Shown here: one piece after another, positions 1 through 64,000 of the stretch
Layout of the letters: the number at the start of each line of letters is the position of its first letter
Numbering within the stretch: position 1 is the stretch's first letter
Source of the DNA: Coprinus comatus
Lineage: Eukaryota > Basidiomycota > Agaricomycetes > Agaricales > Agaricaceae
Assembly: GCA_034638255.1 (NCBI GenBank)
Contig: JAWPGT010000024.1
Coordinates: 301,137-365,136 of the forward strand
Length of the DNA stretch: 64,000 bases
Direction of reading: 5' to 3'
Translations under genes and position numbers: made by a program
Notes under the pieces: model-generated
What the model was told of the DNA's origin: nothing
Database searches by the model: none
Seen by the model: the letters and a program-made list of their open reading frames with translations, nothing else

Positions 1-489
1 TAGCGACGTCGGATTGAGGCTTCGGCTTCAATGTATGTGTTGCGCCCTTCTGATACTGTGATTAGCCTCACTTGCAAGAGGACTGAACGGTCGGAAAGAA
101 TGTCGGGAGGAATTACGGAGGAGAGTAGAGAATGAGAACAGAGACAAGATTGACTTAGAGTCGGAACAAGACAAAGACAGAGGAATGAGTGCAGATACTA
201 TGTTGATATCAGACTAAAGAGTATACATGAGCGACTAGCGATTATATACAGCATTTACCGATATCGGAATATAACAAGGCAAAACATAATATAACAAGGC
301 GGCCAACATACTAAGAACAATGATGCCGACCGAAAAGGTAAATAACCAAAACAGGAAGTTGGGAATGGAAACAAGCAAATAAGTGATGAAGGTCCAAGAG
401 GTCAGCGACCAATAACAAGATTGACAGTCGGAACTGTCGGGAGGTCGGAAGATGTGTCGGAAAGTCGGTCAGTGGCACGGTATGTGACA
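1..489 (-). repeat. 3' LTR of the chromovirus (truncated by window edge)
   Basis: Matches 7427-7915 base for base except two C/T differences. On the minus strand it begins TGTCAC at 489. The outer end, about 27 bases, lies beyond the window. Confidence 0.95.
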
Positions 490-503
490 GTGCCCCCCCA
501 TTA
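490..503 (-). other. polypurine tract
   Basis: On the minus strand a run AATGGGGGGGCAC directly precedes the TGTCAC start of the 3' LTR. This is where the plus-strand primer for LTR retrotransposon replication is expected. Confidence 0.8.
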
Positions 504-661
504 AGGCCGAGCCCTCGAGGACTTAGAGTGGTGAAACGTGGAAAGTTAAAATGACAGCGGGGAAGTGAAGTCGGAAGCATGTGGTCAACATGTGGTAAAA
601 AGAAGTTGAGAAGTCGCCGCGTGTCGGGCACGTGACAGTCGGCAGGCGGCTTAAAAGGTGA

Positions 662-1516
662 GTGGCAATGGTGAAGGTGTTCCCCATCATCATGTCCAGC
701 ATTCCCACCATGTACGAGTTCCTCAACATGAGCAGCGAACAGCGGGAGGCGTTTGAGGCAGCATGGAAGGCTGCCCAGTCGGTCCCAGCGTCGTCGGCCC
801 CCACCAGTCCTGTGGAGGCCGCAGCAGTAGTGGACGTACCGGCACTTCTGTCCTCAACCCCTGCCCTGACCTCTCCACGGATTCCTACACCACCGCCAAT
901 CACTCCGACAGCTTCTTCAAATTCGGTACAAGGTCAAGAGGTGGAGACTGTGAAGAGACGTCAGGAATCGGATGGGAAGGTGTTGGTGGTGGTGGTCAAG
1001 AAGAAGTCGAAGGCCACTGTCGAGAACAGTGACGACGAGGTAGTTGTGGTAGAAGGCGTGAAACGTAGTGCGACATCCGAAAGGCAAGTTGTCTATGTTG
1101 AGGTGCCGTCGTGCCCTGAGCTAACCGAACGCAGTTGGCCACATAGGGTGGCGTGTAGCCGATGTGTAGGATTGGGTGTGGGTTGCGAGGAGGGTGCCAG
1201 ACCGAATGGGCCGTGCAGGAGATGTGCGAAGGACAAGAAGGGGTGTATTGGAAAGGACACGGATGGGGAGGTTAAGAAAGAGAAAGGGAAGAAGAAAGAG
1301 GAAGAGGTTCGGGAGGTGAAGAAAAGGCCTGCTCCTCGTAAGGCGACCTCGACGGCAGCGTCGGCCCCGTCATGGATGGATTTCGGTGGGTCGGCATTGA
1401 CCCATAAAGAGATTTTCGGCAGTACAGCCAACCCGGTCGCAGGGCCATCGTCGTCGGCCTCCAGTCGGCCACCATCGGCCAGTTTACCGCCACCGTGTCC
1501 CGGCTCGAATGTGTGA
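662..1516 (+). CDS. antisense Zn2Cys6-like protein inside the chromovirus
   Basis: A 284-residue open frame, antisense to the retrotransposon and lying between integrase and the polypurine tract. Near residues 164-194 the cysteines follow CX2CX6CX9CX2CX6C, the spacing of a fungal Zn(II)2Cys6 binuclear cluster, followed by a lysine/glutamate-rich basic stretch. The N-terminal 120 residues are Pro/Ser/Thr-rich. The spacing is seen in the sequence; DNA binding is inferred from the family. The frame ends with TGA, but a coiled-coil and acidic tail continues in another frame at 1495-1725, so the original protein was probably longer and has lost one frame or has an unseen intron. It is not a standard gypsy protein. 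A chance antisense frame is unlikely given the exact cysteine spacing, but expression is unknown. Confidence 0.7.
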   Translation: MAMVKVFPIIMSSIPTMYEFLNMSSEQREAFEAAWKAAQSVPASSAPTSPVEAAAVVDVPALLSSTPALTSPRIPTPPPITPTASSNSVQGQEVETVKRRQESDGKVLVVVVKKKSKATVENSDDEVVVVEGVKRSATSERQVVYVEVPSCPELTERSWPHRVACSRCVGLGVGCEEGARPNGPCRRCAKDKKGCIGKDTDGEVKKEKGKKKEEEVREVKKRPAPRKATSTAASAPSWMDFGGSALTHKEIFGSTANPVAGPSSSASSRPPSASLPPPCPGSNV

Positions 1517-1725
1517 TAAAGGAGCGGGAGCAACACGATGAGAGTCGTCATTTTGAATGGCGGAAGTTACAGAAGGAACACTGGAATTGGCAGCGGCAGG
1601 CATTGGGTGCCTTAGTGATGGAGATGAAGGGCTTGAGGAAGGATTTGAAAGAGATGGACAATGGGAAGGATGGTGAGGACGAGTGGGAAGAGGAAGAGGA
1701 TGCCGATGGGGAGGAGGATGAGTAG
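1495..1725 (+). CDS. C-terminal part of the antisense gene (coiled coil and acidic tail)
   Basis: This frame overlaps the end of the Zn2Cys6-like frame and encodes a charged helix rich in Arg, Glu and Trp, then an acidic tail of Asp and Glu. The open frame extends upstream of the first usable start (reading T-I-G-Q-F-T-A-T-V before it), so I read it as the continuation of the 662-1516 protein after a one-frame shift. Many fungal Zn2Cys6 regulators also carry a coiled coil after the cluster, but usually much closer to it. Could instead be a separate small frame. Confidence 0.5.
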   Translation: MSRLECVIKEREQHDESRHFEWRKLQKEHWNWQRQALGALVMEMKGLRKDLKEMDNGKDGEDEWEEEEDADGEEDE

Positions 1726-2079
1726 CGGTCAGATTTAATACTTGTAGCTCGTAGTACTTTGTTTTACTACAAGTTTTAAATCGTTTTCTTCTGTTCCCAG
1801 TATGAAATTAAGAAAACAAAAGAAATAATGGAGTTCAAGAAAACATCGGCGACTGTCAGAAGAATAGAATAAGTCATAAGTTGAGTACCGACGGCCAAAA
1901 TCAAAGAACAGAACTGAGAATGCGCGAAAAGACCGATAGGTCGAAGGTAATAGTGCGAGGAGAGAGTAAAGTACAAAATAAGAAGAGTCGTAAGATCGGA
2001 ACACAATCGGCCAAAACAAGATGAAGTCGGAAGAATTCGAAGTCGGGCCTAGCCCAGAATTGGCGATTGGGAACGATGA

Positions 2080-5000
2080 TTAAAGAGAAGATAGAGGCCC
2101 CGGAAGGTGGGGATAGGAATGATGGAACGCATCAACCAATTCAACAGCATGCTCAAGTTCATTCGCCGGTAACCAAGAAAACTCCTCATCCATATCCTCA
2201 TATCCCAACCAAGCAACTTTGTAGAGTAGTTTGCAGGCCTGATGTCGGTTGATCTTGGAATTGACGATTCGGGAGATTTCGTACTCAACATCGCCCTTGA
2301 TTTCAATTGGCGGTGGCGGAGGATCTGAACGATTCGGAAAAGGGTTAGCAGTAAATGGTTCAAGCATGGATACATGGAAGACAGGATGTACAGAATGGAA
2401 ATTCAGAGGTAATTGAAGTGTATAAGAAAGTGTACCAGGTTGTGCAATGATCTTGTAAGGACCCAAATACTTTTCGGCAAATTTCTTTGCAGGACGAGTA
2501 GTTTGGAAGAATTGAGCCTTAACAAATGCTTGATCACCGACTTTGAAGCTCGGCGACGGAAGTTGCTTTGCGTCGGCAGAAGCCTGATACCTTTTCTGAG
2601 CGGAAGCAATCTCTAACTTGAGAGTCGCATGCAACTCATCAAGGTTAGTTGTGAATTCGCGAGCTCGAGTGGACACCAGGTCGCGTTCGGGGTAAACTGT
2701 AATATTAGGATGGTAACCCTTGTTAGCAAAGAATGGTGATACATTAGTGGAAGCATTCGGCGCATTGTTGTACACGAACTCGGCGAGCGGAAGAAGTTCC
2801 GACCAGTCAGTCTGCTGATAGTTACAGTAGATCCGAATGTACTGTTCAAGAGTTTGGTTAGTTCGTTCAGTTTGACCGTCACCTTCGGGATGATAACCCA
2901 AGGTGAAGTGAAGTCGCATGTTCAACGCTTCACCAAGCGATCGGAAGAAATGAGAAACGAACTCCGAGCCACGATCAGAAGTAATGTGGGACGGAACACC
3001 ATGCTTCGAGAACACATGGATAGCGAATAGTTGGGCTAAGTCAGCGGAAGTAATTGTATCATGACAAGGAATAAAAACAGCTTGCTTCGTGAATCGGTCA
3101 ATGACAACGAGAATCGCATCGAAGCCAGAAGAAGCGGGAAGTTTCTCAATGAAGTCCATCGAGATAGAATCCCAAGGACGAGAAGGAATCGGAAGTGGCT
3201 TAAGCAAGCCATAAGGCCGATGACACTGCGGTTTGGATCGCATACAGGTTACACAACTCTTGACAAACAGTTTGACCGTTTCCCAAATACCAGGCCATGT
3301 ATAGTCTCGACGAATAAGCTCAAGAGTTTTATTCTGACCATAATGACCGGCAAGGGGATGGTTGTGATGATATTGCATAACCCGAACCCGAAGGTTCTCA
3401 GCGTCAGGGACGTAGATCCTGCCGTCAAGGCGAAGGAATCCATGATCGTCCCTAGACCACCGACCCGTCGGTTTGACGAGGTGTTCGGCGATCTCGGCAT
3501 TGGAAGAAAGAGAAGAGAGTATATCGGAATGAAGCTTAGAAATGTCAGCAATAACGGAAGCATGAAGAGCAGGAGTAAGAAGGTACGTAGCACGAACAGA
3601 GGCCACAAGTTGGTCTTGAGTGAAGACCGGTCGGAAGTTGTGAGGATTAATGGCTGCATAGCCAACTCCCCCCTCCTTAGGGTAGACGTCCCACCGACGA
3701 GTAAGAGCATCGGGCTTAGTGCCGAGGCGTCCAGGTCGGAAGTGAATAACAAGATCAAACCCAGAGAGGTACTCAGACCAGCGAGCTTGCCGATGAGTAA
3801 GAACCTTAGTAGTAGAAAAGTATTCCAAATTTTTGTGATCGGTGACAACATCAATCGGAAGCGCAGCTCCTTCAAGGTAGTGTCGCCAGATTCGGAAAGC
3901 TTTGAAGATGGCGAGAAGTTCTTTATCGTGGGTGTCGTAGTTGAGTTCAGGAGCGGAAAAGGTACGGGAGTGGAAAGCGATGGGGTGGATGTCACCGTCG
4001 TTGGTAAGTAAAGAAATGATAGCAGCAAGAGCGTAGTCGGAAGCGTCGGTCTCGACGATGATTTGAGCATCAGGGACCCAATGAGTAAGCACAGGAGCGC
4101 AAGTAAACGCTTTTTTGAGAGCATTGAAAGCATCCCGAGCTTCGCCGTCAAACGACCAAGCTACACCCTTTCGAGTGAGCCTTGTCAGAGGGACAACAAT
4201 GTCGGAATAACCATAGATAAAGCGCCGATAGAAGTTCGCAAAACCCAAGAAAGATTGAATGTCCTTTACCTTTTTCGGTTCGGGCCAGTCTTGAATAATT
4301 TGAACCTTGTCCTGAGCCATAGTAAGACCTCCAGAGCCGAGAATGTAGCCAAGATATTCCACCGATTCGGAATGAAATTCACATTTGTCGGCACAAGCAT
4401 AAAGACCATGCTTGCGCAGATGTTTGAGAACCTCGCGGACATGTTTTTTGTGAGAAGCAATGTCATTGGAATAAATGAGAATGTCGTCAAGATAGACGAC
4501 TACACAGACATCGAGCATATCCGAAAAGATGTCGTTCATAAAACGTTGAAAAGCGGCGGGAGCGTTGGTAAGACCAAATGGCATGACAAGCCATTCAAAT
4601 GAACCGTAACGAGTTCGGAAAGCCGTTTTCCATTCGTCGCCTTCGGCGATACGAACAAGATGATAAGCATGACGGAGGTCAATCTTGGTGTAGATACAAG
4701 CCTTTCGGGGAGAGTCTAAGAGGTCGGAAATGAGAGGAAGTGGGTAACCGTCCTTTGTAGAGATGCGATTAAGACCACGGAAATCAACACAGAGTCGGAG
4801 GGAACCGTCCTTCTTTTTTATGAAAAGAACGGGTGCAGCATGAGAGGAAGAAGATTGTCGAATGAAACCAGAAGTTAAGTTCTTGTCGATGAACTCACGT
4901 AAGGCCTCAAGCTCGATTTGCGACAGCGAATAGAGCACACCGATAGGTGGTGAGGTACCTTCCTCAAGATCAATCTTAAGGTCGTAAGGTCGGTGAGGTG

Positions 5001-5115
5001 GTAACGTGTCGGCTTTGGCTTTGCTGAACACGTTGGCGAATTCGTGATATTCGGAAGGGATGGCAGAAAGGTCAGGAGGTTCTGATTCGGCGAGCACAAT
5101 CGAAAGCAATCGCAT
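2080..5115 (-). CDS. pol: pol: reverse transcriptase, RNase H, integrase, chromodomain
   Basis: 1011 residues. Reverse transcriptase covers about residues 40-250, with the catalytic YLDD at 208-211. RNase H follows (ETDASDYAL near 355, then KELLAI and TDHKN). The integrase has an HHCC zinc finger near 590-635 and a DDE core with Asp in SMDFIEKLP, Asp in SDRGSEF and Glu in GQTERTNQ. The last 60 residues match a chromodomain (EYE-I-I, LLYKVAWLGY, W-P-EL), which targets chromovirus integration to marked chromatin. The true pol must start upstream: the same protein continues at 5072-5314 in another frame, so the ATG at 5115 is only where this frame opens. The neighbouring frame reads through FVNAIAF and then must shift to reach this one. 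Confidence 0.95.
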   Translation of the reverse strand: MRLLSIVLAESEPPDLSAIPSEYHEFANVFSKAKADTLPPHRPYDLKIDLEEGTSPPIGVLYSLSQIELEALREFIDKNLTSGFIRQSSSSHAAPVLFIKKKDGSLRLCVDFRGLNRISTKDGYPLPLISDLLDSPRKACIYTKIDLRHAYHLVRIAEGDEWKTAFRTRYGSFEWLVMPFGLTNAPAAFQRFMNDIFSDMLDVCVVVYLDDILIYSNDIASHKKHVREVLKHLRKHGLYACADKCEFHSESVEYLGYILGSGGLTMAQDKVQIIQDWPEPKKVKDIQSFLGFANFYRRFIYGYSDIVVPLTRLTRKGVAWSFDGEARDAFNALKKAFTCAPVLTHWVPDAQIIVETDASDYALAAIISLLTNDGDIHPIAFHSRTFSAPELNYDTHDKELLAIFKAFRIWRHYLEGAALPIDVVTDHKNLEYFSTTKVLTHRQARWSEYLSGFDLVIHFRPGRLGTKPDALTRRWDVYPKEGGVGYAAINPHNFRPVFTQDQLVASVRATYLLTPALHASVIADISKLHSDILSSLSSNAEIAEHLVKPTGRWSRDDHGFLRLDGRIYVPDAENLRVRVMQYHHNHPLAGHYGQNKTLELIRRDYTWPGIWETVKLFVKSCVTCMRSKPQCHRPYGLLKPLPIPSRPWDSISMDFIEKLPASSGFDAILVVIDRFTKQAVFIPCHDTITSADLAQLFAIHVFSKHGVPSHITSDRGSEFVSHFFRSLGEALNMRLHFTLGYHPEGDGQTERTNQTLEQYIRIYCNYQQTDWSELLPLAEFVYNNAPNASTNVSPFFANKGYHPNITVYPERDLVSTRAREFTTNLDELHATLKLEIASAQKRYQASADAKQLPSPSFKVGDQAFVKAQFFQTTRPAKKFAEKYLGPYKIIAQPGTLSYTLQLPLNFHSVHPVFHVSMLEPFTANPFPNRSDPPPPPIEIKGDVEYEISRIVNSKINRHQACKLLYKVAWLGYEDMDEEFSWLPANELEHAVELVDAFHHSYPHLPGPLSSL

Positions 5116-5914
5116 TCACGAAACTGATGTGTGGCTTGATCGGTGATGCAGAGGCAGAGCACCCTACAGGAGTGACAGAAGAAGAAACAAGATTGTCGGA
5201 AGACGAGTCGGAAGGATTGACGTTGGAGACGTCGGAAAGAGATGGAGTGACAGGGGCATCGGCCACCGTCAGTTTTCGCAGCGAAGCAGAGAGAGCAAGA
5301 TCATTGTTAGTCATAGATCAGAAAGAGATACTGCCCGAGACCCAGTCAATCAACGGATTGTAGCGGGTGAGCCAGTTGTAACCAAGAACCATAGCACACG
5401 AAGAGTCAAGCCGAGTCACATAGAAATCAATAGCCATAGATTCACCAGAGGGAAAAGTAATAGCCATAGATTCACCAGAGGGAAAAGTAATAGGTAAGGA
5501 CAGAGATTGGGTAATATAAGAGTTAGAAGAGCCATCGAATAATCGTAATTCAACCGGAGGACAAGAACTAGTGGGTATAGCAAACTCGCGAACGAATTCG
5601 GTGTCAATGAAGCAATGAGTAGAACCGCTATCAATAAGAGCAACAATCGGTGATTCGGAACAAGAAGCAAAACAAGGAGCGGAAGAAGATAAAGGGATAT
5701 GAAGTGAGTCGGGGTTAGAAAGAGCGGAAGCGTTCAAACAAACAAAGGGAATAGTGCAGGGAGGAAGAACGCAATCCTCGGTCTGCACACCCGAAGGATC
5801 GCAGATCAGTTTCCCGAACTCTCGGTTTGAGAGGACGAGGTCGTTTCCGAAGTCGTAGTAGTAGCTGCCCAAGCCTTGGCTTTCTCTGCTTCCGAAGCTG
5901 CTTTCTTCCGACAA
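5072..5914 (-). pseudogene. retroviral-type aspartic protease and pol linker, interrupted
   Basis: The frame at 5318-5914 has the active-site motif [13 protein letters not shown] of a retropepsin. It overlaps the end of gag by about 109 bases in a different frame, so Gag-Pol expression would need a frameshift there. It stops at a TGA (5318-5320), and the same frame continues after the stop through 5072 with sequence that reads as the protease-to-RT linker. CGA (Arg) would restore it by one C-to-T step. A 30-base perfect tandem duplication at 5431-5460 and 5461-5490 repeats ten residues ([10 protein letters not shown]) in frame. A second break lies near 5110, where the reading moves to the RT frame. 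Programmed readthrough is possible but less likely than decay. Confidence 0.8.
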
Positions 5915-7362
5915 ATGCTAACACCGTGACTGGCGGCGCTGCAGAAGAGGCAGAGGTTGTTAGCAATCCGACGTTGACGTTCTTCGGCGGTGAGCTTGCC
6001 GTTAGAGTCGAGTTTATTGGAGAGATCGGTTGCAGGTTTAGGAGTAGTGGAAGCAGTAGTAGTGGCTTTCAGAGCAGGGGTCGCCGATTTGGTTTTATCA
6101 GACAACTTGGACTTGGAAGACAATTGACCCGATGTGGAAGTCGAAGTGGAAGAATTGGAAGTGGAAGACTGAGTAGTCGCAGCGGGAGTATTCAGTGAGT
6201 TGCGACTTGCAACACGCTTCTTTTCGCGTTGACGTTCCCAGTAGCGTTGATCGATACGAATGCAAGTGTCATGCATATCGGCAAGAGAGGTTGGTTTGCC
6301 CTGGGGTAGTGCATAGAGAGCGTCTTTGAGTCGGTCGGGAAGACCTTTGTAATAGGCACGGCAGAGAAGATAATCAGGGTATTGGAGGACCCCGGCCAAA
6401 CGGTTGAACTCGACATTGTAGGTCGCGATCAGACCGCCTGAAGTCATAGTGAGGTTGTCCAATTCCTCCGCAGCTTCGGCGACTAAGTCGGAACAGCCGA
6501 AGTTAGCGGTGAGTTCTAGGACGAATAGATCCCAGTTGGTGTACCAGGGGACTAACATCCAGTCATGAGTATTCTCAAGCACAGTTTGAAACCATTGACG
6601 GGCAGAACCAGAGAGATAGGAGAGAGTGAACCCGACCCGACTGACGTTGGAGGCCAGGCTCTGATGGTGTTGGAAATAGAGACGGCATTGGAAAAGGAAT
6701 TCCGACAGCTTCGTTGGTTTAGAACCGTCAAAGACTGCGGGTTCGCGAACATGTGTGCGATCCAACGTCCGAACAGGAGGATTAGGGGCAGGAGTAGCCG
6801 AGGCGCGGGCCTGGGCGGTCAAGGCATGACTAAGTGTGCCGAGACCATGCAAGAATGCTTGTAGTTGATCCTCTAAGATATCCCGACCAGGCTGTTGGGC
6901 CAAGGGTGGATCGGGATTGTTCGGGTGTTCGTCATTATCATCTGCATTATTGTCATCATCATCATCGCCACTGCCACCACCGCCACCATCACCACCGTCG
7001 GGTGGATTTGGGGGGTTTCGCAGAACACCGTTGCCAGGATCGGCAGGAACACGGCAATTTTCGGGATGATTTTCGGCATCGGGATCCCTATCGTTTTCGT
7101 CCATCGGAACATCAGGACGGAAACCACTGGGAGGGTTCGGAGTTTGATTGTTAGCTCGACGATGACCATAGTTAATAGCAGGCAGACCTCCACGACCATG
7201 AAGATTGGTCTCAGAGTGGGATCGGGACAGATTCGGTGAACGATAACCAGCGGGAGTAGGGGTAAGAGGGGAACCAGTATCAAAAATAGACCTAGCAGCA
7301 GGAGTAACCTGAACACGAGCAGACCGGGAAGGAACAGTAGTAGTAATTCCAGACATAGACAC
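5806..7362 (-). CDS. gag: gag capsid/nucleocapsid protein
   Basis: 518 residues, intact. A proline-, glycine- and aspartate-rich N-terminal 170 residues precedes the capsid-like helical region (about 195-390, including [10 protein letters not shown] and [11 protein letters not shown], typical of Ty3/gypsy retrotransposon gag). A Ser/Thr-rich spacer leads to a zinc knuckle CX2CX4HX4C (CLFC..H..C) near residue 470, which binds the genomic RNA. The start lies just inside the 5' LTR and primer site, as expected. It packages element RNA into particles in the cytoplasm. Confidence 0.93.
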
Positions 7363-7385
7363 AAGAGAGACAGTACCAGAAGCTT

Positions 7386-7399
7386 GGAGTCTGATATAC
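7386..7399 (-). other. primer-binding site, self-priming type
   Basis: Two bases inside the LTR end, the minus strand reads ATATCAGACT (7397-7388). This is the exact complement of AGTCTGATAT in the LTR itself (7641-7632), which starts 33 bases after a TATA box. No tRNA 3'-end complement starting TGG is visible. This is the arrangement of Tf1/sushi-type self-primed elements. Confidence 0.65.
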
Positions 7400-7915
7400 T
7401 GTTAAGAACGGGGATCGGAGATGAGCTAGCGACGTCGGATTGAGGCTTCGGCTTCAATGTATGTGTTGCGCCCTTCTGATACTGTGATTAGCCTCACTTG
7501 CAAGAGGACTGAACGGTCGGAAAGAATGTCGGGAGGAATTACGGAGGAGAGTAGAGAATGAGAACAGAGACAAGATTGACTTAGAGTCGGAACAAGACAA
7601 AGACAGAGGAATGAGTGCAGATACTATGTTGATATCAGACTAAAGAGTATACATGAGCGACTAGCGATTATATACAGCATTTACCGATATCGGAATATAA
7701 CAAGGCAAAACATAATATAACAAGGCGGCCAACATACTAAGAACAATGATGCCGACCGAAAAGGTAAATAACCAAAACAGGAAGTTGGGAATGGAAACAA
7801 GCAAATAAGTGATGAAGGTCCAAGAGGTCAGCGACCAATAACAAGATTGACAGTCGGAACTGTCGGGAGGTCGGAAGATGTGTCGGAAAGTTGGTCAGTG
7901 GCACGGTACGTGACA
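7400..7915 (-). repeat. 5' LTR of the chromovirus
   Basis: 516 bases with TG..CA ends on the minus strand (TGTCAC at 7915, TTAACA at 7400). It matches the copy at 1-489. The adjoining GCATT (7916-7920) would be one half of the target duplication, but the other half is off the window. Confidence 0.95.
7632..7674 (-). promoter_or_regulatory. LTR promoter: TATA box and probable transcription start
   Basis: Minus strand TATATAAT at 7674-7667, then AGTCTGATATC starting 33 bases downstream at 7641. The latter is the predicted RNA 5' end because it pairs with the primer site. The left LTR has the same pair near 205-248. Confidence 0.6.
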
Positions 7916-7916
7916 G

Positions 7917-8165
7917 CATTGTGGACAGGCTTTGACATAGTTGGTAATGAAATCGCACATACCAGGCCATTTCACTATTAACTGAATTTGTCTTAATGTT
8001 TCATCTATTCCAGGGTGGCCTGTGGAATGGTGATCATGATGCTGTGCTAGAAGCTGTTGTTTCTCCTTCGCATTCACTTGCCAAACTCTGGCTTCATACT
8101 GAATCCACAGTGAAGTCACTCGAAGGCTCGACATGCTGACTTGGAAAACTCCTTCATGATTTTGG
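7917..8165 (-). pseudogene. older gypsy integrase zinc-finger fragment
   Basis: Minus-strand reading gives the HHCC finger of a gypsy integrase: H..H in HHSTGHPGIDETL and C..C in KACPQC, with the WPGM motif between. It breaks off exactly at the LTR edge (7915), so the young chromovirus inserted into it; the rest should lie left of the window. Only about 80 residues remain. At its other end it meets the Plavaka fragment near 8170. Confidence 0.8.
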
Positions 8166-8171
8166 AGCAAA

Positions 8172-9795
8172 AACATGTGTTGTTATTCAAACACAAGAGC
8201 TGCCAGAGGAAGCTGCAGCTCAGGTACATCATGAAGCTGCAGCTACATTGACTCAAGCTTCAACAAGTGATACCTGGACTTCAGAATCAAGAAAGCAGGT
8301 CAAGTTTCAATTAAATACATACAAAGCACATGCATTAGGAGATTATGCCTCCTATATTTGTAGATATGGGACTACTGATAATTACAGTACACAAACGGTA
8401 AGTACTTTTTTTGTTTATTTCTATATTATTATCTCACATATTTCACCAGGGTGAAGTCGAACATAAACGTGTCAAGAAATTCTACCCTTGAGTTCAAAAA
8501 CACCAGTTTGTGGCTGGAATTGCAAAACAGCAACATCATGAACACCTTTTAAATCTTGCCCAACAAGTTGATCCCCTCAAAATCAGGTCTTCGAAGTCAA
8601 GAAATGACAATCTTCCCTCTATTTCACCCAAAGAACACCACCAAATATCCCATAACACTGACATCAGTATACATTTACATCAATGGCTTGAGGAGCACAA
8701 GGATGATCCAGCAACAAAGGTATTCTCATCCACTTCAATATGGTTATTGAACTTAAACTAAAAATATGATCCTAGGATTTTCTACCAAGTCTCCGAGGTC
8801 ATCTTTTCATGCAGCTCATCGGGTATTAAGATACAAATCGCGATGAAGATGATGTTACAAAAAGAGAAGAAAATTCAATTGTACTAATAAATGAGAAAAT
8901 CTACCCACATCGACGATTTCACATAAATTACACTACATATGATCTTCGAAGAGATCAGGATCCAATCAACCTCTCTACCCATTCTGACATTCTACTCCTC
9001 TCTCCCGAACTGAAGAATGATGAGAACTTCCATCCCTACTGGTATGCTCATGTTATCGGTATATACCATGCACAGGTTTATTTTCAGGGATGTTCTACAG
9101 CTCCACATGTTGCTGTGGGCCAAAGAACAATGGAATTTCTTCATGTATGCTGGTTTGGGATTGATACAACACATGAGTGGGGATGGAAACATAAGCATAT
9201 CCCTATGGTTGGTTTTGCAGATGTGACTCAAGAACCATTTGGCTTCCTTAATCCCAAACATGTGATACAAGCTACACATATCATTCCAGCTTTTAAATTT
9301 GGCAAAACAAACGAACTACTTCCTCATTCACCACTTGCTTGTCACCCTTCTGATGAAGATTCCAATTGGTTTTGTTATTATGTTAATATGTAAGTTTATT
9401 TTAAATATTTGTGAATGATTTAGTCTAATATTCAATTTTCTAGATTTGTGGATCGTGACACTACAATGAGATATAGAGGAGGAGGGGTTGGTCATAAGTC
9501 AACTTACAATGCTACTAATGTATTTTTGCAAGACCGTGATCCATTTGATATAGGGTGGATTGATATGAACGACTTGGATGTACCAGAAGATATTAATGAG
9601 GTGATACTACCAGATCCTGCATTTAGTGACGATGGTGATGAAATAGGTGATTATGAGTCAGAGGATGAGTGGGAGTTCTGGAGGAATATGCAGGAAATAA
9701 CAGAACCAGATAGTGAGTCAGATGCAGAGGCTGAACTTGACAATATTGATGGTATGCAACAAGAAGAAGTTGCTGTTGGGTATGCTCCATTGTAA
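8172..9795 (+). pseudogene. Plavaka-type transposase, C-terminal part
   Basis: Spliced over exons 8172-8397, 8450-8719, 8776-9389 and 9444-9795 (introns with GT..AG ends, 52-56 bases), the reading carries blocks I recognise from agaricomycete Plavaka transposases: YGTTDNYSTQTGEVEH, PHRRFHINYTTYDLRRDQD, YAHVIGIYHA and FVDRDTTMRY..GVGH, ending in an acidic tail. The N-terminal and catalytic parts are missing. Two in-frame stops are present: TGA 8489-8491, where Arg fits, and TAA 8827-8829, where Gln fits. It starts abruptly next to the gypsy integrase remnant, so it is a dead fragment. Confidence 0.8.
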
Positions 9796-9937
9796 TATTA
9801 TATATTATATTTATTTAATTAAGCTGTTGTTGACTTGTCAAGTGTTGAGAGCTAAGGGTAATTGATGACCTTCAATAATGACATCACCTTAATTAAGGGT
9901 TTCCTTTTTCAGAAGCTCTCTCTTACAACCTACTGTC

Positions 9938-10592
9938 ATGTTACCCTTGAGTCCTCTACCCTCTAGCAACCATGTAGCTTTAATGAGTGAATTTGAGCCC
10001 ATTTGTATCATTGAAACTCAAGAAGAAATTGATTATCAGGAATTGGCAATAATTGATGTGAGTTCATTTAATATGGAATATAAATATTACTATATGATCT
10101 AATGCTAAATGTATATAGATGTTGCGACGTGCTACACATGAGGAGCTCCTATACTCAGGTAATCAGTGCTACAAGCAGCTTATAATGGTACTCGAAAAGC
10201 TATCAAAGAGAGAGCCTCAGGAGAAATTGTTAGAGTAAGTGAACATTGTTTCTTTTTTACTGTCTACTTAACAACTTGCCAGTATCTTGAAGAATGCAAC
10301 CCATGAGGAGCCTACTGCATCTCAAAATCAACACTTTGTTCAGCTGGTTGAAGCAATCAGGGTACTGGAGAAGGAATATAAGGAGTTAAAGTACGTTTCT
10401 ACCTCATAACTCTTGCTTCTTTAGCAAAGACTGATATTTGTATTACCCCTTGGAAATACCAATAGTCAGTGCTTTTCTCTACTTGCTCATAATACAATTA
10501 GCCTTGCCAAACGGTCTGACCCACATTTTATTTGTTCTGAGGACAATCCCATTCCATCTTCTGACCTGATTGAACTTAGTGAGTTAGAATAA
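9938..10592 (+). CDS. small coiled-coil protein with a duplicated exon module
   Basis: Four exons (9938-10057, 10119-10234, 10283-10390, 10466-10592) with canonical short introns join in frame to about 156 residues. Exons 2 and 3 encode similar helices, both of the form x-L-x-x-ATHEE-x3-S-x-NQ-x3-QL, so an exon appears to have been copied. The rest is Glu/Leu-rich and may form a coiled coil; the C-terminus is acidic. No domain is recognised. It follows the Plavaka remnant on the same strand by 143 bases, so it may be an accessory gene of that element. The start was chosen as the first ATG after a pyrimidine-rich leader. Confidence 0.55.
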
Positions 10593-11458
10593 TGATAATA
10601 GTAATGTAGAATGGTAGAATAAAAGGCTCAGGATGTGTAAATATTATGTATATTATGTTCTGCTATAATTCATGAATAGTAATGCACAAATGATTGAAAC
10701 GGACCCATTCTGGTTTATTTGTGTTGTTTGAGTTCATTTATACTGCATATATACACATATCTTTTTTTTCTCTAGCATATATGCAACCACATTTCTTCCG
10801 GCCAACAGCCATGACATCTACCTTTCATTCATCCATGAGGTATTCTGTTAGGTTTTTCCCAGATATCTCCTTATCTTATCCATCTTTCCTAATCACTCCA
10901 CTTATCTTATCCTGATGTTCTGGACTCTTTCATAATGTTCTTTTCCCTTATTATGTTACTTACATATTCCCTTTGTGTGCTGGCAAGGGTCCTTATTGTT
11001 CTCCCCTTTTGGTTGTTCTTTGTTCTGGTAGATATATAAGTCCCTCATGTCTTAGCCAAACCAATCCAATCAATTCCCTTCTTTCTGTGTCTGTGTCTGT
11101 GTCTGAGCTTTATTCTCTCTCATTACTCCTCACATTCTCTTCACTACTCTCTACCATTCTGACATATTCTCCTAAATTTCAGGAAACGAACATACATTGA
11201 AGATACATATGTGATATACTTGATGTATTGGTACAACAAGCCTGGTAATGGACATATATAACAAGAGAAAAAATGTATTGCACATGCATGTATCTACTGT
11301 ACTGGTAATATACAGGTATTACATTGACCACTCAGGTATTGAAATTGTATTCTAAAAAAAGCTTAATAATAAACATCTGGATGCATTATATGTCAAAACA
11401 AGAAATGTAATCAAACACAATTTCTAAAATATCATGTATTAATTCCAGGATTTTACTG
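10593..11458 (+). other. non-coding stretch with a candidate promoter
   Basis: No convincing gene. A TATA-like GATATATAAG lies at 11031-11040, followed by CT-rich sequence with a short TGTGTC repeat near 11090-11107. It could be the promoter of the gene that starts at 11459. Confidence 0.3.
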
Positions 11459-12206
11459 ATGGAAGTTGTGAGTTCATTGAGCAATCATCAAATTCGCAAG
11501 GCTTATTGTTTTATTCTAGGTGAATACATCACCAAGCAAGTTTGAGATTCAAGTCACTGGGAATCTGCTATCATTCCTTGACAATGATGACTTCAAGTCT
11601 ATTACAGACTTCCCTACTATCAAGTACCAAGTCTTTGATGTCAAGGTTGTAGACTTTGTCAATATCCTCTCCCATTATTCCGAACCACTTGATCTCAGGC
11701 AATACCCATGGATTTTGATATGTAAACCTCATCTCCATGATAGCAAATGCCAAGATTTCTTGACATACGCAAATGATCTACTGGCTGCTGGTGGACATCC
11801 ATTCCTACCTCCTCCAATATATCAACCCCCTTCCCCTGCTCCTTCCTGTACTCTCAACTCAGCCTGAGACTTGAAAGTGGACAATGTTTCAAGGATGACA
11901 AGCATGTCCCACCAGGACAGTAATACCATCATTGATCTTACTGCTATTGATGACAACTCAGATGAAGAATTGGCTGCCAACAATACAGATGGTGATGACG
12001 AACCAGTTGTTATACCCATCATTGACCTTAGCAGGTTCAAAACTCCCCCTCCAAGATCCAATATCATTGACTTGACAGATCTTGAAACACCTCCACCTTC
12101 CCAACTATCTATACCAACTAAATCCAGTGCAAGAACTCATGTCAGAAAGAGGAAGATCAGATATGAGGAGGATGAGGATGGAGCAGATATTAGACCAATG
12201 AAGTGA
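11459..12206 (+). CDS. protein with three SUMO-interaction-like motifs
   Basis: Exon 1 (11459-11467) and exon 2 (from 11520) join as M-E-V-V-N-T-S-P. About 230 residues. The first 110 have no recognised domain. The second half has three motifs of the form IIDL[TS] (about 11928, 12019 and 12063), the first and third next to acidic residues, the classical shape of SUMO-interacting motifs. It ends in a basic patch (RKRKIRYEEDEDG). A TGA at 11865-11867 interrupts the frame just before the motif half; CGA would be open. So this may be a decayed gene or two units. Role unknown; binding to SUMO-modified proteins is inferred from motif shape only. Confidence 0.5.
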
Positions 12207-14219
12207 TTCATTGGGTTTCTTGACCTCACACTTGAATAATTACTAATTATTATAGTCATTAGCTACCATTGGTTTACTTTATTCAAATATATCTCTATAC
12301 TTACACCTGAGCAATGTGAATCATAGTATTTAGAGGGATGTCGATGCTACAATGTGTTAACGACTGATGTGGTGTAGTAGTAAACAAAGTAGATCAAACC
12401 TTTCTCACACTGAGTCCAAACAACAAATGGGTGGAGTTGTATTCCTCGGCTATTTTTATGATGGAAATGAATGAGAAGTAAGACTAAAATATGAACATTG
12501 AAATATTGAATGTTCAAGGTATTGTGAGGACTGCTCAAGTCTTGAGGATGTATGATAATCATACTATCACCTGTTACTACTACAATTACAAAACAAAAGG
12601 AACAGTATGGCTACTTGAAAGATCAGGTTAATCAATCTCAATAGAGGCTCTTAGTATTGAGATTTTGATTACGAGTGAGAATGTATGAGCAAAATATTGA
12701 TATGGCAAATGCATCATGAAGGTCCAAATTCGGACATGGACTCTTGGTGGTGTGATTCAGACTCTCTTGTTCTTTGTGACTGGACCTGTTTCTTTGCATC
12801 CTTGCCTGATATCACACTCGATTTCATATCTTCCTCACTTATAATTTTACAAAGAGTGATGTATGCAACTCAGACTTTTCTTTGTAGGTAGAAATGTTTA
12901 TATAGTTTACACAGGTGACAGTACACCCCATGTAAGGTTTCCCTCACTCTTGTTCTACTACTGAGTTTGAGGTGAGATCATCTTTATTAATGTTCACAAT
13001 ATTTGTATATGCTGATTATGTACTGTAGATTAATCCTCTATTTTAAAATACTATACTCAGTTTAGTCCCATGCCAAGCACAGAATCCAGACTCTTGATTC
13101 AAGGTAGGAAAATATAAAATGAAAGACAAATTGTTAGGTAAATATGAACTATATAGTCCAAAAGGTTTGTCTATACCAAATAAAGTTGATAAGATTGTCA
13201 AGGGTGGTGATGTGTCCATTACACACCCCTGCTTCAGACTGAGTACACAGTCTTCACAAAATAATATATTGTTACTAATTTGATCTGCTAGGTGGTTTCT
13301 TCCTTCTTGGGGTTGGTTGTTGTGACTATTGATATCCATGGTGGCTTAAGCCGACTCTGAGGTTGGTTTGGCAGGTTCTTCGTGCCATCACAGTGTAGTG
13401 TGTTGTTGATTTGCCTTGATTCATATACTTTGGTTAGTTCTCGATACCATTATCAAGGTCATCAGGCATGGGTAATGTGATCTGTTGTAGCACTCCAGGT
13501 GGTGATTGAGATGATGGTCAATTTGGTAATAGTGGATTCTCCATTGCAAGTTGATTGTCACAATAATTTTTGGCAAAAATGTCGATCATGCTGAGTAGAA
13601 TATTGAAGTATCTCATATTGTCTTCAGGATTTTCAATCCTAATTTTATTCTGAATGAAGGTGTCGACTTCGTTCCCCAATCAATAAGTGAGTTGAGTGAT
13701 GCAATTGACCTAAGTATCTTAAGTTTCCAAGTCAATAAGTGACTTTTAAGTAGGTAAGGGTCTGACCATCTAAGTACCTAAGTCAATATAAGGGCCATAA
13801 GGGGTGTAAGCAAGTTAGGCATTAAGTTATAGTAATAGAATACAGAATAATTGGACCCAACTCATAGCAGTTCCAAAATAAAAAAGATATATTCAACTAC
13901 TACCACTATTACTACACCCAAAAATACCAAAACTGAGGAGTGCACGGTCAAACAAGTGATATGCACTGTGAAGAGTGAAGACTATGGTAATCAAGTTACA
14001 TGCCTGTAATTGATTCTCAAGTTCTAGTCAGTGATGTGGCATTATGAATAGATGAGCGTACATACATGTTGAGGTCTTCAAAGGGGGGGTGGCAGATAAG
14101 CACAGCACGAAAAGTAGAATATGCTGGTAGTGACTAGAAGATGATGACATATGAGTACCTATAGGGCCTTGGGTTGGTTAGGCTCAAATAATGTGTAGTA
14201 AATATTTACTTACATAGAA
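12207..14219. other. AT-rich stretch without a supportable gene
   Basis: Only short frames occur, none with a recognisable domain or matching splice signals. Short imperfect direct repeats of the type AAGTCAATAAGTGA occur near 13680-13790. Confidence 0.4.
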
Positions 14220-14400
14220 TAGAGTGAGAGAGAATGAGAGCGAGAGAGAATGAGTGAGGGAGTGAGAGAGAGAGAGAATGAGTGAGGGAGTGAGAGAGAG
14301 AGAGAATGAGTGAGGGAGTGAGAGAGAGAGAGAATGAGTGAGGGAGTGAGAGAGAGAGAGAATGAGTGAGGGAGTGAGAGAGAGAATGAGAATGAGAATG
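14220..14400. repeat. 28-base purine minisatellite
   Basis: The unit, starting TGAGTGAGGGAGTGAGAGAG, recurs every 28 bases (14251, 14279, 14307 and on) for about five copies. Less regular GAGA-rich sequence follows to about 14530. Serine/leucine-rich frames on the other strand are by-products. Confidence 0.9.
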
Positions 14401-14760
14401 AGAGCAAGAACAAAAGCAAGAGAGAGCGAGAGAGAGAGAATGAGTGAGAGCGAGAACAAGAACGAGAATGAGAGCAAAAGAGTATGTGAGAATGAGAACA
14501 AGTGAGCAAGAGCTAGAGAGAACAAGCAAGAGAGTGAACTCGGGTTGGTAGAACTTGAGAATAGATTGGGTGCAGGTGTGTGATTTACACCAACCATGAA
14601 GTTGGGTCCTACATGTCATGCATGCTATAGAGTTGGCTTGGTGAGGAGCAAGACAATAATATTAAGATGGAGGGAAAGACTCACAGGTATCAGAGAATGA
14701 TGTTTTCTTAGAAACTCGAAAGGATAAGATAGATGACGATGACAACAACAACAACTGTTG

Positions 14761-14811
14761 AACCCCAGTGAAAAACGACACCCGCCCTCGTTTGCCAGAT
14801 TCCGGATTTGT
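14761..14811 (+). repeat. left terminal inverted repeat of the Plavaka element
   Basis: Begins AACCCCAGTGAAAAACG and ends TCCGGATTTGT; inverted partner at 22171-22221. Confidence 0.8.
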
Positions 14812-15153
14812 ACCCTGGGAAAGTGGCAGACCTGCTCCAGTCTGCCTCATCCCACAAAGCTAGTTTTACACATTCCGTCTTAGTATATATCTGTAAATGC
14901 ATTTAATATAGTTGTTTTTAATAAGACCTGTTCCCTGCTAGAACCGCAATCGTATGCTGCTGTCTACATCTGCCATAATGTCCACATATGGCAATGCACT
15001 TGGGGTTGCTTATACTGGTGACTCAGTAATGCTCATGCACTCATGGTTATGATAGTACAAGTACAATCTTGCTCTTGGATTAATTTGAACTACTAACAAT
15101 TTGACTAATTTAATATCACAACTTCCACCACACTCTACAATTAAAGAATGTCC

Positions 15154-15850
15154 TCAGTTTTCTTTGATAGGTAGAGTTGATGATGTAGAAGGAGATTCTT
15201 GAATGAAGGATGTGTTGGGAGTGGGATAACTAATGGAAGTAGTTTTCTTGTGAGAGAAAGCTGTTCTTTTCTTGTTCAATACCACTTTGTGCCTATCCAT
15301 CAAAGCCTTTCTTTTATAACCACCAACAGTGAAAAAAACCTCAGCTTCAGACTCATCACTGACGTTTCCCTTCAACAATTCCTCACTGGAGCCATTATCC
15401 AACTTTCCTTCTATTAATTTGAATTGTCTAGTAAGAACTTTGTAGTCAGACCTTTAGAAACAATAAAAATCTCAGTAGTTCTTGTTTTATTGAATAGATA
15501 ACTCACCTCAGCTGCTGGAGGGATGACCATAAAGTCACATTTTCATTCTTCAACTTAGCTATTTCAGTAGCTAATCCATCCTTCTCCTTGTATGCATTGA
15601 ACCATTGGGTAATGTAAGGATTTCCTCCTTCGAGAAGCTCTTGCTTGACCATGCGCATAAGAGGAACTTGGGGAATAATGTTCTCCTTATCTTCTTCCAG
15701 TCCATTGCATTTTTGAGACTGTAATATCCCTAACTTTGCCCGATTCAATACTGCTGCTCTATAGGTAATGTTGACTGAGTTATCAGAGTTGTTTGAAGAC
15801 ACATTGCCATGGGTTTCATCAGCTAATTCAGTGCCAGCTGGTAAGGTCAT
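15154..15850 (-). CDS. coiled-coil protein, accessory gene of the Plavaka element
   Basis: Two exons, 15850-15507 and 15451-15154, joined across a 55-base intron (minus-strand GTGAGT..AAAG), give about 213 residues in one frame. The start ATG at 15850 has CACC before it. The middle (residues 80-145) is charged and heptad-like (AYKEKDGLATEIAKLKNEN); the C-terminal 80 residues are Ser/Thr-rich and basic. No domain is recognised. It is divergent from the transposase, with about 235 bases between the start codons that probably hold both promoters. There is no in-frame stop, unlike its neighbour. Function unknown; CACTA-like elements often carry a second protein that helps bind the ends, but nothing in the sequence shows this here. 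Confidence 0.65.
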
Positions 15851-16085
15851 GGTGTAGTAGAGGGGATGCACAAGCACAAGCTAAAGCTGAAATCGTGAGA
15901 CAGTAGTGGAACAGGATAAAGAAGTGGGAGGGCACGGACTTTACAGGATGTCAATATACATTGATTAAATCTATTAATAGCTAGCTGCCCTTTACCACAT
16001 CTGTCGACCAGAACCTCACACGTGTCTGTATACTACTCTCTCTCCTTTGCTACCATTGTTATCTGGATTCAATATTGGGATTACT

Positions 16086-19000
16086 ATGGCAGATGGAGCT
16101 CCAGAAGTACAGGGACATGTTGCTAGAGGTGTTTTCTGGTGCAACTGTGACTATTACTGCCTTGGAATCATGCGAATAGTTCCCGAACAAACTTTTTACA
16201 ACCATAGCAAGAAGCTACAAGAACGGTCACAGAAATGCCAACGTGTTGCTGAAGAGGAGGTGGATCAGGATCCTGAGGCTGTTGAAGGGGACTTCCAACA
16301 GGTATGTTCATCTGAAGCATGGTTTGTATGTTGAACTAATAACCAATGTGTTATCTACTAGATAAATACTACTCCTAGAAATTCCCCATCTAATGATGTA
16401 CCTGGAAATGATCATATCCATGAACCTGATCCCACTACTTTGAACAATGACATTAATGAACCTGATGCTCAGCGTAATTCTCCAACCTTGCCAGAGAATA
16501 ATGAAGACCCAAATCTGGATCCTCCAAGCAGTGATGAAGGCTCTTTAGATGAAAAAGATGAACAAGAAGAGTTACTTGGTCCAATTCGAAATGAAGATGC
16601 TCGTTTGGCTCAAGAATTTATTGAACATCTGAAACAGGCTACACTTGACAACTCAGGACTTCTACCAGAGACTTTACATCACTTGCATAATCCACAGAAA
16701 GAACAAATCGACCTCAATAGAGATAGAAATCTCAAGATTTCAATTGAAATTTTTCTTATTGCTAGTCAGGCATCCAAGTGGATGTATCATGAAATGTCTC
16801 AGCTTTTCGCACTCTATGTCCCAGATTACCAACCTGTTTCATACTACAAGGTTGAAAACACTCTCAAAGAGGTCACTGGAGTCACTTCAATTGCCACAGA
16901 TATGTGTATAGATAGCTGTATGGCATTTACCAGACCATTTAAGGATCTGGATAATTGTCCCATATGCAATGCTTCTCGATGGCAGCCAGATCTACCAGAA
17001 TGCCAGGAACGTAAGCCAGTCAAACAATTCACCACAATTCCTATTGGACCACCGCTTCAAGCTCTTTATATCAATCCTCAAAGTGCAAAATCAATGAAAT
17101 ATCGTCAAGAAAAGACTCGACAAGTGATAGAAAGGGCATTGGGTCAAGATGCACCTGGGATTACTTTGTTTGATGATATTTTCTGTGGGCTTGATTATCT
17201 CAAAGCTATACAAGAAGGGAAAATTTGTGACAATGATATTCTATTGATGCTTTCACTTGATGGTGCTCAACTCTATGAACATAAGCAATTGGATTGCTGG
17301 ATCTATATATGGGTTATCCTGGAACTTTCCCCTGATTGTCATTATAAAAAACACCATGTTATTACTGGTGGTTTTATTCCTGGACCAAAAAAACCGAAAA
17401 ACATTGAATCTTTTATGTTGCCTGGGCTAATGCATCTATCGGGACTAGAAAAAGAAGGACTCAAAATATACGATTATGATGCAAAACAGGAATTTATTTC
17501 ATTCATTCATATTCTTCTTGCTGGAGCTGATGCACTAGGAATTATTTCACTTAGTGGTCTTGTTGGGCATCTTGGTGCATTGGGATGCCGTGTTTACTGT
17601 GATATACCTGCTCGACATCGTGAGGGTGGTAATCATTACTATCCTATGCTTCAACTTCCGATCAATTTCCATGTAGTGGGGTGTTCACATGACAATATCA
17701 ATCTTCGAGAGAGAGATCTCATATACTCTCAAGAACGTTATGATACAAATCTTCAGAAAGTAAAAGAAAGCCGACAAAAGACCTATGAAGCTGTTTGACA
17801 TGATACTGGGATTAGTAAACCAGTGATTCTTAGTGGACTCCATTGCCCACTTGGCATTCCAGGAATGTTTCCACTGGATACTATGCATCTTATTGGGATT
17901 AATATTCCCGATCTTCTTATTCTTGGGCTTTGGCATGGTGAAATCAAATGTCATACTCCAGATACGAAAGCATCCTGGGAATGGATGACTCTTCGAGGTG
18001 ATACATGGATTGAACATGGTGAAAAGGTTACACGACTTTGACGATTTCTTCCTATGTATTATAGTCGACCTCCTCGAAACCCTGCAGAGAAGATTCATAG
18101 TGGATATAAGGCTGTTGAACATCTGACTTACATCTATGGTTATTTGCCTGCACTACTACTTGGAATTATGCCTTTACCATTTCTTTTGAACTTCTACAAG
18201 CTGGTATGGATGGTTCGAATTATAATGCAACAGTCAATTACTATTGAAGAGCTAAGGACTGCTTGCGAGCTTGCAATCAGCTTTCTTGAAGAGTTTGAAA
18301 CACTCTATGTTCAACGAAAGGACTACTGTATGCATTTTATTCGCCGCTGTCTTCATACACTCTGTCATCTTGCATCTGAGATGGAAAGGCTAGGACCAAC
18401 TGCACTTTATGCTCAGTGGATGATGGAAAGGACAATTGGTAATCTGGGTCAAGAAATTCGGTTGCATTCTAATCCATACAGCAATCTTATGCAACGTGGA
18501 CTCTCTTGAGCAACATTTAATAGTCTTGTTGCCCAATATCCCTTTTATGGACCAAAAGAAGTACTTCCCAGAGGAACAGTTAATCTTGGCAATGGTTACT
18601 TGCTATTCCAATCTCCAACTGATAAACAGGCTCGTTCTATCAATGAAATAGAAGAAACAGCTCTCATTTCCAATCTACAATCCAATTCACTGGATAGTGA
18701 ACACACGCACAAGTTATTATGACGTGGACATATTATGCTTCCTAATAAGCACTTTGTATGGACTGCATGGAAAGAAGACAACCGTAAGGATGGACGTATG
18801 TCACGGTTCATAAAGGTAAACCAACTTTCTATATATCTCAATTATTAGAGACTAATAATGTAAACTACTAGTTTAAAAAACATGTTCATCAATCCCAACC
18901 AACGTTTGGTGAAGTACTCTACTTCTTTTGCATTAATAACAACATTGGGCAGACCTTTGCAATGGTATCTCTTGTTGACAACTTTAGACAAGACCTTTTC

Positions 19001-19246
19001 ACTGTTTCCTATGGTACTCTTATGGTTTGCGAGTTTACACAGCATAAAAAGGTTCAAGTTTTTGATGTTAAAGAAATTGATAGTGTTATTGGATTACTAC
19101 CTTTTAATCCTCCAAAAAATACTACAGATGCAGTTATAGGACCTTACTTTATACTTGAGGACCTTGGTAAAGGTCTAACACAGCTACAAGATAAAGATCC
19201 TGATAATATAGATATGGACGAGTCTGATGACGAAATTGATGGGTAG
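16086..19246 (+). pseudogene. Plavaka (Tnp2-like) transposase, broken by four TGA codons
   Basis: Exon 1 (16086-16301) has a cysteine/histidine finger (CNCDYYC..FYNHSK) typical of the N-terminus. Introns are 16302-16361 and 18816-18871. The main exon holds the Tnp2 core: CPIC..RW, FTTIPIGPPLQALY, LSLDGAQLYEHKQLDCWIYIWV, GGFIPGPKKPKNIESF, GLVGHLGALGCRVYC, then PPRNPAEKIHSGYKA and the C-terminal VCEFTQHKKVQVFDV. Length is near the family norm of about 1000 residues. Four in-frame stops interrupt it, all TGA (17796-17798, 18039-18041, 18507-18509, 18720-18722), each readable as Arg by one C-to-T step. It would cut and paste the element. Otherwise the frame is intact, so decay is by point change only. 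Confidence 0.88.
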
Positions 19247-19304
19247 AGTAGAATTAACTTTGTACAAGTTCTATTAATAAATTACACTCTTTCCTCTTTC
19301 TACT

Positions 19305-21681
19305 ATGTTACTTACCTCGCCAGGTCATACCAATAGCATACATTCATTTAGCACTCCAGTTAGTGCTTTTGAAAGCTCTCAAAACAACGTAGAAGAACCA
19401 GCTCCTCCCTCATTCATATCACTATCATCCGATTACCCATATTCACCTCATGCTCCACAACCTGCTCAATCCACTCAACATCAAAACTCCTACTCTCAAG
19501 TATCAAGGGGCTCTTACTCAAATACTAGTACAAGAGCAAGTATTATCAAACATGCATCACTCAAAGAACTCAAAACCAACACTGCATTCATCAAATACAC
19601 CAGTAATATGAAGTCAAATTACAATGCCATCCACAAGAAGCTACTTGCATGTGAACAGAAATTAAAGGATCAAGAACATATACTACCTGATTCCTCAGAG
19701 AAGACCTCAGCTAGTAAAGCTAAATACCAGATAGTATGTGCAAAATTACATGAGAGTTGGTAAGGGAGCACATTCATATCATTCTTACTGCATATATTCA
19801 ACTATTTCACTTTTAGGAAGTCCTATGAATCATTATCAAAGCAACTGAAGGCTCTTGATGTCAAAAACTTGATGCAGAAGATTGATTCTGCGATACAAAA
19901 TTTGTCCCCAAAACTTCAAGAAATTCCAAAACCAGACAACTACAAGTCGCTTTATTGGACACGAGACTCCTGGGTTAACTCTCTTCCCAACAAAAATAAT
20001 CTTAAATCATTTGAATATTTTGTTTATGATAATGGACGATGTGTCTCACCAGAAACACAAATGGAGGTCATTGAGTCTGCTCGGGCAATCTGGAATGATG
20101 CTGCAATGGAATACAGATGGCATGGAAGTACTTATCGCACCTGTGGTAACCGATTCCGAGACTACTATTGAGCTGCAATTGAACACAAGCATCTGTTCAT
20201 TGGTATTTGTGCTAACCACTGGAAGGCAGACCAGATTGCTACTGCAAAGTACTGGTATTGGGTACAAAGCTTCCCTCGTGCACCCTTTGATCCCAACAAT
20301 GATGACAATGTTGAAATTGTTGCTGTCAACAGAGTTGGCAGTGTAACGTTGCCATCAATATCCACTACTTTCCCTTCTACATCCACTGTCCATGCAAAAC
20401 CTACTCAAAAACGGAAAGCAATATCATCATGTAATGATACTCAGGTGAAAAAGTGGTTAAAGAAAAATGTAGAGGGAGATAAGTCGCATGTGATGAGTAT
20501 GGTATGTTTTTTCTTCTTCGAAGTACTGGAGTTTGTTTTATTACTAGATATTTAGGTGTTAAATCTCCAGTCTACATTTAGCACAAGCACTTCTCAAAAT
20601 ACAAGTATGAATATGGAGAGAAGAGACTTTGTTCTGGATCCCAATATTGATCCAGTCCTTCAGCCTCCTCCTGTAGTTGTTCATCCTCCTCCTGCAATTG
20701 CTCAGCCTCCTCCTGTAGTTGTTCATCCTCCTCCTGCAATTGCTCAGCCTCCTCCTCCTGCCGTTCAGTGTCTTCCTGCAATCACTCAGCCTCCTCCTCC
20801 TGCAGTCATTCAGCCTCCCTCTCCTGCAATCACTCAGCCTCCTCCTCCTGCAATTGCTCAGCCTCCTCCTGCCATTCAGTGTCCTCCTGCAATTGCTCAG
20901 TCTTCTCCTCCTGCAGTCGCTCAGCCTCCTCCTCTTGCAGTCGCTCATTCAATTACACAAACTCAAGTGCTACAAATACTTCAAAAATTTTCAACAACAC
21001 TCCAACCAGCACCAAATCCTACACCTTTATCAGCTTCATCCATTAACACACCAATAGTCCAAGTTGATATACCTGATACCTCTACCTGGCCATCTCATAT
21101 TGACCAAGAGGTGAGTTTTTTCTGACCATTTTAAATGTATTTAACAGTTTATTTTTTTTAGAAATGGAAACTACAAAGTTATTGGGATAATCAAGAGCTC
21201 AAAGCACAATCATCTGCAAAGGTTCAACAAAAGGACAAACCATATGCAAATGCATCTACAGTATTATCTCCTGAGTAAGCAGTTTCACATATCAATTATT
21301 AATCACCCTGCTTTAAATGACTTCCTTTAACAGAAATATATATGGCAAGGCTTGGCTCGCACACCATAAAACATTTCCTGGCTGCCCAATCCCTTCGACT
21401 CATGATTTTATTAAGGATTGGGAGAATTTGCCTTGGGTCCAAGCACAGGTGTGCATAATTCATCTCATTGTAACATTGCAAGTGACACAACACATATTTA
21501 TAGCCATTCTTCTTACTTGCCGAAATTGCTGGTGCATCATCAACAAAAAACAAGGTATGATTCTATTATTCTATGATATTGTTACTAATTTTCTACTTCA
21601 ATGTAACAACAGAAATCCTTTATTATCTCTCATAACCAGAACCCTCAAAAGAAGATGCGTGGCTGCAGAAAGAATGTATAG
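19305..21681 (+). pseudogene. proline-rich accessory gene of the Plavaka element
   Basis: Starts 58 bases after the transposase. Exons run from 19305 with introns 19760-19816, 20502-20555 and 21111-21161, and less certain ones after 21270; the last exon probably ends at the TAG at 21679-21681. The first part is Ser/Pro-rich. The middle has a compact domain rich in Trp and Tyr (YWTRDSWVNSLP, YRWHGSTYRTCGNRF, AANHWKADQIATAKYWYW) that I do not recognise. Next, 20640-20950 encodes about 100 residues of PPPAIAQ/PPPVVVH repeats from a 15-21-base DNA repeat. The tail is basic. One in-frame TGA (20169-20171) sits inside the domain. A frame mismatch near 21275 suggests further decay. Function unknown. 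Confidence 0.55.
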
Positions 21682-22170
21682 GAATTCAGTTTGCTTGATG
21701 GGACTGAACGTTTGGGGACTCAGGAAGTGTTAGTAGTGTGAAGTTGGTGGTAGTGGGATGGGATAAGTGGTGTGCTAGTTTGAAAAAGAAGTCAGAGGGA
21801 CCAGGCGGGATGAACTAGACAGTAGTATACCATATATTCTGCTCTAGTATAGTAGATCCCAATGACAACTGCTTTAAACAAACAAAGGCAGGATGAGGTG
21901 GACTGGGACAAACCAGTGGAGACGGGATAAGACAGGACATTGTAAACGATGTCATCATGTTCCATCTGGAGGTGCTTGCAGAAGTGGGATCAGGCGGAAT
22001 ATGGCAGACCAATGTATAGAGTAATTTATATGACATTCATCCTGTCTTAGTATGCTACATCCCGAAAATATGAGATGGTGGCAGATCTGGATGGCAACAG
22101 TTTTCATTGAGCCAAATGACTGCCATCCTGTCTTGTATGGTTGTCATCTGTATGTTCCCACCCTTCATCA
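21682..22170. other. subterminal region of the Plavaka element
   Basis: No gene. It has repeated short motifs around GGCAGA, GTAGATCCC and CATCCTGTCTT in both orientations, like the left end (GTGGCAGACCTG, 14823-14834). These are candidate transposase-binding sites. Confidence 0.4.
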
Positions 22171-22221
22171 ACAAATCCGGACCTCAACGGGCTGGGGCAG
22201 GATGCGTTTTTCACTGGGGTT
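22171..22221 (-). repeat. right terminal inverted repeat of the Plavaka element
   Basis: Reverse complement of the left repeat at 14761-14811, with identical outer 17 and inner 11 bases. Confidence 0.8.
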
Positions 22222-22442
22222 GAACGCGTGTACTCAAAGTTTGAACTTACCATTGAATGTACCATTTCAGTCACATGATATGACAAGTCACACACACGTC
22301 GCAATGCGTAAACCATGTGTCAACATTTCAACTTTCAACACATCAATGTTTCAACATCCAACATTCAATGCCAGCTTTCTAACTTCTTTGAAAGCTGCAG
22401 TATTGGTTTTGTTACCATGGAGGCTAAGTGGTAGGATATTTG

Positions 22443-23207
22443 GGGGCAGGAGACTGATATAAATGGTAACAAATAGGTACCACTAGTTGTTATAAATGGA
22501 TACCACTAGTTGTTTCAAATAGGTACATATGTATGTATCTTACTTGGCACATATGTCTGTACCACCCTTTGTACATATATATGTATCCATTATTATTATG
22601 ATAGGCAATAGGAATGAATTAATCTGAATTTTGTACACTTTTAGATTAGAGAAATTCGAAAAATTGAAAAGAAATTAGGTGAAATATAGTAGATTTGTAC
22701 AGGAAACTTGTACAAATGTACTACATTTCTCATAATTGTAGTAGATTCCTACAAGTTTCCTGAAGAAATTTACTACATTTCTCATAATTGTGGTAGATTT
22801 GTACAAGTTACTTGTGAGAATCTACTATATTTCTCATGATTATAGTAGATTCCTACAGGTTACTTGTACAAATCTACTATATTTCTTCAGGAAACTTGTA
22901 GGAATCTACTACAATTATGAGAAATGTAGTACATTTGTACAAGTTTCCTGTACAAATCTACTATATTTCACCTAATTTCTTTTCAATTTTTCGAATTTCT
23001 CTAATCTAAAAGTGTACAAAATTCAGATTAATTCATTCCTATTGCCTATCATAATAATAATGGATACATATATATGTACAAAGGGTGGTACAGACATATG
23101 TGCCAAGTAAGATACATACATATGTACCTATTTGAAACAACTAGTGGTATCCATTTATAACAACTAGTGGTACCTATTTGTTACCATTTATATCAGTCTC
23201 CTGCCCC
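22443..23207. repeat. 765-base near-perfect palindrome (fold-back element)
   Basis: The outer 330 or so bases of each arm are almost identical inverted copies, centred near 22825; the central 100 bases pair less well. Both ends read GGGGCAGGAGACTGAT outward-in, followed by a doubled CCACTAGTTGT motif. Inside lie smaller inverted repeats around TACTAC and GTACAAGTTTCCTG. The same terminal sequence recurs at 27260-27676 and, more diverged, near 53340-53510. I see no coding content. It is most likely a non-autonomous fold-back transposon of the KDZ-associated family. Confidence 0.85.
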
Positions 23208-23374
23208 ACCTATCCCATCCCATCTCCTCTCCTGCATGCTATGCTCTCCCATATAACCTAGATGTAGACCATTGTGTCGTAGATAATTAATATAAATTAT
23301 TTCTTTTTCCCAAATTAATTAAGATTATGTCAGCATAAATTTTACATCTTGCCTCTTACCACATTGTTACTACA

Positions 23375-24959
23375 ATGCCCCCATCCTCTCTACTCCCTGC
23401 TACAGCTCTGATGTTGCCAAAACCTATTACCTTTGTTCAAGCAATTAATATTGCCTTGGTAAACAACAATGATCTTCCCGAACTCATTGCCAATGGGAAT
23501 ATTATCCGCGATCCTCTTAACAAGTTCCTAGTTGATCTTTCCAAATCTGTGGGGTCTGATGCATCGGATGTGGAGAAGCTTCGGGCTATGTTATTTAGGC
23601 ATTTGGGTCGCCTTTGCCAATTGGAAACCACCCATCCTTCTATTGTGGCAGCTTATGGTTGCTTCAAAATCACTCATATGGAGCAGCACAGGAAGAAACA
23701 GAAATTTCTTGGAAAGAACCAGATGACAAGTCGCTTTCGCAACAACACCGATCCCATCTATACCAGCATCTCTACCCTTTCCCTCTCCCGACCTCGTGCA
23801 ATCTACCCTCCCAAGGCAATGTGGGTTACTGAAAACAGTGATATCTTGGATCGTTGGTCGTTCCATCTCCAATATGGGCCAAAGGCTGATAATAGGCTTC
23901 CTCGTCACAAGCCAATGCTTTTAGATGAATCCAAGCTGCAGAAAATTGTATTGCCCCATGAATCAATAATTATCAGAGATAAGAAGACACCCGAAATTGT
24001 CCTTGTTGTTTTGAGGAATGTTGCTTCTCCAGCAGTGTTGGATCATTTGGGAGCAGTAGTTGGGGAGGCGACATTGGCAAGGAGAAATATTCGGGCGGGT
24101 ACAATCCATATTATTATTTGATTAATTATTAATGCAATATTATAGAAGGATGATGCTGGTGTGCTGGTTATGAGTGGATGGTCAGCAGGTTCTCGTTCCA
24201 AGGCAGCTTTCCACTGGGTCCGGAATATCCTTTGTAAACGATCTGAAGCTGACATCAACCATCTCAATATCCAAGAAAGCAATGCATTTGGTTTTGTTTG
24301 GAACTTGCTACAACATGGTCTACCTGAAGAAGTCAAATCCGATTTTACCAACTTCATGGAATCTACCTGACTACCTCGTATGAATGCATTTATGAAAATC
24401 AGTAACAAAACTTTGGGATCATATACAGTTAAAGCAGGAGATATGGAGTTCACATTTGATAATGTTGAATTAGCACCTCCAACTGGTGCTATGGCACAAA
24501 ATTATGCAAGGTATAATCGCAATCTACTATATTTACTTAATAAATTACTTATACTTCTTATATAGACCCATGCATAATGAGGGACAACCTCATAAGTATG
24601 CAGTTTCCTTTACAGTCGAGCGATATGGTAGAGAACATGATGGAGGGCATTTCTATGTCGCTTCATATGGGATTAAAGTGGAGCTAGAAGCTAATACGAT
24701 TATTGTTTGGCAACCGAGGCATATTCATGGAACAAGTCTTCCAAATGCCCATCCTGCTGATGAATCACCAGCCTTTTTACAAAGAGGTTTGGCATTTGTA
24801 ACCTCTCCCCGACTTCCTAATGCATGGAAAAAATATGTTGACCAAGTTTGCAAAACCCCCCATGCAATTGATGATATTGCAAAAAAAGTAGAAGAAGCTC
24901 TCTGGGGACCAGAAGCTGAACAAGATGAAGTATACGAAGATGAGACTACAGTAGTATAA
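23375..24959 (+). CDS. TET/JBP-like 2-oxoglutarate/Fe(II) dioxygenase
   Basis: Exons 23375-about 24098, 24146-24510 and 24566-24959. The reading matches the fungal TET/JBP-like dioxygenase family I know from agaricomycetes: GWSAGSRSKAAFHWVRN, VELAPPTGAMAQNYARPMHNEGQPHKYAVSFT, GGHFYVASYGIKVE, VVWQPRHIHGTSLP and QRGLAFVTS. The likely Fe ligands are H and E in MHNE (24573-24581) and H in IHGT (24726-24728); His-x-Glu in place of His-x-Asp is unusual. Family members oxidise 5-methylcytosine in the nucleus; activity here is inference. A TGA at 24368-24370 interrupts the frame where Arg fits, and the first splice gives a one-base phase mismatch, so this copy may be inactive. It starts 167 bases after the palindrome. 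Confidence 0.75.
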
Positions 24960-25222
24960 ATGTAGTAGCTTTTTTTAATTCATTTTCTATTTTTTATTTG
25001 TGAGTATAGCTTGCTACCGACTTTATCAAGGTTGTTGCTCTTATAATAGAGCTATTTGTATATTCTTGCCAAGGTGATTGATAATAAATAGATCAGTCTA
25101 GACCTTATTATGTATAATATTTAGTTTAGTATGTATATGTTTTGGTCAATTTGTAGTATAAACCAACATGACATGACACAATTTTTACATCTTACTTTTC
25201 CATTTGCTCTATCCCCTCTACC
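24960..25222. other. AT-rich spacer
   Basis: No gene is seen. It probably holds the terminator of the dioxygenase gene and the promoter of the next gene. Confidence 0.3.
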
Positions 25223-27191
25223 ATGTCTACAAGTATTAGCTCTGATACTTCTTCCATTTTACCCATGGTATTAGTAGAAGAAGAACTCAACAAAGAACTA
25301 AAGAATTGTATCTATGATTTTGAGGCAATGAAAAACTCTACCCAAGGGAAAGTGGCTGGTTGTAAGTTTTTTTCCCCTTAATTCATATATATCTTTGCTC
25401 AGATATACTATATATATTTCTAGAAAGTAAAGTGCTACAACAAAGAATTAAAGATCTTCGTTATCAATTAAAGAATATAAGATGTAAAATTACAAAAGCA
25501 AAAAAAAATTTGGATATAAAGGGTTTGTATTTCTACTTTCTAAAACTTCTTGTCTGACTCCATTTATCTAGAAAAACAACCCAAACTATTATCTATACCC
25601 CTACCAATACTTCCTCCAAGTACTTCGCAAACAAAACCCAAACATAGGGTTTCTGTCATTATAACATCTCCCTCTAAATCTACTACTGTACCAAGTCAGT
25701 CTCAAGAAGCCATTCCTCAACCTAGCTCTCCTCTTTCGTCTATCTCAAGTGACTCACTTGAGAATGATAGTATGTTATATATTGAAATTTATTTAATTTT
25801 ATTCTAACTACTTGATATTACTAGATAAGGACTCAAATGTACAACTTGAAATGACTAGTAATTTGACTACTACTCGCTTTCAGGGTATTTTTTCTATTTT
25901 TTTTTCTTTGTTCTTTTTTTCTTATTTGTTTAAAAATCAACAGAGCCTACTTTGGCTATTAATTCTAACAATATAGCAGCAAATACTCAGTATCAAAGTA
26001 CAACACCTCCATTGATATCATCTTTGCTTTTGAGGTCACCTTCTCTTCTACCCTCTATCACCCCACCTATTTTGGCTTCTATACCTGAACTTTCACCAAC
26101 AACAGAAGATTCTAGTATACCAGCTTTGCCTCTGCATATTAACAGTACTAGTGATAGAGTGGAATCAAATGCACAATATGTTGAGGTTGACTCTGATGAT
26201 GATACTTATAGTAAGCTATTTCTTTTTTATTATTATACTCTATTATTAATAACTTTTACTTATAGCAGTCTTGGTTGGACAAAAGCAAAAACACCAAGTG
26301 ATTTATGATAGTAGTAGTGACAATGGTAGTGGAGAAGATAAACGAGAATCTTGTATGTTTTTTCCCTTATTATTGAGTAATATATCTTATAATCTAAAAA
26401 CCTCTAGCGATTAAGCATAAGAAATCAAGAAACAAAAAAGGAGCAAAGCAAGCACAAAGTAAGGGAAGAGAGAAGCGAAAGAATGATGACAATAGTAAAG
26501 AAAGCAAAGAAGATATTGAGATTTATGCTGGTATATATCTATTATAATGGTCTTTATGTTGCTAATATTTGTTATAGAAGGTGATACAGCTTTACTTCAT
26601 GCCTGGATGTCAAGTTCCAAGAAGAAGCCAAAGATTCCAATTGAAACCAAGAATTGTATTCGGTTCAATTGCTTATATCTTCCCAAGGCTTATACGACTT
26701 CTCCTGAACTTACAAAAGAATTACTTACTAATGGATATAAAAATTTTCTCTGTCTCCACCACTCTAGAAAAGATAAAATCACCAATCATATTAATGGTGA
26801 TGACTCAGTATCTGGGGTTGGATTCATGGAACTGGAGTTGAGAGGGCAGGAAAGGGCAAGACTGAAACATTGGTCCAAGTTCAAGGATATGCCAACTGTG
26901 GTTGTCCTGAAGACTTAGTAGTTGCTAATGCGATGTTTTGGAAACTTTGGTGAGTTACTGCAATGGTAGATGGGGAAGAGGTTACTGAAGCATTGGGTCC
27001 ACTTCCTTTAAATCCCTGAAATACTCTCTTCTTTATGCAAAATCTGGAGAGTAGTTTTGGTATTGACTGGCAGGACATGTATCTCAGAAACATACATATA
27101 TGCAGATGAGAAGAAATGGGAAAAGTGGTTTTTAAAGTCGATGATAGCAAATTACACAAAGAGATATAGGGAGCTTTCTAGTCAGGAGTAG
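25223..27191 (+). CDS. many-exon Ser/Thr-rich cargo gene, unknown
   Basis: Starts at an ATG after CTACC. A chain of short exons, mostly split after the first codon base, is read through introns ending near 25422, 25571, 25825, 25943, 26267, 26407 and 26578. The first 250 residues are Ser/Thr/Pro-rich with short acidic and Lys-rich stretches. After 26579 a compact domain follows (ALLHAWMSSSKKKPKIP, CLYLPKAYTTSPELTKELL, FLCLHHSR, LKHWSKF). The frame closes at 26918, but open sequence continues in other frames (LVVANAMFWKLW, SSFGIDWQDMYL, ADEKKWEKWFLKSMIANYTKRYRELSSQE in parts) to a TAG at 27189-27191, so the end has frameshifts. No known domain. It lies between the dioxygenase gene and the right terminal repeat. 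Confidence 0.5.
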
Positions 27192-27259
27192 ATAGATATA
27201 TATAATTCCTACTAAATACATTTGTCATTTGCCTTTTGTATCAAAAATGAGTAAACTTC

Positions 27260-27676
27260 GATAATATAATTATTCTTAACAAGATATTTTTTATAAATAT
27301 AGTAGGATTCTACACCTTTTCTGTACAAACCGACCATAGTTTTATAATATATAGTAGGATTCTACAACTATTCTGTACAAATCAACTATAAGTTGTCCAA
27401 TTATAGTATATTTCTTCATAAACATTGTTAAATCCTGCTAAAAACTTTGCTCAATTGTTTGACTTTTCCTGATTTAAAAGTGTACAAAATTCTGATTAAT
27501 TAATTTCTATTGCCTAGTATAATAATAATGGACACCTATATAGGTATAAAAGGTAGTACAGATATATGTACCAAGTAAGATACATATATATGTACCTATT
27601 TAAAACAACTAGTGGTATCCATTTCTAACAACTAGTTGTATCTGTTTGTTACCATTTTTATTAGTCTCCTGCCCCG
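27260..27676 (-). repeat. diverged terminal repeat (right end of the dioxygenase module)
   Basis: Same order of blocks as the right arm of the palindrome: AAAAGTGTACAAAATTC, ATAATAATAATGGA, the doubled CAACTAGT motif, then TTGTTACCATTTTTATTAG and TCTCCTGCCCC ending at 27676. Many substitutions separate it from the palindrome, so it is older. The orientation fits the right end of an element. Confidence 0.75.
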
Positions 27677-28317
27677 ATAATCGACACCATCAAACAGTTG
27701 TTGATAAAGCATGGTGTCTAGTATATTTACAAGGAAAGGGTGTTACTAGTAAGCATGTTGAGAATCTTCTTGAAGGAGAGTCACTGGTACCTGTTCAGGT
27801 ATGTCTTTTTATGGTATTTGGGTCTTTTTTCTTATACCTTGTCATTAGAATGCATTTTCAAGATGGTTGTGTTCTATTGAAGGTTTTGACTTTCATAAAA
27901 TGATTGCACCTGATCTTCTTCACGAATTTGAACTTGGAGTATGGAAGAGAGTATATTTACAGTTAATCTGGTTATTAGTTACTCTCTCAGGACATAAAGT
28001 TGAAACATTAAATGAAAGGTAAGTAGATCTTTTATTTAATACACATTCTTTGTTTTTAAGGAACAAAATTTTAGATATAGACTCATTCCTACCTATGGAA
28101 ATGGAGTTATTCAGAAGTTTCAGCATGATATGAGTACTGCAAAGAAACTTGCTGGTCATGACTATGAAGATGTTCTCCAGGTCTGTCTAAATATTTAAAA
28201 CATAATATTATTCCTTATATTAATTAAAAATAGTGTGCACTTCCTGTCTTCAAGGATCTATTTCCTCCACCACATGATCAAATAGTTCAAAATCTTTTGT
28301 TTGAGCTAGCAACATGG
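27677..28317 (+). pseudogene. Plavaka-type transposase, middle fragment
   Basis: Exons are separated by three introns (from 27799, about 28020 and 28180). The reading has KGVTSKHVENLLEGESLVPVQ, NAFSRWLCSIEGFDFHKM, APDLLHEFELGVWKRVYLQLI, LNERYRLIPTYGNGVIQKFQ and AGHDYEDVLQCALPVFKDLF, the block that precedes the C-terminal part seen at 8172-9795 in the same family. It starts right at the terminal repeat and ends where the second gypsy element begins. KAWCLVY, where relatives have KARRLVY in my memory, would be two CG-to-TG changes. Only about 150 residues survive. Confidence 0.7.
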
Positions 28318-29800
28318 TGGGTTCTTGAGTGATTAAGGCAGGTTCAGTTGAAGTGGTGTTTAAGAATAGCTTGTTTGGTAAAACCACAATGTCCACATTT
28401 TCTTCGGCAGAGTCAAAGTTATGATCTGGTTGTCTAGAGAGTGCATCTGCAGCAGGAATTTCTTTTCCTGGTTTGTGTTTTATCACAAAGTTGTATTTCT
28501 GCAGTTCAGCCCAAGTGTGAGCTTGACGACATGACAGCTTCTGCGAATCTTGCCAAAAACGGAGATTGTTGTGATCACTGTGCACAGTTACTATATGCAG
28601 CGATCCTAGTAGGTAGTGGCACCAGTCATCAAAAGCTTGTTTGATCGCAAGGAGTTCTTTGTCCGGAGTGGGATAGTTGCATTCCGCAGGTCCAAGGGAT
28701 TTAGAACGGAATGCACAATGTCTTGTAACTCCATTTTCATCAGTTTGACATAGAACACCGCCTGTTGCAAAGTCAGAAGCATCTGTTTCGACATGGAAAG
28801 GTTTGTGAGGATCAGGAGTGAGAAGGATAGATCCATTCGCAAACATGTCTTTAACAGTGTTGAAAGCTTCTTCTGCTTCTGGGGTCCATTTAAATGCAAC
28901 CAACTTGCGTAGAAGGTCATTTAGAGGACGGGTGATATTGGCATAGTCCTTGATGAATTTCCAGTAGAAGTTTGCAAATCCTAAGAACTTTCTAACTTCG
29001 CGTTGTGATGTTGGGATAGGCCATTCTGCAATTCCAGCCAGTTTGTCTTCAGACATGGTGATACTATTCTGGCTTATTGTCATTCCTAGGAATTCTATGG
29101 AGGTTTTCTCGAATTCGCATTTCTCGGTCTTGAGATAAAGATCGTTTTCTTGGACTCTTTTTAGAACTTCTAGAGTCATCTTGTTAAGATCTTGCTTGTT
29201 ATCGGAGAAAATGAGAATATCATCCATATAGACAATAACTGCAGTACAACCAGGTTTGTCAATGAGATCTCGGAAGATATGATCCATCATTGCCTGGAAC
29301 ATTGCAGGAGAATTTGTCATTCCAAAGAACATAACAGTAGGTTCAAAAAGACCGAATGGAGTTTTAAATGCTCCTTTCCATTGGTCTCCATCAAAGATGC
29401 GAACATTGTTATATCCAAGACGAACGTCCATTTTGGTGAAGTATTTAGCTCTACGGAGGCAGTCCATAATTGAGCTGATGTTGGGAATGGGATAGGCGTT
29501 TTTCACAGTGTGGGAATTGAGGTAGCGATAATCTTGACATGGTCTAAGAGACTTTCCATCTTTCTTGTTGATGAAAAAGAACAGTGATGCCATAGGAGAT
29601 TTAGATGGTCGGATATATCCTTTGGCTAGGTTTTCATCAAGAAAGGTCTTTGATTCATCCATTTCAGCCAGTGCAAGGCAATATGGTTTGTAAGACTTTG
29701 GAGTGAAGGTTTCTTTTAGATCAATGCAATGATCACAAGGTTGTGATGGAGGAAATCATTCTGAGGCCTTCTTGTCGAAGACAGGAAAATATTTCCATAA
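28250..29800 (-). pseudogene. second gypsy element: reverse transcriptase and RNase H
   Basis: The open part (29662-28250) has RT motifs FINKKDGKSLRPCQDYRYLN, FGMTNSPAMFQ and YMDDILIFS, then RNase H (ETDASDFATGG, KELLAI, SDHNNLRFW) and the linker ADALSRQPDH. Upstream in the same frame the reading crosses a TGA (29756-29758) inside SE-stop-FPPSQPCDH, where family members have SxRFP, so Arg was lost. The integrase is absent: near 28318 the sequence changes to a Plavaka fragment, and the last 20 residues of the frame are antisense to that fragment. Dead copy. Confidence 0.88.
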
Positions 29801-29818
29801 TGTTCTAGGAACTATTTC

Positions 29819-30652
29819 CTATGGATCAGATGATGTAGCTTTTGCATGCTTTTGAGATATAAGTTGGGATGCAGAAGTTTTGGCATTGATTTGTATGAGG
29901 CGGCCAGCCAATCCAGTGTCAAGGATATCAGGGAGTGATTGTGCAGCAATGCAGAGGTTTTTAGGAACATCAATTGGGTCTTCATTGTAACAGGTGATTT
30001 CATTGATTGTGATGGAATTTTTGAGTTGGGAGCAGGAGATGGTTCTAGAAGATAGTGAACACCATCGGAATGTTTTGGCAGTCCAATCAATGTTGGGATT
30101 GTACTGTTCCAGAAAGGAAAACCCTAGAATGGCAGGGTGTTTTCCAATTCCAATAACATAGGCATCTGTCTTGATGTTTCGACCATCAATGATACATTCC
30201 ACAACTACTTTCTCAGTGATTGTTCCACTGATATTTTCTGTTCCATCGACATTCATAATGGCAATTGGGGGTTCCACAGGGGTTCATTGGAGGTTAAGGG
30301 AGCATGCAGTTTTCTCAGAAACGAAGTTTCCTTGAGCTCCTGAATCAATCAGGGCATTAAGGGTGGCAATCTGGTGGGAGTGGTGATTTTGAAGATAGAT
30401 GGGTAAATAAATAGATTTCTCATTGTGAGACAGAATGAGAGGGATAATGGAAATGTTCACTGGAGGTGGAATGTCTGGTTTGGGAGAGTAAATAGGGTCT
30501 GGTATGTCCATTGTCTTTGAAGTAGAGGAGTGAGTAGTACTAATGTCCAATTCATCATCTGTAAAGGAGAGATTGTCCAAGTCTTGAGAATCTTCATGAA
30601 TCACCGAAAGGATAGCAGAGGCTGGATGGGTTTGACTTGTCGCCTTAAGCAA
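29819..30652 (-). pseudogene. second gypsy element: aspartic protease
   Basis: Same frame as the RT. The active-site motif ALIDSGAQGNFVS lies near 30330. The frame is broken by TGA at 30284-30286 and TAG at 29819-29821, which by C-to-T reversal would be Arg and Gln. After the first stop the reading continues through NVDGTENISG and ILGFSFLEQYNPNIDW, typical of gypsy proteases. Confidence 0.8.
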
Positions 30653-30660
30653 AACCCAGC

Positions 30661-32490
30661 CTAAAAATTCAAATCTTCTTCATCTTCAATCAGTGTTGAT
30701 GCCACTTTCATGAAGCTGCGGAATTTGTCAATTCCATTGTTCTTCTTCTTCTTTTTGAAAGGTCTGTTTGATGAGGATGATTTCTTGTTGCGGGGTTTGG
30801 AGGAGGAGGATTGATGTTTGGGGCATTCTTGGAAGAAATGTCCAGCATTTCCACAAGAGAAGCAGACACCTCGGCTACGACGTTCCTTTTGTCGTTCCGT
30901 GAGGACCATTCCAAGAATTAATTTGTTGAGTATATGTTATACTACAGATGCATGACTACTTAAACTTCATTTCATTCGTTTTGCCTTTTCCCTCAGTTGT
31001 CATTCCAATTCAGACACTGAGGTATGTTTATTTATTATTCTATATTTTACATCTATTCTGATTGTACTGTTATAGTAGTATATCAGGTATGAATCAATTA
31101 CAGTTGTCATTCCAATTCAGACACTGAGTAGTATATCAGTCTAATATAATTCAGCTTCGTTTTCTTCATCAGATTCTTCTGAATCAGAAGAGTCAAAATC
31201 TGGGATTCCTACTTCTTCATATTCATCATCATCATATCGTCCTGCAGCATCAATCTCCATTGGTTCTCCTTGGGGTAGCTTGGAGATGTTGAAGTTATGT
31301 TTCTGATAGCTTTTTGGAGGATGGGGTTTGTGGTTGATCTGACAGATAGCTTGATCAAGTTGGGTGGCAATGGTAGTCCATTCATCAAATGTAGTTGGTT
31401 GAGGGTAGCGAAGAGCAATGGCTTCTCAGATTTTCAGAGGGAGTGTAGAACGGAATGAATCGACTTTGTAGGCGTCATTGTCAATTCCAGCCAAATCAAG
31501 AAGTTGCTTGACATTATTAACATGATCTTCCATATTTTGCCAAGGAAGCATGCGATAAGTCTTGAGCTTGTTGCGAGCATCGGCAGCTTCAGCATGGGGT
31601 TGGAAAGCTCGGTCAAGACTTGTGATGAAATCGTGCCATGTTCCATATCTATATGTTCCTGCTTCTTCTCCTCTATGAGAACTCAAATATTGCCTTCGGA
31701 AATGACCACAACTCCCATGAGTTAATAATTGGAGAACAACTGGTATGGCTTGTTCTGTTTGGATAGCACCGTTTCGAAAGTATTTGGGTTTCGATTGTAG
31801 GGCAAGGATGATGCTATCTTTCCAATTCTCATAATGGATGGGTTTTCCATCAAACTTTTCGATTGGGATATCAAACTTCCCATTGTAGTTTTCTTCGGTT
31901 GGTTGGTTGGTCATTCTGGAGGGAGGACGAGCTGGGTTTCTTGGTGTAGGTGATTGAGTGCAAGAGTGGGTTTGGGAAACTGAGTGGATAGAAGTGTTGT
32001 CTGGTGAGGAAGGATTGGGATTGGTTCCAAATGGGTTGGCGGGGGGGTGAGTTCGGATAGGTGATGGTGTAGGGAATAAGTCTAGAGCGGTGACTTTATC
32101 ACGAATTGAGTTTCTGAGGTTTGCAAGTTCTTTGCTATCGAATGATGTTTGTGCTTTGTTGACTTCGATATTGGTAATGAGATCAGGATTGCTGACAGTT
32201 GGTTGATAAAGGTTGTCGACTACTAGGTATAGTTCGTAGGTGTTGACTTGGATAAGGAGAGAGGTGGATTTGTAGGGTAGTAGGAAACAAAAGATGTAGT
32301 GGATATCGGCGGCGATTTGAGAACTTCCTGCTTCATTGAGTTCTTTGAATTGTTTCCAGGTATCAGTGATGCAAATTTGCTGATCGTTTGAGAGTTTGAC
32401 TCCTGGTGGAAGGTACCTCCTGACTGAAGGAGTTCCAAAGGTTGTGCTGACCTCTGGGATTCATACAGTGGAGTCAAAGAGATCAACTAG
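30661..32490 (-). pseudogene. second gypsy element: gag
   Basis: The capsid region (31914-31140) includes FDGKPIHYENWKDSI, HDFITSLDRAF and LPWQNMEDHVNNV, broken by TGA 31426-31428 between LPLKI and EAIALRYP, where Arg fits. A zinc knuckle CX2CX4HX4C (CFSCGNAGHFFQEC) lies at about 30850-30870. Between the two, 30994-31021 and 31101-31128 are direct repeats of 28 bases around an insertion-like segment that breaks the frame. N-terminal Pro/Ser-rich gag sequence extends up to about 32490. Confidence 0.75.
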
Positions 32491-33936
32491 TTCTTGTTCG
32501 TTTGCGTCTCTGGATATTGGAGGAGGGTTGGGTGGTTGTCTGGAAGATGAAGGGGTGGAAGAGGAAATTCGGTGGGAGGCAATTGTGGAAACTTGGGGTG
32601 CTGCTTGCTAAAGGCAGCCCTTCTTCTTTAAGAGGGTATGTTCTCAGCCACTACTTGCTTAAGGTAGTCCTGCTCGACAGCGAGGTATGTTATCAGCCCG
32701 GATCTTGATCCTATGCGTGAAGGTTGGTGCTAATTTCCCAAATAATGACGGTTGCGGGTTAGGCGGTTGTCAAAGGAAATAAAAGCAACGGATTGCAGAG
32801 ACTCTGGTTAGGAGTTCGCACAGAGTTGGGTTGGGGAGGGTGACGAGTGCAGAGACCTGGGTTAGAGGTTCGCGGAGGAAGACGATGACAGAGATCCTGG
32901 TTAGGGATTTGTTGAGTTGTAGCTTAATACAATGTTATAGATCTTGCCTATACCTCTGTTTTGGTATAGACGATGCTACGATGGATCTCTTCAAGATGCT
33001 CGTAGGAGGAGAACATCTACTCAGACTGAGACTACTTTCAGGGGACGACCTCCACAGTACTCAGACTGTAGATCACAGGTGTTCCTTACTAGTAAGCTGT
33101 TCGTGCAAGAGTTAGAGCTGACTCCGGTTCTAGGGTTATCAGGCAGAGGACAGAGAGCAAGATAGCAAGTAGAACAGAGAGAACTTAGAGTATTAAGCTG
33201 AAGCTTAATCTCTGTTGCTGTCCATGTATTTATACAACTACGAGTACAGGTTGTAGGCTATGCTTGATACATGTGAGACAGGAGAGTGAAACTATCTACA
33301 GCTGAAACAGTGAGTGAAACGACAAGTGGAAGTCTGTAGAAAGTACTAGTCCGAGGCTATATGAAACATCAGTCCAAGGCTGTGTAAAACATCAGTCCAA
33401 GGCTGTGTAAAACATCAGTCCAAGGCTGTGTAAAACATCAGTCCAAGGCTGTGTAAAACATCAGTCCAAGGCTGTGTAAAACAGATAGAAGAGAAAGTAC
33501 ACTATCGTCCATCATTAGTTCTAATGATTAGTTGTGATAAATATGAAACTGTAACACTAGTATTACTCTCTTGCATTATATGGCAGCTCCTTATTGGTTG
33601 AGTTAGTGTTTCACTTATGTGTTTCAACTCCTGTATCCTCTCCTGTTTCATGTATAATTACCTGACAGGTAGTAGACACCTGACTCCTTTCTAGTTGTAG
33701 CACAGACCATTATATTATCATATAAATAGTGTACTTGTTGTAGTATTACTTCTTCAGTTCCAATAACTACTACAACTCACCTCTCACAAGCCCCCTACAA
33801 ACATACTAACTACCACTTCATATGTCTACTACTATGTCTTCTATGACTTGTATTCGTGCTCCCTTCAACAGTTACAGGTGTTGAGGAAGGCCTGGCCTGT
33901 CTTGCAGTTGCCATTGTAATTGGGTGGCGTAGTGAC
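32490..33936 (-). other. leader and probable 5' LTR of the second gypsy element
   Basis: No gene. On the minus strand TATAAATA at 33234-33227 could be the LTR promoter, and TGTGAGAGG near 33800 a possible LTR start. No second copy is in the window, so the LTR limits cannot be proved. Confidence 0.35.
33367..33481. repeat. 23-base tandem repeat, five copies
   Basis: CATCAGTCCAAGGCTGTGTA plus AAA, repeated at 33367, 33390, 33413, 33436 and 33459 with no differences seen. A weaker copy precedes it. It lies in the presumed LTR of the second gypsy element. Confidence 0.95.
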
Positions 33937-34153
33937 TGTTAAAACAAATGCGTAGCATGTGTTGCATGGGTAGGTACAACTGACTTACTGAGGGTGAGGT
34001 GGTTGTTGCGGTAAGAGGAACTGAGTGTATATAATGCAAGAGTACAAGTTTATATACATAATTACAGTGGTCCGTGCGAGAACATATTAGGTCACATGTT
34101 CATCAGCATGATGCCATAGAGAATGTCATTGTAGAACTAATAATAGTTCAACA
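33937..34153 (-). repeat. 3' LTR of the copia element
   Basis: 217 bases, ending TTCAACA on the plus strand; pairs with 39997-40216. Confidence 0.9.
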
Positions 34154-34189
34154 CTCCCCTGAATACGAACATGGCAGCTAAATAGCACC

Positions 34190-37100
34190 TTATGTTGGGA
34201 CCATATTATTTGAGCACTTGGCAGTGCTATATGTGGGATTAGAAAACTCCAACCCATAATAGTTATCATGGAAGTATTCAAACTTTATGCGTCCTAGATT
34301 CTTTGTGAGAAGATCAGCAGGGTTCTCAGTGCCTGGGATAAAATAGAGCTGAACCTTCTTTTCATCAATTACTTGACGAATGAAGTGGAAGATGATGTCT
34401 ATGTGTTTTGATCTCTTCTCGACGGCAGGATTTTGCGCGATGAAGAGAGAGCCCATATTGTCTCCACAAATATCCATTGGTTCATTGTTATGTAAACCAA
34501 GTTCAGTCATTAGGCTTCTGATCCAGATGGACTGACAACTACAATCGGAAATAGCCATGTACTCAGCCTCTGTGGACGATAACGCAATAGTCTTCTGTGA
34601 TCGACTGACCCAGGCTACTGGACAGGATGCAACAGTGGACAGATAACCAGTTTGGGATCTTCAAGTAGAAGGATCACTAGCCCAATCAGAATCACTATAT
34701 GCAATAAAGCCTTCATTACCAGCACCATTAAGCGTCATTCAATATTCTTGAGTCACTAGTAGGTATCTGCAAATATAGAGAGCTCTACACAAGTGTTCTT
34801 CTGTAGGGTTATGAGAATGTTGACTTAGCTTAGTCACAGTGAACGAAATGTCCAGACGTGTGCCAATAGCAATGTACAACAGTGATCCGATCACCTGTTG
34901 GTACCTAGAACAGATGGAGGAGTTGATCGGCTTGTTGTTCGGAGCTGGATAGTACCCTTCTGGCAGCGGAGTTCGCGCCGGCTTGGTGTCACGGTCTGAG
35001 CCAGTGATTTTAAACCTTTCCAGGATCGTCTCTAAATAAGCACATTGATCAAGATAGATCTTTCGATTAGCTCGATCTCTCCTGATGCGCATACCGAGAA
35101 ATTCTTTGACTTCTCCAAGGTCGCGGCATTCCCACTTTTTCATGAACTCTCCTTTAAGCTTTTTAAGCAGGGCGGAGTCATTTCCCATAAAAAGTACATC
35201 ATCAACGTACACGACAGCAATGACAAACTTGCCATCTTTTCGACGATATATACAAATACCAGCATCGGATTCACATTGCTTGAAGCCTAGTTAGTTCATG
35301 GAAGATGCCATCTCCTTCCACCAGGCCAAGCCGGCTTGTTTAAGGCCGTACAATGCTCGTCGTAACCTCCACACCATGTGTTCTTTACCCTTAAGTTTAA
35401 AACCTTCAGGTTGATCCATGTAGATTTCCTCATCCAATTTGCCATAGAGATATGCTGTCTTTACATCGACAGACTCAATGTCCCAGTCTTCAAGGGCGGC
35501 TAACCCGAGCAGGATTCGAGCGGACTCATATCTAACTACTGGAGAGAATAGTTCGTCAAAATTGATGCCCTCGATTTGAGAAAATCCTTTAGCAACTAGT
35601 CTAGCACGTTTGCGACCATCACTCTTTTCATTAAAGACCCATCTATTTTTTACGGTTCTTCTTCCTTCTGGAAGTTTCACCAACTCGTAAACTTGTCGCT
35701 TTTTCAGTGCATCTAGTTCTTCAAGACAAGCTTTGTGCCAGTGTTTACGTTCCTCTGGATTCAATTTTACAAGATCACAGAATTGCTCAGGAACTGTATT
35801 TGAACTTGCTTTTGCCAATAAAAAGTTCATCAATTCTAACCCCCCTTCCTTAGTAATCCGTTGAATCTTACAATCTTCATATTCTTCCATTGTGTCAGGA
35901 TGTTGTTCCCTTGCATATTGCCGTGAAGCATCCTTGTGTTGTCTGTGTATTTCATTGCAACGTTCTCGGACTTCTTTGGGCAAAATGGGATGTGGATCTA
36001 CTTTTGGGCAATCTCGTTGATTGCGGATTCTAAAATCAGTTCCACAGAGACGAACTCTCCCCTGGGGTGGTAGAGGTTCATTGTGATTGTAATCTCGTAG
36101 GATTTCAGATGGATGTGTTCTCTCCCCATAAATGTTACCTTCTCTAAATGGAACAAACTTTTCTCTGCCAGAACGGCAAGGTAAAGGTTCAACTGGTCTA
36201 GTTAAGTGTTCAGGTCGTTCAGGTGATGGAGAAATGGGACAGGTGGAGTCAGTCCTAGGAGCAGGGCTCAGACTAGGTTGACGAATTGGTGATCCTGGAT
36301 CAGTGTAAGATAACGCGTCATCATCATCTTCATCAGATACTTCCTCAACTGTTGGTTTCCTGGGAGCAGGTTTACTCGGACTGGGAACAGGAGGTTTTTG
36401 AGAAGTAGATGGTCCAGGGATCGGACCTTGCGGTCTAGGCATGGGTGTTCTATCACTGTCATCTTGTTGAGATGTGTCCATAGGATCATCAGGATAAAGA
36501 TCAGGTGTAGTATCCTCGTCATCTTCATCAGACGCCGGAGGAGGAGGATTTATTTTGGGGTTTTTAGAAGAACCGGAGTCCTTACGATTTTCGTGATCCG
36601 GCTTGCATTTGGGATACCAGCCCTCGTCGAAAATAGCTGTTTTCGCAGTATAAATAACATTTCCTTTTTGGTGTCGCATAAACGTAAAGTTAGCGCCAGC
36701 ATAACCAAGGAAGATCATTAATTCAGATCTGGGAGATAATTTGTCATCCCTTGATTCCTTTGGAATGAAAATGTAGGCTGCACAGCCAAACACGTGAAGC
36801 TCAGATAAATCTGGCTTTTTCCCTGTTACCATTTCCATGGGAGTTTTCCATTCAAGATGTTTGATGGGAGTTCGATTATAACAATGAACTGCTGTGTTAA
36901 GGGCAAATTCCCACCAAGAATCTGGTAAGCATGCAGTAAGTCACATGGCCTGTGCTTTTTCCTGAAGTGTGCGGTTCAGTCTTTCTGCTCTACCGTTCTG
37001 CTGGTGTATATGTGGTGCAGACATCTTGTGAACTATCCCTTTTGAGTGAAGGAATTCCTCAAATTTCTTAGAGACATACTCTCTGCCATTGTCGGTCCGG

Positions 37101-38197
37101 ATACGCTTAATCGTGTTACTGAATTGTTTTTCCTCAAAGGCACAGAATCTTTCAAGTGCCATCAAGGCATCAGATTTGGCTTGTAGGAGGAGGATCCAGG
37201 CGTGGCTTGAATAGTCATCATAGAACGTCATTGCCCACTTGTACTTGTGATACGAGGCAACGGGGAATTCTAGAAGATCACTATGGATCAATTCTAAAAA
37301 TGACTTCGCTTGTGTTGAAGAAGGACAATGTGCATCATCAGACATTTTGCCATGAGCACAACCATCACATACTTGACCGGAGATAGGAATATCAAACTCA
37401 GGTACTTTCTCTGAGTGTTTTGGGAGTTGTTGCAATACTTCCTTTCCAGGATGCACCAATCGATGGTGCCAAAGATCATAAACAGAAAGCTTCGATGTGC
37501 AATATGATAGCACCTGGTTTGCAGTATAGTGACGCACCATCCTAGTGTGAACATGATGGAGGGCATCTTCCATAACTTTAAATGTTGTGATGCGTGATGC
37601 ATGCATGAATAATTTTCCATTTGAACGAAATATGTTGGTTCGCTTTAAGTTAGACTCACTCCTCATTCCTTGCAGCCATAAGGCGCCAGGTGAAATGATT
37701 CTAGTGGAGAGAGACTCTAGATAATAGACCAGGTATAGTGGAGTCGTTCTAATAACTCTGTCTACGTTGTGTTGAAAGAGAATTTTCCCACGACCTTTTA
37801 TGGTTATGAGTTTATTGCTGGCATCTCTAACACCACCAAATTCTCCTTCCTCTAACTCGATAAAGTCAGCTATATGCAGTGTGCAATTAAAGCTAGCGCC
37901 TGAATCGAGGAGCCAAACTGCAGACTCTCTAGCATAATTAGGTTTCTCTTTATCTTCACAAAAATTGCATAAGCATTCAAGAGGTTTCGATGGTTCATCA
38001 CCATTTTTAGGATCTTTTAAGTATTTCGTCGGTAAGACAAAATGATCACAAGTTGAAATGGGAGAAGGAGTCATATTCGAAACAGAAACGGGAGTACAAA
38101 CAGTAGTAGATGTAATAAGAGAACTATCAATAGTCCGACAATAGTCCAGCAGTCCATTATGGCGCACTAGAACATGGGGTCTGATGGAGTGATTGGT
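34190..38197 (-). pseudogene. pol: copia pol: protease, integrase, RT, RNase H
   Basis: Protease active site WLLDSGASFNCT. Integrase: zinc finger HHRLVHPGKEVLQ..CDGCAHGK, then a DDE core with Asp in LIHSDLLEF, Asp in RTDNGREYVS and Glu in GRAERLNRTLQ. RT: LVAKGFSQIEGINF, TAYLYGKLDEEIYM and YVDDVLFMG. RNase H: AYSDSDWASD, SSTEAEYMA, ADLLTK. All parts share one frame. Stops are at 36941-36943 (TGA), 35291-35293 (TAA), 34739-34741 (TGA) and 34661-34663 (TGA). The last sits in ST-stop-RSQTGYL, where Arg is strongly conserved; the 36941 stop lies in AM-stop-LTACLPDSWWEFA, where Arg is usual. Confidence 0.92.
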
Positions 38198-39712
38198 TCA
38201 TCTCCCCAACCTTGCTGGGTTGGGGCATCTCTGTAAGTTCCATTTAGTTAAGAAGAATTCTTGAGAGAAGAAAGGAACGTACTCATTGTACCAACCATCA
38301 TCGACCTCGTAATCACCATCAGCTTCGTAGTCCGGATCATTCATGTAGGCATCAGCCTCGGAGATCGCTTCGGGGACATTGGAAGGTGGGACATATGAAG
38401 GAGACTCAGATCTGCACATGGGGGACCCAGGTGTAGAAACCGAAGACGAATCAACTTCCTCTTCAGGAAGGATGTGTGACACCATTGCATCAAGCGATGG
38501 TGGAGGTGATGGGGGACAAGGTTCAACCAAGCTGAAGCCAAGGCGAGCACCCATCTTCTCGAAGACCTCTGTCTTCTTTTTCTGATACCGGGTATGACCG
38601 ACCAGGTGTCCAACAGGGGGAAGAAGAGTAGCACGAGGAGCAGCAGGCTCGACACCGTGTACCACAACTTCATCTGCAGCCTTTTTCAAGGCTACTGCCC
38701 TGAGGCAGGGATCAGTTGTCTTCATCCTCTCAATGAGAGAACGAGTGGAAGGAGTAGTGTTAGTGGGAGTCGTAAAAGACTCCAGAACAGCAGGAGACAG
38801 AATCATGTTGACATTACCATCTTCTCCTTCGGCCTTGTTTGCCTTGTTGCCTCCACATTTTCTGTGTCGATGCTTCTTCTTTTTATCCTTATCCCCCCCA
38901 GAAGCATCACTGCCAGAACTGGAGTTCTGGTTTTGGTTCTGATTAGAACCGGATGCTTTCTGTTGTTGTTGGGGCTGCTGTGGAGCACCACCAGAGGGTT
39001 TAGAATAGGGCTTCGCACCCTTGTAGTTTTTAATGCCGGTAGAAGCGGCACGAGAAGCAGAAGCAGCTCCACGGGAATCACGCCAAGCACCCATGATTGC
39101 ATCAGAGACGATTTGGACCGTTAGGGTCGAAAGGGAATTACCATATTGGACAAGCAGGGCAGCACAAGTAGCACTCCATTGTGGAGGAATGCGTGTCATC
39201 AACATGAGAGCCCGAAGGATCTCAGGAACATTGATGGGGGGCGAGGCTTGCTGTAACTGCGTGAAGTAGTTCCTAAAGGCAGAGATCTCCTTAGAGGGAT
39301 CATTCACACCAGATAGTTGGAACGAATCTGCAGAAGCATACAGCTCATAGGCTGCACCTGCCAAAAATGTGCTGTACATACATCTTAGGTGGTTCCATAA
39401 ACCATCAGAGGTAGTCTGTCCATGCCAAAGCATTTCATCACTCAATCAGGAATTTAATATCCCAAGAGCAAAAGACTTGCAATTATCAAACTTTCGAATT
39501 TCATTGACTTTCGTGGGGGGTACCATAGTGGTGGTGCCGACTGCAGGTGAACCACCGACAGCTGCAGGCCTTGTGGCGCTGCCGTCGATCATATGTGCAA
39601 TGCACCATCCATCCATGTGGATCATGTTAGCAATAGATATTATCCGCGCTTCCCAAATTTGGTAATTCGCAGTGCCTGTGAGAACTGGGATCAAAGGGAT
39701 CAAAGAGGCCAT
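38198..39712 (-). pseudogene. gag: copia gag
   Basis: Two open parts in one frame, 39712-39449 (MASLIPLIPVLTGTANYQIWEARI) and 39445-38201, separated by a TGA at 39446-39448 in LGILNS-stop-LSDEMLWHGQ. The helical region matches copia gag (LWNHLRCMYSTFLAGAAYEL). A Lys/Arg/His-rich stretch (KKKKHRHRKC) stands where a CCHC knuckle is often found, and no full knuckle is seen. The gag end is a TGA (38198-38200) and pol continues in the same frame, so it may be either a natural readthrough stop or another CGA-to-TGA change. Confidence 0.85.
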
Positions 39713-39980
39713 GAGTAATGTTCATAGGTAGTGGTCTACAACAAAACATGTGTCAGAACTCGGAACTAAAGCAGCATTACTGCGCCTATGTTCTACTAAG
39801 TTACAAGCTGCCCATCTAACCAAGTATGGTAAGGGTATGCATAGAGAACACTGGTGGGTCAATCGTCTCAAGTGAGCAGAACTCGGACTTCCCTCACAGG
39901 TGAATCCAGCTTCACCCTCGAGCTCAGTGCTGCACAATGAGTAGTACTCATCAAGTGCGCGTCGTGAGTCATACAGGCTA

Positions 39981-39996
39981 ACCAGGGCCCATAACC
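39981..39996 (-). other. primer-binding site matching the anticodon arm of initiator tRNA-Met
   Basis: Directly inside the 5' LTR the minus strand reads GGTTATGGGCCCTGGT. GGTTATGGGCCC is the complement of the eukaryotic initiator tRNA-Met anticodon region GGGCCCAUAACC, as in Drosophila copia, which is primed by a 5' half of that tRNA. Confidence 0.7.
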
Positions 39997-40216
39997 TGTT
40001 AAAACAATAGTGTAGTGTGTGTTGCATGGGTAGGTACGACTAACACTTACTGAGGGTGAGGTGGTTGTTGCAGTAAGAGGAACTGAAGTATATAATGCGT
40101 CTAATACAAAGTTTATATACTACTCTACGTTGGTCCGTGCGAGAACATATTGAGTCATATGTTCATCAGCATAATGCCATTGAGAATGTCATTGTAGAAC
40201 TAATAATAGTTCAACA
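39997..40216 (-). repeat. 5' LTR of the copia element
   Basis: 220 bases; plus strand starts TGTTAAAACA and ends TTCAACA. Confidence 0.9.
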
Positions 40217-41660
40217 TCATGTATATGAGCCTTCTTTCTAGGTTGTACAAAATTGAGATCAGTAACTATATGCGCATATGTATATTGAGATACTCACCTC
40301 CAGAACGCTCCCTCTGAGCGACACATGGATCGGGTGTAGGGGTAGTTAAAGAAGAGTGTGGTGAAATCGACCGGGTACAGCTTTTTGAATTGGCCATCAT
40401 TAAAATAAGAGAAAAGGCAGCAAAAAGAAGAAATCAAGTGCTGATAAAGTAGGAGAGCGATAACGATGCGAAAGTAGACGTTATAAACATTGTAGGCAAA
40501 AGACGTTCAAAAATGCGGTGGCGCTTTGAATGCAAAGTGCAAGAAAGCGAAGTAGTGACACAGACTGAAAGCCTGATAGAATATAATAATAATAATAATG
40601 AAACGAGAGCTTGCAAGGAAAGCTAATGATGCGAGACACAGTGTTGACAAAAAAGTGTTCAAAGGGATGCCAAATGGCTTTTAGGGGAAAGAGGAAAAGT
40701 GACTATATGTGCTCGAAAAGCAACGAGGACGACGGGGAGGACAAGCCTTGACGAGTAGCGGAGTAGAGGATAGCGTAGAAGGGTAGAAGGAGTGCAGCTG
40801 CACAGAGAGAGTAAGAGATGCTAGTGGTTAAGAAGAAAGAGAGACAAGGAGGGTCTGGCGTAGTTGAAGGATCTGCGTTGTGATCTGTTTATGAACAACT
40901 GGTTGGCCGAGGATGGAGAAGCGGAGTCTGCGACAAGACAGCTGACAGCAGCGAAGACTCTCCTCTGTCAAAACAACCACAGACTCTTTATTTGCCCCAG
41001 TGCCTGCCTTAGTGTGTGTGTTAATACGCCGGGGCTAGCTTTGAGAGACCGTGTTTATGGGCCTGAACAGCACGGGGTTATCACTGGCACAACACAATGG
41101 GCAGTGCAGAAAAGTGCCTGAGGAGCACAGGCAGGACCAGTTCCAATTGTGCAGAAGACTGATGTAGTTGACAAGAAGCTGATCGTCATGTATATGAGCC
41201 TTCTTTCTAGGTTGTAGACTGGTGGAAACACCTAATCAAGTGCTCGTTCACAAGAAATCTTTTTCGCAGCTGTTTCTACAGCCCAATAATGAAAAACAAT
41301 TTCCCCTTTGAGCTTGGTTCATTTTTTCGGTTAGATATGTATGCATTGCAACAACACAAATAGTGGGCTGATCGAAATCCTTCACGGTTCAGAGAATGGC
41401 GTGAATTTGGCTCCTGCCACATCACACAGGCATGATAGGAGCCCCATAATACAGTCCAGCAGCAAAGACAGACACCACTATGCACGAGAGATGCCAGGAC
41501 TTGAAAGCAGAGAGTGTAGTTGTATGTTCAGAAAGAACGCAGGACACTGGAAAATGCTGAATGAGTCTAGTTTCTTCTCGTCTCTCAAGCAAGCTTCCCC
41601 ACACTCGTTGTAGGCCCTTCCTCTCTTCTGCCCAGCAGCTACTTATACTCATTCCAGAAA
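40217..41660. other. gene-free stretch flanked by a 31-base direct repeat
   Basis: TCATGTATATGAGCCTTCTT and the following 11 bases occur at 40217-40247 and again at 41186-41216. Between them I find only short frames without domains. The sequence is purine-rich near 40380-40860. Confidence 0.5.
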
Positions 41661-41890
41661 ATGGTTGCATTCGCTGCCCTTGCCTTTGCTGACTCCCTCA
41701 CTGGTTTCGCCTCCCCCAACCTCACAGTCACAAAGCCTACCTCAAGTGTTTGGTGGGGTGAGTTGGAACAGTTGTTGTTCACGACAACGAACTCTCCTGG
41801 TCCTGTCAGGATAGCACACACGACACCTTCACCATCTTGTATGTCATTGAATTTCTATTACTCTTTTCACCCTCAACTCCAGCAATGTAT
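41661..41890 (+). pseudogene. fragment of a secreted Kre9/KNH-like protein gene
   Basis: A short reading from the ATG at 41661 begins with a hydrophobic signal-like stretch (MVAFAALAFADSLTG), then LTVTKPTSSVWW..LEQLLFTTTNSPGPVRI. The pattern x-VT-P-x-S-x-WW and TxNSP resembles the N-terminal Ig-like domain of Kre9/KNH-type wall proteins. After about 60 residues it meets an intron-like GTATGT and is lost before the FAS2 fragment. Weak call. Confidence 0.35.
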
Positions 41891-42007
41891 GTGATTCCAA
41901 AAACCTCTTCTAACATTGTTTGACCCTATTCCATGGATGTTTACATGTCTTGGACAATTCTCGATCCCCCCCCCCCCCCCCCCCCTTCCCCCCATTTACA
42001 CATCATT

Positions 42008-42548
42008 GACAATTCTTGATCCCCCTTTTAAGACCGTTGAGTACTATCAATCCATCTTCCAGTCCGTTGGCAGTCGAGGATCAGCCCTCACTGTTGTTCC
42101 ATTCAACCAAGCTTCCAAGCAAGACATCGAGGCTCTCACTGATTATATCTACAAACACTCGAACATGGATCTTGACTACATTATCCCTTGGATGTGTCAA
42201 GAACAAGAAGGCAAGCAGGCACATTATCACCCCCCCCACTCAAGTTATCCTCCCCCTCTCCCCTAACTACAGTCTGTTCAGAAACAATGGTCTCTACTCT
42301 GAGTCTGAGATTTCTCTTGAGACTTTGTTCCAGAGGTGGGCTTCCGAAAGTTGGGGTGAATATCTATGCTTGGCTGGTGCAGTCATTGGGTATGCTTTTT
42401 CTACATGTAAATCTGCTCAATAAACTGACTCAATCTCTTCAGATGAACTCATGGCACTGGTCTTATGGGACCCACCAACATTTTCACACATGAACTCATA
42501 GGTTTCAGTGTCACAACTTTCTCCGCAAAGGAAATGGCATTCAATATC
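42008..42548 (+). pseudogene. fragment of fatty acid synthase alpha subunit (ketoreductase region)
   Basis: Three pieces in changing frames match the fungal FAS alpha ketoreductase region as I know it: VEYYQSIFQSVGSRGSALTV with VPFNQASKQDIEALTDYIY; then KNKKASRHIITPPTQVILPL and LYSESEISLETLFQRWASES with WGEYLCLAGAVIG; then THGTGLMGPTNI with TTFSAKEMAFNI. About 40 residues between IIPW and KNKKA are missing, and the frame shifts there. A GT..AG gap (42389-42442) lies before the last piece, whose first codon is TGA in place of conserved TGG. A 20-C run (41966-41985) lies just upstream. Non-functional remnant. Confidence 0.75.
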
Positions 42549-43269
42549 GTGTCATGATCAAAGCAGGGTTGGATGCTGTTGATATACGAGTTGCCATGTT
42601 TGCCAGTGATACTATCAAGTTTCCTCTGAAGAGCAGCAGTGTTGATTGTAAGAATAGATTGTAGATAAATGTGTTATTACAGATGCACATTGTTGTTTGT
42701 TGTATATTCTTTTTTCTCCTGAATATACATGTTTTAAATCATGGTTTCTCTCATGTATGAATGTCAATGGCTTGACTGCCGAATCACGTTGTGAGCGCCC
42801 ACATCAGCAAAACGCGCATCTCCTTGGCCAAGCTTAAACCTCCTTAAACCTCCTTGAAAACATTTCCAAGGATGACCAAGGATATATCAAGAATGTAAAA
42901 GAATTTTTATTCTCTCCTTGGAATTACTTAGTCATGCTTGACAAGTCGATTCCAAGCTATTCTAAGCAGGGGGTCCTGGTTAGTCACACTTAATTCTACT
43001 TAGTTTTACCTTATATCTACTTGTACTGCCTTCGAAAATACTTTCTCAAGCTTATAAATCAGGTATATCAGAATATATATATATAAAAAGCGAAATTTCA
43101 AGGACTCCTAGAGTGTCTCAAATGCATGTAAATGTATATCAACTGAATTATATTATCAGAAGGGAGACAGTAATGTACAAAAATACAAGAGTGATTGTAT
43201 ACAGCATAATAGTAGTGTATACTACAGTAATGTACCGAAATAAAGATAAAAAATTACAAGAATATATTC
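42549..43269. other. no gene seen
   Basis: AT-rich, with a short (AT)n run near 43072-43084. No frame with a domain. Confidence 0.4.
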
Positions 43270-44350
43270 ATAATAGGAGAACTTACTTGGGAGAATAAAG
43301 AACTGGACATTGCGATACGAGTATTGATCGGAACGTTACGTGGGTAGGTGCGTTCGAACGGCGCCGTCGAGACGGTTTGAACGATGCTAAGAACATAAGA
43401 TTCCGATAAGGATTGAGTATCGAAACAGGTGTTAGATTGAATAAGAACTTACCAGAAGATAGGTCACTACAACTCCAGCAGTCCTCCATAGTGTGTACAA
43501 ATCAGGGGTGGAACAGAGAATGTACGCGTGGTGTAAACGAGCCTGAAAGCATGTTATGGAGTGCAGGAGGGAGTGAGATATCAGTAAAATAACAGGATTG
43601 GTGTAAAAGTTAGAGAACATACTTTTCACCAATGAATACCCCACCATACCACACCGTACTACCCTCTATCGATTTGCCTTTTCGATGCGGTTCCAACGAG
43701 CCTAAGAACGTGGTGTATGGTGCGAAAATGACTGTGTTAGTAGTTGTAGAGTGAACAGTATACTCACAAGATAGACCTTAGAAGATAAGGTCACTACATA
43801 TCCACAACTTCTCCATATCGTTTACAAGTTGGAGATGTCATAGAGGTGGTACGCGTAGGTTAGACGAGCCTAAGAATGTGCCATGGAGTGCAGGAGGGAG
43901 TGAGAAATGAGTAAAATACTTCCCTTGAGACAGATAATGACTCACCAAGGAAGAAACCCCCCTTCGTGGGGTATACACCATACCACGTCATCACCTAACC
44001 CTTCTATCCTATAGTACACGTCGAGAAGGTTTTGGAGCGCCTAGAAACATTCCTGTATGTAGAAAAATGAGTGATACAGAAGAGAAACAGCAAGTAATGA
44101 CACACCAGCAGTAAAACTGATGTTATAGCATGGCTACTGCATCGGGACACGTGTATGTAGGCTTGTTCGAAGCGGAGTATTGAGGTTGTCCTGGAGAGCC
44201 TGAGAACGCGCCAATACGCAATTATATGAGCCCAATACATGGAAAATAGTCGAAATTGACATACCTTATAAGAATAATGAAAACCCCACCATATCACGCA
44301 TACATAGACTCATTCAATGCATAATGTCAAGACGGTTCCAACGAGCTCCA
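43270..44350 (-). repeat. tandem array of exon/intron-like modules (about 340-base period)
   Basis: On the minus strand two alternating block types recur about every 170 bases. Type B (43451-43541, 43768-43868): 5' GCTCGT..ACGCGTAC ..TATGGAG.. and AGTGACC.TATCTTCT. Type A (43627-43699, 43944-44040, 44266-44345): 5' CTCGTTGGAACC.. and TATGGTGGGG.. TTCATTG. Each block is followed by a splice-donor-like GTAAGT, GTGAGT or GTATGT and preceded by TTCTTAG or TTTCAG. Some blocks are open (ARLHHAYILCSTPDLYTLW), others have stops. It may be a decayed gene made of repeated exons. No domain is recognised. Confidence 0.45.
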
Positions 44351-45477
44351 ACGCGTAGAGTTTCATCAAGGAATGAGAGTGCAGTGGTGACATTACTCAG
44401 AGTCGGCAGTGAGTAGAAGTTGTGACCTTCGTGAGGTTGCATTGCTGATGCAACATGTCCTGTCACATGTGATGGTGAGAGTGATCATGTGACAGTCCGA
44501 TTTTGCAATTTTTCGTGAAGTCCAAATCTGGGAACATAAATGATGTGATTATTGATGCATCATCATGAAATAACAACACATCATTAATGACATCAACCAA
44601 ACAAATGAAACAAAAACAAAGTCAATAACACAAATTAACTTTGACTTTTTGTGACCTTAGAATAGTGCTTGGGAAACTTAAAAACTTGGTTGGAAATATT
44701 GACTACCTTAGAGTTACTTTGAAAATATATATCTAAGTATCAGTAAGTATCAGTAAGTATACTAAGCTACCCAAGCTATACTGAGTACTTACTAAGGACA
44801 TGCTGGAAATGCTGATGCATCTAGTAATCGGCCTGGTTTCAGATGATCTGGCAAGACCTGGTGACGTGGCATCAGACCCAGGGTCCTCAGGATCAGGGGC
44901 CATATATACCAGCCCAAGCACAAAAATGTTCTTTCTTATTTCCCCCCACCATCCCCCACCTTTTTCATCTCTGTATCCCCATTGTTCAACATCTGCTTCA
45001 TCATTCTCGAGATGGGGCTTATGTATTGATCACTTGCTTGCTGCTTTACAATTCTGTTGTCATCTTTAATCCTCTCGTCGTCGTCATGATCGTCTATGTA
45101 TAGCTGGTTCCCTCGTCATTGTCTATGATCAACATATGTTATTGGCCTTGTCTGTGTTGATCAACTTGTATTTATAGCATGTACTATAATAAGGTGAGTA
45201 CTATTTATAATGTAAAGTTACTTCTATTCTTGGTATTTTTATTTCAGTCTTCCTGTTTATTCTTCTACCTTGACGATGTCACACCAGAGGCAGCCCTGCA
45301 TCATAATCTTCATTCATGCTGAGGGCCCCAGCTATGAACATGATTGTGTGTGGTACTGGTGTTACCTTTCTTTGAAAGGTCTTCGTTACATAGGGGCACA
45401 TGTTGACTTGCCGCTTGTTTCAGAAACGTAGAGCTGGCGTTGATATTGTTGTTCTTATGCTGTTCCATCCTAATGTG
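44351..45477. other. no protein gene seen; possible leader of the hairpin array
   Basis: A TATA-like CATATATACC near 44900-44909 on the plus strand precedes CT-rich sequence. A perfect 7-bp hairpin ACCTTTC-TTT-GAAAGGT lies at 45364-45380. No domain-bearing frame. Confidence 0.3.
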
Positions 45478-45852
45478 CCTGGAGGTTTTGTACTTCCAGG
45501 GTTCCTCTTGTTCGCAGGAGGAGGGGTGGGTGTGGGTTAGTGCTTCATGACTTCGTGTTGTGAAGGTTTCTCTTGTTTGCAGGAGAAGGATGGTCCTTGA
45601 GTTGTCCCTGTATTATTATTATCATCATCAATGTGCCTGGAGGTTTTGTACTTCCAGGGTTCTTCCTGTTTGCAGGAAGAGATGGTGTGTTCTCTTTTCA
45701 ATAACCATTTATGTGCTTGGAGGTTTTGTACTTCCAAGATACCCCTTCTTCGGAGGAGGTAGGTGGTTGTTCTGGGTCTGGGGGCTATCTATTGTCCACT
45801 CTGATGTGCCTTGAGACTTCATGTTTCAAGGGTTCTCTTGTTCGCAAGGGAG
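45478..45852 (+). ncRNA. five tandem two-hairpin modules, probable structured RNA
   Basis: Stem 1 is 9 bp with a 5-base loop, always 23 bases long, at 45478-45500, 45543-45565, 45636-45658, 45716-45738 and 45809-45831; e.g. CCTGGAGGT/ACTTCCAGG, CTTCATGAC/GTTGTGAAG, CTTGGAGGT/ACTTCCAAG, CCTTGAGAC/GTTTCAAGG. One to three bases later stem 2 is 7-8 bp with a TTCG or TTTG loop, at 45504-45521, 45568-45587, 45661-45680, 45741-45760 and 45833-45852; e.g. CCTCTTG/CAGGAGG, TCTTCCTG/CAGGAAGA. Bases differ between copies while pairing is kept. Imperfect pairs are nearly all G-T, which are G-U pairs only on the plus strand; one C-A mismatch occurs in copy 4. All but copy 2 are preceded by ATGTG. I know no family that fits. 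Confidence 0.65.
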
Positions 45853-46647
45853 GAGGGATGATTTCTTCTTGTGTCTTCATCTTCAGTATGGTTCAACATC
45901 CGTTTTCATAAGTACTTCTATTTCAATTCTACTTATCTAACTTTTGGCTTGTCTTATAGATTTTTGTGATAGGTGTTGGGTGTTGACAAACTTGGTGAGT
46001 GTCAGTCTGTTAATCTATTCTATTCTAATCAGTGTTTTCTATGTTTTCTTGGGTGGGAGAGATTTAGAATAGAAATGTAAGTTCAACTTTTTATTTGTTA
46101 GACAACTGATGTATTTGGGATTTCAGGTTGTTCACGAAATTGTGGTTTGTGGTTTACAAGCTTTAAGGTGATGTTTCTTTTACTTGTTCTTTATTTCTAA
46201 TACTGATTCATCATTCCAAGGTCTTAGGTAAAGTAGTGTAGTTGTATATAGTATTTTTTTCATAGTATACATTTCTTTTGGAACATGTATTCCTTGTGGC
46301 TTGAGCACCCACAAGTAGTATATGTTTCATTTTCACTTTTAATATGAAGTTAGCTCAAACTTCTTATTGAAAGTGTTTTTAATCTTCTTCTTGACTTGTA
46401 TTTTGAATGTATATAATTTTTTGCTAAAATGTCGTCCTAACCCTAACCCTAAATGCCATTTTTTTGCACTTGTAACTATTATATTATAATGAAATATATT
46501 TTAATATCATATTTCTTCTTTAAGCATCTCTGTGTTAAATTCAATATAAGATTCCTTTTATAGCTATTGACTGATTGATTGATTGATTGATCTTTGATTC
46601 AAATACTTCAAGATTATATCTTTCATTCTCTAACTTGTACCACCATC
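45853..46647. other. AT-rich stretch with a telomere-like tract
   Basis: No gene. CCTAACCCTAACCCTAA at 46436-46452 equals nearly three TTAGGG units on the minus strand. A GATT repeat lies at about 46570-46592, just before the PHD gene. Confidence 0.5.
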
Positions 46648-48340
46648 ATGCCTCCTCGAAAATGTTCTAAACTCTCTCTCAACAGTATTGATCTCTTTGA
46701 TGGTGATCTTTCTTCTCTTGAAGAAGATGATTCTATGGAAGTTGATGGTCCTACTACTTCAAGCCATCAGACCACAACTTCTACAAATGACCACATTGTA
46801 TAATATGTTTCTTTATTGTTTTCATTTAACTTACATGTTTATCTAGTATTGTTCTCTTTGTATGAATGGTGGAGATCTTATCTTTTGTGATACTTGTGAT
46901 GGTGCAATCTGTAGAGATGTTTGTCTTCCCAACTTGGAAAGACAACACTTAAAGCAGAAGTTTACCTGCCCTCAATATTGGATTAAGACTAATGGAGACT
47001 ATGCTCCATATAAGGTTCATATTTTTAATTATTGATATTCCAAACCTAATCAGATATTTTTTAGCCTTTCGAAAATCTCAATCAAACTTTTCCACTCCAG
47101 TCTAATATCTTATTTCGGTCCAAGTTCTCAACTGTTAATATCGATAATACTGCCATTGTTATTTTTCGACTTTCATCTCTCAACCCAAAATCATGTGTCT
47201 CTACTTTGGCTTATGGACATCTCCTATCCTATTTTCCAAGATCTAAAGGATCTCCTTATGGCTATTTGGAGTTAATTGAAATTAAAATTGATCTATCTGC
47301 AGATACTGCAGTTGAGAAACTCAAAAAGAGAATTGTGAAGCTTTGTACTGAACTAAAGAAGTAATTTTCTATTTTAATATTCAGAAATAAAATTATCTAA
47401 CTATTTATTTAGATTCAAACATTATATTTTTTTCCTCCATACACATTCTACTCCTGATACTGGGCTTATTTGGGTTGATCCTCCTCCCAACATGGAGGCT
47501 GTTCCAATTTCTGAGGTATAGATTTTACTCTTTTTCTTTTTTCATATACTAATAATGTTCTTAGTTATTTCCAATCATTTTCCCTCCATCTTTACTTAAA
47601 ATAATTCAGAAAGATGAAACAGCCCTTTTGTTTTTTATTATGTGTGGTGGTCCTTTTCTCTCGGTAAAAGATAGGGCTGACCTTCATCAACTTGTATCTC
47701 CATAAGCATTATTTTTAATTATTATCTCCTATCTTATTATTTTACTAGATACTTTTGGCTTTCTATGGCGTTTTTACAACTTGATTTTCACCCTGTCAAC
47801 TGCAATCTCTTTATCCTCCGATTTCTCCAACAAACACTTATCTTGGGCAGCAAAAACCTTTTTCCCAATATTCTTTACTCTGAATTTGATCTTGGACTTG
47901 GTACAGATTGTATAATGTTGATCAAGAAAGACTCAGATGAAATTTGTTTCCTTCATTGGGGTAATAAATAATTCCAGCCACTTGGCCATTACCTTCCAAA
48001 CTCCTGTTATTCTTGTCATGTTTTTAAACCATGGGTTCTTAGGAAGAATAAAGATGACAAGCCTATTACAAAATTAAAGAATATCAGCTGGGGTAAGATC
48101 TTTGTTTTTATCTTTGATATCTACTTATTTTCTATCCTACATTTATTGCCCATTACCATATCTTGTGGTAATGCTACTTGTAATAATACTATAACATTTT
48201 ATCCTATGCCAGGTTCAACTGAACTGGGTCTTATGAAAGGAAACCAGGATACAGGGATGGGAAGGATTCTTGGATTTTGGTTTTATAGGTATGAGAATTT
48301 AAGAGGAGAAACCATTGATAAAACGTTTTTTACATTGTAG
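46648..48340 (+). CDS. PHD-finger protein of the KDZ element
   Basis: Exon 1 from ATG 46648 to 46797 is acidic and Ser/Thr-rich. Exon 2 starts at 46847 and carries a PHD-like zinc finger: YCSLCMNGGDLIFCDTCDGA, then ICRDVC, a His in RQH, and FTCPQYW. The last ligand, normally CPxC, reads C-P-Q-Y, so one zinc site looks incomplete. Later exons give FRLSSLNPKSCVSTLAYGHLL, a Lys-rich helix, then LQLDFHPVNCNLFILRFLQQ and GRILGFWFYRYE. About 430 residues over seven or so exons; some splice sites are uncertain. PHD fingers read histone tails; a role in choosing targets or controlling the element is inference. It lies upstream of the coiled-coil and KDZ transposase genes. Confidence 0.55.
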
Positions 48341-48419
48341 TTTTTTTGTTTGTTGAAAGTTGTTTTTTTAGTTTAAAAAAATGAAACAAATGTTGCTGTT
48401 TGGTTTATTACTAAGATAT

Positions 48420-49545
48420 CTAAGATGTCTGCTTTTCTATCTCTGCTAATTTAGCTCTTAATTCCTCCAAAAGCTCATCTTTTTTTAATATTTCCTCCTT
48501 TGCTTTTTCTACTTCTTTTTTTGCCTTATCCAAATCTTTTGCCAATCCTTTTGTATCCCCCCTCCTTGCAACTACCATAGTATTAACCATTTGCCGAAAC
48601 TTCTCAATAAACTCAATTGTTTCTTCCTTTCCTTCTCTTCTTAATCTTGGTGAACTATAATGTGCATCCATAAGTGCACCACTTGATGGTTGTGAAAGAA
48701 TAATAGTATATGAATCAGTTTCTTGGGCAAACTGTTCTACCTATAAAGAAAATTTTATTATTAATAGTTTAATAAGATTTTGGCATTACTTACTGATTCT
48801 ATTAACTTGGGAAGTAAATGATTATATCTTTTACTTCGTCTTGTTGCATCTTGGATTAAAGGTCTTAATTCTCTTGGGTGTTTTTTTTTCTATCTTTTCT
48901 TAGTTTTATTATTATTCAATAATAACAAAAAAACATACCCCATTTTTGATTTCCTTTCATTGCACCTTCTACATAGCCCAATCCATTACTATAACTTTTA
49001 TTACCCCCTTTTTTACCAAATAAATTTCCTGTTCCTCCAGGAGTTGGTGTATTCATAGTTGAGACTGTTGGAGTTGATGAGTTATCTGAATCATTATCAA
49101 TATCATCATAGTCTGTTGAGCCTCTTGAATCTTCGGTTCCTGGTGTTTCAGACCAGTTTCTCATTTCTCTATCAGATAACGGAGTTCTTGGAACTGGAAT
49201 ATATGAGGATTGTAATCCAGTTTGAGGAGTAGGAGAATCATGATGAGAGATATTATCCTCCTCTGGACTATCATCTCTCAATTCCAGACTTCCTTCCTCT
49301 TCTTGTCCATCTACTAATGCTTTTTCCAATACTTCCTATTAAAATATTAGACCTATTCATTTATAAAAGTAAAAATTCACCTGTGAAGTAAGAATCCTTA
49401 CCTTTTTTTTCCCACTACATCCACAATTCTTTTTAAGTGGTCTATTTGGGCATATATGACATGTAGGAGGACAACGGGTCTTTTTAATACCAATAGGAGT
49501 ATCAAGGATCTTTTGAGTTGGACGACATTGTCTGGAAGAAGACAT
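48420..49545 (-). CDS. Cys-cluster and coiled-coil protein of the KDZ element
   Basis: Exon 1 (49545-49402) starts MSSSRQC and has a cysteine cluster (TRCPPTCHICPN..KKNCGCSGKKK). Exon 2 (49335-48939) is acidic and Ser/Thr-rich with PRTPLSDREMRNWSETPG. Further short exons follow (RELRPLIQDATRRSKRYNHLLPKL, VEQFAQETDSY). The last 80 residues are a strong coiled coil (KDLDKAKKEVEKAKEEILKK). No known function. It is divergent from the transposase, with about 76 bases between start codons, so the two share a promoter region. The Plavaka element has the same layout of a minus-strand coiled-coil gene divergent from its transposase. Confidence 0.55.
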
Positions 49546-49621
49546 GGTTGAACTTATGTAATTTGTATTACTATCTTTATACTCCATCTACTATTATGTT
49601 ATATTCTCTATTCCTACCTCT

Positions 49622-52604
49622 ATGGGCAAAAGACGAAGACAAATCTCTAATGATTTTACATCTCTTTTATTACTGGAATCTCCTCCAGAACCATTTTCTT
49701 CTTTGACTACTCTAGATGATCCTCTATCTGGTCCAAGTTCAACACCTCAGAAAAAACCACGTCATCAAAAACCTGGGTTCAAAAGAAGAAGAAAATCTAT
49801 TTCTTTTAAATCCACATCTCAAGAACTTTCTAACCCTTTTGATCATCTTACAATAACTGGTATACCTACCTTTAATCTATCTTCAGAGCCTGAAGTACCA
49901 GATCAATATATACAAGATGATATATTTGGACTACCAACTCCTCAAGATACCTATGATGAATTTGTCAATGGAGTTTTAACTAAGGCAATTCCTTTCCATC
50001 GACTTACATCAAATATATACATTGTTCCAGGTTGGGATGCAAAATCATCTATTCTAAAGGTATGTATTAATACTTAAATAATACATTCTATTTCTAAACC
50101 TATAATAGGATCAATGGTTTCATTTACAAATGGATTATTCTTCAAGCCCTCCTATACCTGTTTGTTATTGTGGTCAAGGAATATCAACCAATAACTGCGT
50201 TCACACAAGATTTTTATTACAATATCCTAATAAGTTTGAAGATCCTGAAGGTTAAATTCTATTCTAAAGTTATTTTATCATAACTCAAGTTATATTTTAG
50301 ATATTGACTCTGATGTTATTATTTTCCTACGAGAAAGGATTGAATTTGGATTTCTTAATCTTTTTTCAGTATCATCAAAAAAGGATCCCAATGCTGTTAA
50401 AGGTCACACTATTACTTCTTATAAGGGTCCTGATAATGGTCTTGGAACTTGGAGTTGCAATAAAGATCCTGGAACCAAATGTACTCATATACAAAGATCA
50501 ATACTCTATTTCAATGGAAATGGATTTTCTGCATCTCAAGATCCTAATAATAGAGGTGAAAACATTTATTAAACATTTTATGATTTATTAATAAGGTTTA
50601 TCTCTAGATAATCTTTCTATTCCTATTGTGGGGATTAAAGACAATAAACCCATTTCATATCAACCTATATTACCTCCTTTATCATTCCGGATTCCTACCG
50701 ACAATATTGCCCTATATTCTGAAACACCTCCTGTTACCAACCTTCCACCTCTTCTTTCCTTGAACGATTTCTCCAAATGTTCCTGTGAACAAGAATATAT
50801 GAAAGTACATCCTACCTATGAGTTGGATTGTATTGTCTATACTCTTACAAAATCAATCGCTACAAGAATTCAACTTAACAAAAATGCCCAAGCTGTTCTA
50901 AAAGTCGTTATCAAGCAATTGGACCAGATTGTAGGGAATATGGAATCTTTAATCTCAACAACCACTCCTTATTCTCCCATGACCTTCTTGAAGACTATAC
51001 TATCTCCTATGCAACCTCTGAAACTCCTTTTACCTCTTGGGTAAAAGTAGTGTCTTCAAGATATCAGAAATATCAAAGCTCTCTATCTTTTGTGGATGAA
51101 AAGACTTTTCGTTCTGCTTGGTTTGGATATGCTTCTCTTCTTTTATTAGAAGAAGATATGAAATGTCCTCAATGTAAAGATATTCCAGAGACTATAATTT
51201 GGGATGGAGTTACACTTGCCTTCAGCAAAAAACATCTTCAACAATCTCTCCATCCTCCAACCTCTATTCATCCCAATGCTCCTATACGAAATTGCTTATA
51301 TATTTGTAACCAGGCTTTTATTGAAAATTCTGATTGTAGAAAACTATTAAGATCTACATTTTCAGAACCTTTATGTCTTACTCCTCCTTCCAAAAACTTG
51401 CTTTCTGATAATGATTCTTCTGAGGATGAATCTCATACCACAATTACCAAAAATCTTCAAAAACTAATTACAAGACTTGAAAATCTCCCTATCCTTCAAG
51501 ATATGCTTAATAAAGAAAACCAATCTTTGGGTTTACTTTTTAAATGATATTGCACTACAAGTGCAATATCAAAACATAATAATCAATGTCCAAAAGAAGT
51601 TGTTTCATTTTTTTACCAGGTATTTTATCAATTCTTGATTAACTGTTATCAATACTATTCTCATATTGAATAGTTAGGAAGTAATGACTCTGCTCTTCAA
51701 GTTATTAACCGACCAGCATTGTTATTATTGGAAGACTTTATCAATGATCCTACTCAAAAAACAAATTTCGATCATTTGTGTTATATTCCATCCTTATTTT
51801 GGCTTCTAAACTATGAAAGAAAACAACAACCATATTGGGATAACTCTATTCTTGGGGTTTGTTCTTGATGATGAAAAAGATGTAAAGGATTGATAGAAAA
51901 GATAATTAAATATCCTTGTCCCAAGATTATAGATAATATTGAAAAAACTGAAGGTGGATGGCAAAAGGTATTTTTTATATTATAACTGCCTTATTTTTTT
52001 TACTAAATTTCTATAGAGTGGATGTAAATATAGTTTACCCCAAATCCGTTATAGACCTCAATATCCTGGTCTTAAACATGAAGCTGGAAATGAGCCAAAA
52101 GACAGAGGTGGAAAATGTAATAAATATTACAGCACTTATGGAGAATCTGGCTTAACTGGAGGAATTATGTGTGCATGGTGCACTCATTCTATTTGCTATG
52201 GATATCATTGTATTCCTTCAAGCGAAGGAAGAAATGATGTATTTTCAGCAATGGTTACAAGATGGCCAAAAGCTCCCAAATATGTTATTTATGATTTTGC
52301 TTGCCAGCTTGGACCTTATTGTCATTCAAGAGAGCCCGACTTTTTTATGGATACCCTATTTCTCATTGATAATTTTCATTCTACAGGTCATAAATCTTGT
52401 AGTGCAGCCTATTTTCTTAAAACATATTCTTCTAGCCAACCATCATTAGGAAAAATCAACTCTAGTGCAGCAGAATGTGGAAATGGAGGACTTACAAGAA
52501 TTAGAAAATCAGTTAGATATATGGGGCAAGAAAGAGCAATTATATATACTGCAGTTTTTCTATCATTATGGAACAGAAGTAGAATATTGAATCTTTTGAA
52601 GTAA
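49622..52604 (+). pseudogene. KDZ-type transposase with cysteine clusters
   Basis: Basic N-terminus (MGKRRRQ, KKPRHQKPGFKRRRK). Cysteine clusters of the kind found with KDZ transposases follow: TWSCNKDPGTKCTHIQRSIL, CSCEQEYM, KCPSCSKSRYQAIGPDC and DMKCPQCKDIPETIIWDGV. The C-terminal core reads CAWCTHSICYGYHCIP, EGRNDVFSAMVTRWPKAPKY, YDFACQLGPYC, LIDNFHSTGHKS and INSSAAECGNGGLTRIRKSV, matching the agaricomycete KDZ family. Acidic residues in YDFAC, LIDNFH and AAECGN are the likely catalytic set. Breaks: a one-base shift in an A run near 50880, and three consecutive TGA codons at 51866-51874 (C-S-stop-stop-stop-K-R), where Arg-Arg-Arg would fit. It would mobilise the element. Confidence 0.75.
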
Positions 52605-52649
52605 AATATAATCGTTTGATATTCTAATAAAGAAATATACTATATATTG

Positions 52650-53275
52650 TCTAGAAAACTTGAGTCTTTAGAAGAATCCTACTAAAGAAGTTATATGTTT
52701 AGTAGAATTCTGCTAAAGAATATGTGTTCTTTAGTAGGATTCTACTAAACATATGAGTTCTTTAGTAGAAATCTACTAAACATATGTGTTTTTTAGTAGA
52801 ATCCTACTAAAGGTATAAGTTCTTTAGTAGATTTCTACTAAACATACAACTTCTTTAGTAGAATTCTACTAAACATATGTGTTTTTTAGTAGAATCCTAC
52901 TAAAGGTATAAGTTCTTTAGTAGATTTCTACTAAACATATGAGTTCTTTAGCAGGATTCTACTAAACATACAACTTCTTTAGTAGAATCCTACTAAAGGT
53001 ATGAGTTCTTTAGTAGAATTCTACGAAAGAACTCATATGTTTAGTAGAAATCTACTAAAAGTACAAGTTCTTTAGCAGAATTCTGCTAAAGAACTCACAC
53101 CTTTAGTAGAATTCTACTAAAGAACTTATACCTTTAGTAGGATTCTACTAAAGAACTCATACCTTTAGTAGAAATCTACTAAAGAACTCATACCTTTAGT
53201 AGGATTCTACTAAAGAACACGTAGGTTTAGCAGAATTCTACTAAAGAACATGGAGGTTTAGCAGAATTCTACTAC
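52650..53275. repeat. array of palindromic hairpins with a central inversion
   Basis: About twenty copies of a palindrome around TTTAGTAG-nnnn-CTACTAAA, spaced by 11-base linkers. Left of about 53030 the linkers read mostly NATATGAGTTC or GGTATAAGTTC; to the right they are the reverse complement (GAACTCATACC). The whole block is thus itself inverted about its middle. One copy (near 53070) has TTTAGCAG/CTGCTAAA, with both arms changed together. Confidence 0.85.
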
Positions 53276-53339
53276 AACTTATGTTTTTTTTTTTGCATAT
53301 GACAAAACTAAAGGTGTAGAAAATCATCATTAATCATGA

Positions 53340-53510
53340 AAAAATGTGTCATATAATAATAATGGGTATATATATACAGACATATGTACAATAAAAGGCA
53401 CATACATATATATAATGAAAAGAACATACGTATGTACCCAATTAAAACAACTAGTGGTACCCTTTTATAACAACTAGTGGTACCTATTTGTTACCACTTT
53501 TGGGTCATCA
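53340..53510 (-). repeat. right terminal repeat of the KDZ element
   Basis: Shares with the palindrome and with 27260-27676 the blocks ATAATAATAATGG, GTATATATA, the twice-repeated CAACTAGTGGTA (from about 53446 and 53471) and CTATTTGTTACCA. It then passes into host sequence (TTTTGGGTCATCAGC) that leads into the EamA gene. I find no matching left end between 41 and 46.6 kb. Confidence 0.65.
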
Positions 53511-53599
53511 GCTATTTGGTTGCTGGGCGTAAATCTCTATCTCTTTTATCTGCATCATTCAAATGCATGCTGACTCCGAATTTCATTAACAGTTTTTAG

Positions 53600-54772
53600 T
53601 CTTTTTGGTGTTATACTTATTGCTCGTCCACCTTTCTTATTCGGTCGTGGAGGTGATTCTGTTACTATTCCACATTTGGGTGAAGGATTTCGACTTCTTC
53701 AAGAGGTTAACGCCGAAAAACGGATGATTGCTGTTTTGTACGTCCAGTATAATGTTATTACTCTTTCAACTAAATTAACAATTCTCTTTCTCAGTGTTGC
53801 ACTTATCGGAGTGCTGGGTGCTACTGGTGCCTGTAAGTCTTTCCGATCCATTAACTTCCTCCCACCAGAAATTGACGATTCTTGCTGTATACACACAGAC
53901 ACTGCACTAAGAGCGATTGGTAAACGTGCACATCCTCTTCATGCACTCGTTATGTTCTCTTCACAATCAGTCGTTGTCGCAACTATCGGGTACATAACAG
54001 CACCATATCTTCGCATACACAATTGAAATCCTAGAACGCTGTTCAACTACAATATTTTATAGAATGGTAATCACCAAGCAACCATTCATTATACCCACTC
54101 AAGTCACTTGGATAGCTGTATTATTTATGTTTGGTATATTCGGTTTTGCAGCTCAGGTATTGTACTGTACATTCAAGGTGTCATCCCAACTCCTTCCTTT
54201 ATATATGGGCACACATGCTACATTTATCCGAGGAGTCGGTATGATTCTAGAAAGAAAAACCTAAATTCCATCTTCTCAGGTTTTACTCACGATGGGTCTT
54301 GCACGAGAAGCTGTTGGTAGAGGTTCAATGGCTATTTACACTCAAGTAAGTGTAAACTGCTCATTCTACATTGCCCATGTTTCGACACAAGCAATAAAAT
54401 GAACCTGATAAACTTATTTTTATTTAGATTGTATTCGCAACAATCTTTGAACGGATATTCTTCCATACAAGTCCCACTCTCTTATCAATGTTTGGTACTT
54501 CCCTGATTATTTCTTCTGCATTATTTGTTGCAGTACGTACCTTGCATTTCTTCATTTCCCCCCGGCATTCATATGCTAATTCATCTCTCTCTCTCTCTCT
54601 CAAGCTTATGAAAGGAGATTCTGGCAAGGGAGCAGATTTGAAGGATCCTCAGGATCAGGATCAGGATTCCTCTTTCTCGACTACTGCACCTTCGAGAGTA
54701 GATATTGAAGAAGGGATGGGGAGAGGATTACTAAGTGAGAGTAAGCACCGTAACTATGGGGTTTCCGTTTAG
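53600..54772 (+). pseudogene. EamA/DMT-type membrane transporter, C-terminal half
   Basis: Seven exons (53600-53737, 53795-53832, 53899-53989, 54063-54156, 54280-54345, 54428-54532, 54605-54772) splice in one frame. Reading: LFGVILIARPPFLFG, EKRMIAVFVALIGVLGATGAYTALRAIGKRAHPLHALV, hydrophobic segments VTWIAVLFMFGIFGFAAQ and LLTMGLAREAVGRGSM, then a soluble acidic tail. The exact match of TGAYTALRAIGKRAHPLH to basidiomycete EamA proteins is from memory. The N-terminal half, about five membrane helices, is absent: the first exon follows the KDZ terminal repeat by under 100 bases. There are no stops within the remaining exons, so truncation is recent or the 5' part lies elsewhere. Substrate unknown. 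Confidence 0.8.
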
Positions 54773-54916
54773 ACTCTGGTCCGACCGGTTGATATTTCTT
54801 TGTTAATCGGAATTTTCCCTCAGTGTACTTTTTTTCCATTCATGTAACACCATGAACACATATTCGTACTAATATTAAGAAAATTATACTTGTATAAATG
54901 AGGAAGTTTGATTAGT

Positions 54917-55146
54917 GAGTTCAATGATTTCGCTCTGGGCTTTTCTTCCCCTTGCACTCGTCAAGTCCATCCAAGACTATGACAATTGGTTGTGTACCAG
55001 TGTGACAGTACGACTTCATATGAACAATGGTTTAGTGATAAAGTAGAAGATTTCATTGATCGTTCAGGAAGTTTTCATTGAGCTTCGACGACAGATATTA
55101 TCGGTATATCAGGTAACGCACATGTAGCTGGTAAGCGATGGTGATG
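54917..55146 (-). pseudogene. decayed NACHT fragment
   Basis: About 230 bases resemble 62827-63065 of the NLR gene (shared runs GAGTTCAATGATTTC, CTTGCACTCGTCAAGTCCAT, GATCGTTCAGGAAG), including the Walker B region, but with indels and stops. A dispersed remnant of the NLR family. Confidence 0.8.
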
Positions 55147-56555
55147 AATAGATTGTTTGGACCACATAAGTTCTATATACTCATCCGCTCGGGTGCATTA
55201 AAAAACCCGGTGGGAAAAAGCTACCGGCGGGCACAAACGATTGTAAACTACAAGTGACTACTAGTATACGATACCCTCCTACTTATAAATCTGGAAGATA
55301 TCATCAGTCACCGATAAGATACAATAAATGACTCATTGAATGTTGATTGAACCAGTACAAGCAGTTGTTGTCAGTGGATTGTTTCTGTGTAGTGTATAAG
55401 TATCAGCCAACACTAAAACAGATAATCTTGTAACTCACCGAAGGTATTTCTGGGACCCGATCCAGCACCAATGACCACTTCATGAGAGCACTGCTGCACT
55501 TCCCCTTCTAATGATCCGCAGAACACAGACCCCCAAACGCCCTGGAAGGTGACCAATCACGGTTCTTCCTCCCATCCCAGACAATGCACAACCTCAACTT
55601 GTCCTTTGCAGGACTAGAAGTTCTGTACAAAGTTGAGACTTAACTTCCGAACACGCCAGACCACAGCGCAGTCCAACGGTCATATGGGCAATACGTCAGG
55701 TTCCAGGAAAACGTGAGGGTGATGAAGCTTGCTTGGCCATTGGTGCTGGATATCTCCGTCCTCCCGGTGTGTGTCGAGTCGGAGTGCTGAATGTCAAGTC
55801 TGAGAAGAGGTGGTCACTGGTTAGAGGAGTTGGATGAGGGGGAGGATAGTTCACTGGCATTGTAGTTGGTGGTGAAGAGCATTGGGGAATTTTTCGTGCA
55901 TGGTCCCAGTTATATTGCCTCCCAAAAGTTTGGGTATGTTTTGACTTTGAGGCTGACAATTCTTAATCGAGCAGAAAGCTAATTATAGACATTGTGATAC
56001 GTCATCGTATTTATCCGGAGTCTCTTCAAAGTTGTTCAAGAGCAAAGTTCATTGTCCAAGACTGATCATAACTAATATCACAACTTTTGGAATGGATGGA
56101 TTATATAGAAGGTTACTGGTAAAAACCATCATGCGTTGGAAATTTTGAACCCATGATAGAACCGTCAAAAGGGGAGGATTCTGAAAAAGAAGTACCTGTA
56201 CTGTTTCCAAAACACAACTACCACAAGACTTTTATCTCACGTACAGCTGTATATTTCTATTTCTTCCTGTATTTTTCCAGTAATATATTAATTGGCACAG
56301 CAAACCAGTCCAAAGAATTTCCTCGGTCTATGATTCTATGGACAAGTGTTATGTTCCTACAAATATATTCTGTTTTGTTGCTGTGTAGTACCCTCGAGAA
56401 AACCATTTGCGCAGTCTTGTTGGCAGGGGTGGTTAAGCGGGAGATCACACAGTGCACTGCATCAGATCAAATTGAAACCAAATCAAATTCGAAGCCCCAC
56501 CATCTACCATGTTGTTTGTGTCACTACTACATGCTCTTGAAACAATACTAGCTTC
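55147..56555. other. no supportable gene
   Basis: Several frames of 80-130 residues occur, none with a recognised domain. A sequence resembling a tRNA A box lies at 56430-56440, but no cloverleaf forms. Confidence 0.35.
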
Positions 56556-58199
56556 ATGAAAACACCTGGAACTGCACTTGAATTCGCTCCTTCACGAGGA
56601 GAACTTTCTATAGTCTCTGCTATCCTTAACTACGCGCGGAATAAATCTCCAAACTTGAATGGTCTTTCTCTCATCGACGCTGAAACAGCCGTGGACATTT
56701 TACAGCGCAGTGGTCTTTCGAATGAAGAGCTGGCTGGTATTTGGGGAATAGCTGATGAAGATGGAGACGGAAATCTCTCTGAGAGAGAGCTCGCGATAGC
56801 AGTCAGGATGATAGGTTGGGCACAGTCTGGAAAACCCGTAAACCGGAGTTTTCTGACATATTGTACGTGGCTAGAGGTCGTATTCTGTTGATGTATCCCT
56901 CTGAAATGCTCATGACCGTCCAGCCGACGGCCCATTGCCTACCATCAAGGACATATGGGAGTTAAACCCGAACATGGAGACTACTGCTGCGCATTTCCCT
57001 CCTGTCAGCATGCATGAGAAAATGGAATACGAAAGGTCATTTAGAGAAGCTGGGCCAGTCAATGGACATTTGGATGGTAGGTTCTTGCATTTGTTGCTTG
57101 TGCCTGTGATAATGATTGGTTATTAGGTGAAAAAGTACGCGATGTATTCATCAAATCCAACCTTTCGTATAGCGAGCTCGATAAGATATGGTAGGTATCC
57201 ATACGCTACCCAATTACTTCTTGTTCATGGTGTTTTATCATTTAGGCATCTGATAGACACCCATCAAAGGGGCTCGTTGAGTAACCTAGAGTTTGCTCTG
57301 GGAATGTATCTTATTCAAGCGATAAAGACTTGTCAACTTACAACGATACCCACCTCGATACCCTCTCATATATATGAACAATTATCAATACCACCCTTTG
57401 CCACTCCTCCATCCCCATCTTTGTCTCGAACTCCAATACCCTGGAAGACGGCATCTACATCTATGAATCCTACTCCAGGTCCATCATCCCAACCTCGTGA
57501 TGTCTGGGATGTTTCACCCGATGAACAAGCAGAGGCGGATGATCATTTTTCTGCTTTGGGTGTTGAAAAATATGGTTATGTGGATGGTGATGTATCTGCC
57601 CGATACATGCGCAAATTATTCAGGCTGGAGGCTCAAGACATAGCCCACATCTGGTTCGTCACTCCAAAAATACGTGACGTCACCCGTAAAACTAAAATTC
57701 CTTAATATATAGGGATCTCGTTGACTTGCGAAGAGATAACCAATTGAACAGAGAACAGCTTGCAGTTGCTGTACACCTCATTCGAAAGAAGTCTGCAGGC
57801 GTAGACATTCCATTGCTTGACCTTCCACCCTCCTTAATACCCGCTTCTATGAAACCAAAGTCACAACCCAATCCCAATGTTAATACTAACAATGTTCATA
57901 TTCGTCGAGCATCCGCACCCGTTTCTCCTACTACTCCACTTTATAAAAAGTCTCCACCACCACCTCAAACGAGCGTCCTCTTTTTCACCTCAAAATTCAA
58001 ATCCAAATTCTCCAATTATTTCTCGAAATTCACCTCACCGACTTTCAGTCTCAATGATAAAGACGTTACCGAATACACCTACAATTCCCGAATCCAGTCC
58101 TCTCTTTTTATCTGTTCCCAATACCCAAAGCCAAATTCAATCAACCACTCCTATATCATACGAGGAGGCTTGTTCTTGACCCCAGATCGTCTGATCTGA
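56556..58199 (+). CDS. EDE1/Eps15-like protein with three EH domains, short form
   Basis: Five exons splice cleanly. EH1 (ELSIVSAILNYA..LSNEELAGIWGIADEDGDGNLSEREL) with the EF-hand loop DEDGDGNLSE. EH2 across three exons (EKVRDVFIKSNLSYSELDKIW / HLIDTHQRGSLSNLEFALGM). EH3 (ADDHFSALGVEKYGYVDGDV.. / DLVDLRRDNQLNREQLAVAV). EH domains bind NPF motifs in endocytic adaptors at the plasma membrane; EDE1 scaffolds early endocytic sites. After EH3 only about 100 Ser/Pro-rich residues remain, with a likely frameshift near 57950, and the coiled coil and UBA expected of EDE1 (over 1000 residues) are missing. So it is a truncated copy. No in-frame TGA of the kind seen in the transposons. Confidence 0.8.
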
Positions 58200-58363
58200 A
58201 GAAGCCAAGGGCATTTGTGCATTGCCTGGATTAATCGTATCTGGATGAGGATTGGGTAAAGTGGTTAAACATGTATCTGATATGACGTCACAACCTTTCC
58301 TCATAGACCTTTGCAGTCTATTTATTTCTGGCTCGAGGGTACTTAGAAAATCGAGGCACTTCC

Positions 58364-60282
58364 ATGCATGGCAGCATACCTTCTTTGCTTCTCCAACATC
58401 TGGAATTCCTATGTCAATGCCATGAAGTGTTTGGGTTTAATGGCTGGAGTTCGAATGTTGTCAGCCTTACTACCGATTTTATCAAGAATGATTCTTCTGG
58501 GAGGTATAATGTTGGCGTAACAGATATTACAAGAAGTACGCTGAGGGATGGAGTGTTTCACGAGGATATTGTGTACGGAATGTTGGAGAACAGTAAGAGT
58601 CAAGGCCAGGCTTTGGATAAGGTATGATTGTTATTTTTCTTCCGGGTCAAGCGGAGCGCTGAATATTACTGTAGTGTAAAAAAGAGGCGATAATGGATGG
58701 CCTCAAACGTACGTTGAGGAACTTTGGAAACCTCATCGGCAACTGTCTATATGATAAAGCATATACACAGGAAATCGTGAAGATGAAGGTTCCTCCGGTA
58801 TGACATCTTCGTGCCTTCTCTGGGTAGTTTTTCAACCTTCGTGTTTCATAGGCCAAGTTTGATAAAAGTGAACTTCATCGAAGAAAGGAATTTGCACAAC
58901 CTGAACAGACAAAACCTCAATTCCTCCTCAACCTGCAATCAATAACAACTCTCGACACCTGTACCGCCTTTTAATGCTTCTAATACATCATCATCAACTA
59001 CTGCTCGTCAACCACAATCAAATCCAAATGCTTCAACATCACGCGTACCACAACATTCTGCTACAAATATGCGTTCAACAATCAACTCTAATCCCAACAC
59101 TTCTGTGAATAATTCAAACATATCTATATCCAAACCTTCTAGTTCTACTATATCGATTCCCAACCCAAATGGTCGTTCAGATCAACCTCAACCACAACCT
59201 CCGCAAAATCGTCATGTTTCATTTGTTCAATCATCAACATCCACCTCTACCTCAGCTCATCCAAATCGTACAGAAACACTTGTTGCTCAGACAAAATGTA
59301 CTACATTGAAAGTAGAACAAGAAGATAGCTATGATTTCGGTGATGACGACACATTTTTCGCAGCTTTGGATATGGGAGAAGCAGATCTTGGAAGACTACT
59401 TGCAACGGAAACTGATACCGACCTTGGACAACCTATAGCATTTGATGAAACTTTTGACACAACTCGAAGTGGTGGCAGGTGTAGTGTGATGAACAATTCA
59501 ATATCAATGGTGAATATTTCTACTGCTGTAGATAAATCGAAAGATCAAGCTGCTACTAATAAAGCTGCTAGGGTACAAAAGATTACAACAACAGATTAGG
59601 AGCGCGAGTTTGATTATGGGTGATGAAGATGGTACAGATCAACAATCGATTTTGCCGGAGGAATTGACGATGAATAAGACCCTATCGAATTCAAATCCGA
59701 AGAATCCTCGATCGTTTCAAATGTCAACCATTGGTCAACGTCAAGTAGCATCCACTTCGAATATGAACATGCAAAGGAATCAAAACCAAAATCAAAATCA
59801 GAGACAACAACAACAACAGGATAGAGATCAGAACCGGAATCCGAATACTACTCCTTCAAATTCTAATAATAAATCAAATGGTGGTATTGGTAACGGAAAT
59901 GGGAATGGGAAGAGACCGCTTACACCTTCTATTGGTGGTTTTCATTTTCCTCCTGGAATGGTATGAATATATCTTTTCTTTTAAAATTATATGTGTTGTG
60001 GTTGACGAAGTTGAAATATTCTTACAATTTTTTTTGTTTTGTTAATAGAATCCGTTACAAACGCAAAATCTTAATGCTAATGGTACTTTGAATCCGTCAA
60101 ATGGAATTAAAAGACCTGCGGATGGTATGACTTGTTCTGACGGTGTTATAGCTCCTGGTAATGGTAATGGGTATAGAGGTTCGAGACCTGGAATGGAATT
60201 ACAGCGAGGTGCTCAATTTACTATTAGAAAAGAACCATTTGAAGTTGGTGAAGGTGGGAATGTGAAGAGAATTAGACAATAA
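58364..60282 (+). pseudogene. rad52: RAD52-like recombination protein, N-terminally truncated and frameshifted
   Basis: Exons to 58621, 58675-58797 and from 58852 encode the RAD52 core: [58 protein letters not shown] with [11 protein letters not shown], and KFDKSELHRRKEF. RAD52 anneals single strands and loads RAD51 in homologous recombination. The first 60 or so residues of the ring domain (before EVFGFNGW) are not found upstream. After 58900 the Ser/Asn/Gln-rich C-terminal half runs through three open pieces in shifting frames (to 59599, 59610-59966, then 60051-60282, ending KRIRQ). It contains DSYDFGDDDTFFAALDMGE and FHFPPGM, typical of basidiomycete RAD52 tails. Probably a dead or duplicated copy. 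Confidence 0.8.
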
Positions 60283-61131
60283 TAAATGGTGATGATGATC
60301 ACTTGGAGAAGGGAGGGAGTTTTTGTTCTTGTTTTTATTATTAATACCGTATTCAAAGGATGATCCTGGGTCTAGGACAGGTTCTAAGATGAAAACAGAT
60401 GGAGATCGCGTGGAGGGTGAAGACTAGATACGTGAATAGTAGTGAAATGAGGTGTGAGTCGACTACGTCCGTCAGTCAGACTTCGAGACCTGACGAGATG
60501 AGAATGAGGATTTGGAATTTTGCGAGTTTTGAGGTAAAATAAATAGCGTGGTGAGTTTCTCAACAACAAATGTGTTGTTAACACGAAAGAGATGAGTTCA
60601 AGAGTGAGTGAGACATCGAAACTGAACATACAACAAAGACTGAAATTCGTTGCCTACCACAATCCTACTTATATACCCAAAACCCAGTAAGATACCGAGA
60701 GACCGTTATGTAAATTAGAAAGCGGAGATGAAAGGAAAATTAAAAGAAAGTAATTCAAACACGTTCTTGGGTAGTAATGGAGCCAAATATGAAGTAAAAG
60801 AAGTAGCGTTGAAAGGGAACGAGCAGTTGAATACTCAAAGGGGTTCCGTGGTGTTGAACCACGATGTTCACGAAGTCTTGGCGTGATCGTTGTATTCGTA
60901 TTGAGATTTGAATGCCGAATACGTATGGAATTACAGGAAGATTTCGCTAACCTGTTGATAGTATAAGCCTTACTGGTGGACACAACCTGGGAGTAAACGG
61001 GTTAACTGGAATGTTTACGACAAGCTTGGAACTTTTCTATACGAACTCATGGGAGGCGGGGTTCGGGTGGACAGTGGGGGGGAATAGTGGTAGAAAAGGT
61101 ATAAAAAAAGTTCATTAATATTGTCAATCAA
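60283..61131. other. no supportable gene
   Basis: Only minus-strand frames of up to about 100 residues without recognised domains. Confidence 0.35.
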
Positions 61132-62038
61132 TCATTCCTCGTTGTACGGAATAAGTACATCCCAATAATTATAATATCCTTTTCCATCGGATATACTCAG
61201 ATATTCTGGTAGATAGATATAACATGAGTTCCCTGAACCCAGAAATTTCCCAACTGGACAGCGTGTCCGACTCTTATCTTCCCAACTTTGTTTAAGAATT
61301 GAGAAAAAGTGTACCATCTCCTCTGAGTCAGGATATCCACAAAGATATTCGAATTCATCACAGCTTATTGAATCATACCAGATTCGCTGTTCCAAGGTCA
61401 TATCCTGCAATGACATGTCAGCCCTCCACTCCAAACAACGAACAGGATGATTGGTTTTGCACACACGCTGTATAACATGATTATGTCATCATCCTCCTCC
61501 TCCCTCCATGGTACCGTCACGTCTATAAACCACAGCCTCTCTGAAAACATCAATTTTTTCCATTTTAATCTCCTTGGCATCCATAAACACATGGAAAGGC
61601 TCAGGATCTTGGTAGTGAAACTTCTCCACCTTTGCGAGTAAGGCAAAGAAAAATAAGTACATCAGTTTTTCCAGTGCTGAACTATAAATCTATCTAAACA
61701 CTCACCAAATCATAGACCGAATCCATTAATTGCATTTTCCGTATAATTCCCATGCTCCATGTAGGTACAACCGAGAAATCAAAGTTATGGATAAAACTTT
61801 TTAGTGTAAAAAAGATCGGGTGATCTTTATCAGTAACACCAATGTCATGCATGTAACAAAAACAGTAGTATAACATATCAAATTTGGCCTTAAAGCACAA
61901 GTCAGGCTCTTCAAATGTAGTTGTTAGTTTGATGTTATCCACTTTAAATTGCCCATCTGGATCTAATGAACGCGTGAGCAAGAGAAACAATTTAAACTTC
62001 ATGGTGACTTGAAATTTGATCAGTAACTCACTGTCCAT
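61132..62038 (-). CDS. possible C-terminal exons of the NLR gene or a separate small gene
   Basis: The minus-strand frame 62038-61694 (FKLFLLLTRSLDPDGQFKVD..YYCFCYMHDIGVTDKDHP) continues across an intron to HYQDPEPFHVFMDAKEIKME. After two TGA codons near 61487-61492, it ends with CLEWRADMSLQDMTLEQRIW..YIYLPEYLSIS..YYNYWDVLIPYNEE. No known domain. It is the same strand as the NACHT gene just upstream and could be its variable C-terminal region; the link is not proved. Confidence 0.4.
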
Positions 62039-62042
62039 GACT

Positions 62043-63372
62043 TCATGCAGGATCCGATGACAACACGGACATATTCTTTGCTTGCGCTGTCATGCGTCCA
62101 ATGAAAAATGGGCCAGAGCGAGATCCATCCTCTAGATAGTCCACAAAAGACTTATGTTCAAAAGGTAGGTAAGTCGGGCTGAACTTAGATTTGAGGGAGT
62201 AGCGTAGCACGGAATTCAACTTGTGAAGAGAACTGTGCATCTGATGCATCGGAAGTTGGATAAGTTGCTCAGCTGACTGAATGATCTCCAGAGTCGATCC
62301 TCGGGGTACATAAATATATAGTCAGCATTCGTTTTGTGGTGGGAAAGATGTCGTCTGGAATGGTGGACATAATCAAGTTATAGAGAGCATCCAGATCTGC
62401 AAAGGGGTTCTGCTTTCTTTCCGAGTCCTTTTGGTTCCTCCTCGCATTCTCGATACCGTCAATGACCTGGTTCAAGAGTGTCACAGGGTCCCGATAGTCC
62501 ACATCATCAATAAACTTCATCACTGTGGAAGCAAAAGCAAAAAGACCACTGGCATAACTGGCAATCGTCAGGAACTGAGTCTCTGTTGGCCATTGATGTG
62601 GATTGGGAATAGAACGAGAATTCCTAAGACGAATGTCTGCGAATCCAGATCGTAGGTACCGTTCGACATCCGCACACGATTCATCCGAGTCGATCTCAAT
62701 CTCGTCCATGTCGTAAGTTGGCAATACCTCCGGGAGTGCAAATACGTCTTCTATATGTGATTCAGGACGACTGCTGACAAGCCAAAGGAGAGGAGCAGTT
62801 GGATGGTCGGATACAAATGTAGCAATGAGTTCAATGATTTCACACTGTGCTTTCTCCCCCTTGCACTCGTCAAGTCCATCCAAGATGATGACAATTGGTT
62901 GGGTATCAGTGTGCAACTTCATATGAACAAAGGGTTGCGTGATAAAGTGGAAGAGCTGGGTTTTCATTGATCGTTCAGGAAGCTTTGGATCTTCATTGAG
63001 CTTCGACAACAAAGGTTGTCGGTATGGCGGATAACGTGCATATAGTTGGTAAGCGATGGTGGTGAAGAGTCGGTTAGGGTCACTACGACCTCCATTTGAG
63101 TCAGACCTCCAGAAAAAAAATGCTGCTCCTGGCTTCGCAGCTGTAGGAGAGAATATGGATTCTGCGATTGATTGCAGAACAGCAGATTTGCCAACACCTG
63201 CCGGTCCTTTCACCCAAAAGAACGGTTTCTGTCCACATCCATGATTGAGAATCCATTCACGTAATCGTTCCCGAAGACGAACTCGGGTGTTGGGATGGCA
63301 TTGAGGAGGCGGGTTACGTTCTGAAGAATCCACGTCAGCACCGGGAACGGTATATTTGAGCAGCATCTTCAA
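62043..63372 (-). pseudogene. NACHT-domain NLR-like protein
   Basis: The open part 63372-62269 (367 residues) starts at an ATG. It has Walker A GPAGVGKS (residues 56-63), Walker B VIILDGLDEC (about 158-167), and WLVSSRPESHI (sensor 1), as in agaricomycete NACHT proteins. These NTPases form the core of fungal NLRs involved in non-self recognition. The frame closes at 62269, but the family continuation (SAEQLIQLPMHQMHSSLHKL, SFVDYLEDGSRSGPFFI) follows in a shifted frame to 62043. So the gene has a one- or two-base shift at about 62285. No N-terminal effector domain and no repeat domain are visible in frame. Confidence 0.85.
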
Positions 63373-63662
63373 AGCTTAGGAATGTTGAGTGTCAGAATTT
63401 TTATATTAACCGCAGGTTTTGAGATTACTCACTCCTGTTATCGGTATCGGGTGTTTGTTGGTAATTATTCGATACCATTATTGGGCTATTTATTACAAAA
63501 TCGCGAGATCGAGCGAAGAAGGTATTCGAAGGGGGGAGACTGGAATTGGTCGTGTTGGATAGTAGACCAGGTTCATTTGTAGCAAGTGGGAGGCAGTCTC
63601 TTGCGTTTTGTTGGTTTCCTAGTACTAGAACTAATTCTTACAATCCTGAGCTTAATACGAAA
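63373..63662. other. short intergenic stretch
   Basis: Separates the two NLR units. No gene seen. Confidence 0.4.
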
Positions 63663-64000
63663 TCAGATTGACTTACTTGTTGAAGTAGTTTCGGGGATCT
63701 CGGACTCGTTGGACTCAGGCTGTAAGCTCAAGTGGTAATCGTACCGCTGAGTTGTCGTTGCTTCATCAGAAACCGCGGGAATTTCTTCTGTCTCGTAACT
63801 TGGTTTGATGGTTGGCAGCGAAAACGTTGTAAGCAGATGTGGCTGTGGACGGCTGCTGATAACCCATAGGAAGGGTGACATAGGATAACGCTGCACGAAA
63901 AACGAAATAAGTGCAATGATCCAGCATTGATCTTGTTGATCTCGACATTCATCCAGTCCATCAATGAATATGATAATGGGGAATGTGGTGTCTATTCGTC
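63663..64000 (-). CDS. second NACHT protein, partial at window edge
   Basis: Reads PIIIFIDGLDECRDQQDQCW (Walker B) and FLWVISSRPQPHL (sensor 1) from the right edge, then ends after about 70 more residues (TTQRYDYHLSLQPES..). The N-terminus with Walker A lies beyond the window. The early end compared with the neighbour suggests truncation or a missed exon. Confidence 0.7.
   Translation of the reverse strand, partial: RIDTTFPIIIFIDGLDECRDQQDQCWIIALISFFVQRYPMSPFLWVISSRPQPHLLTTFSLPTIKPSYETEEIPAVSDEATTTQRYDYHLSLQPESNESEIPETTSTSKSI

Follow-up and report, generated by a model that had tools for sequence, protein, structure and literature searches.

A Kyakuja DNA transposon of an agaric fungus carries a tandem array of five covarying three-way junctions that points to an RNA element on its own transcript

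The analysed window is a 64,000-nucleotide stretch (G000:C24:301137-365136) of a 35.7-Mb agaric genome in 134 contigs, and it contains one of 14 copies of a Kyakuja (KDZ) DNA transposon that carries the array described below. In the window, the repeated unit extends from at least 44818 to about 53514 and encodes on the plus strand a CxC4 exon (50879..51547; PF18717, E 1.6e-31) and a KDZ transposase exon (52017..52604; PF18758, E 2.8e-5, 24.4 bits, just below the curated cut-off of 26.6). At E 1e-3 the KDZ protein has 382 relatives; PF18758 is present in several of the 120 listed, and the named protein relatives among the matches listed are from agaric fungi. A KDZ exon is located downstream of the array in 11 of the 14 copies; as for the three copies without a listed KDZ exon, those on C78 and at C27:346810 reach the contig end, and the match of the C96 copy stops near window position 46635. 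In the one copy checked, that on C78, a TET/JBP exon is present about 5.4 kb upstream of the array (L009:245-802, minus strand; PF12851, E 1e-14); the window copy, interrupted in its left part, has no such exon. At its right end (53497..53518, plus strand) the unit reads ...CAGCTATTTG, and the three copies seen there share the form CAGCTAYYTG, ending in TG, with flanking DNA that differs between them. The left end was not found; in the window, the 7 bases that follow the right end have no upstream match with CA behind it. Kyakuja elements of two Laccaria families are described as having 7-bp duplications, 5'-CA..TG-3' ends and no inverted termini (PMC12730594, in the part of the text available). 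Because it contains KDZ and CxC4 exons, a TET/JBP exon in one copy, and a right end in TG, the unit fits the TET+ Kyakuja transposons of Agaricomycotina.

Several other elements were observed in the window. A separate 2-kb insert (42802-44817) is present in the window copy and absent from the 12 copies aligned there; since its last 318 bases have 99–100% copies at 10 other places, it is probably a recently active mobile element. Inside the Kyakuja right end, the segment 52665-53248 consists of about 19 palindromic 31-bp repeats with a TTTAGTAGAATTCTACTAAA core, with similar stretches at many places in either orientation. A foldback, MITE-like element (22461-23189) shows a match of ~72% at both of its ends to the Kyakuja right end (53276-53499). 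This element was rejected as the left transposon end, as the two adjoining open frames (23339-24959) are without a Pfam match and the second also occurs at array-free genomic places, with relatives on C1, C126, C65, C30, C13, and C15. A 128-base stretch (46325-46452) matches 8 other genomic places at 69–71%, and the idea of a telomerase RNA, raised by the telomere-like CCTAACCCTAACCCTAAA near 46431 within this stretch, was dropped. Judged from their translations, minus-strand frames at 2080-5115, 28250-29755, and 34190-39445 resemble gypsy-type/copia-type polyproteins. An exon of a NACHT/NPHP3_N protein is located on the minus strand at 62269-63375, with best relatives of 46% identity and named relatives from Leucocoprinus, Macrolepiota, and Agaricus.

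The array assembles five tandem modules on the plus strand, in agreement with the original prediction, with the first hairpin (P2) of each starting at 45478, 45543, 45636, 45716, and 45809. Each P2 is a 9-5-9 hairpin and is followed by a 7–8 bp hairpin (P3), whose loop is UUCG in modules 1, 4, and 5 and UUUG in modules 2 and 3 of the window copy. The modules had been described as two hairpins; both hairpins are present, but each module type is in fact a three-way junction, in which an outer stem (P1), overlooked at first, encloses P2 (9 bp) and P3 (8 bp). P1 widens the feature to about 45464-45864. Each motif is roughly 70 nt long and runs from P1 through a six-base segment that ends with AUGUG to P2, and from there over two bases to P3 and P1'. 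Module 1 (45464..45530) comprises P1 (45464-45471/45523-45530), the junction AAUGUG (45472-45477), P2 (45478-45500), and P3 (45503-45522). Module 3 (45623..45687) has the same arrangement, with P1 at 45623-45629/45681-45687, AAUGUG at 45630-45635, P2 at 45636-45658, and P3 at 45661-45680. In module 4 (45700..45771), P1 reaches up to 10 bp (45700-45709/45762-45771), followed by UAUGUG (45710-45715), P2 (45716-45738), and P3 (45741-45760). Module 5 (45795..45858) consists of P1 (45795-45802/45852-45858) with one bulged A, judged by eye, GAUGUG (45803-45808), P2 (45809-45831), and a P3 of 7 bp (45834-45851). Module 2 (45537..45594) is damaged: P2 (45543-45565), P3 (45568-45587), and the 3' arm of P1 (45588-45594) are present, while the 5' arm of P1 is absent because 16 bases are missing in comparison with the 12 other copies with module 2, all of which keep them (one of these less one base). 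An intact counterpart of module 2 is located at L010:5090-5162 on the minus strand.

Folding of the plus-strand modules alone gave P2 and P3, with the P3 of module 4 in a shifted register that places a bulged A in place of the C-A mismatch, and 0, 0, 0, 0, and 1 of 200 shuffles folded equally well for the five modules. When the flanks were included, P1 was formed in window modules 1, 3, and 4 and in module 2 of L010, L017, and L015, the three other module-2-bearing copies folded. A covariance model built from modules 1, 3, and 5 and module 2 of L010 recovered the held-out module 4 at E 7e-17 with P1 paired. On scanning the window, the five modules alone scored below E 0.1 (the next match at E 0.15), window module 2 being matched in part, without its P1. 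RNAalifold on the five modules returned the identical three-way junction, in which, at 15 of 24 pairs, one or more of the sequences differ in both partners. The invariant bases are in the junction, the foot of P2, a G-U step, and the loops, and the G-U pair is found at the same position in all five modules. A long-range stem GGAAACG/CGUUUUC around the array is unproven; its 3' arm reads CGTTTTT in 7 of the 12 copies with this stretch and CGTTTTC in 3, and differs further in 2.

Comparison of the five module types revealed that the pairing is kept while the stem letters change, and the compensatory nature of the change that had been proposed proved real. With the 3' letters of each pair reshuffled exactly among the module types, standard pairs were observed in 118/119 cells against 92.7 expected (p 3.7e-14), or in 116/119 cells when the module 5 bulge was left out (p 2.2e-13). 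Pairing was found in 35/35 cells of P1 (p 2.7e-6), 45/45 of P2 (p 2e-6), and 38/39 of P3 (p 0.0024), with both-sided changes at 17 of 24 pairs; these reshuffling p values are somewhat generous, since the alignment of the modules followed their structure and the P1 register was picked by folding. Upon exchanging 5' and 3' strands between modules, the native energy was reached by 1, 2, and 2 of 120 assignments for P1, P2, and P3, respectively, the native assignment being included among the 120. The mismatches were also almost all G-U on the plus strand, as noted originally (18 G-U against 1 A-C among the five types, p 7.6e-5), and this excess favours the plus strand as the RNA. The folding energy of the minus strand is weaker than that of the plus strand in all five modules, and the whole-array z is −6.63 on the plus strand and −4.39 on the minus strand; the z-score of module 3 is slightly more extreme on the minus strand (−5.67 vs −5.13).

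These data bear on a DNA-level explanation, in which the inverted repeats would be kept by replication template switching or by transposase binding and would have no role as RNA. The array is carried by a DNA transposon whose right end contains other palindromic repeats, and template switching can create or maintain hairpins and yield double changes (PMC8794818, in the available portion of the text), so that the original argument that tandem DNA repeats alone do not preserve pairing was too strong. P1 and the G-U pairs, however, are not easily explained by such copying. Although some 50 bases, two hairpins among them, separate the arms of P1, every cell pairs; a G-U pair at the same spot in all five modules is not expected from copying; a double-strand process predicts a balance of G-U and A-C rather than the ratio observed on the plus strand; and binding sites would retain their sequence, which P1 does not. 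The P1 and G-U pairs argue against template switching as the whole cause, and we regard an origin at the DNA level as quite unlikely.

Comparison of the 14 copies showed that ten contain five modules, among them the window copy with its damaged module 2, while L018 and L019 have four, L020 has three, and L021 has three up to the contig end. In L020, module 1 is joined to module 3 and P1 is weakened. The variable loop sites are at CpG in 14 of 14 cases and the stems are without CpG, indicating that copies differ between UUCG and UUUG through CpG decay and not through structural covariation. Outside CpG, variable sites account for 6/238 stem and 10/148 spacer positions (Fisher p 0.06), with 0/70 in P1. 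Of the six stem changes, judged by eye, three retain a standard pair and three break the pair. The stems thus show at most weak constraint after amplification, and the covariation mainly predates the amplification of the transposon copies. A wider count took in 31 distinct sequences from 64 modules in the 14 copies. Its cells were paired at 94.1%, against 76.5% in shuffles and 53–59% with slid partners, and the double-change cells exceeded every shuffle; two of the five measures do not favour structure, namely the pairs with a double change (16, matched by 40/500 shuffles) and the further pair types (31, matched by 499/500). Because the 31 sequences are closely related, the evidence was rested on the five types, and the patterns used detected no diverged module beyond the 14 arrays, so that the covariation comes from five module types in one transposon family of one genome. 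Within this scope, the structure of the five-module array is well supported.

The array was also considered as a repeated protein-coding stretch, read on the plus strand with the AUGUG as starts or on the minus strand. A minus-strand frame of 163 codons is found in 6 of the 13 copies measured (for example at L014:4233-4724, opposite to the array), with 173 and 143 codons in two more and 195 in L018, where the stretch is longer, and several spacer indels are 3 bases long. The 163-codon frame was longer than 998/1000 shuffles of its L010 counterpart, with 2/1000 reaching its length, which overstates the case since shuffling destroys the repeats. In contrast, the longest minus-strand frame spans 104 codons in L016, 120 in L019, 86 in L020, and 100 in the window, and the frame is shifted by 1-base losses in L009 and L016 and by the 16-base loss in the window. 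Differences between modules are spread evenly over the codon positions (5/5/4 for modules 1 and 2, 5/6/7 for modules 2 and 3), and module 5 is one base out of register. The best plus-strand frame (86 codons, L010) was reached by 435/1000 shuffles, and the 163-codon minus-strand frame has no protein relatives at E 1e-3 and no Pfam match above the cut-off. A coding role is very improbable in our judgement.

Analysis of the surrounding sequence suggested that the array may belong to a spliced plus-strand transcript. A TATA-like box (CCATATATACC, 44900..44910, plus strand) is exact in 13 of the 14 copies, and transcription would start from it. The array would be contained in a putative exon 2 (45248..45994, plus strand), which has splice-like sites on both sides, between putative introns at 45194-45247 and 45995-46126. 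The first donor (exact string) and the first acceptor (one base free) are present in 14/14 copies, the second donor (up to two changes) in 13/14, with L021 reaching the contig end before the site, and the second acceptor (exact) in 11/14. In another Kyakuja family of the same genome, family 2, the counterpart of the second intron reads AAACTC|GTAAGT in 5 of 6 copies and ATAAGT in that on C102, and its exon starts with GTAATTCACG, compared with GTTGTTCACG in the array family (both by eye).

Two motifs upstream of the modules are common to other Kyakuja families, whose remaining noncoding DNA hardly aligns. CR-b (AGGGCCCCAGCTA, 45322..45334, plus strand) occurs at 26 genomic places, 23 of which are beside Kyakuja-type sequence (14 array copies, 6 of family 2, and 3 of family 3 on C13, C65, and C126), with 0 in the control; the remaining 3 matches, two on C4 and one on C14, were rejected as family members, being in unrelated sequence and taken as chance. 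CR-d (45407..45439, plus strand) occurs at 20 places, the 14 array copies and the 6 of family 2, with 0 in the control. The distance from CR-d to the downstream KDZ exon is 6.6 kb in the window, 5.8 to 6.4 kb in the family 2 copies on C3, C98, C102, and C108, and 19 kb in that on C33, and the genome listing of KDZ exons contains none near the C83 copy. Because their hairpins fold no better than shuffles (z −0.03 to −1.04), CR-b and CR-d may act as DNA. Families 2 and 3 are without modules: in a search of 12 loci of these families plus two upstream pieces (L054-L065, 17.8 kb) with the covariance model, filters off, the best match was an AT-rich one at E 0.095 (12.3 bits), while true modules score 54.8 bits or more. 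A three-way junction of family 2 at the place of the array was rejected as well, its lowest-energy fold being alike but with z 0.09 against shuffles and another fold preferred by 4/6 copies. The exact module pattern matched 55 times in the genome (8 for the reversed-pattern control), 48 of them in the arrays and the 7 elsewhere unpaired in P2 by eye, and the two-mismatch pattern matched at many places among the matches listed, about as the control predicts (53). The module patterns had 0 matches in prokaryote genomes and viral contigs.

The fold, its covariation, its strand bias, and its location in 14 copies of one transposon are established by the data above, and the array suggests that the transposon's own transcript bears an RNA element so far undescribed. 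Our preferred reading, which we hold to be about evenly balanced between right and wrong, is that a TET/JBP-carrying Kyakuja makes a plus-strand spliced transcript whose noncoding exon 2, with its five three-way junctions, would be a long leader of the transposase mRNA and not a free-standing noncoding RNA. The loss of modules in L018, L019, and L020, the module-free families 2 and 3, the two unfavourable measures of the wider count, the weak stem constraint after amplification, and the 163-codon minus-strand frame across the array are evidence against this reading. The same structural evidence would serve a free-standing structured noncoding RNA that works in trans, perhaps as a scaffold, perhaps as a decoy that draws off silencing proteins of the host. 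The distance of more than 6 kb from the array to the KDZ exon, the conservation in other Kyakuja families of a promoter-proximal stretch with CR-b and CR-d, and the AUGs of the junctions, which would be expected to hamper a leader, all speak for such an RNA, whereas the splice-like donor at the end of the exon suggests that the transcript continues, and the other families have no modules; we consider it possible but rather unlikely.

If exon 2 is a transposase-mRNA leader, the modules could be binding sites on it, a guess prompted by the placement of the invariant bases described above, which resembles that anticipated for a repeated protein-binding site. Each module would present one site for the same RNA-binding protein, which would touch the junction AUGUG, the G-U step kept constant in P2, and both UU-loops, and five sites in a row would allow multivalent binding that might control the export, stability, or translation of the transposon message; on its own, we offer this mechanism tentatively and regard it as somewhat doubtful. 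An improbable further reading is that Kyakuja elements in general encode a structured RNA that has CR-b and CR-d as its hallmarks, is lengthened by the array in one family, and forms a component of the machinery for transposition or of that for TET/JBP; if true, this would make Kyakuja a DNA transposon that brings along an RNA cofactor. DNA transposons have been described mainly through their proteins and termini, and a covarying, repeated RNA fold within such an element suggests RNA-level control or a cofactor made of RNA. The TET/JBP genes of Kyakuja are thought to counter host silencing (PMC12730594, in the text available), and a structured RNA in a TET/JBP-bearing element would add a testable new layer, for which 14 copies and three families of Kyakuja within a single genome are available for comparison.

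The array matched no known RNA family, in line with the original prediction: Rfam is without a match at gathering score in the window, Rfam 15 at E up to 5 gave REN-SRE alone (E 1.3, a 13-base stretch), a further Rfam search gave one match (E 3, far below its gathering score), and the tRNA search gave none. No description of this array was found in the open-licence literature, where absence is not proof of unpublished status. Double-hairpin elements are mobile short units with dispersed copies in mitochondrial DNA. Those of fungal mitochondria are similar to the array in having units with two hairpins, as far as the available accounts go, while the array is nuclear, is within a DNA transposon, has a third stem that encloses the hairpins, and was found in 14 arrays alone, with no dispersed single modules (patterns used). 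An exonuclease-resistant viral RNA (xrRNA) is a three-way junction closed by a ring-like pseudoknot, and of these two features the three-way junction is the one seen in the array. The TET+ Kyakuja elements (PMC12730594, in the part available) correspond in the KDZ transposase, the CxC cysteine cluster, the TET/JBP gene (one copy here), and the TG-3' right end, and that part mentions neither a noncoding RNA nor an array of hairpins, with 0 occurrences of 'hairpin' and 'noncoding' in the main text. The 3' untranslated regions of flaviviruses, according to the portion available of PMC3960163, contain tandem duplicated, untranslated folds proposed as a protein scaffold or sponge; these are of virus RNA and differ in fold and place, so that the analogy is functional only. 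The Ty1 leader RNA (PMC5454406, PMC5408680) provides another fungal transposon transcript with RNA structure, with no tandem modules mentioned in the available parts of these papers; Ty1 packages its RNA, which is copied to DNA, whereas Kyakuja is a DNA transposon.
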